Assembly (NCBI GenBank): GCA_036873755.1
Contig: JAVTVY010019616.1
Coordinates: forward strand, 1 to 64,000
Source: Hanleya hanleyi
Taxonomy: Eukaryota > Mollusca > Polyplacophora > Lepidopleurida > Hanleyidae
Reading direction: 5' to 3'
Length of the DNA stretch: 64,000 bases
Below the pieces are notes generated by a model, which was not told the DNA's origin, ran no database searches, and saw only the letters and a list, made by a program, of their open reading frames with translations. A program made the position numbers and the translations under genes. How positions within the stretch are numbered: position 1 is the first letter of the stretch; each line of letters opens with the position of its first letter. Below are positions 1 through 64,000 of the stretch, piece after piece.

Positions 1-1002
1 ATGTGTGGAAGTTTTTCAGTTAATTGCCGACGGGCGGTGATTCTCTCCGGGTACTCCGGCTTCCTCCACCAACCAAACTGACTGTCACCGTATGAGTGAA
101 ACAAACTTGAGTGCGACATTAAGCCAAATCCCCCACCGCCTCCCCCCCCCCCTTCCCACCCAATCAGAATATTTGCACTAAGAAAACACTGTAGTATCAG
201 GCTATAACGACCAAGAACAAAAAGTATGTGCATACTTTGCGGACCTTTGTTCTCCGATCAAATGAGCAGAACGCAATTCTGATCGTCAAAGTCTTAGATT
301 TTCGAGCCGTGCCAGTCTTCCCTATGATAGGAAAGTACTACATCTCATGCTGGTATACGATTTACTAATTACATATAACATCTATTCATTTGCAGAGCTG
401 AATAAATTCCCACATAGCGCGTGTAGCCCGAGCATAAAACAAAATGGAAGCCACCATCGGTCTCAAACGGACTAGCTCAACTGTAAATTTGATGTTACAA
501 CAATTACAGTGAAAATTGGCGAGGAAATCGGTAGACGGATCGGTACATAATTGTATATAAACCATACGAATCAATCCAAAGGCTTATACATGTAATTGCG
601 CATGAGACTGGTAATTCCAATTGAAAGTTCAATCATTTCACGGAGAGACAGTATCCAGATAAAAAGGAACTGTCCATGCGCGCACGGGGATGTTGGGATC
701 GGTTTGAGGCACTCTGGACAGGAGGATCTACCGACTTTTCTTGCAACTGATGTTAAGGTTTAGAGATTACCCCAACAGACACCTTATACTCACCTTAAAC
801 GTAATATAAATATATTACGTGTAAGATAAGTACAAGGTGTCATAACATAAAATGCTTAGATTAAGGGTATCATAATTTAACGACTATAGAAAGCGGAATA
901 CCAGGGGCTTCTTGCTTCTGACTTTCGCATGTCGGGCTATGCCGAGACAGAGAAAATTTAATGCATTATACAAACACGCACAATTTATTTTTTTCATTTC
1001 AG
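1..1002. other. intron or upstream DNA of the sulfotransferase gene
   Basis: No coding sequence is supported here. A pyrimidine-rich stretch ending in TTTCATTTCAG at 1002 makes this the likely intron before the exon that follows. Earlier exons of that gene are not visible in the window. A homopolymer C run lies near 145. Confidence 0.5.
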
Positions 1003-1385
1003 AATGGGAAAAATTTGCTAAAGCACAGATGAACCGATGGGAAGAATTTTATACATTATGGATGAAGTTTCACGGGCCACTCTATGTAGTCGAATACGAT
1101 GATCTCCGGAAAAACCCAATTGGAGAAATTCGGAAAGTACTTCACTTCCTGAGCATCAGTGCCAGTGATGAAGACCTCGAGTGTATGGCCAAAAATGCAG
1201 AGGGGCAATTCAAAAGAAAATCGGATAACTTCCGTTTCAAAACGTGTACATATCTTACAGAAAATGACTGTAGAAATTTCGGTGCAATTGAGAACGACAT
1301 AATGAAATCACTTCACCGGTTGAAACAAAGCAAAGGGTTATATCCACAGGATCAAGACAATGCAGATCGTGTACAGGCATACTAA
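1003..1385 (+). CDS. sulfotransferase family (WSCD-like), last coding exon
   Basis: This exon encodes about 127 residues of a sulfotransferase C-terminal region and ends in TAA. A splice acceptor (pyrimidine tract, then CAG) precedes it at 1002, so the open frame starting at 912 is read-through from intron. The motifs W-x3-FY-x2-WM-x-FHGPLYVVEYDDL and NPIGEIRKVLHFL match the segment of WSC-domain-containing sulfotransferases (WSCD1/2-like) that follows the PAPS-binding core; the GQFKRK motif lies downstream. Family members are usually type II Golgi membrane enzymes that transfer sulfate from PAPS. The P-loop and membrane anchor would lie in exons left of the window. The family assignment is fairly secure; the exact subfamily is inferred. 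Confidence 0.7.
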
Positions 1386-3582
1386 GAAGAGCATGCGCAC
1401 TGATTTCAGTGTCAGTAAAATACTGCTTCCTCTACACACAGATTTATACTCTTTAACATTAACACAAAAGATACGTATATTCACAGTTAAATGGCTTGTA
1501 TTTTCCACCTGGAAAATTAGAGGGGGAAACTAAATCGCCAGGTATTTCCATAAAAGTTAATACAACTCCGACTTATTGGTGGCTGCCCCTCACGCTTAAA
1601 CAGTATGATTACTCTCCGTATGAAAATACCGATGTCACATACGTACATGTACATGGTACTATTTGCTCGTATTGGTTATGCATTGAAGGTTAATACGACC
1701 GAGCAGATGAGCCAACACTTTCCTCACCGGTAATGCATAGTCTTCGAGAGAGGATAAAATAGCTATCGAATTAAAAGCGAACGCTTATCGGGTTAGCACG
1801 CTCAGGTGAAAGAGGTTGAGTTTGTCGTCATTTTCGCCCACGGGAACCTCCAAGTCATAAAATCCAGTTTGAAATATGTGCTCATATTCACCGACATTGT
1901 GGTATATACATGCAGAAGTATAAGGTGGAAAATATAAATAAGAATAAAATAATAAATAATAATACAATTTTTTTTGTTGGAATATTCTATTATGAACGGC
2001 AACACTGACAAAACTTTCATCTTCATCTTAAACATCATTTCCCAGAATTCATGACCGCGGCAGGTTAATGCAATTAAGACGAAACAATAACTGTGCTCTT
2101 TATTAATCATACTTTATCATACAATTCCAATGAAACTCATTAGTAAAAAAAAAAAAACTAAAAAAACAACGATTCGATTTGAGAAATGTACATTACAAAT
2201 ATGATATATCCAGTTAGCAGTAGTTTGTCTTTTTCGAATCACTTACAAATTGCGAAACATATTATATACATATAAAAATACAGCAACATCGAGGACACCG
2301 AAAACGGAGATTTCTAGGTCCCAATTTTTTTCTTCTGTTGCGAGTTGCGCACTTTTTGCCATTAGCACTCTCAGGAGGTAGAGAACATTTCCAGCAATAT
2401 TATTGCGAAAATCTACCTACCGATATCTTACCAACTTCCCAGAAATTAATATTCCACCGGCAGTCACTGAACGAGATCTGGTAGGGGTAATATATTCATA
2501 TTACCGGCTATTCATGCATCGTAACCGGTTAGATCAGATAATCTCAACAGAGCAGAGCTCAGATATTCCCGATCGTGTTTGTTTAAGATGTTGTATGGTC
2601 TTGTGTAGGAGATGGTTAGATCATCTCGTCTGAGGTCACCACCACGAATCTTCAAAACGTCATCTTCGTCCACCTTCAACTTGGCAAATCGGACCTGAGC
2701 ATGAAAATAAATACAAGCACTTGCATTATTATTCACAGGGTTCAATGTACATTCATTGGTAATGATGGAATTTGGTGACGGCGTCAACCAACCACCATTA
2801 TTTTTGGTGCTGTCAGCATCTATATCGGAGATCTCTAACACCTTTTTTCTTATTGCATAACATTGGATGTCAGAATGGTATTGAGCGCATTTTATTGAGC
2901 TCTGTAACGACTTCTCAGATTCCGTGTATTTCAATCTGATTAAAACAGCTCTCCATCTTCACTTGTCGCTCATGTAGATCCGAGAACAACACCCCCGTTT
3001 CCGTGTTGAGTACTGACCACTCACAGAGTTTGTCCGCAATTTGACAATTTGGGGTTGAAACGCCCAGCTCCGTGAGGGGGGTTCGGGTTGACCCGAAATG
3101 TCTGTTGTACATGTATTTGTTCGATATATTGTTATCGAATATCAACATCGTTTCTAGAGAACAAACTACTGATCTGATGAAACCAGTTAAAATATAGGGG
3201 AAGAGGAGTTTTAAATTACATATCATAGGATTAAACCTGTCGCTCCATCACCGCAAGATAAGACGGGCCAGGCAGGCTCCGTGAATTGCACGTGACCTTG
3301 ATCTGCCGATAGCTTGATCTTTTGACACGGAAACAGGTGCCTGGTTCCCAGATCTAAAATCAGCAACATTTTAGATGGAGAGCGATTCTCAGATCTGGTT
3401 GTAACCAGTTTGCGTTTATTTTGTGACAATTTTTATTCAATTGGTTTATATTCATCAATATCTTTGATCATATTATATAAATGCGAAGTGTTGTTTATTT
3501 TATCCATTCCTCAGAGTCGCATAATCGGAAGTAATATATTTGAATCTAAAAAAAAATTGTACTCTTTTTATATCGCACTGAG
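1386..3582. other. non-coding DNA, no gene supported
   Basis: Sulfotransferase 3' UTR, then A/T-rich DNA with A runs near 2147-2166. Short open frames at 2512-2934 and 2915-3226 on the minus strand have no recognisable domain, and I see no convincing splice sites joining them. Confidence 0.4.
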
Positions 3583-3639
3583 TTATTTGTTGCTACCCCG
3601 ACTTTTGCTCTGTATCAATCTTACCATTGTTTCTTGAAC

Positions 3640-3945
3640 AATGATGGATAACATCCTCGGAGGGTTGAGATAGAACGGTTGTACATCTTCACGGCATAGA
3701 GCTACCAGCATCTCCCCGGCAATCTGGGCCCTCACACGAACGTCCATATCCGCAGCTTCACCCCTGTTCGGCGTCTCGGACCATTTCGCCGTCATTCGGG
3801 TGATTTCGGAACAGCAAGTGTCGGCATAGCCGCAGTTACTGCACATCACCGGAATAGCCTTCTCGCACCGTCCGTCCCAAATCGTATGAACCGAGCTAGG
3901 CGAATGGCTTCCCTCGTGTGGCGATGTGCTCCAGCCATTGAAAAT
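3640..3945 (-). pseudogene. possible transposase-like exon (Mutator-like), uncertain
   Basis: A minus-strand frame open across this interval contains CSNCGY, a CC-E-T segment, then NRGEAADMDVRVRAQIAGE and a PP-x-M motif. The order Cys-pair, then a basic glycine segment, then a repeated small/hydrophobic helix and a proline pair resembles the N-terminal half of Mutator-like transposases domesticated or dispersed in animal genomes. The frame ends at a GTAAGA that could be a splice donor near 3633. No DDE core is visible. It could equally be a chance open frame or an exon of an unrelated gene. Confidence 0.22.
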
Positions 3946-3949
3946 CTAT

Positions 3950-4991
3950 AACAATACGGGGGAAGACAAAAAAAAATCAGTCCTGTTATCTAAGTCTGCT
4001 TCCCGTATTTGTGTTCATCAAATGAAGCAATTATGGCCTTATTTTACACAATAATCGTGCCATCAGTTAATTTAGAAAGTGTCAAATTAAACCAAAATGA
4101 CTGATTCAAGACAATCCAAAAATAAAATTGATCCGGACCAAAAAATACCAGTGCGTTTACACTTGCACGGGCATATTCATTCGAGCGGAAATCAGAACGA
4201 AGGGCCCAAATGAACGATGAACCCAGGGACGGGACGAAAGGAAATGCGAGACCAAAATGCCGCTGTATGCATGTATGCGTTGAAAGGAACGTTCCTGTAA
4301 TATCCCAATATTAATACCTTCCACTCCTTATTAATTATGACATATACACATTCCATTTCTGCCCGTATAACTGGGTGTGTGCTCGCGATATTTATAGACA
4401 CCAAATCTGTTTGAGAACAAACACTATGTATCAGCATATATTATGGTAAGTCTAAAGATGAACCTAAGATGTCTTAAGATGAAGTTTAATATAAAACATT
4501 TAGAATGCCTTGAATATAAAGAAGGCCATACTGTACTCCACATCAAGTTTTCTCTCGTATTCAAAGTTACTTGAACTGATTACATCCTAGAACACCTTTA
4601 CTCGGCAAAACAGATCAGATCTACAACTTATCTGGACGTTTGGGCCCTTCGTGCTGATTTCCGCTCATATTTGGTGATTAACAGTAGATATGGATAGCTA
4701 AACCGCGGTATCGTCTGCGCGTCACCGATAATGCCGACAAGAGACACACGTCCTGCCTCACGAACATTTATCTCTACCGATGCCTCGGCCCTTGACATCA
4801 AAGACCGACCGCTTAGATATAATCGCTGATTTATTTATTTGTCACCACTAACGGAAACACATTTGGGGCACCTAAACGCTGATTTTTACAAACGTCACCA
4901 GTATAATCAGTTTAAGGGGACGATAACACTGGTGACATTAAGGAAAATCAGCAGTATGGGTTAGTGTCAAAACGGAACGCACAATACCGCT
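3950..4991. other. intergenic DNA with a short DIRS-derived copy
   Basis: No gene is supported. Positions 4216-4262 repeat, with few changes, part of the recombinase region of the DIRS-like element at about 5367-5413 (shared core GGGACGGGACGAAAGGAAAT). This is a scrap of a second insertion. Confidence 0.5.
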
Positions 4992-5147
4992 GACTGAGTA
5001 ACTCCAGGTTTGATCTTTGCCCGGCCATCAGACCAGGGAAAGATCAATAAACATCCCACATGTTGTCGAACGAGAAACAATTCTAAAGTCTTCCCGAAGA
5101 AATAAAACTCACACTCAAGCGAATAATATTAATTTCACAGAAAGAAG
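4992..5147. repeat. direct repeat of the DIRS-like element, copy 1
   Basis: About 155 bp matching 8368-8520, including TTTGCCCGGCCA, GACCAGGGAAAGATCAATAA and CTCACACTCAAGC. It lies beyond the recombinase on the element's 3' side (minus orientation). Confidence 0.8.
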
Positions 5148-6005
5148 CGATAGTATTCTTGGTAATGTCACGCACTGCAGTTGGCTGAAGAGACAGGAAT
5201 AATAGACGACGAGAACCCCAACCAGGGTCGGTACGAGTGAGATAGTGACGTATGGCTCGTACAGGGCATAACAGGATGTCGTCCTCAAGGTCACGAACAA
5301 AGTCTGATAAAGCAGGGATGGAGTACAAACGTTGAGCACAAGGACCTTGGCGCACAGCCTCATTCTTGGCGATGAACTCAGGGACGGGACGAAAGGAAAT
5401 GGGAGACCAATTTGCCGTCCAGGTCAAGACGACCTTTCCAGAGCGTGAAACTCGGAAACTCTAGACGCCAAAGCGAAAGCCGCCAGGAAAGCAGTCTTGT
5501 GGGAAACAGCCTAATAGAGGCGGACTGTAACGGTTCGAAGGGCGGACGAAGCAGGGCACTAAGAACCACACCAAAATCCCACTTCGGCAACAGCTGGCGA
5601 GTACGGCGAGACTAAGGCGAAAGCAGGTAGGAGAGCAGAGATATTGTCATTCAGACTAATGTCGATGCCGATCGAAACACGTAAAACCCTAGCCAAAGCA
5701 GACCGGAACTCCTCAATGGCGCCGATTCGAAACTTCTTATCACGATGTAGGTGAAGGAGGAAGTCAGCTACTAAGGAAAGAGAGGCAGAGTCGGGATCGG
5801 AATCACGTTCTCGGCACCAGGAGGCGAAATAGGCCCATTTCGATTGATAGAGCTGCGATGTGGAAGATCGATTGGCTGAAACCATCGTCTGTGCAACTTC
5901 TGCTGAAAATCCTTGGACTGTAAGTGCACTCTGGATAGTCTGCAGACGTGTAAGTTGGGCCACCGCGGGTTGTGATGTATTATCCCGTGAGGTTGGGCCA
6001 AACAA
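5083..6005 (-). pseudogene. DIRS-like tyrosine recombinase, frame-broken
   Basis: The segment at 5559-6005 carries the N-terminal SAM-like DNA-binding region typical of these recombinases: a SSTSQLYQSKWAYFASWC core, then VADFLLHLHRDKKF and EEFRSALARVLR. The segment at 5083-5427, in another frame, carries the catalytic-domain entry (LLCPVRAIRHYLTRT, then RRLLFLSL and KNTIASF). The later His-x-x-Arg and catalytic Tyr are not found before the flanking repeat, so the enzyme is truncated as well as shifted. In an intact element it would integrate the circular DNA product of reverse transcription. Confidence 0.7.
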
Positions 6006-6371
6006 AACGACGTGGCGGAGCAGTGAGAAGTGGAACCAGTACCGGAAACCACTGACGACGAGGCCACCACGGAACCAAGAGGAGAATGACGCAGTCGTCC
6101 CGAGTAATCTAAAGAAGAACTTCCTGAAACAGGGCCATAGGTACCCGGGTAGGCATAAGCCAGGAAGTAGTCCCAGTTGATTGAAAGGGCGTCGATGGCG
6201 AAAACTTGAGGGTACGGAATCGGACTGACGAAGTGGGCGAACTGTGCATAGTTCCTCGTCGCGAACAAGTCGATCAAGGGGGGTCTCCCAGATGCTGCAG
6301 ATCTGGCTGAAGACCTCTGGATGAAGGCCATTCGATCTGAAGCACGGTGTCGGGGCGAGAAAGGTGGTCTG

Positions 6372-6629
6372 CTAAAACAAAGAGCCGACCCGAAACATGG
6401 CGAGCATTGAGATGACAGAGATGAATGAGAGCCCAGTCATAAAGATCCCACACCAAAGATGAAACCTTGACAAAGATCGAGTGGTACCCATCTTGTTGAT
6501 GTGAGCACTGACAGTAGAGTTGTCCGTAGCGATGAGAAGGGACGAATTCACGAGACGCCAACTCCAATGCTGAACTGCTAGGATGACTGCCTTCATTTCC
6601 AGAAAGTTGATGTGAAGTCTGGCATCCAA
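6372..6629 (-). pseudogene. DIRS-like RNase H domain, degenerate
   Basis: HINFLEMKAVILAVQHW, then LLIATDNSTVSAHINKMG, is the classic RNase H start (metal-binding E and D) in the DIRS/gypsy style. The frame after about 6480 degrades. It lies directly downstream of the RT segment on the minus strand and would belong to the same polyprotein. Confidence 0.68.
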
Positions 6630-6630
6630 C

Positions 6631-7230
6631 CTAGACTATCTGCCGGACACCTCCAGTCCGTCCAGATGGCCTCCCCAACGGGTCTCGGAAGCATCGGTGT
6701 AGAGATGGTGATCCGGAGATGGAAATCGCAAAGGAACACCCCGCATGACGATGTGGCGGGACTGCCACCAAATCAGATGTGGATGTAGAGACGTCAATAC
6801 CAGCACTAATGGATTGAGGAATGACGTCTGTAAATAAGACAGATGGCACTGCAGTGAACGAACTAGGAGACGACCGTAATGAGTAAGGTCCTGCGTAGAA
6901 ATGAATTGCCCTACGAGTTGATGACAAAACAACTATAATGCCAACGTCTAAAAACTGGTCCAACGGTCTATACGGGGACGAAGCACCTGATGGAGAGTGT
7001 CGAAAAACTGCTCCCAAAGTAACGACGAACCTAAGCAAACCTCGAAGTGAAAGCGCCGAGATGAAGAAAAACGCCAAGACTAGAGAAGTGATACAAGGGG
7101 CGATGTAGACTCCGAACGGGAGGGCTTGCCACTCAAACCGACGACCGTCGATGGTGAATCGTAGGGAACGCCGAAGACGAGGATGAATGGGTATAAGAAG
7201 ATATGCATCTCGCAAAACGATGGAGGTCAA
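6631..7230 (-). pseudogene. DIRS-like reverse transcriptase, degenerate
   Basis: The N-terminal part shows LRDAYLLIPIHPRLRRSLRF and EWQALPFGVYIAP, which are RT motifs around the first catalytic Asp and the palm. The position expected for the Y-x-D-D box reads QFLDVG, so the active site is lost or shifted here. The frame is open but lower in similarity after that. It is the upstream part of the RT/RNase H polyprotein. Confidence 0.7.
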
Positions 7231-7249
7231 CCAAGCGATAATGAAGACG

Positions 7250-8367
7250 CATCAACCGAATTGTCGAAAGGAATTTTTTATTTTTTTTTTAACGAAAAAC
7301 ACCAAAGTCAAGACATGCAGGCGAACAAACGTCGAAGCCTCTATGACAATCAAGAGAAAGATCTAGAAATGGAGACCGGGACTGTCGAACTTGACGACCC
7401 TGATAAGGAGGTATAAAAGAACGACGTGGTGAACGGCGTTATGGCGTGCGGGAACGTCTAACAGATGTACGAGAACGACGTACACGTGTACGAGAACAAC
7501 GTGACAGCGTAATGGAACGTCGTTGAGGTGTAACAGAACGACGTAATGCGAAACGAGAAAAGCGTTGCGTGAGAAAATGGCGTAGTGGTTTCCCCAATTT
7601 CTTTCAAAACAGTTCAATTTATTGTACATATACGCTCACAATGGAGCAGGGTACAACCTTTTAAATGTACGAGAAACGACGTTTAGGTGAACAGGAACGA
7701 CGTTATGGCGAACAAGAACGACGTAGAAGGAAAAACAACTGAAGTTGAATCCGAAAACTGTAAACCCGAAACTCGAAAAGTCACAATGGAGTCCGAACGA
7801 AACAGCCGTAGTTCGCGAAACTGTAATGAGATTTGAAACGCAGAGGAGATGAAGAACACATTCATTGTTCCTTGCGTTAATCGTGGGCGTAACTCCCCTG
7901 GTAGCAACATCCCCGACAACACAAAGATACTTCCAACGTAACTAGGAATATCTTCAATAAAATTTAAAATTCCCCGAAGACAGCAATTACATTTTGAGGT
8001 CTCTCGCCGGTAGATAAACTAAGGTCATTAAATTTCACAATTTGAATTGACCAAACAAAAACAATGTTCAATCTAGACTCACCCTCCAATTAGAGGTCTA
8101 AACTACACAAGTCCTCAAACGGAATAGATGAAATTATCATCCAGTCTCTCGCCGGTAGACAATAAAAATTAAGATCAAACAAATGCTGTAGACCAAAGAT
8201 GTTTGGACGAAGCTGTCGAGGAGAAAAACGGCAAAGAACATTGCTTAGGAGCTGTCTGTCGTTCTTCTCACTAGGCTGTAACTGGTTATCGTTCTCAGAC
8301 GAAAGTAACTTACGAAGTACAAGAAGACCGCCCGATGGAAACAGTCTTATGCTGTCCCAAGCAGATG
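7250..8367 (-). pseudogene. probable gag region of the DIRS-like element
   Basis: No long frame survives. On the minus strand, 7420-7740 encodes repeated Arg-Arg-Ser and Arg-Thr codons (CGTCGTTCT recurring), giving an RS-rich basic tail as in many DIRS gag proteins. The rest of the interval is unrecognised but lies where gag should be, between the RT and the upstream direct repeat. Confidence 0.4.
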
Positions 8368-8520
8368 ATTGAGTAACTTCAGGCTTGATCTTTGCCCGGC
8401 CAACAGACCAGGGAAAGATCAATAAACACCCTACGTGTCGTTGAACGAGAACAATTCTAAAGACTTCCCGGAGAAATAAACTCACACTCAAGCTAATAAT
8501 ATTAATTTCTCAGAAAGAGA
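8368..8520. repeat. direct repeat of the DIRS-like element, copy 2
   Basis: Matches 4992-5147 in the same orientation, with small indels. It marks the 5' side of the minus-strand element. Confidence 0.8.
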
Positions 8521-9894
8521 AATAAAAATAAAATTAAAGCTCAACTCAATTTGAATTGTAAGTCTAATACAGTATAACGATGGGAAAATTTGGTTGTGAA
8601 AAATAAATATATCACAATGGAATATTTACTAGCAGAAAAATGTGTTCCAAAGAATAGCACAATTTCTTAATAAACAATCTCGTTATCTCTTTTCTTGATC
8701 AACACACCCTTGAATACACAAAGAGAGTAATATGGTAGGCTTATTAAAATGTAACAAAGACGTGGTAGACTAGTGTGTAGCTTTGACTTGTGGCGACGAA
8801 GACAAACGCAACAACAACAACGTAAGAATAAAAGACAGAAAAATCTCTGCAAGTTTTCTCTCTTGTTCACAAGATATCAAATAAACAGAATAACACTTGA
8901 TATAACAAGAGAATAAATTTTGGTAGGAACAATGAACTGTATGCATGGAAGTAAACTACCAAAAACTGAAAAGTCCGAAACACAACAACAACAACAACAA
9001 CACGAAAAATGAAGGTGTTATCGTTTAAAACAGCGAGAATACAATTTCCCTGCAGAAACTAGTTGAAGCGTTTCTGTTTCCAATGGACTGGACTACAGGC
9101 CGACCCATGAAGCAAAAATCTTTTGCTCGTTTTTCGTACAGTTTCATCGTCATAAAAATATCCCAGCCGGACAGGCTTACGCACTGTACTCTGGACAGAT
9201 CAGTCGCTTTCACCAGCGATCAAAGTTCAGATGTGTCACCGGAACACACGTTCCCGATAACAAAAGAGCGGTCGAGAAAGCCGGGCTTTGGACAGAATCC
9301 TTTGTTGTCCAAACAAAGAAACGGGTGTGTGCACAAACGCGCCAGACAAGACTTTACCAACCGGTTCTGAACTGCCTGGGATATTAACATTATCCTAACG
9401 TACAAACCGTCTCACTGAAACGGATTCTAATAGAAGCTGGCTGGACTAAATCTATGCGATAAATCCAAACAAGAAACCAGAAAGATCTTAGTTAAAATTG
9501 GAAATCTCCGACAAGAGCAATTTCATTTTGGCGTCTTTCGTCCGCAGATAAAGCAGGGTCTACCGTAACCCGTAATAAATACGCTCGTCAAGCCTGGGCA
9601 TAAACCTCCAGGCGGTAACATCCCAACTTAGACACTCTAAACACGTGGCTGACGGTAACAAAGGTGACCTTTCGTGTGAGCATCCAAACTAGACCAAAAC
9701 TGCCAACACGAACGGCATGAATTAGAATTTACAGGGACAGATATCTCAGACATAATATCTAAGAAATACAGCAAGAAAAAATACTAGTTTAGCAAAGGTA
9801 CAACCGAAGGTCAAACCAACAACAACCAAACCAGCACTATAGGACACTTCCTTGATATGCACCACACTCGAGCAGGTACAAATAGAGAAAGAGG
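8521..9894. other. intergenic DNA, no gene seen
   Basis: Low-complexity AT-rich DNA with a CAA triplet run at 8980-9002. Short open frames carry no recognisable domain. Confidence 0.4.
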
Positions 9895-10190
9895 GAGATT
9901 CAGGATTGTGCAGGGCTTAAGTAACCTAGCTGAGCTGAGAGAGCTCCCTAAGGGGAGACAACTTTTCGTTTTAACTATTTGTAAGGATGCACCTAAAGGG
10001 AGATAATCCATAGCAACAGCAGGTGTAGATTTGAGCAACAAAGAGAAATTCAGGAGAGAGCAGGGGCTTAAGTAACCTAGCCGACCTGGCTGAGCTCCCT
10101 AAGGGGAGACAACTTTCAGTTTTAATTATTTGCAAATGATACTCCTAAGGGAGATAAGGCCATAGCAATAGCAAGTGAAGATTTGAGACA
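9895..10190. repeat. tandem duplication of about 150 bp
   Basis: Two adjacent diverged copies (about 9895-10035 and 10050-10188) share GGGCTTAAGTAACCTAGC, GAGCTCCCTAAGGGGAGACA and CATAGCAA-AGCA-GTGAAGATTTGAG. Confidence 0.75.
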
Positions 10191-10299
10191 TACATTTTGT
10201 TTTTAGTTTTTTCACGTGATAAGACGCCAAGCTTTTCTTGACGGCTTGTGATGCTAATCGGGAATATATCAGTTGAATTCAAATAGTGTTCTCATAATC

Positions 10300-10566
10300 T
10301 GAGTGAGTGAGTGAATATGATTTAACGTCGCTTTCAACTATATTTCAGTCTTATCACGACTTTGGGTCCTATTCCTTTTCACACTCGGGAACCACACTAG
10401 TGGGGTCCTATTCCTTTTCACACCCGGGAATCTTACGGGTGCCTCAGTTAGTCGTCTCTTACGACAAGCTGTCTGGGGAGCTGAGGCCTATTCTTACCAT
10501 GACCTGCGGTGTGCACGACGACATCCCAGGTCAATCCCCGGAAGCCCCACGGGGCACTCTCATAAC
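10300..10566 (+). repeat. SINE-like dispersed repeat of mollusc type
   Basis: It opens with GTGAGTGAGTGAATATGATT and AACGTCGCTTTCAACTATAT. That is close to a dispersed repeat family common in mollusc genomes, in which GTGAGTGAGTGAGT is followed by a TTTACGCCGCTTTTAGCAAT-like core. An internal 29-bp unit (GGGTCCTATTCCTTTTCACA and following bases) is duplicated at about 10365-10425. The family name is from memory of the pattern, not from a search. Confidence 0.5.
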
Positions 10567-10569
10567 CTG

Positions 10570-11630
10570 AAATCAAAAAGCGCAATTTCTGTAAGGCATA
10601 TAAGGTTCTTGCATAAAAAGGCAGACTTAACGGTAACAAGCGTTCTGAGAACCCAAACATGACGCCTTGAGCCTTGATTCGCTGAAGCTACAGCAGATTT
10701 GAAAGCAAACATGGAGATGGCATCGTCAGTCCAGATCAAACCAAAAATTGTTTGGAAATATTTTCATGTTAATGTAATAACGTTATAGATTCAAAGTCAG
10801 AATTTATTGTAATATTAGATCATCAGTATGCATGAAGTTATTTAATGATTCACAATACCACCAGCATGCAATACATTTCTGAGAACCCCAACATCTCGCC
10901 TTGTAGCTTTCTTTCGCCATGCTGATGCCCATGCGTAACTTTCGTTACAGTGAAGGACTGTCCTGTTCCATTTAATGTGACGATGGGTAGCATATAAAAT
11001 GGAAATATCTCGGTATTTGACGAGGATGAGAGAAATGAGGCGTAACAGAGGTCGAAGTTTGTTGCGCTGACCTTCGAACATGGCTTCACCTGGAAGACAA
11101 TGCTGCCGGTGTGATTGGCAGGTGAACAAAAAATGGGAAACCGAAACTTACACCCAGTCATACGGATCTATAGGTGGGTCAAGCATGAGTAGCATATAAA
11201 GGCTATTACAGCGCATATTGACCTACTTTTTTGTTCCCCCCGGGTAAAATTTGTGGCGGAAGTGTGGCGGGGTTTCCCAGGGGGGATTCCCCAGTGGGGG
11301 TTTCCCAATGACGATCACGTGATCAAGGCATGTCTAGACTTGTTCTGGGTTGTACAGTTCTGCCATACGGAGGATGGGTACTAGTATTTCGCTGACGTCC
11401 TAGTAATAAACATAATCTATAGGTGTTGTACCATGTTAATAGGATCAGTCTAGCATCTGTACCACCCTAGGGTCGAGTGTTTATTGTCCCGTGTATCTCC
11501 GCAGAAAATCAACAAACAAAATGGCGGCTCCAGGATAGTGTGGGGACGCCCTTGCCACATCACGGCGTCGATCCTAACCACAGCGCCATCTGCACACACT
11601 GACGCAAGGGAGACAACTCGTGTGGACCAA
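10570..11630. other. intergenic DNA, no gene seen
   Basis: No coding domain is recognised. Positions 11265-11310 carry a G-rich direct repeat (GGGGTTTCCCA and GGGGGATTCCCCA). The overlapping short open frames do not look coding. Confidence 0.4.
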
Positions 11631-11633
11631 CCG

Positions 11634-12285
11634 TGTGGAAATAGCCGTGTTGGAGCTAGGGGAGCCACTAATGGACCAATGGGGTCGAGTGAGGTATCAA
11701 AGTGAAGCTTAGGTGAACGGGCATCTAATGGGCTGGGTGTGGGGTTGACATAGCGGCATTCTGCGCATGCGCGGTGGCCCAAGGGTATGGAAATAGCCGT
11801 TTTGGAGCTAGGGGAGTTACTCATGGTCCAATGGGGTCATATGAGGTATCAAAGTGAAGCATTCGTGAAGGGGCATCTGATGGACTGGGTGTGGGGTTGA
11901 AATAGCGGCATTCTGCGCATGCGCGGTGGCCCAAGGGTATGCAAATAGACGTTTTGGAGCTAGGGGATCCAATAATGGTCCGATGGAGTTGTATGAGGTA
12001 TCAAAGTGAAGTATATTTCAAGCATGGGTGGGGGTGCATGTAAAATTTTTCCTGAAAAAAAAAATACGGAAAACGGACTTTATCGAAAAACCTGGGAAAA
12101 TGCCTATATGGGGTATGGGGGGTATATAGGTCGCCGGGCTTAACGGGGCTTGTCTAGCAATAGAGTTATCCCCCACTAGTTCCAGGGTGGGTGTATGTAA
12201 AAATTTTCCGGAAAAAATACGGAACACGGACTTTATCCTAAATTACGTGAAAATGCCTATATGGGGTATGGGGGGTATAGGACCA
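11634..12285. repeat. two tandem-repeat families, about 155 and 160 bp
   Basis: Positions 11634-12010 hold about 2.4 copies of a 155-bp unit (GGAAATAGCCGT, GGAGCTAGGGGA, GAGGTATCAAAGTGAAGC, then CTGCGCATGCGCGGTGGCCC). Positions 12025-12285 hold two copies of a 160-bp unit sharing CGGACTTTATC and AAATGCCTATATGGGGTATG. The first family includes an NRF1-like palindrome (GCGCATGCGC) in each full copy. Confidence 0.75.
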
Positions 12286-12289
12286 TCCT

Positions 12290-12790
12290 GGAGAACGTAC
12301 TTCTATACATTTGCGGTAGGGTTGTGGGGTCTCGTTTTACTCGTCTCGTCATTTAGAACATAAGAAGTGTCCCCGTGCGAATCGGTGAAATTTTTGAAAA
12401 AAGTCACCGAGCCCCATATAGTCCCATACTGGGGTATAGGATCAATGTTTGTCCCCCTGAGAAACGTACTTCTATACATTTGCGGTAGGGTTGTGGGGTC
12501 TCGTTTTACTCGTCTCGTCATTTAGAACATGATAGGAAGTGTCCCCGTGCGAATCGGTGAAATTTTTGAAAAAAGTCACCGAGCCCCATATAGTCCCATA
12601 CTGGGGTATAGGTTCAATGTTTACCCCCCTGAGAAACGTACTTCTATACATTTGCGGTAGGGTTGTGGGGTCTCGTTTTACTCGTCTCGTCATTTAGAAC
12701 ACGATAGGAAGTGTTGCGGAGCGAATCGGTGAAATTTTTGAAAAAAGTCACCGAGGCCTGGGTAGGCCCATAGGCCTATACTGCATGGCT
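12290..12790. repeat. tandem repeat, about 170-bp unit, nearly 3 copies
   Basis: Units share TTCTATACATTTGCGGTAGG, CTCGTTTTACTCGTCTCGTC and GAATCGGTGAAATTTTTGAA. Copies 1 and 2 are almost identical; the third diverges after the GTCACCGAG segment. The matching minus-strand open frames are a by-product of the repeat. Confidence 0.85.
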
Positions 12791-12919
12791 ATGGGTGTAT
12801 AGGCCCATACGGGGTGGACATGTTGGAGTCTAGTCCCTAATGGTCCCCTGGGGTCGAGTGAGGTCTTATTTTGAAGCTCTCGTGGAGGAGCACTTGACTA
12901 CACTAATGGTTCGTCCGTG

Positions 12920-14420
12920 TTCAATAGTCTGCGCATGCGCAGCCTGGCCCGTAGTATAGAAAACAGGCATTTTGGGTGCTATGTAGGGGTGTGTTTGGGA
13001 TAGAGATGGGCTATTCACGGTTCGAATGGGTCGTGTGAGGTGTCAAAGTGAAGCTTGTGTGGGGTAGAGTCAGAATGGTGTGTTTTTGAATGAAAGTCGC
13101 GTCAATCTGCGCATGCGCAGTTGGTTGTAGTAGTAAAGTGGCCATTTTGGGGCAGTACATGAAGGTATTTGGGGTCGAGATGGGCTATTCACGGTTCGAA
13201 TGCGTCCTGGAAGGTGTCATCTTGTAGTTCTCGGGGTGTACATTCCGATTTAAGGGATGTCCGCGTCATCTGTGACGTCATCGGTGACGTCATCGGTACG
13301 AGTAGTAGCGAAAGTGGCCATTTTCGGGCAGTACATGAAGGTATTTGGGGTCGAGATGGGCTATTCACGGTTCGAATGCGTCCTGGAAGGTGTCATCTTG
13401 TAGTTCTCGGGGTGTACATTCCGATTTAAGGGATGTCCGCGTCATCTGTGACGTCATCAGTGACGTCATCAGTACGAGTAGTAGCGAAAGGGGGCATTTT
13501 GGGTGCTATGTAGGGGTGTGTTTGGGGTAGAGATGGGCTATTCACGATTCGAATGGGTCGTGTGAGGTGTCAAAGTGAAGCTTGTGTGGGGTAGAGTCAG
13601 AATGGTGTGTTTTTGAATGCAAGTCGCGTTAATCTGCGCATGCGCAGTTGGTTGTAGTAAGTAAAGTGGCCATTTTGGGGCAGTACATGAAGGTATTTGG
13701 GGTCGAGATGGGCTATTCACGGTTCGAATGCGTCGTGTGAGGTGTCATCTTGTAGCTCTCGGGGTGTAGAACCGATTTGAGGGCTGTTCACGTCACCTGT
13801 GACGTCATCGGTGACGTCATCAGTACGAGTAGTAAGTAAAGTGGGTATTTTGGGGCAGTGAAAGGAAGGTATTTGGTGTAGAGATGCTCCATCCTTGGTC
13901 CGAATGCATCGTGTAAGGTGTCATGTTGTAGCTCTCGGGGTGTACATCTCCATTTTAGGGATGTTCGCTTCATCTGTGACGTCATCGGTGACGTCATCGG
14001 TACGAGTAGTAGCGAAAGTGCACATTTTGGGGCAGTGCAGGTAGGTGTTTGGGATAGAGAGGGACCATCCTTGGTCCGAATGCGTCGTGTGAGGTGTCAT
14101 GTTGTAGCTCTCGGGGTGTACATCTTCAATTTAGGGATGTCCGCGTCATCTGTGACGTCATCAGTGACGTCATCAGTACGAGTAGTAGCGAAAGTGGGCA
14201 TTTTGGGGCAGTGAAGGAAGGTGTTTGGGGTAGAGAGGGACCATCCTTGGTCCGAATGGATCGTGCGAGGTGCCATTTTGTAGCGCTTAGGGTGTAGATT
14301 CCGATTTAAGGGATGTTCGCATCATCTGTGACGTCATTAGTGACGTCATCGGTACGAGTAGTAGCGAAAGTGGGCATTTTGGGGCAGTGAAGGATGGATT
14401 AGTAGTTTGAAAGCGCATGT
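12920..14420. repeat. satellite-like tandem array (about 176-bp unit) with paired CRE octamers
   Basis: At least six units carry GTACGAGTAGTAGCGAAAGT, CATTTTGGGGCAGT, a variable GGTCCGAATG segment and TAGCTCTCGGGGTGTA. Each has two TGACGTCA octamers spaced about 12 bp apart (13273, 13285, about 13448, 13461, and again near 13800, 13978, 14154 and 14328). A longer subtype also contains TCTGCGCATGCGCAG. The spacing 13169 to 13345 and 13918 to 14094 gives a 176-bp period. Open frames across the array result from the period and are not genes. Confidence 0.85.
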
Positions 14421-14459
14421 CGAGCCCCATTGACCTTGCGGCGCAATGCGCAATGAGAA

Positions 14460-14785
14460 TGCATGTGTGTGTGTGTGTGTATGTTTATGCGTCTGTGTGT
14501 GTGTGTGCGTGCATGTGTGTGTGTATGCGTCTGTGTGTGTGTGTGTATGCGTCTGTGTGTCTGTGCACGTGTGCTTGCGTGTACGTGTGTGTGTATGTGT
14601 GTGTGTGTATGTGCGTGTGTGTCTGTGTGTCTGTGTGCATGTGTGCGTACGTGTGTGTGTACGCGCGTGTGTGTGTATACGTCTGTATGCGTGTGTTTAT
14701 GCGTGTGTGTGTGTATGCGTCTGATGCGTGTGTGTGTGTGTGTATGCGTCTGTGTGTCTGGGTGCGTGTGTGCATGCGCCGAGTT
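14460..14785. repeat. TG-rich microsatellite
   Basis: About 320 bp of (TG)n interrupted by TATGCGTC and TACGTG variants. Cys/Val-repeat frames on the plus strand and His/Thr-repeat frames on the minus strand are artefacts of it. Confidence 0.95.
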
Positions 14786-14837
14786 CTAAGAGCCCCGGAG
14801 AGAGAACAACAACAACACGGATGATACATGAGAGAAC
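14716..14837. repeat. direct repeat flanking the zinc-finger block, left copy
   Basis: Matches 17316-17440: GCGTCTGATGCGTG, a short TG run, then CGAGTTCTAAGAGCCCCGGA and GAGAGAACAACAACAAC. The two copies enclose the two zinc-finger genes. Confidence 0.85.
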
Positions 14838-15052
14838 AACAAGAAGTTTTTGTCATATAGTTTATTATCCCCAAATTTTACATCATACCCAGGCTGATGT
14901 TCGCATTCGAAATATCAAACACCGTGTTTTATTATTCAACGCATCGTCACATCAGGCACAAGTGTTTACTGAGCTCAAGTCAACGATCAGCATGTAGACA
15001 TAGAGAGTATGTACGGCATGTTGTGGTATTCATCAGTGCATGGGTGACGCAT

Positions 15053-15977
15053 TCACCCGATGGGTTGATTGGTCGTCTTGGTCACGAAAAACGTAACATT
15101 CGTTACCCTCTTTACCACCCATTGTGTGTTGGGGCGTTGACGATGTGCCCATCTCAAGGCATCCAATTGTTCCACTTGGGCCAGCATCATCTCTAGCGAC
15201 GCCCGGTGAATGATGGTAAACGGCAGGTCAAACACAAGGTTGTTGGCCCTGGGGTAACAATACCGTAACTGGTCCGTCTTTTTGTGACGTAAGATGTACC
15301 CGAAAGCGACATTCAATTTGAAGGCCGTAGTTTGATCTTCGAAGATGGCTTCCACGTAGCTGCGTAGACGGGTGAGTTTGGTCAGTGGGAAATTGTAGAT
15401 ATCTTGAATAGGGCGATGACGGTGGAAACAGTACCGTGTCATAGACCAATGGCCCCGATCGTCGTCACTCACTGGATGGTTGTCCTGTAAGAGATCGCCA
15501 GGAAACATTTATGGGCTCGACCAGAAAATGTTCGATGTTGTCAGGCGAATGACTCGAAACCGTAACGCTTGGGTCCGGCTGGATATCCAGGCTCTTCTGA
15601 ACTGTGGGTATAGGCGGGCTTTCCGTCATCGCATCACCAGTGGCGTTCGTCTCCCCGGGCTTATCTTCACTGGGCCTGACCTTCCGCGGCTCCTCTATAG
15701 TAGAAGGTTGTCGCGCATACCGTGGTGATGGACTATGAATCAAACGTTGGTGCCGTCTTAACTGACTGGGTCGTTTGAAGAGTTGACCACATTCATTACA
15801 TTGTTCCGTCGCACCCTCGTGGAGTGAGCGTTCATGGCGCAGTAAAGCATCTTCCCGATTAAATGACCGTGCGCAGGTTATACAAGTATATCGTGCACCG
15901 TTGTGGATGGAGGCCTCGTGTCGTCGCAAATCTTCTGGGCGAATAAACTGCTTCTGGCAAGTTGTGCAAGTGAACAT
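15053..15977 (-). pseudogene. C2H2 zinc-finger plus PolB-N-terminal-domain gene, copy B, frame-broken
   Basis: The first part (15465-15977) encodes three C2H2 fingers (CTTC-x12-HEASIH, CITC-x12-HERSLH, CNECGQLF-x8-HQRLIH), then a Pro/Glu-rich linker. The second part (15053-15508) lies in a different frame and holds a domain homologous to the first 150 residues of the neighbouring DNA polymerase (FHRHRPI, DIYNF, FKLNVAFGYILRHK, QRPNTQW, VTNVTFFVTK). The frame changes between about 15465 and 15508, inside the region that is continuous in copy A. A TATA box (16024-16030) lies about 50 bp upstream of the ATG, and AATAAA on the minus strand (14861-14866) lies downstream. This is the decayed tandem partner of the gene at 16154-17128. 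Confidence 0.75.
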
Positions 15978-16023
15978 CTTGGTGGTTGACAGAGTATCCG
16001 ATGAAACGACCAGGCCGCTTCCC

Positions 16024-16031
16024 GTTTATAG
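16024..16031 (-). promoter_or_regulatory. TATA box of zinc-finger gene copy B
   Basis: CTATAAAC on the minus strand, about 47-54 bp before the ATG at 15977, inside a block conserved with the other copy (GATCTATTTTTAGCAC nearby on the plus strand). Confidence 0.6.
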
Positions 16032-16153
16032 TACGCTAGCTGGTGATCTATTTTTAGCACACTCAGTTCAACTACCTACCGGATGTAGGCTGTTTCTAAT
16101 CGTCATCGGGCAGGCCAGGATACCGTTGAGGAAACATATCCTCAGATAATTGT

Positions 16154-17128
16154 TTACGCATTCTGAGTATCTTTCAGTGCATGGGTGAATACTTTCAGCC
16201 GATTGGGGTGGTGGGTCAGTTTAACCACGAAGAACGTAACATTGGTGACCCTCTCCACTATCCATTTGGTGTTGGGACGCTGTTCATAGGCCCATTCCAA
16301 GGGATCCACAGTGTCCAGTTGGGCCAGCATCGTCTCTAGCGACGCCCGATTGGTGATTGTGAAAGGATGGTCGTACACTGGGTTGATGGCACTGGAATAG
16401 AAATAGCACAATTCGCGCGTCATCTTATGGCATAAGATGTAGCCAAATGCTACATTTAATGTGAAGGACGTAGGTTGATCATTGAAGATGGCTTCCACGT
16501 AGCTGCGTAGACGGGCGAGGTCGGTCAGTCGGAAATTGTACAAGTCCAATATAGGGCGATGACGGTGGAAGCAGTGTCGGATCATGGGCCAATGGCGTCG
16601 ATATATCTCACTCACTGGATGATCTTCGGATAAGAGATCGCTGGGAACATCCACCGCATCTTCCAGAAAATGTTCGTTGTTGTCAGGCGTATGACTGAAA
16701 ACAGTAATGCTAGGAACCGGCTGGATATCTAGTCTCTTCTGAGCTGTGGGTATAGGCGGGCTCTCCGCGATCGCATCACCAGTGGCATTCTTCTCCCCGG
16801 GTTCATCTTCAGTGGATCTGTCCCTCCTGGGTGCCTCTTTAGTGGAAAGTTGCCCCTCATGCCATGGTGACGGACCATGAATCAAACGCTCATGCCGTTT
16901 TAACTGACTGGGTCGTCTGAAGAGTTGACCACATTCTTCGTATGGACGCTTGGGTGGCCCATGAATTGAACGTTCATGGCGCTGTAAATGATCTGGGCGC
17001 TGAAACGACAGTGTAGGCCTACATATCGTACAGCTATACCGGGCGGTTCCATCGTGCTTGGTATTCTCATGGCGGCGCAAGTCGTGCCGGCGAGTGAACG
17101 ATTTCGAGCACGTAGTACAAGTGAACAT
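16154..17128 (-). CDS. C2H2 zinc-finger protein fused to a PolB-N-terminal-like domain, copy A, intact
   Basis: A 324-residue open frame starting at an ATG. Residues 4-25 form a C2H2 finger (C4, C7, H20, H25). A second finger follows at about 31-56 with two extra residues between knuckle and helix. A third has the shape of CGQLF-x8-HERLIH, but the first Cys of its pair is replaced. Residues 75-165 are a charged, low-complexity linker. Residues about 175-310 repeat the N-terminal domain of the neighbouring polymerase (EIYRRHW, FHRHRPILDLYNFRL, TLNVAFGYIL, QRPNTKWIVERVTNVTFFV). The protein has no polymerase domain. A TATA box is present upstream. Function is unknown; DNA binding through the fingers is likely, and a role as replication accessory or competitor of PolB is inference. 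Confidence 0.72.
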   Translation of the reverse strand: MFTCTTCSKSFTRRHDLRRHENTKHDGTARYSCTICRPTLSFQRPDHLQRHERSIHGPPKRPYEECGQLFRRPSQLKRHERLIHGPSPWHEGQLSTKEAPRRDRSTEDEPGEKNATGDAIAESPPIPTAQKRLDIQPVPSITVFSHTPDNNEHFLEDAVDVPSDLLSEDHPVSEIYRRHWPMIRHCFHRHRPILDLYNFRLTDLARLRSYVEAIFNDQPTSFTLNVAFGYILCHKMTRELCYFYSSAINPVYDHPFTITNRASLETMLAQLDTVDPLEWAYEQRPNTKWIVERVTNVTFFVVKLTHHPNRLKVFTHALKDTQNA

Positions 17129-17171
17129 CTTGGTGGTTGACAGAGTGTCTGATGAAACGGTCAGGCCGTTT

Positions 17172-17182
17172 CCTTTTTATAG
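17172..17182 (-). promoter_or_regulatory. TATA box of zinc-finger gene copy A
   Basis: CTATAAAAAGG on the minus strand, 44-54 bp before the ATG at 17128. The flanking 100 bp are conserved with the copy B promoter. Confidence 0.65.
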
Positions 17183-17315
17183 CAAGCTAGCTGTTGATCT
17201 ATTTTTAGCACCATCAGTTCAACTTGGACGTCAGCGACAAGAACCCGGATGTAGGCGCGGACGTCATTGACAAGAGCTCGGATGTACAAGAACACGGATG
17301 TACCCGGATGTGAAT

Positions 17316-17440
17316 GCGTCTGATGCGTGTGTGTGTGTGTGTGTATGCGTCTGTGTGTCTGTGTGCGTGTGTGCATGAGCCGAGTTCTAAGAGCCCCGGA
17401 GAGAGAACAACAACAACAACAAGGATGACACATGAGAGAG
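17316..17440. repeat. direct repeat flanking the zinc-finger block, right copy
   Basis: Same unit as 14716-14837, including its own short TG microsatellite and the AACAACAACAAC run. Confidence 0.85.
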
Positions 17441-17495
17441 GACCAATACATATGGACACATGTTCATTCCTATATTTAAAGACTCTACCACCACC

Positions 17496-17680
17496 GCACA
17501 CCACCAACACCACCACCAACTCCACCAACACCACCACCAACGCCACCAACGCCACCACCAACGCCACCAACGCCACCACCAACGCCACCACCAACGCCAC
17601 CAACGCCACCAACGCCACCACCGGGCGTTGACGGGCGTCAACGCCCGGTCGTGGTGGTGGTGGTGGTGGTGGTGGTAACC
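17496..17680. repeat. CCACCAACG minisatellite with a central hairpin
   Basis: (CCACCAACG)n and (CCACCAACGCCA)n variants run to 17620. A 28-bp palindrome follows (arms CCGGGCGTTGACG at 17621-17633 and its complement at 17636-17648, two-base loop), then (GTG)n to about 17676. The GTG run is complementary to the left repeat, so the arms extend beyond the central hairpin. Confidence 0.9.
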
Positions 17681-17889
17681 CCGGTGTGGCAGAGCTCCGA
17701 GAGCTCCACTCCACGCCCGGTGGTGGTGGTGGGAACTCCCGTGTGGCAGAGCTCTTGGATCGGAGCTCTTGGAGCTCAACGCCTGTGGAGCTCAGATCTC
17801 GGAAGTGACATTTGCATACGACCTCTGTGAGGTCACTTCCGCTTCCGTTCACGTGACCGGAACTGACCTTTGACCCCGGCGCGCAAAGG

Positions 17890-17981
17890 TTGCTGCATTC
17901 ATTGGCCTGCCGAACGGAGCTATCTCACCAGCCTACCTGACCAGCCTACCTGACCAGCCTGAACCACTCTGACGACAGGAG
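17890..17981. repeat. left terminal inverted repeat
   Basis: Starts TTGCTGCATTCATTG, then CCTGCCGAACGGAGCTATCT, then tandem (CCTACCTGACCAG) units, ending near CTCTGACGA. It matches the reverse complement of 35440-35531 with about four mismatches. Confidence 0.88.
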
Positions 17982-18009
17982 GAATCACCGGGACTTGCCT
18001 CACTGCACC

Positions 18010-21000
18010 ATGAAACGTGGAGAAGATTTTCCAGGGGATCCAGGAGCGCCTCCGGCTGAAGTCTTGCCCGAAGACGAGCGTGTGAGTGAGATTTATCGAC
18101 GTCACTGGGCCACCATACGCCATTGTTTTCACCGTCACCGTCGTCTATTGGACTTGTATAACTTTCGACTGCAGGACCTCACGTATCTTTCTACTTACGC
18201 CGAGAACATTTTCACAGACCAGGTGACAGCGTTCAAGTTGAATATCACATTCAGCTACATCTTACGGCACAAAGAGACGGACCAGTTGCGGTATTTTTAT
18301 CCCAGCAATAATACCTATGTGTTTGACCAGCCGTTCGCGGTGACGGATGCAATTTCTCTGGACCCACTCATCGATCAACTGACTACGTTGGACCCATTAG
18401 AATTGGCCCGGTTGCAACGCCCCAATACCAAATGGCTTGTGGAAATGGTGACGAACGTCACATTTTTCGTCACCAAAATGAGAGATCACCCTATCGGTGC
18501 TCCTGTCATTCTTCCACCTTGGCTGCTTCATCGAAGAGGACTGTATATGCGTTAACGCGAGGCGTAAATGGTCCCTACAAAGACCGGAAATGTCTGTTTC
18601 GGTGTTTGGCCGTGCATCTGGACGAGTGTGATCCCCGGAAATGTGAGAAAGTGGCCAATGGCTATTGGAGACAGTATTTACAGGAGCAAGACTTGGATGA
18701 GCGGCAGTTCCGTGGAGTCCCCTTTAAGTATTTGGATGTCGTGGAAACTCTGTTCAGCATCAATATCTTTGTATACCGATTACGATGCGAGGATGACATA
18801 TTTGTGGCTGAATTGGTTCATTGCTCAACAGAACGGTATGCTTCTACGATGAAAGTCAATGTCTTCGACGACAATGGGTTGAGTCATTTTTCCCTCATCT
18901 ACGATATGAGCCTGTACGCGCAATCCTACAGTTGTGCCCAATGCCATCGGGTGTTTGACCACTCTGGGCACCTACATCGACACGAAAAGATTTGTGACAA
19001 CAGTGTGAAGCGCAAATTTCCTGGTGGTGTGTATCATAATACGCCCACCATTTTGGAGGAGCTGGCCGATGAAGGGATTGTCATACCGGAAGAGGACCGT
19101 TATTTTCCCTACCGGGCGTGTTACGATTTCGAGGCCTTTGTTGGAGTCCATGGACATGTTCTCAGCGAAAACGCAGTGGACGCAGCGCCATATTCCCCTC
19201 AGTGTGAGCATTTCCATCAACGTACCCGGCTATGACGCTGCACCTGTCTGTTTCGTGTCCACCGGGGATTCCCATGAGTTGATTACCCGCATGATGGAGT
19301 ATTTAGAGGCAGTGAGTGCGGCCAGTACGGAATTGTTGGTGTCCAAGTTCCAGGATTCCTATACCAGGTGTATCGTTTAGTGACGATGAAGAGTCAGAGT
19401 CCGAGTCAGAGTCGGACACGCAGGAGCCGGAACCCATTCAGTCGCAGGATGTACCTTTACCTAAACCGTATGCGGAGAAATTGAAAGCCCGCTTCCTACA
19501 ATACCTAGGCCAGTTACCGGTGCTGGGCTTCAACTCGGGGCGATACGACTTGAACATGGTGAAGGAATTTCTCTACCCTTACTTGGCCCAGGCTAATACC
19601 ATCAAGTCCGTCATCAAGAAGATCAATAATCATATGGCCCTCACTACCACGTCACTCCATTTCCTGGATGTACGGAACTACTTAGCTCCCAATTATAGCT
19701 ATGATCAGTGGGTGAAGGCGTATGACTGTGCACAAACCAAAGGGAGGTTCCCTTACACGTATATATCGACGCTCGACCGCTTGGAGGAAACACAGTTGCC
19801 ACCCCGGGACGCGTTCTTTGACGATTTGAAGCAAGTGGAATGTTCGGAAGACACGTACCGGGAACTACAGCAGGTATTGAACGACCAACATATGCAGACC
19901 TTGCGAGATTTCCTGATATGGTATAATAACTTAGATGTGGTTCCTTTCCTCGAAGCGGCCGAGAAAATGGTTCAACTCTTTCGTCGTGAGATGCACGTCG
20001 ACATATTCAAGGAGTGCTTGAGTTTACCGGGTCTGGCGCTTCGCCATCTCTTTCAAGATTGTCCTACATACTTTTCGCTGATACAGCAAAAAGACGCGGA
20101 CATGTATGATTGTCTAAAACAGAACATCGTCGGCGGGCCCAGTCTTATTTTTCACCGCTACCACGAGAAGGACGTGACCACGCTCCCCGGTGGGAAACCC
20201 TGTGCCAAAATCATCGGATTCGATGCCAATGCCCTGTACCTGTGGTCCCTTGCCCAGCCCATGCCCAGCGGTCATTATACGCGCTGGTTGGCGGAAGGTC
20301 AACATTTCACACCGCAACGCAACCCCTACAAACATCTCGCCGACCAGTGGTTGGACTGGGAAGCCTATCGACGGGGAATTTCCACACGCCATCAGACCAA
20401 CGCCCCAGAGAAGCGCATAGGAGATCGTCGACTCCCCGTCGATGGGTTTGCCCTTGTGGATAGAACACCGACCGTATTCCAGTTTTATGGATGCTATTGG
20501 CACGGCCACGAATGCCATTTCAGCGCTGGACGCTTCAACCAACGACGTGGGAAATCGGCGAAAGAATTACGGGAAGAAGTCCAGGAGAACGGCGATTACA
20601 TCAAAGAGAGAGGATACCACCTCATCGAAATGTGGGAGTGTGAATTTCACACCATGTGCCAGGCCCTCCCACATTTACGCCGTTTCCTTAAAGCGCGCGA
20701 GTACCCTCTCAGTCGTCGGCGACTCCTGAGTCTGCCACAGATGTTCGACGCCATTCGTTCCGGGGACCTCTACGGCTTTGTGGAATGCGACCTGCATGTT
20801 CCCGACACTCTCAAACCATTCTTCGCCCAGTGCCCACCTATTTTCAAGAACACACTGGTGGGTCGGGATGACATTGGAGACACCATGGGTGCCTATGCTG
20901 AGCAACACGAGTGTTTGCCTCGACCTCGACGGATGTTGATTGGCAGTATGTGGGCAGAGAAAATCTTGCTAGGCACTCCGCTACTACAGTGGTACATCAG

Positions 21001-21867
21001 CCACAGTCTGGAACTCACGCGCGTGTACCAAGTCTTACAGTACGTACCCAGCGCCTGTTTTGCGGGGAATGCCGACATCGTGACGTCTGCCCGTCGTCAA
21101 GGTGATCAAGATCCGAGTAAGGCCATCATCGGGGAATCGTGGAAATTGACGGGCAATGGCTATTATGGCAAAACGGTCACTAACCAAGATAAGCACGTGA
21201 ACGTGAACATCTGTACCACCCAACAGGCCCGCAAAAAGGTCAATTCTCCCCTGTTTCGGTCATCGATGACGACACGTATGAAATCACTTTAGCCAAAAAG
21301 ACTACCCTCCAAATTGGATGTATGGTATACCAGGTGGCCAAGCTCAGGATGCTCCAGTTTTTGTATGATTTCATGGGTGTGTATTTTAATCCATCAGACT
21401 GGCAACTCATGGAGATGGATACAGACTCTGCTTACATGGCCGTGTCTAATGCGGATTGGGAGTCCCTGGTCAAACCCGAGTTACGTGCACAGTATGGGGC
21501 GGAACGGGACCGGTGGCTACCTCCACGTGACCATTACCAGTACGACAAGCGGACGCCGGGTCTCTTCAAGTTGGAGTGGAGTGGGGATGCCATGATTGCA
21601 CTCTCCTCCAAGACGTATTACTGTTACGGTGGAGAACAAAATAAGTTTAGCTGCAAAGGGGTGAACCGGCGCGATCCGGCCATCGACAAAGCCTTGTACC
21701 TGAACGTGCTGCAAAGCCAGGCCAGTGCAAGTGGGACTAACAGAGGATTTCGGGTCGTGGACCACCAGATGCGGACGTACATCCAGAAACGAGACGCCTT
21801 CACCTTCTTCTACCCCAAGCGGAAAGTCCTTCCCGATGGCATCAGTACCACTTACCTGGACTTGTGA
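18010..21867 (+). pseudogene. PolB: protein-primed family B DNA polymerase of the Polinton, frame-broken
   Basis: Segments in successive frames cover a full-length Polinton PolB: about 18010-18520, 18520-19175, 19180-19370, 19370-21250 and 21250-21867. An ATG lies at 18010. The N-terminal domain (FHRHRRLLDLYNF, FKLNITFSYILRHK) is shared with the two zinc-finger genes. A C2H2-like CAQC-x12-H-x3-H motif comes next (near 18930). The exonuclease motifs are YDFEA (19122), FNSGRYDLN (19529) and YNNLD (about 19921). The polymerase motifs are DANALYL (20220), KLTGNGYYG (21143), MDTDS (21415) and SKTYY (21607). An HGxxCH-type YWHGHECH insert sits near 20500. Every catalytic motif is preserved, yet four frame changes split the gene. 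Either recent decay or sequence error is possible. Confidence 0.88.
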
Positions 21868-21924
21868 AACTATGACATTTGATATACTTTTCATGATATG
21901 AGTTAAAACTAGTACTGTAAAAAA

Positions 21925-21982
21925 GTCAGAAGGGTCGCCAGTCCTAAGTGCAGGGCGTGGGTTCGAATCCCACGCTCTGACA
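21925..21982 (+). ncRNA. tRNA-like sequence (58 nt) with Pol III-type terminator
   Basis: A six-base acceptor-like stem pairs GTCAGA (21925-21930) with TCTGAC (21976-21981). The T-arm is perfect: GTGGG-TTCGAAT-CCCAC at 21957-21973, which also forms a B-box (GGTTCGAATCC). TTTTT follows at 21984-21988, the usual Pol III stop. Only 26 bases separate stem and T-arm, too few for normal D and anticodon arms. It is therefore a truncated or unusual tRNA-derived sequence, closest by eye to tRNA-Leu or tRNA-Ser ends. It sits between the convergent PolB and virion blocks. Confidence 0.55.
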
Positions 21983-22039
21983 GTTTTTACACACCACCTG
22001 TATTCTATTGTACATATTCTATACATTCTTGTTCACTTG

Positions 22040-22086
22040 AATAAAAAAAGTCAAACACATCACTTGTGTTTTTATGAATTTTTAAT
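22040..22086. terminator. convergent polyadenylation signals
   Basis: AATAAA at 22040-22045 on the plus strand would serve PolB. ATTAAA on the minus strand (22081-22086) would serve the virion block ending at 22162. Confidence 0.5.
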
Positions 22087-22161
22087 TGAACATCAATGAA
22101 CGTCAGAACAACAACGTCATAACAAAAAACAATGAGAACACCGCGCGGTGCATTGAATCAA

Positions 22162-22638
22162 TTAAGACAACCAGAGAAATGGGGCATGCACATTAAAACG
22201 AGAGGCAGTCCAGTCGTATACGAGTACATCACGGTCTTCGGCTTGACAATAATCATAAAACATTTGTATGATCGTTTGCATAGAATGCCCTCTACTCCGG
22301 TGAGTGAGATAAAACACACAGTACTGTCCGCATACACTACTCAAGGGTCCTTGTAATCTTTTAGTATTCCAGCGCCACACTGTAGTAGATACGTCCATGA
22401 ACTTCACCAAATCGGGATGCAGGGGTGCAAGTCCGTAGGAATCAAAGTATTCGCCTTGGCCCAGGGTGTCCACGTACACAGCCACCCAATGTTCACCGGG
22501 TAGAGTACCAGGGTCTGCATTCAGGATGTAGGCTGCCGGGGTGGTTGAGATGGTGGGAAACACATTGCGTGGAAACACACCTCGAAAGGGTACCCGAGGA
22601 TCTCGCTGGAGTATGCCCATCAGCTGCTCTGTATCCAT
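22162..22638 (-). CDS. PRO: adenain-like cysteine protease (maturation protease)
   Basis: A 158-residue protein of the Ulp1/adenain family. In this numbering the catalytic residues are H50 (GEHWVAVYVD), D66 (YFDSYG) and C103 (SSVCGQYC), with Q96 as likely oxyanion-hole residue. All are present. The frame is open upstream to 22701, but the ATG at 22638 lies four bases after the capsid gene's stop and gives the usual family length, so I chose it. It is the last gene of the minus-strand virion block. Known role in relatives: cleaving capsid and core precursors during particle maturation. Confidence 0.9.
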   Translation of the reverse strand: MDTEQLMGILQRDPRVPFRGVFPRNVFPTISTTPAAYILNADPGTLPGEHWVAVYVDTLGQGEYFDSYGLAPLHPDLVKFMDVSTTVWRWNTKRLQGPLSSVCGQYCVFYLTHRSRGHSMQTIIQMFYDYCQAEDRDVLVYDWTASRFNVHAPFLWLS

Positions 22639-22642
22639 GACT

Positions 22643-23950
22643 CTAGCTGGCGTAGTCACACAGCACGTTTCTTTGCTGATCCACGGTGATGACGTTATCA
22701 AACTCGGCGTAGCAAATCACGTTAATGGTATGGGGTAGAGCTACCGAGAAACGCAGTTCCAACCGTAAGTTTCCTTTCTTGAGCAAGGCCAGTTGATGAT
22801 CGTGTTCCAAGGTTGGGGTGAGGTCGAAGGCGAACAAAGTGTACCCACGGCTAAAGTCTCGTCGAGTGATGGTATTTCCTTCGTCCTGATTGTTTTGTCC
22901 TGTGGCTGTAAACAGGTTCAGGTAGCTCCGCACATAGTGATGGTTACCAAAATCCGGTTGTAACGGACGGGCTGGGATTTGATGGCCGGCCACGTGCAGT
23001 GCCAAAAAGTTGACGTTGAAATGTTGAAAGTGGAACGGATTCTCATCCCACTGTCCATTGAAACTGGTGTTGGTGACACACGCCAGGGTAAGACGTTTAG
23101 GGAGATCCCCTAGAAATAAATTTTCACGATTGGCCATCATCGTACCTGCTGGCACAGAGAACACCTTGGTCTGTAAGCGTCGGATGGGGTACAGGGCTGG
23201 TTTTTTCGATAAGGCTTCCATGTGACTCACCAACACACCCTGTTGCAAATCCACCGTACGGACAAACAGGGCTGCATCATCTATGATGATCTTGTAATTG
23301 GGTGCATCTCCACCGGCCATCAAGGCGAAAGTGGGTGGGGAACGGATCAACTTGATCTTGATGGATACACCATTCATCATGTAGCGGTCTTGCAGGAACA
23401 GATCGGCGTGCAGTCGTCCCATCATATCGACGGACCGGCTACCGGTTGTAAACTGCCTGCGATGGCCGAACCCATTATTGGCAACGGTGACGGCATCCAT
23501 GGCTCCGGGTGTATCCCTGTAGTACAGCGAGGCTTGCAAGTGTGTTTTTTTGGCATCTTCTCCGTACGACAACAGCGTCTCGATGTAGGCTCGGTACGGG
23601 TACGTATTGGTGGACGTACTGATGAGTTTATCGTTCAGACTGATATCCACCTGTTGGAACAAGGAGTGCAGCCAAAGATTCACCGGGCCTACCACCGCAT
23701 CGTTCCCGATGGGGTCCCCGGCTCTGTCCACTATTTTGGTTTTCACGTACAAGTACGTGTGGGCTAAATCCAGGTAGGCCGTATCTTTGTTTTCAATGGT
23801 AAATTCCAGTGGTCCCGTGCCCGTCAGGTTAGCCAGGGGTCGATGTTCTACCCAACGTCCTTCGGCGACACTGGTCTGTGTGGGTGGAATAGTCCACAAA
23901 TCCAATTCACTGTTGGTAGACGGACACGACTCGGAGTGAATGAATGCCAT
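22643..23950 (-). CDS. MCP: major capsid protein, double jelly-roll (hexon-like)
   Basis: An intact 435-residue protein. It is the hexon-like Polinton capsid protein that invertebrate genome annotations often call F54H12.2-like. Recognisable pieces are PLEFTIENKDTAYLDL near residue 50, LHSLFQQVDISLNDKLIST near 95, YPYRAYIETLLSYG near 117, and a late HFNVNFLALHVAG region. It starts with an ATG that overlaps the upstream gene's stop as TAATG. Trimers would form the pseudo-hexameric capsomers. No frame damage is visible. Confidence 0.93.
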   Translation of the reverse strand: MAFIHSESCPSTNSELDLWTIPPTQTSVAEGRWVEHRPLANLTGTGPLEFTIENKDTAYLDLAHTYLYVKTKIVDRAGDPIGNDAVVGPVNLWLHSLFQQVDISLNDKLISTSTNTYPYRAYIETLLSYGEDAKKTHLQASLYYRDTPGAMDAVTVANNGFGHRRQFTTGSRSVDMMGRLHADLFLQDRYMMNGVSIKIKLIRSPPTFALMAGGDAPNYKIIIDDAALFVRTVDLQQGVLVSHMEALSKKPALYPIRRLQTKVFSVPAGTMMANRENLFLGDLPKRLTLACVTNTSFNGQWDENPFHFQHFNVNFLALHVAGHQIPARPLQPDFGNHHYVRSYLNLFTATGQNNQDEGNTITRRDFSRGYTLFAFDLTPTLEHDHQLALLKKGNLRLELRFSVALPHTINVICYAEFDNVITVDQQRNVLCDYAS

Positions 23951-24351
23951 TATGCGAAGATGTCTCTCTTACCCTTCTTCTTCCGGGGTGTGCGTCGTCG
24001 GTGTGTCGGTCGTCGAATGACTCTTCCCTGTGCCCGTGGTTGTCTTTTAAGGGCTTTGGCGATCAAGACGCTGCCTGCTTCTTGGGCCCGTCGTTTCAAG
24101 GCTTTTCGGGGTGCCGTTCCTCCCAAGACATCACCGGCCACGCGCAGTCCACTGCGTACCGCTTGTTTACCCATCGCTTTTACTCCCCGTGTCACCAAGG
24201 GCAAGAACGTTTTGACGATGCTGCCCAGTATGTTAGCCAACCCGTGACCTCGTTGCATGCGTGCACCGCTAAAGATGGGCAAGCTACCTCCCGTTTGTTT
24301 CTTGTAGTAGTCGGCATAGCTGGCCGTATGGCACTGGTAAGGCACGTGCAT
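23950..24351 (-). CDS. small basic virion protein (adenovirus pVI/pX-like)
   Basis: 133 residues. A GHGLANILGSIVKTFLPLV segment near residues 35-55 forms a probable amphipathic helix. A Gly/Ala/Lys region follows, then a strongly basic tail (KRQPRAQGRVIRRPTHRRR, then KKKGK). Placement between minor and major capsid genes, and TAATG overlaps at both ends, fit the Polinton gene thought to be a membrane-active or core protein of the particle. Function is inferred from position and composition. Confidence 0.72.
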   Translation of the reverse strand: MHVPYQCHTASYADYYKKQTGGSLPIFSGARMQRGHGLANILGSIVKTFLPLVTRGVKAMGKQAVRSGLRVAGDVLGGTAPRKALKRRAQEAGSVLIAKALKRQPRAQGRVIRRPTHRRRTPRKKKGKRDIFA

Positions 24352-25139
24352 TATACGAAGTGAGGAGAACGTGCTTGTCGGAAATGAAGTGTCAGCACCA
24401 CTTTCCCTCGTTCGAATGCGACCGGGTGTCCCGTGTCATCTCTTATATCCACCGTGATCGTGTTGATATCGGTGTGTCGTACGGGCAGGTAGAGTATGTG
24501 GTTGAAACTCTGGGTGACTTGATCGCCATACTTCTTTTTAATGGGCACCACCCGTAACAGAGGTGTGTTCACATCGCCCACAATATGGCTGTCCACTGCG
24601 TCCGAGTAGACGTAGAGTCCGTACATACCCACTTTCATATCCATCACAACGTCACCGTTGTCGGTGGTGGGACCCGCGTAGATGTCGTAAGGGAGACCTA
24701 ACATTTGCTGTAGCCTAGGACTGAGTTCCACACCCACGTTGGGGCTGAGCAGGATACAGGCCTTGTCGTTGTGTGCGTTGACATCGAAGATCACGTGATT
24801 CTTGAAGGGATAGGCTTTGACGGGTCTTGAACTATTCGTCACCACCCGTAGAGAATTATAATTCAACAATGTGGTCAGACCCTCTATGAACGCCTTGGGG
24901 GTATCGTATTGGCCTTCGGGGAGAGTCAGTCGGTTTATTTTGCCTTCGTAGGTCACCTCGTACCATACTTCTTTGCCTCGCACGTTGTACCACGAGTAAG
25001 GGTATTGAATATCCACCAGTCCACATTCCCACCGTCCAGGTAAATGCAACGGTTGCGGTAATTGGGTCACGTACTTGGCCAAGGTGTTGTCAGGAAACAC
25101 ATCGAGCGAACTGTTACTGGGCAACGTGAGGTAAAACAT
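24351..25139 (-). CDS. mCP: minor capsid (penton) protein, single jelly-roll
   Basis: 262 residues starting MFYLTLPSNSSLDVFPDN, which is the conserved start of Polinton penton proteins; WECGLVDIQYPYSWYNV follows near residue 40. The frame is open upstream to 25166, but only through a GTG codon, so the ATG at 25139 is preferred. It would occupy the five-fold vertices. The stop overlaps the next gene's ATG (TAATG). Confidence 0.88.
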   Translation of the reverse strand: MFYLTLPSNSSLDVFPDNTLAKYVTQLPQPLHLPGRWECGLVDIQYPYSWYNVRGKEVWYEVTYEGKINRLTLPEGQYDTPKAFIEGLTTLLNYNSLRVVTNSSRPVKAYPFKNHVIFDVNAHNDKACILLSPNVGVELSPRLQQMLGLPYDIYAGPTTDNGDVVMDMKVGMYGLYVYSDAVDSHIVGDVNTPLLRVVPIKKKYGDQVTQSFNHILYLPVRHTDINTITVDIRDDTGHPVAFERGKVVLTLHFRQARSPHFV

Positions 25140-25172
25140 GACGACTGAACTTTCTTGCTTCTGCACTTGGCT

Positions 25173-25964
25173 TTAATAGGGCTCCCAGGCCTTGGGCGGA
25201 TGACCTCGGCGTCGTGATCGTCGCGGTGACTTGCTTTGTATCAAAGCTCTCGAGCGCTGGAGTCTCTTTACCGGGGGTGGTGTTTTAAAGGGTGGAAAAG
25301 AAGATACCCGTCGTTGTGGTGTTTTGGGGGGTGACTCCGGTTCTCAAGAAGGGGGTGGTGGTGGTGGTGGTGGTGGTGGTCTACTCGGCGATTGCTGGGT
25401 CCGCTGCATAAAGGCCCAACGGTTAGGATTCCCCACCAATTCTTGAGGGGTGTGTGTGCCTTTCAACCCCTGAGCAAAGGCTTCCCAGCCCGGTGGATTA
25501 GAGTATTTGCGAGAGCGCACCGTATCGTTGATCAAATCGGTGATATGAGACCCCGGCACCATTCGGTTTCGAATAAGCAGTTTACCCTGATCGCTCCAAC
25601 CCATATCGGGATTCTGTTTCACCCGGTCCAACAATAAACGAGCCTTGGTCTTGAATGCCTTAGGGACACTGGCCAACACTTCCTCTTCCAGCTGAGGTGA
25701 TGATGGTGGTGTGGGTGCTGGCGCTGCTGGTAGTGGTGCTGGTGGTGTACTTCCCCTATATTGATCCATAAACGTCTTGTACCGGTTCAGCGTCTGATGG
25801 TAGAGTTGAATTTTCTCGTGATCGGGTAGTCGACGTTGGAGTATACTATTCATCTCTTCGTCGAGAGACTGGAGTTGTTGCACCGTGGCAGGAACGGGAT
25901 AGGGTGATTGCAAACTCTGTAACAGTCGAGGTTCGACCAGCATCATTTTTTTCGTATGTTCCAT
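25173..25964 (-). CDS. conserved Polinton protein with Pro-rich region, in-frame TGA
   Basis: The open frame from 25964 to 25344 encodes 206 residues: an N-terminal helical region (LQSLDEEMNSILQRRLPDHE, then YHQTLNRYKTFMDQY), a Pro/Ala linker, a conserved domain (DQGKLLIRNRMVPGSHITDL, then NPPGWEAFAQGLKG, ELVGNPNRWAFM) and a polyproline tract. A TGA (25344-25346) follows the tract. The same frame then stays open for 56 more codons with a basic RS-rich tail to a TAA at 25173-25175, just before the penton gene. The domain recurs in animal Polintons; its function is unknown. Confidence 0.7.
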
Positions 25965-25968
25965 GACG

Positions 25969-26307
25969 TTAGCGTCCCAAGATGGATCCTACTAACGGTC
26001 CCAGTACGGTGGCGGCTAAGGGTGCGAGGAGTGCCCCGAGAAATCCACCTCGCTGTAACACCTGTTTCTTTTTCTTTAAACTTCCCGTCTTCTTCACCAG
26101 CGTTCGGAGACCCGTCTTGTGCCGTTGCAATTTCCCTTTCTGCAGGGGACTGAGAGGAACATTCCCTTTTAACACATTATGAGCGACTTCACACAAACAC
26201 CGTAACAATTCTGCGTCCGCGCCGCGCACCAGGGCCCGGGCCACCTCCGGTGGCGCGCTGCGTAATACGCGGAGGGCCGGCGCGTGCTTCCGTATCCGTG
26301 CAGACAT
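25969..26307 (-). CDS. conserved small Polinton protein with C-terminal hydrophobic segment
   Basis: 112 residues. The N-terminal part (RIRKHAPALRVLRSAPPEVA, then ELLRCLCEVAHNVLKGNVPL, LQKGKLQRHKTGLRTL) is a recurrent Polinton family. A lysine-rich KKKKQ segment and a Gly/Leu hydrophobic tail (GGFLGALLAPLAATVLGPLV) follow. The gene sits four bases from its neighbour in the virion block. The hydrophobic end suggests membrane or capsid-interior association; the role is not known. Confidence 0.75.
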   Translation of the reverse strand: MSARIRKHAPALRVLRSAPPEVARALVRGADAELLRCLCEVAHNVLKGNVPLSPLQKGKLQRHKTGLRTLVKKTGSLKKKKQVLQRGGFLGALLAPLAATVLGPLVGSILGR

Positions 26308-26346
26308 GATGAGGAAGTGAATGCTAGAGGGTTGTGTCTTCTTCTT

Positions 26347-26961
26347 TTATTTGGGTGTGTACACCGTCTGGAACTCTCCGGGAAAAATGTGGGTGCGCAA
26401 TCGAAGTACGGAGGGTGTTCCTTGTTTCAAGTCGATGAGCAGATACCCGTGGGCCCCTTGGGTGGCATCTTCAAAGGCTTTCCGCACAAAGGCCGTGTTT
26501 TTAGGGTACATCTGTTTCGCCAGATGCATAATTTGTGATGCGTCTCTGGGGTTTTTGAACAAGACCACATACTGAGCATTCAAACTGATGTTCCTGTGTT
26601 CTTTGTTCTTACTGAAGAGATTCTGGACGATGTAGATGATGCTCAACCGACGATGATGGCTCCCTTTCGTAAAGAGACGCGTCACCCGACTGTCCGTTTC
26701 GGTCATCAGATCGTCTACCACGACCAACGTGTCTTCTGGGGTATCCTCTGGGGGTAATCCTTCCACCAAGGTGAGTCCAGGGATGCGTGCCAGTTCCTCG
26801 TACGCAGGCTGCCAAGCTCCATAACACCACAGGATGCGAGCCACGGGTGGTGAAATGAGGGCTGACCCGTGTTGGATGAGCCGTTGAACGAAGTGTGTTT
26901 TTCCCGACCCGGTCGGCCCAGCGATGAGACACGTGAAGGGATGCTGCCACCGAGGATCCAT
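26347..26961 (-). CDS. ATP: genome-packaging ATPase (FtsK/HerA, A32-like)
   Basis: 204 residues. Walker A is AGPTGSGKT at residues 14-22 and Walker B is LVVVDDL at 79-85, followed by a SIIYIVQN sensor-type strand. This compact form is the Polinton/PRD1-lineage packaging ATPase. It is intact, starts with an ATG, and begins six bases after the membrane-protein gene ends. It would pump the DNA into the capsid. Confidence 0.9.
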   Translation of the reverse strand: MDPRWQHPFTCLIAGPTGSGKTHFVQRLIQHGSALISPPVARILWCYGAWQPAYEELARIPGLTLVEGLPPEDTPEDTLVVVDDLMTETDSRVTRLFTKGSHHRRLSIIYIVQNLFSKNKEHRNISLNAQYVVLFKNPRDASQIMHLAKQMYPKNTAFVRKAFEDATQGAHGYLLIDLKQGTPSVLRLRTHIFPGEFQTVYTPK

Positions 26962-26967
26962 AGGGTT

Positions 26968-27528
26968 TTATTTGGTGATTTGCGCCCAGCGTTCAGAGGC
27001 CCACCACCGTTGTCGTGGATCCCAACGGGGGTCGTAGTCGTGCGGGTACCGTTGCCGTGGTAAACGTGGTACTAGTCCCACTCTAGGTGTTAGCGTCGTG
27101 GTGGTGGTGGTGGGAGTCCTATGTTGCCGTGGTTTTGCCCTGGGTGCTGTGGAAGATGATGCCGGTGGTTCGCTTGTGAGGGTAGGACTAGGCAGGTACA
27201 CGGGTGGACCCCGGGTGAAGTTCCGCAGAGGTGGCGGAGGACTAGACCGCGTAGTGGGCTGGGTTGTAGAACGTGGTGATCTGGTAATGTTCCGCAGCGT
27301 AGTGGGAGAGGAGGTGGTGGTGGTGGTGGTGGTGTTGGGTGATTGCACTTGACGTTGGGGGGGGGCAGGTCTTGGACGAATGGAAGGTAGGTTGAAACAG
27401 GATATCAGGTACGCCAAATCGTAGAAGACTCCTCCAAATAAGGTACCCAGAAGCACTAGTAGACACACGACGGTACCGACTTGTCCTTTTCGAGTCCGCA
27501 GCAATAAGGGCAGATGTGCACTATCCAT
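26968..27528 (-). CDS. mucin-like single-pass membrane protein
   Basis: 186 residues. A short basic N terminus is followed by one hydrophobic segment (about 17-43, VGTVVCLLVLLGTLFGGVFY core). The remaining 140 residues are Thr/Pro/Ser-rich with TTTTTTT runs and several N-x-S/T sites, ending in a charged Trp-rich tail. It is the first gene of the virion block after its own TATA box. A virion or envelope-like surface protein is possible; there is no sequence match that I recognise. Confidence 0.55.
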   Translation of the reverse strand: MDSAHLPLLLRTRKGQVGTVVCLLVLLGTLFGGVFYDLAYLISCFNLPSIRPRPAPPQRQVQSPNTTTTTTTSSPTTLRNITRSPRSTTQPTTRSSPPPPLRNFTRGPPVYLPSPTLTSEPPASSSTAPRAKPRQHRTPTTTTTTLTPRVGLVPRLPRQRYPHDYDPRWDPRQRWWASERWAQITK

Positions 27529-27570
27529 GGTACAACCCTAGACTGAAGGCTGTAGGCGATGTGAGGTAGA

Positions 27571-27578
27571 ATTTATAG
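27571..27578 (-). promoter_or_regulatory. TATA box of the virion gene block, overlapping the integrase stop codon
   Basis: CTATAAAT on the minus strand lies 43 bp before the ATG at 27528. The integrase ends CTA-TAA, so its stop codon is part of this TATA box. Confidence 0.6.
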
Positions 27579-28628
27579 CCGGTTCATGTCACGGGCTGAG
27601 ACCCAGGAATTAAACGAACTGGGCCAACCTTGCCATTTGACGAAATGATAGGGGATGCCACGTCGACGTTCCGTTTTCAAAATCTTTTCCACCGTGTAGT
27701 AGTCTTTCCGTGTTTTTACCACCGGTTGTAATTCTGCCTCGTAAAACGTGCCTTGCAGTGTTTCTCCTTGTAGATCTTCCAGTTGATAGACGTGTGGGTG
27801 TCGAGGGTTATGGCGAACGATGACAAAGTGCTCGTCACCCCAGTTGGGCAAGTAACTTTTCTCAAATTGCCCTTTGACTTTACTGATCCGTACCACATCC
27901 CCGCGTTTGTAACGGGGTGACGTGAGTGGACTTGGTTCTATCGAGTACAGCGTACGGCGCACTTGATGTTCTTTGCATTCCGTCACATCGAGGGGAGCCC
28001 GTTGGATACTGCGATGATAGGCTCGATAGTACCCTTGGACCAGTTGAGGTAGCACATCGATGTACCGTCGGGTGTTTTTGGCGGTGAAATACTTGTACAT
28101 CCGTCCTTTGAAGGTTCGATTGAATCGTTCCACCACAGAGGCTTTGGTCTCGTTGTACGTATGGAAGAAAAACACCTTCTGTTTCTTAAGAAAGGCTTGA
28201 AAGTGGCGGTTGAGAAATTCTGTGCCTTCATCCGTTTGCAAATAGATGGGTTTGCGTCCCGTCTTGAAAATCTGCTGGAACGCTCGTACCAGATTCTCTC
28301 CTGTTTTGGTACGGATGGGTAGCACCCACGCGTACTTGGATAAAATATCGATACAGGTCAACATGTACCGATGTCCATCATTGTGGGCAGCAAATCGACT
28401 CATATCGACCAAATCGGCCTGCCATTGTGCGTCTACACCTCCCACGATGACTCGGTTACGGCGAAAATGTCGTCGGGCTGTTCGATGTAAGCTATAAGTG
28501 TCTTCGGTTTTTAACCATTCTCGAACTTCAGTTCGACTGATGCCTTGGGAATGTGCAGCTCGAGCGAGCGCTCCTACAGCGCTATAAGCGGCTGGACTGG
28601 TTGGGTTGTAATACAAATCTGTTAACAC
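27573..28628 (-). CDS. INT: retrovirus-type integrase with C-terminal chromodomain
   Basis: 351 residues of open frame. The catalytic triad is D72 (QADLVDM), D133 (QTDEGTEF) and E167 (SVVERFN), with the normal D-D(33)-E spacing. An SH3-like region (YKRGDVVRISKVKG) follows near 250, then a chromodomain over about 310-351 (YYTVEKILKTER, HFVKWQGWP, SWVSARDM). The frame has no ATG before its core: the listed start is a GTG, and the frame runs open upstream to a TGA near 28752. A Lys/Arg-rich frame starting at an ATG (28749) overlaps in another phase. The N terminus therefore comes by frameshift, splicing or has been lost. Confidence 0.88.
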   Translation of the reverse strand: MLTDLYYNPTSPAAYSAVGALARAAHSQGISRTEVREWLKTEDTYSLHRTARRHFRRNRVIVGGVDAQWQADLVDMSRFAAHNDGHRYMLTCIDILSKYAWVLPIRTKTGENLVRAFQQIFKTGRKPIYLQTDEGTEFLNRHFQAFLKKQKVFFFHTYNETKASVVERFNRTFKGRMYKYFTAKNTRRYIDVLPQLVQGYYRAYHRSIQRAPLDVTECKEHQVRRTLYSIEPSPLTSPRYKRGDVVRISKVKGQFEKSYLPNWGDEHFVIVRHNPRHPHVYQLEDLQGETLQGTFYEAELQPVVKTRKDYYTVEKILKTERRRGIPYHFVKWQGWPSSFNSWVSARDMNRL

Positions 28629-28782
28629 CTTGTTCAGTCTTACGCCACGTGGATTCCTGCCGACCTGCCTTGCGGGTACTCCACTGGCTGCCCTTTCGGA
28701 TTCCCTTTCGGGTCCCCCTCTGGGTTGCGCTGTTGTGTGTTCGCTTCATGAGTAGACACTGACACTCTAGCCTGTGTGCACC

Positions 28783-29371
28783 CTATAGATATAGTACTTC
28801 ATCGACAATGGGGACTACTTTTTCCAAGGCCGTCCATAGATCAGGGTCCAGGGTAAAACCACCTTCGTTCAGACAGAGGAGTCGAGCAAAAAAGGCACCG
28901 CGGAAAATGTAGACGTCGTCACACAGGTGAATGCTATCACCGTCGAGGTCGCCCAACAACACCCGTTTCAAGGTAGTCCAGCCTTCCGGTGACAAAGAGA
29001 CGCGCGCTTTGGGTTCAGACGTACATCAACACCTACGTCCGCTATCGATGAGGTCCACTCGTTTGGGGTACAACAATAAGGTGCAGCCAGGTGTAAGAGT
29101 CCGGGTAGCCACAGAGTTCGCGTCGGGGTGCAGTAAGTCGTGGACGTCGGGGATATCATCTCTACCACTTCGTAGGTAGACTCCCACTCCCACGTGCATG
29201 AAATCGACTTCGGGCTCTTTTCCCTGCAGTCCACCCTGCTAGGGTTAAACATAGCTTCACCTCTCGGGGTTGTTCTTCGATGAGCTGCAGGTGATTGTCA
29301 TGGACGATCAGGGTGACGTGGGTGGTCAGTTGGAACAACGCAAGCTCTCCATCTGCTCCGTGCGCTCCCAT
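28783..29371 (-). pseudogene. accessory Polinton gene, broken by one frame change and one stop
   Basis: The ATG at 29371 lies about 37 bp after a TATATAT box (29408-29414). One frame runs to 29162; the coding character then continues in another frame from about 29240 to 28783, interrupted by a TGA near 29026. The last part contains ARVSLSPEGWTTLKRVL, a pattern like the end of a PC4-type domain (G-I-S-L-x-x-E-x-W-x-x-L), but the rest does not support that firmly. The intact protein would be about 195 residues. Function is unknown. Confidence 0.45.
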
Positions 29372-29407
29372 GGTGGTGAATGACAAAACACCGACTAGGG
29401 AGGCCTG

Positions 29408-29414
29408 TATATAT
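29408..29414 (-). promoter_or_regulatory. TATA-like box of the broken accessory gene
   Basis: ATATATA on the minus strand, about 37 bp before the ATG at 29371. Confidence 0.45.
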
Positions 29415-29529
29415 CGCTGTGCAGGGGCTTATACTACACCCTGTCAGTGCCTAGTGGACTAACCTATACACCCTGCAACATAAGGGGTTGGGTAATTTTT
29501 TATACTATAATGTACCCCTATGAGTATAA

Positions 29530-29830
29530 TTAACTCCTAGTCCGTAGCCGTACACGTTACAGTTTTTTCATTTGTTCGTGTCTCTCTATCCTAATCCGTA
29601 CCCGTACACGTTCTGGTTTTATTTTTCCGGCTCCCTTCACCCTTCGTGAAAGTCCGTGATCACTCGGTAGTTTCATGTTAAATTAACCCCTAGTCCGTAG
29701 CCGTACACGTTATAGTTTAATTTTTTTCGTGCCTCTCTATGCTAGTCCGTACCCGTATACGTTATAGTTTTTATTTTCCATGCCCCCACCTTCGTCAATG
29801 TCCGTGATCATTCGGGGTGTAATGTTATAG
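29530..29830. repeat. four-copy iterated motif inside a duplicated 150-bp block
   Basis: The motif T(A)ATCCGTA(G/C)CCGTA(C/T)ACGTT occurs near 29538, 29592, 29693 and 29746. The whole 150-bp block is repeated (TCCGTGATCA-TCGG recurs near 29656 and 29800). It lies between divergent genes, so a regulatory or origin role is possible. Confidence 0.7.
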
Positions 29831-29924
29831 AGATACGAATTGATTTAACCTAGGAATTTGCTATACCAATTTCGTGCAAAAAGACGGGATTGTAAGTTAA
29901 CCCAGGAGGCATGACCCGCGCCTT

Positions 29925-30041
29925 ATTGGGCCAATCAGCGACCCGTATATCAACCAATGGCGAGGCCGGAGACAGAACCAATGAAAGAGGTTTGCGCCGT
30001 TTAAACAGCCAATGAAAATCTACTCTATATTCAGTATAAAA
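29925..30041 (+). promoter_or_regulatory. promoter with four CCAAT boxes and a TATA box
   Basis: GGCCAATCAG (about 29930), AACCAATGG (29955), AACCAATGA (29977) and GCCAATGA (30008) are followed by TATAAAA at 30035-30041. Arrays of CCAAT upstream of TATA are a feature of histone gene promoters. Confidence 0.65.
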
Positions 30042-30108
30042 CCCAGGGACGCGTGGGGAAAAGCTTCATTCAAACCATATTTCTGAAGCTGTGAAGACCG
30101 TAATCAAG

Positions 30109-30528
30109 ATGAATAGAGTTGCAAAGATGAGTACGACCAAGGGAGCGGGAAGAGAGAAGAGACAGAGGGAGAAACTAGCCAGGAGTGTGAAAGCATTTTG
30201 GATGACCGAAATCCAAAGATGGACACGATCGAACACCAATTTTACGCCGCTGTCCTGGGCGGCGTTGTACTACAGTGTGACGAGAGCCCTCACAACATTC
30301 ACGGGGGAAGACTGGATATCGGCACTGAGAGACGCTCTCAACGAAGAACATCTCCAGAGAGAACAACAACAACAGATCCAACAACGCCAGCCGGAATTCG
30401 CAAATTTAAACGAATTACCGAGCATACCAACGGCGACATTCCTGGACGATCTACCATCGGTACCAGACACGGATACTGACGATGAACAACAACAACCTGG
30501 CCGGTACTTTTCCGTCAGTTTGGAGTAG
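30109..30528 (+). CDS. small protein with basic N terminus and acidic C terminus; histone-like gene architecture
   Basis: 139 residues from the ATG at 30109 (the frame extends to a GTG at 30091). The N terminus is basic (GAGREKRQREKLARSVKAF). A helical centre (MTEIQRWTRSNTNFTPLSWA, then YYSVTRALTTF, DWISALRDALNEEH) is followed by Gln runs and an acidic tail (DTDTDDEQQQ). The EIQRW-x-RSN segment is reminiscent of the histone H3 alpha-N helix, but the similarity is too weak to claim. The gene has a CCAAT/TATA promoter and is followed 50 bp later by a canonical histone 3' stem-loop. A conventional AATAAA (30547) is also present. I do not recognise a function. Confidence 0.62.
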   Translation: MNRVAKMSTTKGAGREKRQREKLARSVKAFWMTEIQRWTRSNTNFTPLSWAALYYSVTRALTTFTGEDWISALRDALNEEHLQREQQQQIQQRQPEFANLNELPSIPTATFLDDLPSVPDTDTDDEQQQPGRYFSVSLE

Positions 30529-30577
30529 ACAGGCAAACTCCCCCTGAATAAAACAGGGTAAACAAATTGACCTTAAC

Positions 30578-30593
30578 GGCCCTTTTCAGGGCC
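30578..30593 (+). terminator. histone-type 3' stem-loop
   Basis: GGCCCTTTTCAGGGCC (six-base stem, TTTC loop), preceded by AAC and followed by ACCCA. This matches the metazoan replication-dependent histone 3' end consensus. A purine-rich ACGAAAGGGG, like the U7 snRNA-binding element, lies 11 bases downstream (30605-30614). Confidence 0.8.
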
Positions 30594-30663
30594 ACCCAAA
30601 TCTTACGAAAGGGGACCTCTAACTTGGCACATTCAATTCAAATCAGGTCCTACATTGGTGAAT

Positions 30664-31085
30664 CTCCTCTCCTCTATATTCTATGATTACCAAACTCCAA
30701 CCCCCAAAAAAATCTGCCATCAAAGGTCCTTTTCAGGGCCAACCCCTAGCCTTCCAAACAGCACTTATAACAATTACCCCTAGACCCTACCCATGCAAAT
30801 CTCCTCTCCTCTATGATTACCAATCTCCCACACCTCACAACAACAATTTTTTTTTTAAACTCGGGTTTTTCCGGGACTACTCGGTAGTTCTCAATCTCTT
30901 CTCCTCTCTGATTACCAATCTCCCACACCTCACAACAACAAAAATTCACACTCGCCTTTTTCCGGGACTACTCGGTAGTTCTCAATCTCCTCTCCTCTAT
31001 GATTACCAATCTCCCACACCTCCTGACAACAACAACAACAATTTTTACACTCGGCTTTTTCCGGCACTATTCGGTATATTATTAC
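30664..31085. repeat. tandem repeat of about 90-95 bp, with a second histone-type stem-loop
   Basis: Units share CTCCTCTCCTCTATGATTAC, CAATCTCCCACACCTC, CAACAACAA and TTTTCCGGGACTACTCGGTA. Copies lie at about 30800, 30895 and 30985, with a partial one at 30664. GGTCCTTTTCAGGGCC at 30725-30740 is another histone-type hairpin on the plus strand. The 201-residue open frame across the array looks like a repeat by-product. Confidence 0.75.
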
Positions 31086-31267
31086 CGTACATTCATACTA
31101 ATAGTGTTTTTTTTAATTTTACCTGGGCGCTGTTAGTAGGAAGCTCCCATTTACTAAGTGTTAATTACCTATTGTTACCTAGGTGTGTGTGTGTGCATGT
31201 GCAGGAGTTGGTGTTTTTTTTGGTGCTTTTAATTAGAAGTTTGCTCTTTCGAGTATATATAATTGGG

Positions 31268-31283
31268 GGTCCTCATAAGGACC
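31268..31283 (-). terminator. histone-type 3' stem-loop, variant
   Basis: On the minus strand, GGTCCTTATGAGGACC has a perfect six-base stem, with AAC before and CCCAA after. CGAAAGAGC (31243-31251) follows about 16 bases later, like a U7-binding element. The loop (TATG) departs from the usual TTTC. It lies about 200 bp downstream of the minus-strand gene at 31485-32089. Confidence 0.5.
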
Positions 31284-31484
31284 GTTAGGAAGGTGTAAGG
31301 GAATTACACCGATCGGAACAGGTGTTCTCGCCTCTGGGTACACACGGGACATTTCAGCGCGACGAGTGTACACGCTATGGGCTTGTAAGTGGGCGTAGGC
31401 ACTGGTCTTCCTGCATGTCTGTGAATACAGCGAATACATAACGCTTGGTGTCCACATGGAAATATAGCGTATTTGGCGTAGAGA

Positions 31485-32089
31485 CTACTGCATTGGTAAA
31501 TACTGTGCCGCTCCCCATGTTGTGTCTCGCTCCAGTCTTCTTATTTCGGTACAGTAGTACTCAAGATATCGCTGCTGTAAAAGACCCATCTGTTCTTTTT
31601 CTTGTTCTTTTTTTTCTCTTTCAAGTTCTTGGTCTTCTTCGAACTCATCTTGTAGGAGTTGAGCAATCTGTTCGTCGTCGGTAGGATAGACGTAGGGACT
31701 CACGTAGGGACTATTGTCCACACTCCATCGATGAATTCCCCGGTTGCTTCTTGGTCTTGGTCTTGGTCTTGATGTAGTTTGAACACATCTTGTAGGACTC
31801 GTTCAAACCGTTCGAGTTGGAGGGTACTATCAGGCCGTACGTCATTGGCGGTGACATCTCCATCCGCTGCCTCTTCTTCTCCTTCTTCATCGTCTTCAAT
31901 ATCGATGAATTGACCCGTGGCATGGTGAAGATACTGCCGCTTTTGTTGTGAAACTGGGGTGAAAGTCTCGCTGCCCTCTACCGGCTGGTCTTCTTGTTCA
32001 TCATCTTTCCATAGCTCTTCCAATATGTTGTCAAGCCACGCCTCGTTAATAATATTGTGCACTCCATCAATATCCATGTGTTGAGCCAT
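31485..32089 (-). CDS. acidic coiled-coil accessory protein, frame change or intron inside
   Basis: From the ATG at 32089 one frame runs to 31700. It encodes a short helical start (MDIDGVHNIINEAWLDNILE), acidic stretches (DIEDDEEGEEEAADGD) and a DQDQDQ run. The second frame (31721-31485) continues with an acidic coiled-coil (LLQDEFEEDQELEREKKEQE). The junction carries GTGAGT near 31701, which could be a splice donor; a one-base frame change is equally possible. The ATG and everything upstream lie in the large palindrome shared with the divergent RING gene. The product is not recognised. Confidence 0.5.
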
Positions 32090-33100
32090 GATGTAGTTCA
32101 AAATGAATGGATAGCAGACGACACTGCGCGCTTCTTATAGTATAACCGTAGAGCGCCCGTATGAGGGCGCGGACGTCATCGAAATCTTCACAGTGAAACC
32201 ATGGTGCCTGCTCAGGCCCGCTGAAATTTTGTGTTTCTTTTCCATCTTCAAACCGGTCTCATTTTGCAATAAATGCGAGTTGACGTGTAAAACTTATTTA
32301 AACTTGAACTTTGGGAACTTATAGTGTATCGCTGAAAAATTCAGAAGGCTGGCGGCAGGCTAAAACTATATTTTTAATCATTTTGTCGATTTTAGACCCG
32401 TATGGTTATGGGTGTGGTTGTGTGGAAAACCCGGTAAATTTGAAATAAATCGGCTTACCTCCGTAAAAACACTTTAGGTGTGTTCCTGACATCCTTATAA
32501 TGTCACCCTGAAAATTTGAGCAGGTTTAACGATGAAAAAGTATGAATTTTTGTCCTATCACTCTTGCTACGGTAACACAGCACTATACAATATGGAGCCG
32601 AATGTGTGTACAGCTATGCGTGTCAATGGCTGTGTTACCGTAGCAAGAGTATTATGACAAAAATTCCTACTTTTCCTTCGTTAAACTCGCTCAAATTTTC
32701 AGGGTGACATTATACGGAGTTTTTACGGAGGTAAGCCGATTTATTTCAAATTTACCGGGTTTTCCACACAACCACACCCATAACCATACGGGTCTAAAAT
32801 CGACAAAATGATTAAAAATATAGTTTTAGCCTGCCGCCAGCCTTCTGATTTTTTCAGCGATACACTATAAGTTCCCAAAGTTCAAGTTTAAATAAGTTTT
32901 ACACGAAGCATTTATTGCAAAATGAGACCGGTTTGAAGATGGAAAAGAAACACAAAATTTCAGCGGGCCTGAGCAGGTACAATGGTTTCACTGTGAAGAT
33001 TTCGATGACGTCCGCGCCCTCATACGGGCGCTCTACGGTTATACTATAAAAAGCGCGCAGTGTCTCGTCAGCTATCCATTCATTCAACTGCATCATGGCT
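32084..33100. repeat. 1-kb palindrome (divergent promoter region)
   Basis: Left arm 32084-32581 and right arm 32629-33100 are inverted copies separated by 47 bp. They match closely throughout: ATAACCGTAGAGCGCCCGTA, TTCACAGTGAAACCAT, TTGGGAACTTATAGTGTATC and GCTACGGTAACACAGC all have inverted partners. The left arm has one extra segment of about 25 bp near 32470-32500. Each arm ends exactly at a gene start (CATCATGGCT). Each has a TATA box: CTATAAGAAG on minus at 32131-32140 and TATAAAAA on plus at 33045-33052. Confidence 0.92.
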
Positions 33101-33770
33101 AATCCTAGTAGACGGGCACTATTCAACGCAATGAACACGGGACCACAAGATCCTAGAGAACATAGAGAACGGATTCGCTCGAACGGAGAAGACAACGAAC
33201 ATGTTACAATCATTACGAGCTTGCAGCGTGTTCATGAAGCTCATATTGCTGAAGCTTTGAGGATGAGCGGTGCACAACAAGATAGAGAAATAAGGGACGC
33301 TGTGCAGGGAGAAGATGATGATGATGATGAAGCAACAGACGATGAAGATGTACCAGCGGTGGAGTGGATAAACAGTAGTAGACCCCCAGCAACTACAGCG
33401 GCGACTCAGGCGGCTACCACAACGACGGCTACCACAACGACCGCTACCGCAACAGGAATGACAACACCCTTACAAGAGATCAGCCACCTGAACCAAACAG
33501 CTTGACGAATTAGAAGATGAAAAGTCTAAATTACGCCTACAACTGGCTAGGGAACAGAAGAGATCCACCTGCACCGTGTGTCAAGACGATGAAACGACGT
33601 ACGCCTTTTTCCCTTGTGGTCACCTGTGCCTATGTGGTGTATGCTTGCTAAGCTTAACATGCATAGCGGGTTCGTGCCAGTGCGCAGAGACAGAGGAGCT
33701 TCATTTGAAGATGCGATGCCCTGTGTGTCGGGGATGTGTATCAGGCGTGAAAAAAATATTCCGCCCGTAA
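33095..33770 (+). pseudogene. RING-finger accessory protein, frame-broken
   Basis: The first segment (33095-33505) starts with an ATG 43 bp after TATAAAAA. It encodes a charged N-terminal region, an acidic DDDDDEATDDED run and a Thr/Ala-rich linker. The frame changes near 33495-33505. The second segment to 33770 encodes a short coiled coil (ELEDEKSKLRLQLAREQ) and a RING finger: CTVC, FFPCGHLCLCGVC and CPVCR, as in IAP-type C3HC4 RINGs but with about 25 extra residues before CPVC. RINGs of this kind are ubiquitin ligases, often in cell-death control. One base-level break separates the halves, so this is a damaged gene, a sequencing error or a recoded one. Confidence 0.68.
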
Positions 33771-33797
33771 CAGTGTGATACCGCTGTTCTTTTCAAA

Positions 33798-33813
33798 GGT
33801 CCTTTTTAGGGCC
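33798..33813 (+). terminator. histone-type 3' stem-loop after the RING gene
   Basis: GGTCCTTTTTAGGGCC has a six-base stem with one G-T pair and a TTTT loop, with CAAA before and ACCTA after. CCCGAAAGGGGGG (33825-33837) follows about 12 bases later like a U7-binding element. It begins 28 bases past the stop codon. Confidence 0.72.
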
Positions 33814-33934
33814 ACCTAATTACACCCGAAAGGGGGGAAATTTTCTAACTAAAAGCACAAAAACACCAGCTCCCACACCAATATCCCCTTTACATAGAGT
33901 GAACACTAACACACATTTGAATTTCTAATATTTT

Positions 33935-33940
33935 TATTAA
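33935..33940 (-). terminator. polyadenylation signal for the right-end minus-strand genes
   Basis: AATAAA on the minus strand, downstream of the PC4-like frame ending at 34104. Confidence 0.45.
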
Positions 33941-34103
33941 CACAGTAGAATGAACATAAGGTCTTCACCACAGTAGACTCTTGGTGTTGAATTTTTAATA
34001 CAATTATACGCTATCAAGGCGCTTAAATGAACATAGAATGAACATAGAATGTAGGAATACGGTGATGTCTGAATGTTTATGCAACAAGACTTGTGTGAAA
34101 TGT

Positions 34104-34775
34104 TCAATATTTATGCAACAAGACTTGTTTGAACTCGTCATTGTCTTTCTGCCCCTGGTGCACGTATATGAAGGTGGCAATCTGTTCACGTGGAATTCTG
34201 GGTGGACAGGCAGCTTGCAATGCCTCGGCAATTTGCACCTCGTTAACGGCCTGTAGTCCCTCAGTCATCAGCGCGTCTGATGGTATACTATTGTCCATAC
34301 ACGTATGCGTGTTGAAGAGACCGTTCTTGTTCCCACAGCCTGCACATTGCTGGATACGCAAGTGTCGAATGCGGGGTCTGAGATGATCCAGGAATGTGTC
34401 GATGTACTTCTTATAAATATACTGAGTCACCTGGTCAGACAGGACTTCATGAATTTCACCTGTGAGACTCTCCAGCTTCCGCCACGCAGGTATTTGCAGG
34501 GTGACGCCCTGAGGTAAAGGAATACGCTTTTCTTCCCTCAACTTCCATTTACGAATATGCACGAGCAGCATGTTGTTGAACATAGAACAGGTGAGAAAGA
34601 TGTCGTCACCCACATAAAATTTCGCTTCGTCGCTCCCCTGGTGATCAATGACCGCATCGACGGCGTAATAAATGGCCTGTACTCTTATCCAGGTGTCCAA
34701 CGTCAAGGCGATATGCTTAGGTGGTTTGTCGTCCCAGGCCGGTGCGTTAAAATGCACCTTCCTCTTCTTTGACAC
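34104..34775 (-). CDS. PC4-like protein, frame without its own ATG
   Basis: 223 codons. Residues about 53-104 fit the PC4 (Sub1) single-stranded-DNA-binding coactivator pattern: FYVGDDIFLTCSMFNNML, then VHIRKW and PQGVTLQIPAWRKL. A later C144-x2-C147...H157-x-C159 cluster could bind zinc. The frame begins right after a TGA with a GTG codon (34775); the first internal ATG, at residue 65, would cut the PC4 core. The frame overlaps the CARD gene's end by 29 bp in the +1 phase. It is probably expressed as the back half of a CARD fusion by splicing or frameshift, or it has lost its start. Confidence 0.55.
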   Translation of the reverse strand: MSKKRKVHFNAPAWDDKPPKHIALTLDTWIRVQAIYYAVDAVIDHQGSDEAKFYVGDDIFLTCSMFNNMLLVHIRKWKLREEKRIPLPQGVTLQIPAWRKLESLTGEIHEVLSDQVTQYIYKKYIDTFLDHLRPRIRHLRIQQCAGCGNKNGLFNTHTCMDNSIPSDALMTEGLQAVNEVQIAEALQAACPPRIPREQIATFIYVHQGQKDNDEFKQVLLHKY

Positions 34776-35349
34776 TCACAGTTAAATAGGGAGAGAGCTC
34801 CCAAGTGTTCGTCTGGGCCGCCTGGTAGGTCTGCTGGATAATGTCATTGATCTCCTGCACAGACATAGGAAGTAGCACCTCTTCCTTCGCTTGCTCAGGC
34901 ACTTGCTGGGGCACTGGCTGAAGCACTTGCTGAGGTATTTCTAAAGGTGTTAGTCGGGGTCGTTTGGTAGGTGGACCGGGTTTGGCAGGTAGACCGGACT
35001 CTTGGTGCGTACGTTTGGTAGCTGTACGCCCTTCGGCGATGTCCATGTCCATGACTAAGATATTATCTTCTGAATCCTGGGCTTGAAGTAGATCAGCTAT
35101 TCCTTCATTTCCCGTCTTCTTCAGCACCTCCACGAAGGCTTGAAATGCTATGGGGCCACGGCGCAGTAGATCGTCGATGAGGGCTCTGTTTTGTCGCGAG
35201 GTGGTCTTCTCCGCCATGATATCTTCGACACCGTGTTTAAGGATTATGTTTTCCACCATAAGCAGATCACATATGTCAGCCACATGCTGCATCTCATCAA
35301 CGAGGCGAATACGGTGCCGTAGAAGCTTAGCTCGGTGGCATGAGTCCAT
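34747..35349 (-). CDS. CARD-domain protein
   Basis: A 200-residue frame from an ATG. Residues 5-89 form a full-length death-fold CARD: HRAKLLRHRIRLVDEM, then ADICDLLMVENIIL, VEDIMAEKTTSRQN, LLRRGPIAFQAFVEVLKK, ending IADLL. The (R)RGP-x-AFQAF signature is that of caspase-2/9, CED-3 and adaptor CARDs. The C-terminal half holds a basic PPTKRPRL (possible nuclear signal), a Pro/Gln-rich stretch and a VKEEE end. No caspase domain follows. CARDs bind other CARDs in apoptosome or inflammasome-like signalling. The gene lies next to the right TIR and inside the element. Role as decoy, adaptor or death inhibitor is inferred. Confidence 0.82.
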   Translation of the reverse strand: MDSCHRAKLLRHRIRLVDEMQHVADICDLLMVENIILKHGVEDIMAEKTTSRQNRALIDDLLRRGPIAFQAFVEVLKKTGNEGIADLLQAQDSEDNILVMDMDIAEGRTATKRTHQESGLPAKPGPPTKRPRLTPLEIPQQVLQPVPQQVPEQAKEEVLLPMSVQEINDIIQQTYQAAQTNTWELSPYLTVSVKEEEGAF

Positions 35350-35439
35350 GACTGTTGGCTCAGGCTGGTCAGGTCAGTAGCTGCTATGGTGAGATAGACT
35401 GGTGAGGCAGGCTCAGGCTGGTGAGGCTCAGGCAAGTAG

Positions 35440-35531
35440 CTCCTATCGTCAGAGTGGTTCAGGCTGGTCAGGAAGGCTGGTCAGGTAGGCTGGTGAGATA
35501 GCTCCGTTCGGCAGGTCAATGAATGCAGCAA
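35440..35531. repeat. right terminal inverted repeat
   Basis: Inverted match to 17890-17981, ending AATGAATGCAGCAA. The sequence inside it (35355-35440) continues the same CAGGCTGGTGAGG-type short repeats toward the CARD gene. Confidence 0.88.
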
Positions 35532-35559
35532 TACCCCTAAAAATTTCCACTTTTATACG

Positions 35560-36225
35560 TTTTTTCGTGACATTCGGGTCTTTTCGGTAACCTCCGTGTG
35601 TCTTCGGTCACCTCCGTGTCTTTTCGGTCACCTCCGTGACTCTTCGGTGATGACATTCGGGTGTTTTCGGTAACCTCCGTGTCTCTTCGGTCACCTCCGT
35701 GTCTTTTCGCTCACGTCCGTGACTCTTCGGTGATGACATTCGGGTCTTTTCGGTGACCGCCGTGCCTCTTCGGTCACCTCCGTGTCTTTTCGGTCACCTC
35801 CGTAACATCTTCACGGACCTCACGGAACTCCCCGTGACTCTTCGGTGATCTCCGTGTCTCTTCGCACACCTCCGTCACATCTTCACGGACCTCACCGAAA
35901 AGACACGGAGGTGACCGAAGACACACGGAGATGAACGACAATTGTGGGAAAAACCCACAGACAAGTCAGTACATCTCCTATCATGTTCCCACGGACCTCA
36001 CCGAAGAAACACGGAGGTGAACGACATCGTGGGAAAAACCCCAGTACATGCTCCTCTCACCGAAAAGACACTGAGATGAACGACATTGAGTCCCCACAGA
36101 CAGGTCTGTACACATCCTATCATGTTCACAGGTCACGCCCCATTCACCCAGACCGGAAGTGACGTCATACGGCAAGGTCACGCTCCATTCACCCAGACCG
36201 GAAGTGATGTCATACGGGACTGGTG
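35560..36225. repeat. tandem and inverted short repeats right of the element
   Basis: Positions 35575-35880 hold many copies of a 20-bp unit, TCGGTCACCTCCGTGTCTTT. Inverted copies follow at 35890-36090 (AAGACACGGAGGTGACCGAA). Positions 36128-36217 hold a 44-bp unit twice (CCATTCACCCAGACCGGAAG, TGACGTCATACGG). Confidence 0.9.
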
Positions 36226-36229
36226 GCGC

Positions 36230-37080
36230 CCCCTGGCAGAAAAAGGGGAACCAAGAGTTACCTCCCTGGAAAATAAGCGCTCTCCCGTCCTTTCCCTACT
36301 ACTGATCTCTTTGTCCATTGTTACTAAGAACAAAAGATGGATTTGTAATTTTGTTTACAGAATTTCGAATCTGAGCGAAAAATATATAATCTAAGTTTCA
36401 GGAGTTTCAAGATTTCTAGAAACTGTACTTATGTCGGTTGTTATAATACAAGAGAAATGAGCAAAGTTAATCTGAAAGTGAATGTACATGTACGGAGGAT
36501 CCTTCGTCTTTGTTTTGTAGTATTTTTTTTATTTATCTTTTTGCACGTGTCATCATTGGGTACTGGAAGCGAAGACAAATCTCTTTGAAACATTGGCATG
36601 AGCTATGAAACATACTTAAGATTTTATAATTAGGAACGAATGCTAATTCTGTTCCGTTTACTGGGTTAGTTTGATATATCTCTTTTAAGATACCATGCTC
36701 GAAAATAGTAGGATGGTACAATACTTAATACTGAAGGGATCCGGTCCGCGCAGTAATGTTGAAACTTCGAAAGTGCCTGAATCCTGATTATCTCCCTTGG
36801 ATAGAAACATGCAGTAGTCTACAGTTGTCGAGTTGCGACGTTGAGTCACAAGAGTGACGTCCCTTCATGTAGCCGACCCGGCGGCAGACGAAAGGGTGGG
36901 GCAGTTCACTTGCAACTGCATGGACTAAAGAAAACTGATTTAAAATTTGAAGAAATACATTTTAATTCCGAATTATTTGAACTCCTTGATATGGAAGGAA
37001 GTCAATATATAGAATATGCCCCACCATTTGATCCGCCGACTCTTGTGATGCAACGTCACAAATCGGGTATACCGTATTAA
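36230..37080. other. intergenic DNA, no gene supported
   Basis: A 79-codon frame at 36841-37080 runs into the satellite; I do not recognise its product. Confidence 0.4.
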
Positions 37081-37081
37081 T

Positions 37082-40000
37082 TTGAAGCGTAACTTGGATT
37101 TTCGAATCGGACTAAAAAAGGCATCCTGCACAACTAGGCCCCATGTGGGACCTGTGTACCAAATTTCAGAAAGATCCGTAAAATATTTCCTGAGAATTCA
37201 CGATAACAATGTTACAAGGGGAAATTCAAGATGGCCACCTGGCGGCCATATTGGATTTTCGAATCGGGCCAAAAAAAGGTATTTGCACAACTAGACCCCA
37301 AGAGGAACCTATGTACCAAATTTGCGAAAGATCCCTGCAGTACTTCCTGAGAAATCACGATAACAAAGTTGCATGGGAAAATCCAAGATGGCCGCCTGGT
37401 GGCCATATTGGATTTTCGAATCGGACCAGAAAAGGTATCTTGCACAACTAGACGAAAAGGGGAACCTGTGTACCAAATTTGACAAAGATCCATGCAGTAC
37501 TTCCTGAGAAATGATGATAAAGTTTCATGGGGAAATCCAAGATAGCTGCCTGGTGGCCATATTGGATTTTCGTATCGGACCAGAAAAGGTATCTTGCACA
37601 ACTAGATCCCAAGGGGAACCTGTGTACCAAATTTGACAAAGATCCATGCAGTACTTCCTGAGAAATGACGATAAAGTTTCATGGGGAAATCCAAGATGGC
37701 TGCCTGGTGGCTATATTAGATTTTCGAATCGGACGAGAAAAGGTATCTTGCACAGCTAGACCCCAAGGGGAACCTGTGTACCAAATTTGAGAAAGATCCA
37801 TACAGTAGTTCCTGAGAAATCGCGATAACAAGGTTTCATGGGGAAATCCAGGATGGCTTCCTGGTGGCCATATTGGATTTTCGAATCGGACCAGAAAAGG
37901 TATCTTGCACAACTAGGCCCCAAGGATAACCTGTGTACCAAATTTGAGAAAGATCCATGCAGTAGTTCCTGAGAAATCGCGATAACAAGGTTTCATGGGG
38001 AAATCCAAGATGGCTGCCTGGTGGCCATATTGGATTTCCGAATCAGACCAGAAAAGGAGTCTTGCACAACTAGACGAAAAGGGGAACCTGTGTACCAAAT
38101 TTGAGAAAGATCCATGTAGTAGTTCCTGAGAAATCGCGAAAACAAAGTTTGGGGAAATCCAAGATGGCTGCATTGTGGCCATATTGGATTTTCAAATCAG
38201 ACCAGAAAAGGTATCTTGCACAACTAGACCCCAAGGGGAACCTGTGTACCAAATTTGAGAAAGATCCATGCAGTAGTTCCTGAGAAATCGCGACAACAAG
38301 GTTTCATGGGGAAATCCAGGATGGCTTCCTGGTGGCTATATTGGATTTTCGAATCGGACCAGAAAAGGTATTCTGCAAAACCAGGCCCGAAGGGGAACCT
38401 GTGTACCAAATTTGAGAAAGATCCATGTAGTAGTTCTTGAGAAATCGCGATAACAAGGTTTCATGGGGAAATCCAAGATGGCTGCCTGGTGGCCATATTG
38501 GATTTTTGAATCGGACCAGAAAAGGTATCTTGCACAACTAGGCCCCAAGGATAACCTGTGTACCAAATTTGAGAAAGATCCATGCAGTAGTTCCTGAGAA
38601 ATCGCGATAACAAGGTTTCATGGGGAAATCCAAGATGGCTGCCTGGTGGCCATATTGGATTTCCGAATCAGACCAGAAAAGGGATCTTGCACAACTAGAC
38701 CCCAAGGGGAACCTGTGTACCAAATTTGAGGAGAAGATCCATGCAGTACTTCCTGAGAAATGATGATAAAGTTTCATGGGGAAATCCAAGATGGCTGCCT
38801 GGTGGCCATATTGGATTTTCGAATCGGACCAGAAAAGACATCTTGCACAACCAGACCCCAAGGGGAACCTGTGTACCAAATTGGAGAAAGATCCACGCAG
38901 TACTTCCTGAGAAATGATAACAATGTTTCATGGGGAAATCCAAGATGGCTGCCTGGTGGCCATATGGGATTTTCGAATCGGACCAGAAAATGTATCTTGC
39001 AAAACTAGACCCCAAGGGGAACCATTGTACCATATTTGAGAAAGATCCATGCAGTACTTCCTGAGAAATGATGATAACAATGTTTCATGGGGAAATCCAA
39101 GATGGCTGCCTGGTGGCCATATTGGATTTTCGAATCAGACCAGAAAAGGTATCTTGCACAACTAGACCCCAAGGGGAACCTGTGTACCAAATTTGAGAAA
39201 GATCCATGCAGTAGTTCCTGAGAAATCGCGATAACAAGGTTTCATGGGGAAATGCAGGATGGCTTCCTGGTGGCCACATTGGATTTTCGAATCGGACCAG
39301 AAAAGGTATCTTGCACAACTAGGCCCCAAGGATAACCTGTGTACCAAATTTGAGAAAGATCCATGCAGTAGTTCCTGAGAAATCGCGATAACAAGGTTTC
39401 ATGGGGAAATCCAAGATGGCTGCCTGGTGGCCATATTGGATTTCCGAATCAGACCAGAAAAGGTATCTTGCACAACTAGACGAAAAGGGGAACCTGTGTA
39501 CCAAATTTGAGAAAGATCCATGTAGTAGTTCCTGAGAAATCGCGATAACAAAGTTTGGGGAAATCCAAGATGGCTGCATTGTGGCCATATTGGATTTTCA
39601 AATCAGACCAGAAAAGGTATCTTGCACAACTAGACCCCAAGGGGAACCTGTGTACCAAATTTGAGAAAGATCCATGCAGTAGTTCCTGAGAAATCGCGAT
39701 AACAAGGTTTCATGGGGAAATCCAGGATGGCTTCCTGGTGGCCATATTGGATTTTCGAATCGAACCAGAAAAGGTATCCTGCAAAACCAGGCCCGAAGGG
39801 GAACCTGTGTACCAAATTTGAGAAAGATCCATGTAGTAGTTCTTGAGAAATCGCGATAACAAGGTTTCATGGGGAAATCCAAGATGGCTGCCTGGTGGCC
39901 ATATTGGATTTTTGAATCGGACCAGAAAAGGTATCTTGCACAACTAGGCCCCAAGGATAACCTGTGTACCAAATTTGAGAAAGATCCATGCAGTAGTTCC

Positions 40001-42838
40001 TGAGAAATCGCGATAACAAGGTTTCATGGGGAAATCCAAGATGGCTGCCTGGTGGCCATATTGGATTTCCGAATCAGACCAGAAAAGGGATCTTGCACAA
40101 CTAGACCCCAAGGGGAACCTGTGTACCAAATTTGAGGAGAAGATCCATGCAGTACTTCCTGAGAAATGATGATAAAGTTTCATGGGGAAATCCAAGATGG
40201 CTGCCTGGTGGCCATATTGGATTTTCGAATCGGACCAGAAAAGACATCTTGCACAACCAGACCCCAAGGGGAACCTGTGTACCAAATTGGAGAAAGATCC
40301 ATGCAGTAGTTCCTGAGAAATCGCGATAACAAGGTTTCATGGGGAAATCCAAGATGGCTGCCTGGTGGCCATATTGGATTTCGAATCGGACCAGAAAAGG
40401 GATCTTGCACAACTAGACCCCAAGGGGAACCTGTGTACCAAATTTGAGAAAGATCCATGCAGTAGTTCCTGAGAAATCGCGGAACAAGTTTCATGGGGAA
40501 ATCCAAGATGGCTGCCTGGTGGCCATATTGGATTTTCGAATCGGACCAGAAAAGACATCTTGCACAACCAGACCCCAAGGGGAACCTGTGTACCAAATTG
40601 GAGAAAGATCCACGCAGTACTTCCTGAGAAATGATAACAATGTTTCATGGGGAAATCCAAGATGGCTGCCTGGTGGCCATATTGGATTTTCGAATCGGAC
40701 CAGGAAATGTATCTTGCAAAACTAGACCCCAAGGGGAACCATTGTACCATATTTGAGAAAGATCCATGCAGTACTTCCTGAGAAATGATGATAACAATGT
40801 TTCATGGGGAAATCCAAGATGGCTGCCTGGTGGCCATATTGGATTTTCGAATCAGACCAGAAAAGGTATCTTGCACAACTAGACCCCAAGGGGAACCTGT
40901 GTACCAAATTTGAGAAAGATCCATGCAGTAGTTCCTGAGAAATCGCGATAACAAGGTTTCATGGGGAAATGCAGGATGGCTTCCTGGTGGCCACATTGGA
41001 TTTTCGAATCGGACCAGAAAAGGTATCTTGCACAACTAGGCCCCAAGGATAACCTGTGTACCAAATTTGAGAAAGATCCATGCAGTAGTTCCTGAGAAAT
41101 CGCGATAACAAGGTTTCATGGGGAAATCCAAGATGGCTGCCTGGTGGCCATATTGGATTTCCGAATCAGACCAGAAAAGGAGTCTTGCACAACTAGACGA
41201 AAAGGGGAACCTGTGTACCAAATTTGAGAAAGATCCATGTAGTAGTTCCTGAGAAATCGCGAAAACAAAGTTTGGGGAAATCCAAGATGGCTGCATTGTG
41301 GCCATATTGGATTTTCAAATCAGACCAGAAAAGGTATCTTGCACAACTAGACCCCAAGGGGAACCTGTGTACCAAATTTGAGAAAGATCCATGCAGTAGT
41401 TCCTGAGAAATCGCGATAACAAGGTTTCATGGGGAAATCCAGGATGGCTTCCTGGTGGCCATATTGGATTTTCGAATCGAACCAGAAAAGGTATCCTGCA
41501 AAACCAGGCCCGAAGGGGAACCTGTGTACCAAATTTGAGAAAGATCCATGTAGTAGTTCTTGAGAAATCGCGATAACAAGGTTTCATGGGGAAATCCAAG
41601 ATGGCTGCCTGGTGGCCATATTGGATTTTTGAATCGGACCAGAAAAGGTATCTTGCACAACTAGGCCCCAAGGATAACCTGTGTACCAAATTTGAGAAAG
41701 ATCCATGCAGTAGTTCCTGAGAAATCGCGATAACAAGGTTTCATGGGGAAATCCAAGATGGCTGCCTGGTGGCCATATTGGATTTCCGAATCAGACCAGA
41801 AAAGGGATCTTGCACAACTAGACCCCAAGGGGAACCTGTGTACCAAATTTGAGGAGAAGATCCATGCAGTACTTCCTGAGAAATGATGATAAAGTTTCAT
41901 GGGGAAATCCAAGATGGCTGCCTGGTGGCCATATTGGATTTTCGAATCGGACCAGAAAAGACATCTTGCACAACCAGACCCCAAGGGGAACCTGTGTACC
42001 AAATTGGAGAAAGATCCACGCAGTACTTCCTGAGAAATGATGATAACAATGTTTCATGGGGAAATCCAAGATGGCTGCCTGGTGGCCATATTGGATTTTC
42101 GAATCGGACCAGAAAATGTATCTTGCAAAACTAGACCCCAAGGGGAACCTGTGTACCAAATTTGAGAAAGATCCATGCAGTAGTTCCTGAGAAATCGCGA
42201 TAACAAGATTTCATGGGGAAATCCAAGATGGCTGCCTGGTGGCCATATTGGATTTTCGAATCGAACCAGAAAAGGTATCTTGCACAACTAGACCCCAAAG
42301 GAAACCTGTGTACCAAATTTGAGAAAGATCCATGAAGAAGTTCCTGAGAAATCGCGATAACAAGGTTTCATGTGGAAATCCAAGATGGCTGGTGGCCATA
42401 CTGGATTTTCGAATCGGACCAAAAAAGGTATCTTGCAAAACTAGACCCCAAAGGGAACCTTTGTACCAAATTTGAGAAAGATCCATGGAGTAGTTCCTGA
42501 GAAATCGCGATAACAAGGTTTCATGGGATAATCCAAGATGGCTGCCTGGTGGCCATATTGGATTTTCGACTCGAACCAGAAAAGGTATCTTGCACAACTA
42601 GACCCCAAGGTGAACCTGTGTACCAAATTTGAGAAAGATCCATGATGTAGTTCCTGAGAAATCGCGATAACAAGGTTTCATGGGGAAATCCAAGATGGCT
42701 GCCTGGTGGCCATATTGGATTTTCGAATCGGACCAAAAAAGGTATCTTGCAAAACTAAACCCCAGGAGGAACCTGTGTATCAAATTTGAGAAAGATCCAT
42801 AGAGTAGTTCCTGAGAAATCGCGATAACAAGAATTGTT
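37082..42838. repeat. satellite array, about 156-bp monomer, roughly 37 copies, with higher-order structure
   Basis: Monomer landmarks: TTTCATGGGGAAATCCAAGA, TGGCTGCCTGGTGGCCATAT, TGGATTTTCGAATCGGACCA, GAAAAGGTATCTTGCACAAC, ACCTGTGTACCAAATTTGAG, AAAGATCCATGCAGTA and TTCCTGAGAAATCGCGATAA. Left monomers (37082-37700) are more diverged. From about 37913 larger blocks repeat at offsets of 1406 bp and then 1717 bp. Because 156 is a multiple of three, minus-strand frames run through neighbouring monomers; these are not genes. Confidence 0.95.
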
Positions 42839-43480
42839 TACGGACGGACGAAGGACGAAGGACGACGGACGACGGACCACGGACGAAAAGCCCACCATCT
42901 GGTAAATATGACAAAAACATCACTTTTCTTGTACCCCACGTGGTCACCATCTTGAATTTTCCCGTGATCCTCTGCTCGGGGGTTATGCAAATAGACTGAA
43001 AATGACCCCAATTTGAAAAACTTTAAAGTCACGGAGTTTCAGCTCTCCATTTTATGTCGTTCCGGAGATAGCGCAGAAAGTTTGGTAGGGTCCCCCCCCC
43101 CACCCACCAGGCCAGACAGGGTTAATTCAAAATGGCACAGATTTGAGATACCAGCAAAGTGATGTTTTCGTCATATTTATTCCGAATTTCAGCCTTTTAT
43201 CGAGGAAAAGTGGGCAAAAACTATTTTATTTCACACCAGATTATTATTTCTAATTTATCATTCATTAAATAAAAAAATCGAAATATCTAACCTCAAAATC
43301 GACCAAAAATACCTTTTTGAAAATGACGTCACTGTGACGCCATCAAAGCGCCCATCTTGGATTTTTATTACATGCCTTTGGTAAAGCTTAACACAATGGT
43401 ATAGTGCGGTATCTTAGTCCGCTAGATCAAGGGGTAAGAAGAATATATATGGTGGCCAAAACACCCTACCCACCAGGCCT
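42838..43480. repeat. dispersed repeat copy 1 with an invertible internal segment
   Basis: It begins with ACGGACGAAGGACGA-type short repeats, then contains an inverted pair (ACATCACTTTTCTTGTACCC near 42928 and ACCAGCAAAGTGATGTTTTC near 43152). Then follow GGGCAAAAACTATTTTATTT and AAAATGACGTCACTGTGACG. The family recurs at 49145-49640, where the segment between the inverted pair is in the opposite orientation. Confidence 0.7.
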
Positions 43481-44072
43481 GGACAGGTCCCAAAAATCCC
43501 ATGTCAGGTAGGATTAACAACTTTGCTAAATATCCAATTATGTTAGGATGGCAATTTCTGAGTAATTCATGCATGTAACACTGGTTTATGGAATGATGAA
43601 GATTTGTTTTCTGGGGCTGTAACTTTTGCTCAGAAGTCTGTATTTTCCGTATTTGGACAACAACAGTACAACGTGTATGCGGGTGTCTAATAAACCTGTG
43701 AAATGAAGGCTAAATATATAGACCAACATGGCTTTCACATTTTGAGTAATGTTACAAGCGTCAAGTCCGTCATTCATAATTCAGCCGTCGTCCATTAAAG
43801 AATAACCGCGTCTATAATCCAAAGACCTATTCCATATTCCATATAACAGTATTATCACCAAATTCAAAAGGACAATCATAGTATACATAAACATAGGCTA
43901 GTTTCCTGCAAGAGAGAAGCGGTCAACAGTTTTCAATGATGCCAACAAGACATGTTCCAAAAATATAAAATCCGTATCGCTGATCAGTATTCTTAATCCA
44001 TAATTCTTAATCCATAATTAATCCATATTCTTAATCCATCTGTGGCATAATCTAATCTGTGGGAATAATTAT
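43480..44072. other. 3' flank of the glycosyltransferase gene
   Basis: AT-rich, no gene seen. A short TCTTAATCCATAA repeat lies at 43990-44040. Confidence 0.4.
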
Positions 44073-46045
44073 TTATTGAAGATCGATGTACGATCTGAAT
44101 TTTACAATTGGCAGACTGGAATAATATGTTAGATTGTAACTTTGTCGATAGAGATATTCGTTAATTGTTCTGTTCCAGTGTAATTCTTCTAAGCAGTCAT
44201 AGGCATATTGACCATACTCCAAGTGAAATTTGTTGGCGAACAATTCTTTGGCTGCGGCCAATCTGGCAAGGTCCCGGACGTTAAATATACAAATCGCCCG
44301 AACGAATTTCCCATCGCAAGCCTGACCAATCCAATGTTTGAAACGCACAAGCAGCGGCTTCGTCTCCATGATGCTAAGGGGTCCTGTAACCAGTAAAAAT
44401 ATTTAAATTCCAGTAAAACGGGCAGTCGATAGCCCTTAACTTTTTGGGCCAAGGACTGAAACATTTAAAATTTGTCCTACACCTTCAATGAAGAGCACAA
44501 TACAAACGTCATTCCCGTGTTACCACAATCACCATTTAAAATACTGTTCTCCCGCAAATTAGCAGGAGTGATAGAAAATAATTATAGCAGGTGAAATCAC
44601 CGCCGCATTACTAATATTTCGTATTCTCTCAGAGCTCTCATTTTCATAGATTTTCATTAGCTGGCGGTTAGGCCATTGTCACTTGATTGGTTGTTTAGCT
44701 TGACCTTGGTTTTTAAATACACATGCTAGTTGCTATATATATTTATTACTAATTATTAAATTGCAAACCAATTGTATACAAATATGAAGAAAATGAGTAA
44801 GTTTTCTCATGAAAATGTAAATCCCTCATCTATTTTAATTATTTGTCCTCAATATGTAGATGAGGGCAGGTCATGCTAAACAACCAATCAAGTGACAATG
44901 GCCTTACCTGCGAAGGCACCAGGAGCTCCAAGATGAGGATTGTGATTGATAGAAGAGAAGAAGGTTTCATCGGGTATGATGGTATCTCTGGTCCAATCCA
45001 AGAACGCCAAGGCTTTGGGATCATTGAGGATAAACTCTACAAACCCTCGACTTGCTGCTATGTGAACTGACCCTTTAGCGATGGTTATATTAAACGGTGG
45101 CGTGCCTTTCCATTGTGTTCTCTCTGGGTTTGTCCTATACGAAATAAATGCAATGGGTACATGACATGACCTTGAATTGCAAGAAATGCACGAAACATGA
45201 TGGGCGGTATTTCCGCAAATGTCGCGAACTGTTCAAACAACATATCTTATTAACCACACAAACAGAGAGTCCCTAATAAAACACAATTCAAGCGTGTATC
45301 CACTTTACCTGTTGAATGTTCCATCGATATCGTTGGCACCTTCGTACGATTTCAAAATGTTTACAATTTGTAGATTCGTCTTGAGCGGAAACTCTTGCCC
45401 AGTTAAATTGATGAAATATTTCCATTTGTATTTCAGAAGATCTTCCATGCAAATTAGGTCTCCTTTTAACACAGAAAATTCGCCCCAATGGATATTCACA
45501 GATGTGGTAGATAAAAATACATTGTCAAAACAGGATGTTATATTTCGAATGGCCCACTGGAACGTTATGGAAGCCTTGGTGTCGACGTGTATACAATAGT
45601 AATTATGCGGTCGATAGATCGCACGCAGAAGTCTTTCCACTCTAGTGATGTCTTTGCAAACCAATATATCAAACGCGATAGGGAAGTCCTCTTCTTCTTT
45701 AGATGGCACGTGGGTTATGTAACCACGCTGTCGCTTGAATGCATAACATGTTGACGCCGCTCGTTGGTACATCTCGTTTAAGCGATCAATATAACTAAAG
45801 TTATATTCCAGCATGAGTTGGTCAGCTTTGAAAAGTTCAGAACTATGACCTTGGATTAGTCTCGCGCAACTAATGCCATCCACCTGAAACTGGCTAATTT
45901 GTGGAAGAATCATTCTCTTCGAGTTCAGAAAGAAGGAGGCATTTCCGCGAAGCACGGTGTAGTCTACATATGATCTGAGTAATGTAAGAGATGCAATCAA
46001 AGATAATCCAAATCCTGTCACGACCACTCTCATCGTTCTGGACAT
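44073..46045 (-). CDS. core-2-type beta-1,6-N-acetylglucosaminyltransferase (GCNT family), three coding exons
   Basis: Exons on the minus strand are 46045-45309, 45134-44908 and 44383-44073, with GT/AG borders (GTAAAG and GTAAGG donors; ATAG and ACAG acceptors). Phases agree, giving 1275 bases and 424 residues. The N terminus has a type II anchor (VVVTGFGLSLIASLTLL). Family landmarks in exon 1 are FPIAFDILVCKD, YCIHVDTKA, SVNIHWGEFSVLKGDL, YFINLTGQEFPLKTN. Exon 2 has TPPFNITIAKGSVHIAASRG, DWTRDTIIPDETFFSS. Exon 3 has KFVRAICIFNVRDL and YAYDCLEELHWNRT. The enzyme adds GlcNAc in beta-1,6 linkage to branch O-glycans in the Golgi. Length matches the family and no damage is visible. Confidence 0.93.
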
Positions 46046-46960
46046 CTTTTCCGGGAAGTCATCAACCTGTTAATCAAATAGGTTAGGATTTTAAGAGTGA
46101 GATTAGACATTCCAGATTCAGAAATATATTCGAAGTAACTTGTTCGTAGGACGGGTAGCATCAATTCCAGTTGTGCATAAAATGAAGAAATAAAAACATA
46201 AAAAAACACACCAGATGTTTCACTGCAAGAGAGAAACGGTGAACCGATTTCAATGATGATTGATTTGGTCGATTTTATTTATTCACCATATAACAGAAAT
46301 ATAATAATAATATACAATTCACTAGTAAAAGATATAGTGATGTGGATTGCGGGAATAAACCCCCTAGGGACTTCCCTTATATGTGTTGTAATTGGTTATA
46401 GTTTATAAACGACAAATTATCACATAATATATAGATATGTCATTATACAACAATCATAGTTAACACTATACCATAATCCGATGACAAGAACATGTCATCA
46501 CAACATTTAGGACGCATATGTGTACTTTGGTATAGATGAATGAGTTGAATATGTCGAATTTGACGGTATCTTGAAATTTATCAATGTTGATAAGGGCTTA
46601 ATACTCACGAGTTGAACGACCTTTTAATCGTGGTTTGAATAGTGATATGGAAGTATTACATTTCAAGTCGATAGTGAATTTCTTCCATACTCGTGATTCC
46701 TAAATTCTGGTGGTATAACATGGCAGGAGTGTGCGGATAAACAGTCTGTGGAGGTTCAGCTATTTTTGTCGACTACAATATTAACGAACATGCTGTGGCC
46801 TGTTAAAATAGTTCTGAAAGTGTAGTGATAATGAGAAGGAATGGCGTATGCATGGTTTTAAATGTAGTTAAAAGTAGGACTGTATTTCGTTGATTGTGTC
46901 ATTGGTTAAATATCATGCGATCTTTGAATGATAGTGAGAGGAGCATTATGGGTTCGAAAA
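46046..46960. other. upstream region of the glycosyltransferase gene
   Basis: Likely 5' UTR or intron and promoter DNA. AT-rich; no coding domain seen. Confidence 0.4.
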
Positions 46961-46964
46961 GTTT

Positions 46965-47697
46965 TATCCCAGGCTAATGTATAGTATGTAACATAGGAGT
47001 AAGATAATTAGTAATATAGGACAGTAAGTATTATCCCAGGCTAATGTATAGTATGTAACATAGGAGTAAGATAATTAGTAATATAGGACAGTAAGTATTA
47101 TCCCAGGCTAATGTATAGTATGTAACATAGGAGTAAGATAATTAGTAATATAGGACAGTAAGTATTATCCCAGGCTAATGTATAGTATGTAACATAGGAG
47201 TAAGATAATTAGTAATATAGGACAGTAAGTATTATCCCAGGCTAATGTATAGTATGTAACATAGGAGTAAGATAATTAGTAATATAGGACAGTAAGTATT
47301 ATCCCAGGCTAATGTATAGTATGTAACATAGGAGTAAGATAATTAGTAATATAGGACAGTAAGTATTATCCCAGGCTAATGTATAGTATGTAACATAGGA
47401 GTAAGATAATTAGTAATATAGGACAGTAAGTATTATCCCAGGCTAATGTATAGTATGTAACATAGGAGTAAGATAATTAGTAATATAGGACAGTAAGTAT
47501 TATCCCAGGCTAATGTATAGTATGTAACATAGGAGTAAGATAATTAGTAATATAGGACAGTAAGTATTATCCCAGGCTAATGTATAGTATGTAACATAGG
47601 AGTAAGATAATTAGTAATATAGGACAGTAAGTTTTATCCCAGGCTAATGTATAGTATGTAACATAGGAGTAAGATAATTAGTAATATAGGACAGTAA
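46965..47697. repeat. 67-bp minisatellite, about 11 copies, almost identical
   Basis: The unit reads TTATCCCAGGCTAATGTATA, GTATGTAACATAGGAGTAAG, ATAATTAGTAATATAGGACA, GTAAGTA. Successive CCCAGG positions (46968, 47035 and so on) give a 67-bp period. Copies differ only by an occasional A/T change at the junction (AAGTTTTATC against AAGTATTATC). Confidence 0.97.
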
Positions 47698-49140
47698 GAG
47701 AAATTCTATTAATAGAGTCCTCAATATTCCTGGATAATTCAGAACATAGTTTGTTTATGTGGGTTTGCCAGTTGAGCGTATTATTAAATTACAATCGTAG
47801 AAATCGTCAAACTCAAGAATATTTCGCTCCTATGGTGACATGGGGGTTAAGGAAGGAATAGGTAATACTTTTATCGTAGGCAGATAAAGTGACATCTAAA
47901 CTTGAGGCATCTGTGGTGTCATTAATGTAGCGTAAGAAGCAGATAACTTTGGTCCTAAAATCGAACGCTAGGGAATATGTCTAGTTGATTTCGATCGGAT
48001 CATAATTAACGATATCAAAGGGTTTACTTAAATCGAGAAACGTTTTTTATGATATATTCTTTCCTTTCTTTGGCAGTGAAGTGGTTTGATCGAAATTCAA
48101 ATTGGCTAGGCCGGTTGATATCCTATTCTACAAGATATATCGGTGGATAATCTACGTGATTTTCAAATATTTTACGGAGGCATGGAAGCACAGTTATCGG
48201 TGTGTAGTTACTGACTATATATTTGTCTCCAATTGGAAATTTTAGCAGTTTTATAATTATAGATCTCGGGAAATCTGCCGGTTTGAAATGATAGCGTAAG
48301 CAGGAAGTTATACGGTTGATATTAGGCTTTAATAGGCGACACTCTGATCACGCCAATTCCGGGGATGTGTTTTTTAAGGAATTCACCACATTAACTATTT
48401 TCTTCCGATAATGGTGTTAAAGAGAATTATCAATTTTATTCATTGTTCAGATAAGACTAACAAGTTTCATTGACACAGAACAAAAGTAATTAAATCAATT
48501 TGCGATATCACTTGTATTCGATGTGTCAGTGCCATGCATATTATTTACAGATGGTAAAGTGGAAGATTTTTTCCTTTCAATTAGATCGTCGATATTGCCC
48601 AAGTTCCCCGAATGTTATGATTCTCATTAATTTTAGTGTAGTATAATTTCTTTGTCATTCGTGTTATATGTATGATTTAGTTTAGTGTGATGTGCTTTAT
48701 ATTGATGTTTATATGCTATGTTATTGGTAGTTGTCTGTACAGCCGATTTTTTTTCGTGCATTGACTGTAGTGTAGCCCTACTTATTCATGGTTTCTTAGT
48801 CCTTCTGCGGGTCGGACGGCATTTTTCAGGGAACGGCAGGTAATGTAGCTGGATATTATTTTATTTGTACAGTCAGTTGCTGTAGTTTTTCTTTAAACTG
48901 CGTTTGACTAGCAGGATTTAAAGGGCGATATGTTATATTCTGCTGAGGATATCCGCATTAACGTCTTCCTCGTGAAAGCTGGAGAACATGTTGTCATCAG
49001 CGTTCTGGGCTGCAGATCATTGGCAAAAAGTTATATTCTTTCATAACTACATAAAATGATTTGGAGGGGCTGTGGTTATGTCTTCAGAATAGATATTGAA
49101 ATCGTCAAGGTATAAACAGTTTGTTCTTTTTCCGGTTTTA
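47698..49140. other. intergenic DNA, no gene seen
   Basis: AT-rich, with scattered short matches to LINE-like coding sequence that I cannot assign. No feature is supported. Confidence 0.35.
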
Positions 49141-49144
49141 GAAT

Positions 49145-49645
49145 GTATTTAACCCTACCAGGCGGGAAGAGTGAGGGTTGCAAAATGGATCCCCTACCAA
49201 ACTTTCTGCGCTATCTTCGGAACGACAGAAAATTGAGAGCTGACACTCGGTTTCTTTATAGTTTATTATATTGGGGTCATGTTGAGCCTATCTGCATACC
49301 CCCCCCCCCCCCCGCCTCTCGAGCAGAGAATCATCGGTAAATTCAGAATGGTGACCACGTGGGGTACCAGAAAAGTGATGTTTTCATATTTTTCCTTCAA
49401 AATTTCTGCTTTTCCGAGATGAAAAATGGGCAAAAACTATTTTATTTTACATCACATTAATATTTATTAATTTAGTATGCAGTTTTTACGGTGAAATTGC
49501 ATAAATAAGAACAATTGCAAATCGACCAAAAAATGTATATTTTCAAAATGACGTCACTGTAACGTCATCGATGCGGCCATCTTGGTTTTTAAAAATATTT
49601 TCTTGTAGAGCTCAAGGGGTATAGTGTGTTAAGTTTCATCCCCCT
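49145..49645. repeat. dispersed repeat copy 2, internal segment inverted relative to copy 1
   Basis: CTACCAAACTTTCTGCGCTA and GACCACGTGGGGTACCAGAA are inverted matches to 42925-43095. GGGCAAAAACTATTTTATTT and AAAATGACGTCACTGTAACG are direct matches to 43205-43350. A C homopolymer lies at 49300-49314. Confidence 0.7.
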
Positions 49646-49684
49646 CGTTGCCAATATATGCCCTGGTTCAGTAATGCACTAAAA

Positions 49685-50165
49685 TATACTCTGGAAATGC
49701 TTGATACAGTTAATATTGTTTCCATGAATTGTCAAGGGTTAGTTGAGAACGGCAAACGTAAATTCAAAGCCTGTGGATTTATGATACTAATTAGTAACAA
49801 TTTCACTATAAAGTTCACAGGAAAGAAAGATTCGAATGGATATTGCTTGATAATCAGTCCTAAAATGTGCAACACAACAATAATATTTAATAGTAATGAT
49901 AATATTTATTGGCGAAATATGGATAACAGTAAACAGATTAATAAATGGCATTGGTAATCCATCTCTATTAATTTGTAGTGTCTGCAATATTGTATTGAAT
50001 CTCGACATGCATACTGACAATTATAAATACGCTAAAATTCTCAGGACTTAGGGCTAAAATTCTCAGTGTATATGACGTTAGTGATAATGACTATGCTGAT
50101 GTCAGGAAAGTAATACACGAGGAGAAGAGACGGTACACATGGAGGCGAAAAAGCTCATGTTGACA
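49685..50165 (+). pseudogene. LINE (L1/Tx1-like) 5' coding fragment
   Basis: VNIVSMNCQGLVENGKRK is the start of an apurinic-type LINE endonuclease. GFMILISNNFTIKF and a NGYCLIISP strand follow after an internal deletion. A later piece near 50050-50155 (KILSVYDVSDNDYADVRKVI, HEEKRRY) fits the region downstream of the endonuclease. Frames are broken and the element is dead. Confidence 0.55.
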
Positions 50166-50880
50166 GCAAGAAAAATTTGACTTTCTCCTGTCAGACCTCA
50201 AATTTTTTATATAATTACAGATGCGGAAATAAAACCGGGATATAAGACAGATCATTCTGATTTCCAATACTCAATGGGGTAATTCATTCTGGATATTCAA
50301 TTTCTCTTTAAAGAAAGATTTACAATTATATTAGAATTATAGATTTATTAGAATTACACGGAGAAGGCTTTTCCTGCATAACAGAAAATGAAACAACTTC
50401 ACAAGCATCGAACCAGGTACAATGTAAAATATTTGGAGCTTTGCTAATGATACTTTAAAATTGCAATGCCAACGATTTTTACCCCTTTCTGAAGAGATGC
50501 ATTTAGCGTCAGGTACTGTAAGTGGAAGAAACAAATTCGTAAATAAACCACACTTGTACAACAGCAACTTTAGGCAATTAAACATATTTATTAAAAATTT
50601 GTGTCAGAAAAAATATTAGACATATATGCGCTATATCCAGAGATCCACTGGCAGCTTCCTATCATATCAAGGATCAACAGTAAATACAATATCAGAGACA
50701 CGTCTAAAAATACACTTAGAAGTACTGGTCAAACAAATCTATGGAATATACAATACAAGACCATATACCGAACATAGTGCGCAAACTTATTCTTGTATAC
50801 GTGATGATAACCTATGTGTTTGTTCCCCGCCGCAACGCCAAATGGTCCTGACTTCTTCATGTCCGTGGATTTCCATTCCA
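50166..50880. other. probable continuation of decayed LINE or unique DNA
   Basis: No clear domain. Short open frames lack recognisable motifs. Confidence 0.3.
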
Positions 50881-50884
50881 ATTC

Positions 50885-51900
50885 TTCGTAAGCGATAGCT
50901 TCCAAACGCTTTGACGAATTCCTTCGAAATTTGGCATATGCATTCCTTGCGGCAAGACGTCGGCTGGTATTGCGTTTCAGCCGTTCAGTACGGCCTTAAG
51001 GTGGCGCCACTGGGTCTTTCGATCTTTCAATCTTCTGTACATGTCCGTTGCTGTCCGTTCAAATGTTTCACGAGCAACAACGTCCAAACGCTTCGTCGGA
51101 TTCTTCCGAATTTGGGATATGCATTCCTTACGACAAGACCGCTTGAAGGTGGCGCCACTGGGTCGTGTCCGTTCATGTCGTTCAAATTCCTCGCAAAGGA
51201 TAACTTCAAAACGCTTTGGCGGATTTCTCCGAAATTTGGCATATGCAGAAGACGTCGGTTGGTATTGCGTTTCAGAAAGTTCCGCTTGAAGGTGGCGCCG
51301 TTGGGGTTATTCCAATCTTCTGTGCATGTCCGTTGGTGTCAGTTCAACTTCGTCACAAGCGACAACGTCCAAACGCTTTGTCGGATTCTTCCGAAATTTG
51401 GCAAATGCATTCCTTGCGACAAGACGTCGATTGATATTGTGTTTCAGCAAGATCTGCCTGAAGGAGGCGTCACTGGGGTCCGTTCCATCCTTCTGCGGTT
51501 ATCGTGCGAATTCGCACTTTGAAATTTGAAATGTCGAATTTGAAATTCGGCATATGCATTCAATGCTACAAGATGTCGATTGTTTTGCGTTTGACCAGAG
51601 TCCATTCCGTTCTTCCGTGCTGCATGCGATGACTTTGAAAGGCTTTTTTCTGATTCCGCCGAAGTACCTTGCCTTTCCGAGTAATAACTTGAGAAACGCT
51701 CGTCGGATTCCTCTGAAATTTGGTATGCATATCCCATGCCATATGAGATGTCGCTTGGAATTGAGTTTCGCCCACTTGTGCGAACAGGTGGCGCCACGTG
51801 GTGACAACTTCTAAGTTTGATTTCCGGGCAATAACTTGAGAACCGCTCATCGGATTCTTCCAAATTTGGTATGCGCATACCTTGCTATCACATGTTGCTG
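50885..51900. repeat. degenerate tandem repeat, about 100-150 bp units
   Basis: Repeated CCGAAATTTGGCATATGCAT, TCCTTGCGACAAGACGTCG, TTGGTATTGCGTTTCAG and GAAGGTGGCGCCACTGGG occur six or more times with many changes and some reversals. Open frames on both strands follow from the repeat. Confidence 0.75.
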
Positions 51901-54900
51901 AGATTGCGTTTCAACTACTTCTTTCGGCGGGGACCTAGCATCCTCTGACTGCTTGTTTATCGTAAGGTTGAGAATGAATCGATTGAGCATCTGTTATTTA
52001 TGTGCCCTATCATCCTGCATTTTTTGGGGTCAAGTGTAAGAATGGTTTAACTGTATTGAAGTGAAAGTGGCAATTGCTCCGGGACAAAGTGTCAGAACAT
52101 CAAAGTTGTATTAGAATGTTGTTGTTTTTTTCAATAAATTCCACACCAATTATCAACTCGAGAAATATTTATCAAGCACAAGCAAAATAACTGACAAGTT
52201 TAACAATGAATGCAAAACCTTAGACAATGGCATGATAGACTAAAACGTTAAACATTTGAAATGTACAAGTATAGGTCGTCTAACCATTCTCAAATATTTA
52301 AACATTATATTTTTTTGTCTTCATAAGTATGTCGACTAACTAGCAAATATTGAATGTTATCTAATTATTTTATATTTGTGATGTCTTTCAGTATATATGA
52401 CATGTGTATTTGTGCATCTGTATGCACTCATGTATTTTGTATTACCATAAGAATAATTATAAAATACTAAATATTGGGACAGAAATCTCCGTGAAACGAT
52501 GTTAAGATGTTAATTTGTAGAGGTCTTGCACAGATCAACATGGCGTGATTGTATCCTGATATAATATAGCGTTTGCAATGCTATGCTATAGACGCTCGTA
52601 AGTTTATGGTATATGAATGATATATACTTTCGGTCATGATTGAAAAAATTGCAATGATGTTGCATTCATGTAACCGTGTATTCGGTGTAATGCTTAAATT
52701 TGTCATTAACAATATCTGTCTAAAATTCCGCAATACTATATCCCAATAGAGTAAAGATATTTCAAGGGGTAAAAATTGAGCATCACTTTTGGCAGACCGA
52801 TATCTTTCTCGTATGAATACGCCTTTTCGCAGAAATTGTCAAATGTAACCATTTCAAAGGTCGTTCCTTGTCATTGACCAAACGTTATATAGACGATCTC
52901 CAAGCGCCGGATAATCCTATATTAGCGACGCTGTGAAGGGTATCAACCCCCTCCACTGGATTTGAAGGAAACTATTGATAGCCAGAGGGAACATCATACC
53001 TGGACCTACATCTGTACAAGAATGATCAGAGCTTTCTCTCACGTCGACTGTACGATAAGAGAGACGATTACAAGGATTTTTGGATGATATTTTGACAGCA
53101 ATATTTCAGAAGGACCTGCATACGGTGAAAGAGTATCTCGCCTTTTACCTTCTGCTAGATCATGTGCACCCAGTGACGATTTTAATATCAACGTCACAGA
53201 ATATTATTGCAGGAAGTTGTCAAACATGGATATACCACCAAACGCCTCCTGTGATAAATATCGTACACTGAAGATCGGAGCGTGCAATATCGCTGGCGCT
53301 ACGTTTCGTAAAGAGTATTTCTGGCTACATAATTGATCAATATGCTGAGAAAGAAAGAAAGAAAAAAAAACTCGATGCGGAACGGATATTAGCTGTATTA
53401 GATTAGTTTGTGTACAAGAATGATATCGATTTGAGAAATGGGTATCATGTGGCTTTTTCTATCCAACGTTAATATTTTGCCTACACGTTCTCGGAGTCGT
53501 GCCTTTCTCAAGGACATCTCCGCCTTTCATCTCCGTCAACGGGGAAACGCTGCACGTAATTGATGGCGTTGGTGCAGTTTCTCTTTTCCAATTTATTTTA
53601 ATATATTTAATAATCCAGCATTATTACAGATAAGATCCACTTTGAACCTTTTCGGGGTTATAGATACGCCCGGACGTGTCATGTACACGCTTCTGGCACG
53701 TGCTCCATCTCGCGCATTTTATGTAACATAATCAGCATGGGGCATAGCTCTGTCTGGATTACTGTAATGTCTGTTTCACCTGTGTCATCGTTTCTGTGCA
53801 AACAGTATCGCAACAAATGTATCGACAAATCCATCACTTTTCTCAAATAATTATTGATTCCTTCCCGGTTTATTTTAACCGAACATTATAACACTGGTTA
53901 CACCTGATACAGTATGACACTGGTCACACCTGAGGCTAATCGACATCAAATTGAGCAGATTAATTACTGAAAAACACTCTGTGGTGCACTTCAATTGAAA
54001 TGAAAAGCCGTGTAATTCAAAGTGGTTTGGTATAGTGAGTTTGGTGATACGTATCACAGATTGTGGACAAAATACATGTACGATCGCAGAGTACGCTACG
54101 TAGCTTATCTAAAATCACCGATCCGGTGCTGGGAACTGTTTGTGCACTACGCGCTTTTGCTATACAACTTTTCACCTGACAAAAAAAAACAACAAACAGA
54201 CAAAAAAACAAAAAGACAAAACGTTCAAAAGAGGCCAATTTGTGCTGACAATAATGTTATCCCAGCATGCACTCGGGTTTGCCGTCTTTGTATCGCACAT
54301 TGCAGTGCTTTGATTAGCGGTGGCTGTATGTTTTCGATAGCGAACATCCACACAATGCATTTTCATCGCTCTTTTAAATCAGCCGACTGTGAACAATAAC
54401 CTATGAGTGAACCAGTAGTCGTTTTTTTTTACCGATATTTTCTATTGTTCGCTCAGAAATTATATTTTTAAGAAGTACTCACATGTGTTGGATGTTTTCG
54501 ACTACGCCTAGTTTTATTAGGTTATTCATCATTAGCAGTCGAAACCAATGAAGCGGAACATCACTCGGTTTCATTTGACCAACCGCCGAGATGACAACGC
54601 CATGGCAACGCCATGACAACATATATCAGAATAAAATTATTTCCATCTTTTCAGATGACAGTATTAAAAATTGTTTTTCTCATCAAACGGTATATAAATG
54701 GAGGCTATATCTTATTATAATTTTAGATAATATCTCTGTTTGTTTGTCCGAATTTTTCGGTCACAGGTTTGAAACCTTGTTGAGACTTTATTGGGTTATT
54801 GTCGTCAATTAAAGAGTTCGAAAAGGGCATCAAGCGCTCAGTTGGAGTCCATTTGTGGGGTCAAAGACTGTGAAACTGCGTCTTTGGCGGGGGGCAAAGT

Positions 54901-56120
54901 GACTTTGACCCCAAAGAACAGAAGAGGATCGTGGACATGTAATCTATATTTACATAATCCAACATATGCGAGTCTATTTGTCACCAGTTGTGGTGCTTTG
55001 TCAGAAAATCTGCACTGGCCATGGTGTGATATAATGAAGGCATCTACACCGAGGATATGTTTTAGTCGGAAGGCAGTGAAACTTAGTCAGGATAGCTATT
55101 GGATTGAGGCGATTGACTCAAGACGGAAGACAAATTAATTTACACCCACTGGGGACTGGGAACATAAAATGAAGAACAGTATACCACGTGTAAGTCTATC
55201 CGTCATCATGAAGGGAGTCTTTGATTAATTAAGAGGAGAACGGGGGTCGACAGGGGTGAGGGTCTTGGGAGTAGGGGCTGAGCAAGGGTATGGTTCTGTA
55301 AAATGTGGAAATGTAGTACAACAGAGAGCTAGACAGTTTACTGAAGCAAATTGCTGCAATTAATCAAATATTCTTAAGGTCTCATAACTCCCATCAATCA
55401 TTGTCCACCAGTTATACTCTGCCTGAGGTTTAACATGTACAACATTAGAAAAATAATATTTAAAGAGTGGAATGAATAAAACAGGATTTTTTCTAAGCCC
55501 CTGAAAAACCTCCAACAGATGCCTACATTCAGCAGTGCATATGACCACATTTGCTTCCCCGCCCCACCCCTCCTCCCACCTGACGAATTTTACATCAATC
55601 TCACGTTCGGCTATTTCCGTATTGACAGAAGTAGCCTCTCACATAGAACGTACAACTCCCCACCCGTGAGGAGCATATGGCGATCAAGTAGTGAGTCGGC
55701 TACGAAATAGTGCCTTTGGTAATCGAGCGATCCGATCGCATTTTATTGTGAAATGGAGTTAATTTTAACCAAACGAACATAATTCATTCAAATTATACAA
55801 AACTATTTCTATGTTTAGTTGAATAATAGCAATCTATCCCCAGAAATCAGCAACTGGGCTAATTTCCGCCAATACGGAAATAGACGAATGCGAGATTGAT
55901 TCCGCCGAAAATTAATTGTGCGCATGGTAAGATAATATTCTTTGTTGTACTGAGCATCCCATTTGGAACATAGTACAAAACACATAAAAAGTAGAACTAA
56001 TAAGAAAGTAAACGAACAGGTGCGACGTTTCCGTTTCCGCTCCCAGAAATCAACTAGGCCAGAGGTCAGTTTCGCAGCTAAAGTGAGTTCTGGGGCTAGA
56101 TTGGTTTTACATTAGTATCG
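51900..56120. other. intergenic DNA, no firm gene
   Basis: Mostly AT-rich. At about 52990-53080 a plus-strand stretch reads YLDLHLYKNDQSF, then RLYDKRDDYKDF, like a fragment of a mobile-element reverse transcriptase. A 115-codon frame at 54791-55138 is unrecognised. A/C-rich simple sequence lies at 54178-54225. Confidence 0.35.
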
Positions 56121-56122
56121 AT

Positions 56123-56309
56123 GATTGATGCCACAGGCTGATTGGGGTCGAGAGTATATGCCGCCATACTGTGTATAGGGAGAGCACTCTCTCGCTATAG
56201 AGTAGGGAGGGAGGGAATTTGGCTTAATGTCACACTCAAGTTTGTTTCACTCTCCCTATAGGGTATGGCTGCATATACTCTCGACCCCAATCAGCCTGTG
56301 ATTGATGCC
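56123..56309. mobile_element. MITE with perfect 10-bp target-site duplication
   Basis: GATTGATGCC at 56123-56132 and 56300-56309 flanks a 167-bp element (56133-56299) starting ACAGGCTGATTGGGGTCGAG and ending with its complement. The terminal inverted repeats extend about 52 bp with a few mismatches. A 10-bp duplication is typical of Mutator-type (MULE) transposition. Confidence 0.88.
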
Positions 56310-59300
56310 TATAACGTATTTTAATAATATCCGCTAGAATAGAATAGTATACCTCTGAAAAGTGAGACACATCCTGGTAGAAATACTTGCTTATTTTTGG
56401 CCTACACCGTGTACCACGGCCCGTGCAATTTAGTGAAAACAACAACACAGCCACTGCTGTTATTGCATTTATTGGCTGAGTGCAGATTCGTCACCACGGG
56501 CACTGCTTATACGTGTCCGGCGCGCATGTTCTCTCAAGTTCTGTAAACTTATAATCAGCATGCAACTTTTCCTTCAGGATATAGACATCGTGGTTTAGCT
56601 TTCTCGATACTGACATGTACACATGTAACATTGTAACGATCAATACCATCGTTTCTTGTAGAGAAAGTTACATTTGAAATGAGTATATTTGGTATGAATA
56701 TCGCTGTTCAAATGTAATGTTCCTTAGGAGGAGTCCCTCCGAAGGAAAATTCATTTAGAAAGTCTAAGTAAACCTTTATAAGAAATGCGTAACTGTGTGT
56801 GTGTGTGTGTGTGTGTTGGTGCGTTTACGAAAGGTGTATAGCGGGGACATTTATATGAATACACACCTTCATACTGGGGACACACCTCCAACCGGGGACG
56901 TCCCCGGTGTGACAAAGACTGGGAAACTGTTTCGCTGCCCGTTTTATGATCTTGTATACAACACCATGGTAAAAAAAATAAATAACGTATATGTCCCCAT
57001 TTTGACTGGAGAAAACTCAAGCGGGTGTGTGTGAAATTAGAAACGTGTGTTTGACTGGGTGTCCCCACTTTGCCGGTATGTTTCATGTGTCTCCACTTGT
57101 GGGGTGGAAATACGGATTCGGTTATTTCAGGTGCTGTGCAAATTTGAACTGGATTGAACGTGTCGTGGAGATCCCGAGGCTGTTCACAACACAAACCAGC
57201 AACAGGTTGCTTGAATAGCCAAAAAATAAAGAAGTCCCCACTTGTATGGTTGTGTACGGATGTCCCCACTATGCACCTTTCGTCAACATATGTGCGTGTA
57301 TCCGTGTGTATGTTTTGGGGGTTTGCGTAAAGCAGTGAAGGGGGGGGGGCGGGGCGGGGGGAGAAAATATATAGTATCCGACTGACCAGTCAATGCATAT
57401 TTGCTCGATTTTCAGCCGAATTTACTAATTAAAAATAGATAAAGCAAAATGGTTATCCATTTGTATTTGCATTTGGAAGTTAAAGACAATTAGTTATAAA
57501 AAACTCCTTCTCAGAAATACAACTCAAGGAACTAAAATGTTGGTACCATGGCACGGTCTTTCCATGACGGCCCGCAAATGTATTTTTCGTTGTAAATTAA
57601 CTTCATGTCGTATTACATATGCCATGTCGATATAATGATAATTGAACATCCTCCGTTTAATTGACAGATATACATAATGCATCAAGTTCTTGCAGAGGAA
57701 TCATCAGGGTTCGCAGCAGCTGATTGAATCATCATGCACGAGGTTCATTTAATTGCAATCTCAAGGTGACTCGTTTGGTACAGTCGAAAATGAACTCCTG
57801 AAAGCTTTAATTGGTGTGTCGAGTTACAAACAGGTATTCTCGCCTTGTCAATGTAGAACCGCTTAATACTTGTTTAGAACTGATCTTTCGTTATACAATT
57901 AGACGGATGAAATCAACTACTACTATTCACATTTCACCAATATCGAGAGCGTTTAAGCGGACGAGTAATGGCAAATAGCATACACGAAGTGGGGATAATG
58001 TTTTTTGTTATATCTTCAAAACAATTATAATCTGGAAATTTCACAAATAAACAATGACATATATATTCCTCAATCAAAAATTGAATACCTGTACCAGAAA
58101 CTTCAGCGTAAGCGTAGTATCTACAAATCGCGTGAAACAACCACGAGATTCAGTCGTCGGTCGGTTCACTCACGTATCCTGGCGCGCAATTTAATTTGAG
58201 CGGGTGTTGTTCTTAAATTACAAAACAAATCTTCACCTTTTTGTGCAAATCGATCCGAATTTCATCTCGGAGCTGTACGCATAAACCGCGAAAGCAAATA
58301 TCCACTCGTTTTAGGCCTAATGCCATCCCTGCCGAGCTTGCTTTGCCATCCCTGCCGAGCTTGCTTGAAAAATGGCTATATTCATACGCGCGCGGTCAGA
58401 ACAACAGGCGCGCGAACTTCCGGCTGAGTAACACAGTTATTCCCCTTGTTGTTCTAAAGCACCAGTATCGTCGGGCGTCTGTCTACGCTATATCAATTTA
58501 ATCTAACAGCTTTCTCGTAACTTTTCAACGTTAATATATGCTAAATACTGTATCAAATTATTAAATTTGAACTGTGTATTTCTGTGTGCATGCGTGTGCG
58601 TGCGTGTGTGTGTGTGTGTGTGTGTGTGTTGAATCAGTTCCGTATTGCGATTTAGAAATATTTTAAGAATGAGTAGGCTCAGTAACAATCGTCCCTAGTT
58701 TCTCATCAAAGGCCAATGCGTATATTTCGCGGATTTGATTTTCTTGATATTGCTTCTAATAACGCCTTTTGCAGCGACTTTTTTTTTGCAGCGAGACTGC
58801 TATCTCGTCAGGTGACTTTTTGCCTATTTTTTCACAAATGAAATATTTGTTCCTTATTTTTCTGTTCAGGTTGACGAGCTGTAGTTCTCAAATGATTTAA
58901 TTTTATGCGACCACAGAGTCTACTCTACCTCCCTTCAGAAATAAAGTATAGAAAAAGATACACCCTATTTTGTTACCTCTCTGTGATGAGAAAATGGTAA
59001 TTAGGGGGGGGGGGATTTCTACATCTTTAGGTTTCGTCTCCCGATTTCAATGTCCTTATCACCGCTATACAGATCTTTCAGGAATCTTTCATTGCCGTAC
59101 CAATTGTTCGTGACATTTTGTCTCCGAGAATGCATTTCATGCTGTATCGTAGTGTCGAAACCAGTCGATTTAAGGCCGTAATTAGCCTCATAAACAAGGA
59201 ATTTTATAAACACCGAACTGCGTTGTTTTCAGCAGCGAAGCATGCTAAGGCATCGTAAGTTTCTTTATGGAAGGGAGGTCGCTATATACAACGAATGTAA

Positions 59301-59555
59301 CCATATTCTCTCAGAGAAATTTGATATTCCGTCCGATCTCGTCCTTCGATCTCGCAACTGTTATGGGTTTTACGTTTGAATCACCTATTCGACTCTAACG
59401 AATCTGAAGACTGAATACCTGCAGGCAGCTGTATGAGATCACGCCGTGGCAGAGCAGACAGAATGCATCATACAAGCTTGTCGACACGGCCTTCGACAAA
59501 TTAATGGCATGTCATGCCGTTTATTTTTGACGATCAATTTCTTCCATTTTCTCGT
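56310..59555. other. intergenic DNA, no gene supported
   Basis: It holds GT microsatellites (56796-56815 and 58590-58630), an 18-bp palindrome ACCGGGGACGTCCCCGGT near 56891, a G run at 57340-57360 and a 22-bp tandem duplication (GCCATCCCTGCCGAGCTTGC) near 58322-58366. Open frames here look accidental. Confidence 0.4.
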
Positions 59556-59629
59556 GTATGGTAGACACAAGTTTCAGGATGATACTTTCAAATGTGTATT
59601 TGTTTACCCCTTTCATTTTCAAAACAAGT

Positions 59630-60885
59630 GACGAACAGCCTCTAATAAGTTTTTTTGCAACAACCTACGCAAAGCCTGACAAAATATCCCGTAAAATTGT
59701 TGTTAAGGAATATAAAGATGGAGGCTTAAATATACCATTAATAAAAGAAGTTATACAATCACAGAAGATATCATGGCTAAGACGTTTACAACAAGACAGC
59801 ATTTCATGCAAATAAATATTAACAGTGATTAGTGGCCCATTGGAACCATGGGAAGTTGGGTCCAAAAGCCTAGAAACTAATGTGATAGCCCATGCAACAA
59901 ATCCGTTTTGGAAAGATGTTTTCAAAGCGTGGAGTACGTTACAGAAAAAGATAGAATACAGGGAAGATTTTTCTACTGCCTTTCAAAAGGAGATAATTTG
60001 GCAAAATGATAAAATTGTTATGGATGGTAAACCTTTCATATTTTTACATTCGCTAAGTAATGGAATAACATTTGTGCATGACCTAATGAGTAATGGAACA
60101 TTTTTGCGATACCCGGAATTCAAACAGAAATTTAAATTAAGACAAACTTTTTAGAATTTCAATGTGTTCTTTGTGCAGTAAAAGAAGCCGCAAAAAACCT
60201 CAACATATTGAACTTTGACAAAAGAATAGAATGCCCATTTATACCACCAAATATACTCCCTCTCGTTGGGTGCACAAAAGGCTGTAGAACGTTTTATAGA
60301 ATACTTCTGGGATCTAATTTCAAAAAATCGAAAGCTAACCAAAAGTGGGAGATGATTATTGGTGAAACATACATGGAACGAGAATGGCAACTGTTTAATA
60401 TAGCGGCAATGAAGTCCATGACAAATTCAAAACTTATATGGTTCCAATAGTTGATTAACAGGATTCTGACAACAAATAGATTTGCAAATAAGGTAGATCC
60501 GGAAGTTACTGATAAATGCACATTTTGCACCAAATATACTGAGAGTATAGAACATTTATTCTGGGAATGTGAATTGGTGAATTTGTTGTGGAAAGAAATA
60601 TATGACTGGGTTGAAATGAAAACTACCTTCAAAATTGATCTCTGTTGTAAAACAATTTGCTTAGGAGTACATGGGAAAAGAAATGCGGTAGTTAACTTTC
60701 TCTTGACCATAGTGAAGTATAACATATATAAGTCGAAGGTAAAAGGGCAAATTCCATCTATACAATACATACAGCAGGATTTGCAAGATATGTATGAAAC
60801 TGACAGATGCATACATAATTTAAAAGGGGAACCAGACAAGTTTAATAAATATTGGTCCTCTTTCCATATGTTGTTTCGTAAATAA
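59630..60885 (+). pseudogene. LINE (L1/Tx1-like) 3' coding fragment
   Basis: Successive broken frames give KPDKISRKIVVKEYKDGGLN, IPLIKEVIQSQKISWLRRL, NPFWKDVFKAWSTLQKK, GITFVHDLMSNGTFL and a zinc-knuckle end CTFCTKYTESIEHLFWEC. This order is the region after the reverse transcriptase in L1/Tx1-type LINEs, ending in a zf-RVT domain. The reverse transcriptase is missing upstream, so this is a 5'-truncated, mutated insertion. Confidence 0.75.
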
Positions 60886-60889
60886 GGGT

Positions 60890-62080
60890 ATGTAGGATAT
60901 CAAAGTATTTAATGACCAAGTTAGAAGACATAGTACTGTTTAGATTTGCATGAATTTTTAAATGGGTTTCAGGTTGGCTCCATTGTCGGTTATGCACGTG
61001 TATACCTTTAATATTTGAAGAATATGTTCCCGCTATCCAGAAGTGAATTTAGTGAAAAGTGTTTAACTATAGATGCATCGGAAATTTGAAATTGAGGGTG
61101 ATAGAGGTGTATTTTTTTTCTTCTGAATTCTGAAGGTAGAGATGGGCACTTCAGGTCATGGAATTTTTATTGGGAAGTTCATGTAACAATACTCTTGTCA
61201 GTATGTATAATCTTATATCGCCTCTTGCTTTTGCTATTATTTTCAAATATTAACTGGTCCGCAAGTTATTTAGGTCGAGATATATTCTCTGCTCAATCGC
61301 CTAACTATAGCTCGTATTATAAGAACCTACATGTAACTTTTGTTCGGGCCCATTTTTTTATGTCTGTTTGGAGTTTTCGTCTTATAGTTATTTAAAAACG
61401 GTCTATCGCGTATCCACACAGAAATCCTCTATGGACGGCGGTTGCCTATTGGCTGTCTTACCCGCCTTTAACAAATACATATGTTCTAGTGCAAGGGGTA
61501 CTGCATGGCCGCTTTAGTTTACTACACTTTCTATTGATATTACATTTTGGGTAAATACTGTTTTCTCTGTTGGCTGATACGTATCATATAAATATAGATA
61601 ATATATCTGGCACTCCGAAGGTTTATACACTTCTAGAATTATCATACAACTTTCTGGACTCATTGAAATACCTGCTATTCTCAAGATTTATCAATAAAGA
61701 TTATATAGAGATTAAGAATGGGGGAAAAAATTGGACTCACCTTTATTTTATGTCACGTCAAACTGAGGTATGCATGGATTACATGAAAACATGCGAAGCC
61801 CAGGTCACGAAGAAGGGGATTAAGGGACGGCCAATCGCTTAGCCCCTTAACACTGATCCAGACACTTGTTATACCAACGGAACTGTTTACACTCTAGGAT
61901 TGTTTGACAGGTCGATGAATACATCCAGCATATTGTTATAAACCAAACGTTTTCAGGTGAATACAGATTTCTCATCAGTCAATAATTTGATCTTAGCGGA
62001 ATAACATTTGAGAATAACTCAACTGGGCCACAGGACAGGTAAACTACACCGAATTGGACATGCTGAACGAAGCTATCACG
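60890..62080. other. intergenic DNA, no gene seen
   Basis: AT-rich DNA after the LINE tail; no recognisable coding sequence. Confidence 0.4.
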
Positions 62081-62085
62081 TATTC

Positions 62086-62396
62086 TATAATATTCTCTTA
62101 TTAACCACATTACAATGTTCCCGTCGTCAAATCCGTATCAATAATATTACAATAACATGATTTTGTCGGGACTTTATACTTTTCTATTGTCCCGACATTA
62201 ACGATTAGCATCCAACATAGCCATTAGCGACCTAAGGGTCCGAAGGTCCCGAGGGACGCTAATGACTACGACGAGCTGCTAATTATTGATGAAGGGCCGA
62301 TAATATAACGTCCCGACAAAGTCATGTTATTGTTATATTATTGATACAGATTTGACGACGGGAACATTGTAATGTGGTTAATAAGAGAATATTATA
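62086..62396. mobile_element. foldback/MITE-like element with long inverted repeats
   Basis: About 85-bp inverted ends (TAATATTCTCTTATTAACCA, CATTACAATGTTCCCGTCG, then AATAACATGATTTTGTCGGG) pair with 62315-62396. TA dinucleotides flank the pair, as expected for TA-target transposons. The centre has a GGTCCGAAGGTCCCGAGGGA segment. Confidence 0.75.
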
Positions 62397-62399
62397 AAC

Positions 62400-64000
62400 A
62401 AAATCATGTTATTACTATTATAAATAGTTTCAAATGTCTTCTTCAGTAAGTTCATTCGATTGGTGAATGTGAATTCGAGCTCTCTGATTCGCCTATTCCA
62501 GTGTGTTTGCCATCTTCTTGTCACCTGTCAAGGAAATCACGTAATCGTGGTGAAATCTCAACACAGAGCTGACGTTACATATCGGTGTCGACGGTCAGGT
62601 TTCGGGCCGACCTTCGGCAGTAGTTCATCCGATGCCCGCCATCTCTTTTTACCATAAAGAGGTTTTATGATACGTGGAAAGCACGGATATCCTACAGAGA
62701 ACGTCCCGACAACTGGAAATAATTTGTATTTCTTTGCACTAAAGAGTTTCTATATCGTTTCTTGTGCATCATGGCAACGGATTTTATTATACCCTTCATG
62801 CGAAGTTAGCCTTGTCGAATTAATTTATGCCAAATAATTATGCTTGAAATCGTCACATTTTACTGACTATCTACCCAATGCTACGAGGCCAGATATCTAA
62901 AAACCGTGTGCAGGTCCTTCCGGGATATTACTGTCCAGGAAGGTGTAGTTAACAATGTTAAAAATTGTAAACATCGCTCTTGTCGTAGAATCTGCATCAG
63001 AGAAAGCCCTATTCATCTTCATTTAGAGATTTAGTAGAGTCCTATGGTTTCCCACGTCCAGACGTCGTCAATGTTTCCCACCTCTTGCATATCGCTACAA
63101 ATTATCACCTGTATATGGCAGGATTCTGCTGGCGGAATGTCAGTCTCCGAGGCCTCTGTACATTTCATTCGACACAAATATGTGGGTTTATTGTTTTGGT
63201 GAGAAATTTAAGCCGTACGACGTCGGGCATTACAGATTAGTTTTTCTGGGTATTCTTGCACTTACCAGGTTTACCCCATGTTGAAGCGTTCACTCCATCA
63301 GACGTCCTCGATGCTCATCCATTTACATCAGATGAGTTATTTCATTGAGCGGATCTGTCATCACAGCCCCCGAGCTACCGTGTCTTATCCCGCTTAAGTC
63401 GGTGCTAGGGGCCGTGTGGATACTTCATAGTCTCCACATGAACGGCTGCAATAAAAGCGCGGTTGAGATACTAAGGTTACGTCCGAGAATTCACCGTATT
63501 CTCTGGAATGAATGCGAGGTGCCTGGGGAAGCTTTCCTGCAGAGTCATATGGTTGCTATTTAGTCGTCAGACGTCTTCAATTTTTCGCACCTCTTACATA
63601 TCGCTCCAATTCAGGTTACAATATGATGTCCCATTTGGTCTAACGGTAGTTTACCTTAAATCCAGGGTAGGTGAATATGTATTCATTACGGCAGCTAGCT
63701 TTTTAGGATTATCCACCAAGCGTTAAAGTTATATTATGGAACCGGCCCCAGACATCATCGGGTCAACATGATCGTGTTACATGTATTAACAAACGGTTCT
63801 GTCGTGGCATGAATGTGTCATTTGTAAAGCCAGCGGTTAGTTTCGATTATCTGTTTACATCTTTTTCAATTTAGTTTAAATATACATGAACACTGCCTTT
63901 CTCGCCAAACCCCTCCAATCAATATACAACTCCTACCTGCCCCCCCCTCCCCCTCTCAGTCAAACTCGACAATAAAAGAATATAACATTATAAACTGAAC
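62400..64000. other. intergenic DNA to window end, no gene supported
   Basis: Short open frames without domains. Diverged repeats are present: CGTCGTCAATGTTTCCCACC CTCTT near 63064 and CGTCTTCAATTTTTCGCACC near 63572, each followed by TCTT-CATATCGCT. Confidence 0.35.

Follow-up and report, generated by a model that had tools for sequence, protein, structure and literature searches.

The window, by which we mean the whole 64,000-nt stretch of Hanleya hanleyi DNA analysed here, contains a Polinton-type element bounded by inverted repeats, the arms of which are 92 nt long and 97% complementary. The minus-strand block of the element comprises an integrase with a chromodomain, an ATPase, an adenovirus-type protease, and a capsid protein, all of which, together with the inverted repeats, are common to Polinton/Maverick elements and adintoviruses. 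The integrase matches both rve (37.1 bits) and the chromodomain (28.8 bits) above the Pfam cut-off, and the ATPase and the protease give Pfam matches below the cut-off only. With regard to the capsid protein, a protein search returned 1872 homologues, including one (P0028) with PF21738, and the named relatives come from Littorina, Liolophura, and Apostichopus. As no relative of this protein was found in IMG/VR, the search for copies turned to the host genome (one genome of one species, 2.48 Gb in 52,793 contigs), which holds at least 97 copies of the capsid gene and at least 150 of gene a. The pieces at 18010-21867 gave no polymerase match in Pfam, and we tentatively assign them, by motifs and position, to a protein-primed DNA polymerase B. 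A Vsr-like nuclease stretch (E 9e-4) is also present inside these pieces. The right end of the element carries five accessory genes, a (+), b (-), c (+), d (-), and e (-), and the features are as follows.

17890..35531, no strand: Polinton-type element, with inverted repeats at 17890-17981 and 35440-35531
29850..30108, plus: promoter of gene a, with five CCAAT boxes, one ATTGG, and a TATA box
30109..30528, plus: gene a, 139 aa, family not confidently assigned
30542..30558, plus: possible poly(A) signal of gene a, a CCCTG/CAGGG hairpin with an AATAAAA loop
30578..30614, plus: predicted histone-type 3' end of gene a, Histone3 35.2 bits
30725..30740, plus: second hairpin after gene a, GGTCCTTTTCAGGGCC, Histone3 18.2 bits, below cut-off
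31243..31283, minus: predicted histone-type 3' end of gene b, Histone3 19.9 bits, below cut-off
31304..32089, minus: gene b, RING protein, frame broken in the window, RING match below cut-off
32120..33064, no strand: inverted duplication with the divergently oriented promoters of genes b and c
33095..33770, plus: gene c, RING protein, frame broken in the window, zf-C3HC4_3 34.3 bits
33798..33835, plus: predicted histone-type 3' end of gene c, exact motif match, Histone3 23.5 bits, below cut-off
34104..34775, minus: gene d, PC4-like domain, without a histone-type end of its own
34747..35349, minus: gene e, CARD domain, E 3e-15

The protein of gene a matches no Pfam family above the cut-off. In all 17 copies examined, the promoter of this gene exhibits three to five CCAAT boxes and one TATA box. 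Among the host histone genes, H4 and H3 have two CCAAT boxes each and H2A has one in reverse; none is present within the 117 nt of upstream sequence examined for H2B. CCAAT boxes were also looked for in the promoters of genes b and c, and none was found there; the arms of the inverted duplication that holds these two promoters measure 157, 187, and 90 nt and are 90-99% complementary. The two RING genes are intact elsewhere in the genome, gene b as a 326-aa frame (locus L051) and gene c as a 259-aa frame (L048). No homologues of the gene c protein were returned by the protein search. Judging from 18 intact gene c frames, which form 153 pairs, gene c is under purifying selection (dN/dS 0.31-0.47, median 0.37, in the 115 pairs with dS 0.1-1.5).

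Genes a, b, and c each exhibit a hairpin shortly after the stop codon, starting 50, 21, and 28 nt downstream, respectively, with a U7-type GAAAGRG element 3' of it. The stem-loop of gene a (GGCCCTTTTCAGGGCC, 30578-30593) is followed by ACCCA and by the downstream element CGAAAGGGG at 30606-30614. That of gene c (GGTCCTTTTTAGGGCC, 33798-33813) is followed by ACCTA and the same CGAAAGGGG at 33827-33835, and that of gene b, on the minus strand (GGTCCTTATGAGGACC, 31283-31268), by CGAAAGAGC at 31251-31243. Hairpin and downstream element are what the three 3' regions have in common; the rest of these regions differs. None of the 12 other genes checked has a histone-type hairpin of its own. The four hairpins claimed by the first-pass annotation, made from the sequence of this stretch, are all where it had placed them, with one amendment: what it described as a minus-strand variant at 31268 closes gene b, another RING gene with a broken frame. 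Its third hairpin, at 30725, is present, lacks the GAAAG element, has AACCCC next to it, and does not amount to a complete histone-type end.

The ends of genes a, b, and c share with the replication-dependent histone end (RF00032) a six-pair stem, a four-base loop, (A)ACC, and GAAAGRG, located some tens of nucleotides after the stop of an intronless gene. They differ from it in belonging to a virus-like element and to genes other than histone genes, in the additional AATAAA hairpin upstream in gene a, and in the stems of gene b in the window and of gene a in a divergent Polinton on contig C43150, which depart from the usual one. The covariance check with the Rfam Histone3 model was positive for gene a only, with a match spanning 30573-30618 that exceeds the gathering cut-off of 34 bits; the other three hairpins fall below it. 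As two chance-like matches in viral contigs reach 21.9 and 21.3 bits, the minus-strand hairpin and the one at 30725 are not supported by the Rfam score alone. The exact motif GGYYCTTTTNAGRRCCACC occurs twice in the window, against a mean of 0.00 in 100 dinucleotide shuffles, and the relaxed motif (at most two mismatches, without ACC) five times, against a mean of 1.37, with 4 of the 100 shuffles reaching five. Genome-wide, GGYYCTTTTNAGRRCCACC has 2393 copies and the reversed pattern has none. Chance hairpins were ruled out by the window shuffles and this reversed control. In the IMG/VR viral contigs, the half-motif with GAAAG gave 39 matches, none with more than four of the six stem pairs, and the full motif gave two matches, neither with GAAAG downstream.

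With regard to the host, the ends of H1, H3, H2B, H2A, and H4 consist of GGCCCTTTTCAGGGCC, then ACCCA (H1) or AACCA, then CGAAAGAG, followed in four of the five by CTTCTA. The order of stem-loop, (A)ACC, and (C)GAAAGRG is common to host histone genes and Polinton ends. This agrees with the histone-type match proposed in the first-pass annotation, gene a passing the Histone3 cut-off and the downstream element matching that of all five host genes. The four core histone ends of the host themselves score 30.8-32.9 bits, below both gene a and the cut-off. Another eight short sequences located 3' of histone-like frames were inspected, and a hairpin was found by loose criteria in seven of them and not in the eighth (L156). 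The host encodes SLBP, the RNA-binding domain of which (PF15247) was found in two pieces (52.7 and 35.8 bits) on contig C17340. As for host U7 snRNA, the Rfam search, in which 65 of 530,699 candidates were scored, gave two weak matches (E 0.89), and a first sequence pattern matched at 10 places, its reversed control at 11. No convincing U7 hairpin was present at the five candidate places, three from this pattern and two from Rfam. A second pattern gave 19 matches, against 16 for the reversed control, and three candidates obtained with it turned out to be gene-a-type ends read on the opposite strand. These searches located no U7 gene, a result that we do not take for its absence.

A part of the 2393 motif places was classified. 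Among the first 100 listed, no C-A mismatch occurs at the two variable pairs, and 15 divergent pairs lie 2.1-3.1 kb apart, as genes b and c do. The Histone3 search of the genome, in which 75 of 360,901 candidates were scored, listed 74 matches, comprising 38 Polinton b or c genes, 34 members of a non-histone tandem family, Q (29 read and 5 unread on the same contig), one histone gene, H1, and one place after a DDE transposase fragment. The core histone ends score slightly lower and were found separately from these 74 matches. A protein search returned 56 homologues for family Q.

The gene c ends and most b loci were picked by the Histone3 search itself, and gene a of C43150 was found through its downstream element. 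The gene a copies, 17 gene b ends, gene b of C43150, and the window were not picked by their hairpins. From the 150 listed copies of gene a, which had been found by protein similarity, 40 were sampled across 69-97% identity, which makes 41 with the window copy. The hairpin is kept in 40 of the 41, being fully paired in 33, with one mismatch in 7, and missing in one (L140), and CGAAAG is kept in 37 of the 40 hairpin-bearing copies. The 30725-type hairpin is present in 37 of the 41 and fully paired in 23. A fully paired hairpin is also observed at the end of gene b in all 17 gene c loci that reach it, two of which stop before the downstream element. Among near copies, the flanking sequence is as well conserved as the hairpin; as the level of similarity is about equal along the whole 3' region of these copies, conservation there does not by itself single out the hairpin.

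Covariation was examined in two sets of ends, the scores of which are inflated by the relatedness of the sequences. Among 35 ends, including host histone and Q ends, pairing extends to 99.5% of cells, and the score of 0.125, which 0 of 500 shuffles reach, compares with 0.073 after shuffling; double changes occur at two pairs, a number reached by 28 of 500 shuffles. Among the 18 Polinton ends, 99.1% of cells are paired and the score is 0.319, against 0.159 (0 of 500); double changes occur at four of the six pairs (2 of 500) and further pair types number six (53 of 500), with the second G-C pair and the loop-closing U-A pair invariant. The paired six-base-pair stem is under constraint. The strongest case is the divergent Polinton on C43150. 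Its gene b, which is 40% identical, ends in GGTTTT-TTTA-AAAACC with CCGAAAGGG (Histone3 33.0 bits), and its gene a ends in TGTCTT-TTTC-AAGACA with CCGAAAGAGG and gives no Rfam Histone3 match. As a homologue of gene a (tblastn E 0.42; 33% identity in a two-sequence alignment), the latter is identified by its position and motifs. Read in this way, both genes of C43150 keep the hairpin and the downstream element with changed but paired stems. Conservation in related Polintons, on which the first-pass reading hinged, is thus found in this genome among gene a copies, at gene b ends, and in a divergent element.

Based on the Histone3 score at gene a, the restriction of the hairpins to three of the genes checked, the host-like signals, the genome-wide motif count, the upkeep of the signals across copies, the covariation, the selection on gene c, the promoter of gene a, and the host SLBP, we consider it very probable that genes a, b, and c undergo SLBP/U7-type 3' processing. 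Counting against it are the U7 searches, the AATAAA ahead of the hairpin in most gene a copies, the Histone3 scores of the other hairpins and the missing match for gene a of C43150, the unexceptional conservation of the hairpin in near copies, and the lack of CCAAT boxes in genes b and c. On this reading, host SLBP would recognise the hairpins of the three messages and the GAAAGRG element would base-pair with the U7 snRNP; cutting by the histone cleavage complex, a few bases 3' of the hairpin, would then produce a capped mRNA that has neither introns nor a poly(A) tail. Cleavage, the absence of a tail, and coupling to S phase are all inferred. Messages of this kind are made, exported, translated, and stable mainly in S phase, the time at which the RING proteins and the protein of gene a would presumably be of most use to a DNA element that integrates. 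These observations suggest that the element, which is abundant in this genome, borrows the DNA-replication-linked message machinery of its host.

A different outcome would be that the three messages are mainly polyadenylated, with the histone-type signals minor or conditional and gene a ending at the AATAAA hairpin. This AATAAA is located 19 nt downstream of the gene a stop codon and 25 nt before the histone-type hairpin and is present in 39 of the 41 copies (the exact 17-mer in 34); a hairpin recurs in C43150, where a CGTG/CACG stem surrounds AATAAAAA. There is also a reported precedent in human H2AC18, which has overlapping signals for both 3'-end machineries (PMC9756948). The histone-type signals are nevertheless kept with paired stems, and neither AATAAA nor ATTAAA occurs within 400 nt after gene c or before the hairpin of gene b, which makes this outcome unlikely for the three genes as a group. 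Gene a itself may, on the strength of its conserved AATAAA hairpin and the H2AC18 precedent, possess two alternative ends, the second of them polyadenylated. One message would then combine a poly(A) signal with an end of the histone type, as reported for H2AC18, with the difference that the poly(A) signal of H2AC18 overlaps the downstream element and that of gene a precedes the stem-loop, in a hairpin of its own (PMC9756948).

The hairpins could also serve another role, such as titrating SLBP or U7 as decoys or acting as a signal at the DNA level, as the high copy number of the motif and the second hairpin after gene a, without a downstream element, might suggest. Such a role is very improbable given that the hairpins lie on the sense strand, immediately 3' of the stops of genes a, b, and c each time, and are followed by a downstream element of the host type. 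That they are relics inherited by copying, without present function, would accord with the broken frames of b and c in the window copy and with the whole 3' regions common to near copies. We disfavour this explanation and give it hardly any weight, as the stems are changed but paired between genes and in the divergent element, the 18 intact gene c frames show a median dN/dS of 0.37, and hairpin and downstream element are common to a, b, and c despite their differing 3' regions.

To our knowledge, histone-type 3' ends are regarded as a feature of replication-dependent histone genes and of almost nothing else. The first-pass annotation knew of no description of them for Polintons, and the literature that we searched on the histone stem-loop, SLBP, or U7 in connection with Polintons, viruses, transposons, and non-histone genes (mostly open-access, at the level of titles and abstract openings) yielded no precedent on Polinton or viral genes. 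Within that literature, the histone-type ends of the accessory genes set the element apart from Polinton/Maverick elements and adintoviruses as published. If SLBP/U7-type processing of these genes is correct, the histone 3'-end pathway can be captured by a mobile virus-like element, on several non-histone genes, which would offer a natural test of the sequence features that are sufficient for processing by SLBP and U7, and would point to a way in which a DNA element that integrates can time its expression to S phase. It would also be a warning that poly(A)-selected RNA-seq may miss genes with such ends.

A broader, tentative proposal is that accessory, probably host-manipulating genes have been moved onto the histone mRNA cycle, in S phase or in rapid germline or early-embryo cycles, with gene a switching to its polyadenylated end outside S phase and the PC4-like gene tuning the switch. 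The last part is proposed because cellular PC4, identified in the set of proteins bound to U7, reportedly interacts with the U7 snRNP and reduces the 3' processing of histone messages (PMC6062981); that the PC4-like protein of the element acts on the element's own ends is a guess. The PC4 match of gene d reaches 24.8 bits in the window (cut-off 25) and 27.6 bits in L048. Gene d has an AATAAA 166 nt after its stop, and the weak hairpin match behind it is the antisense of the gene c hairpin.

The right-hand part of the Polinton-type element comprises several features in addition to the histone-type 3' ends of its accessory genes:

30725-30740: second hairpin, approximately 200 nt downstream of gene a (the plus-strand accessory gene at 30109-30528)
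32120-33064: near-perfect inverted duplication, approximately 430 nt on each side
34104-35349, minus strand: CARD and PC4-like genes, also found at L048:2288-3046 (another locus of the host genome), minus strand

The second hairpin, which is followed by AACCCCTAGCCTTCC without the U7-type GAAAG, is kept in 37 of the 41 gene-a copies (that of the window and 40 chosen by protein similarity). As a result of the inverted duplication, the RING genes b and c exhibit almost identical promoters. A single reading frame at L048 contains the CARD gene's tail together with the PC4 domain.

Histone-type stem-loops are also present at other host loci:

L053, L056, L067, L070, L084 and further loci: family Q copies, such as that at L084:5527-5850, minus strand
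L086:2577-3050: DDE transposase fragment, identified by a DDE_Tnp_4 match

Family Q is a non-histone protein of 106-107 aa, encoded in tandem units of approximately 1.6 or 4.4 kb. Most copies exhibit a histone-type stem-loop and GAAAGAG on their 3' side; none of the 56 homologues found by protein search bears an informative name. At L086, a perfect histone-type stem-loop with ACC lies 33 nt downstream of the transposase fragment, and the GAAAG element is absent after it.

Two features lie outside the inverted repeats of the element, whose flanks (17884-17889 and 35532-35537) exhibit no evident target-site duplication:

15053-17128, minus strand: zinc-finger frames, outside the left inverted repeat
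35575-35941: array of TCGGTCACCTCCGTG-type repeats, immediately beyond the right inverted repeat

The zinc-finger frames are similar to the start of the presumed polymerase region of the element (18010-18555) and are likely part of a second element. The presumed polymerase itself includes a Vsr-like nuclease stretch (19556-21289).
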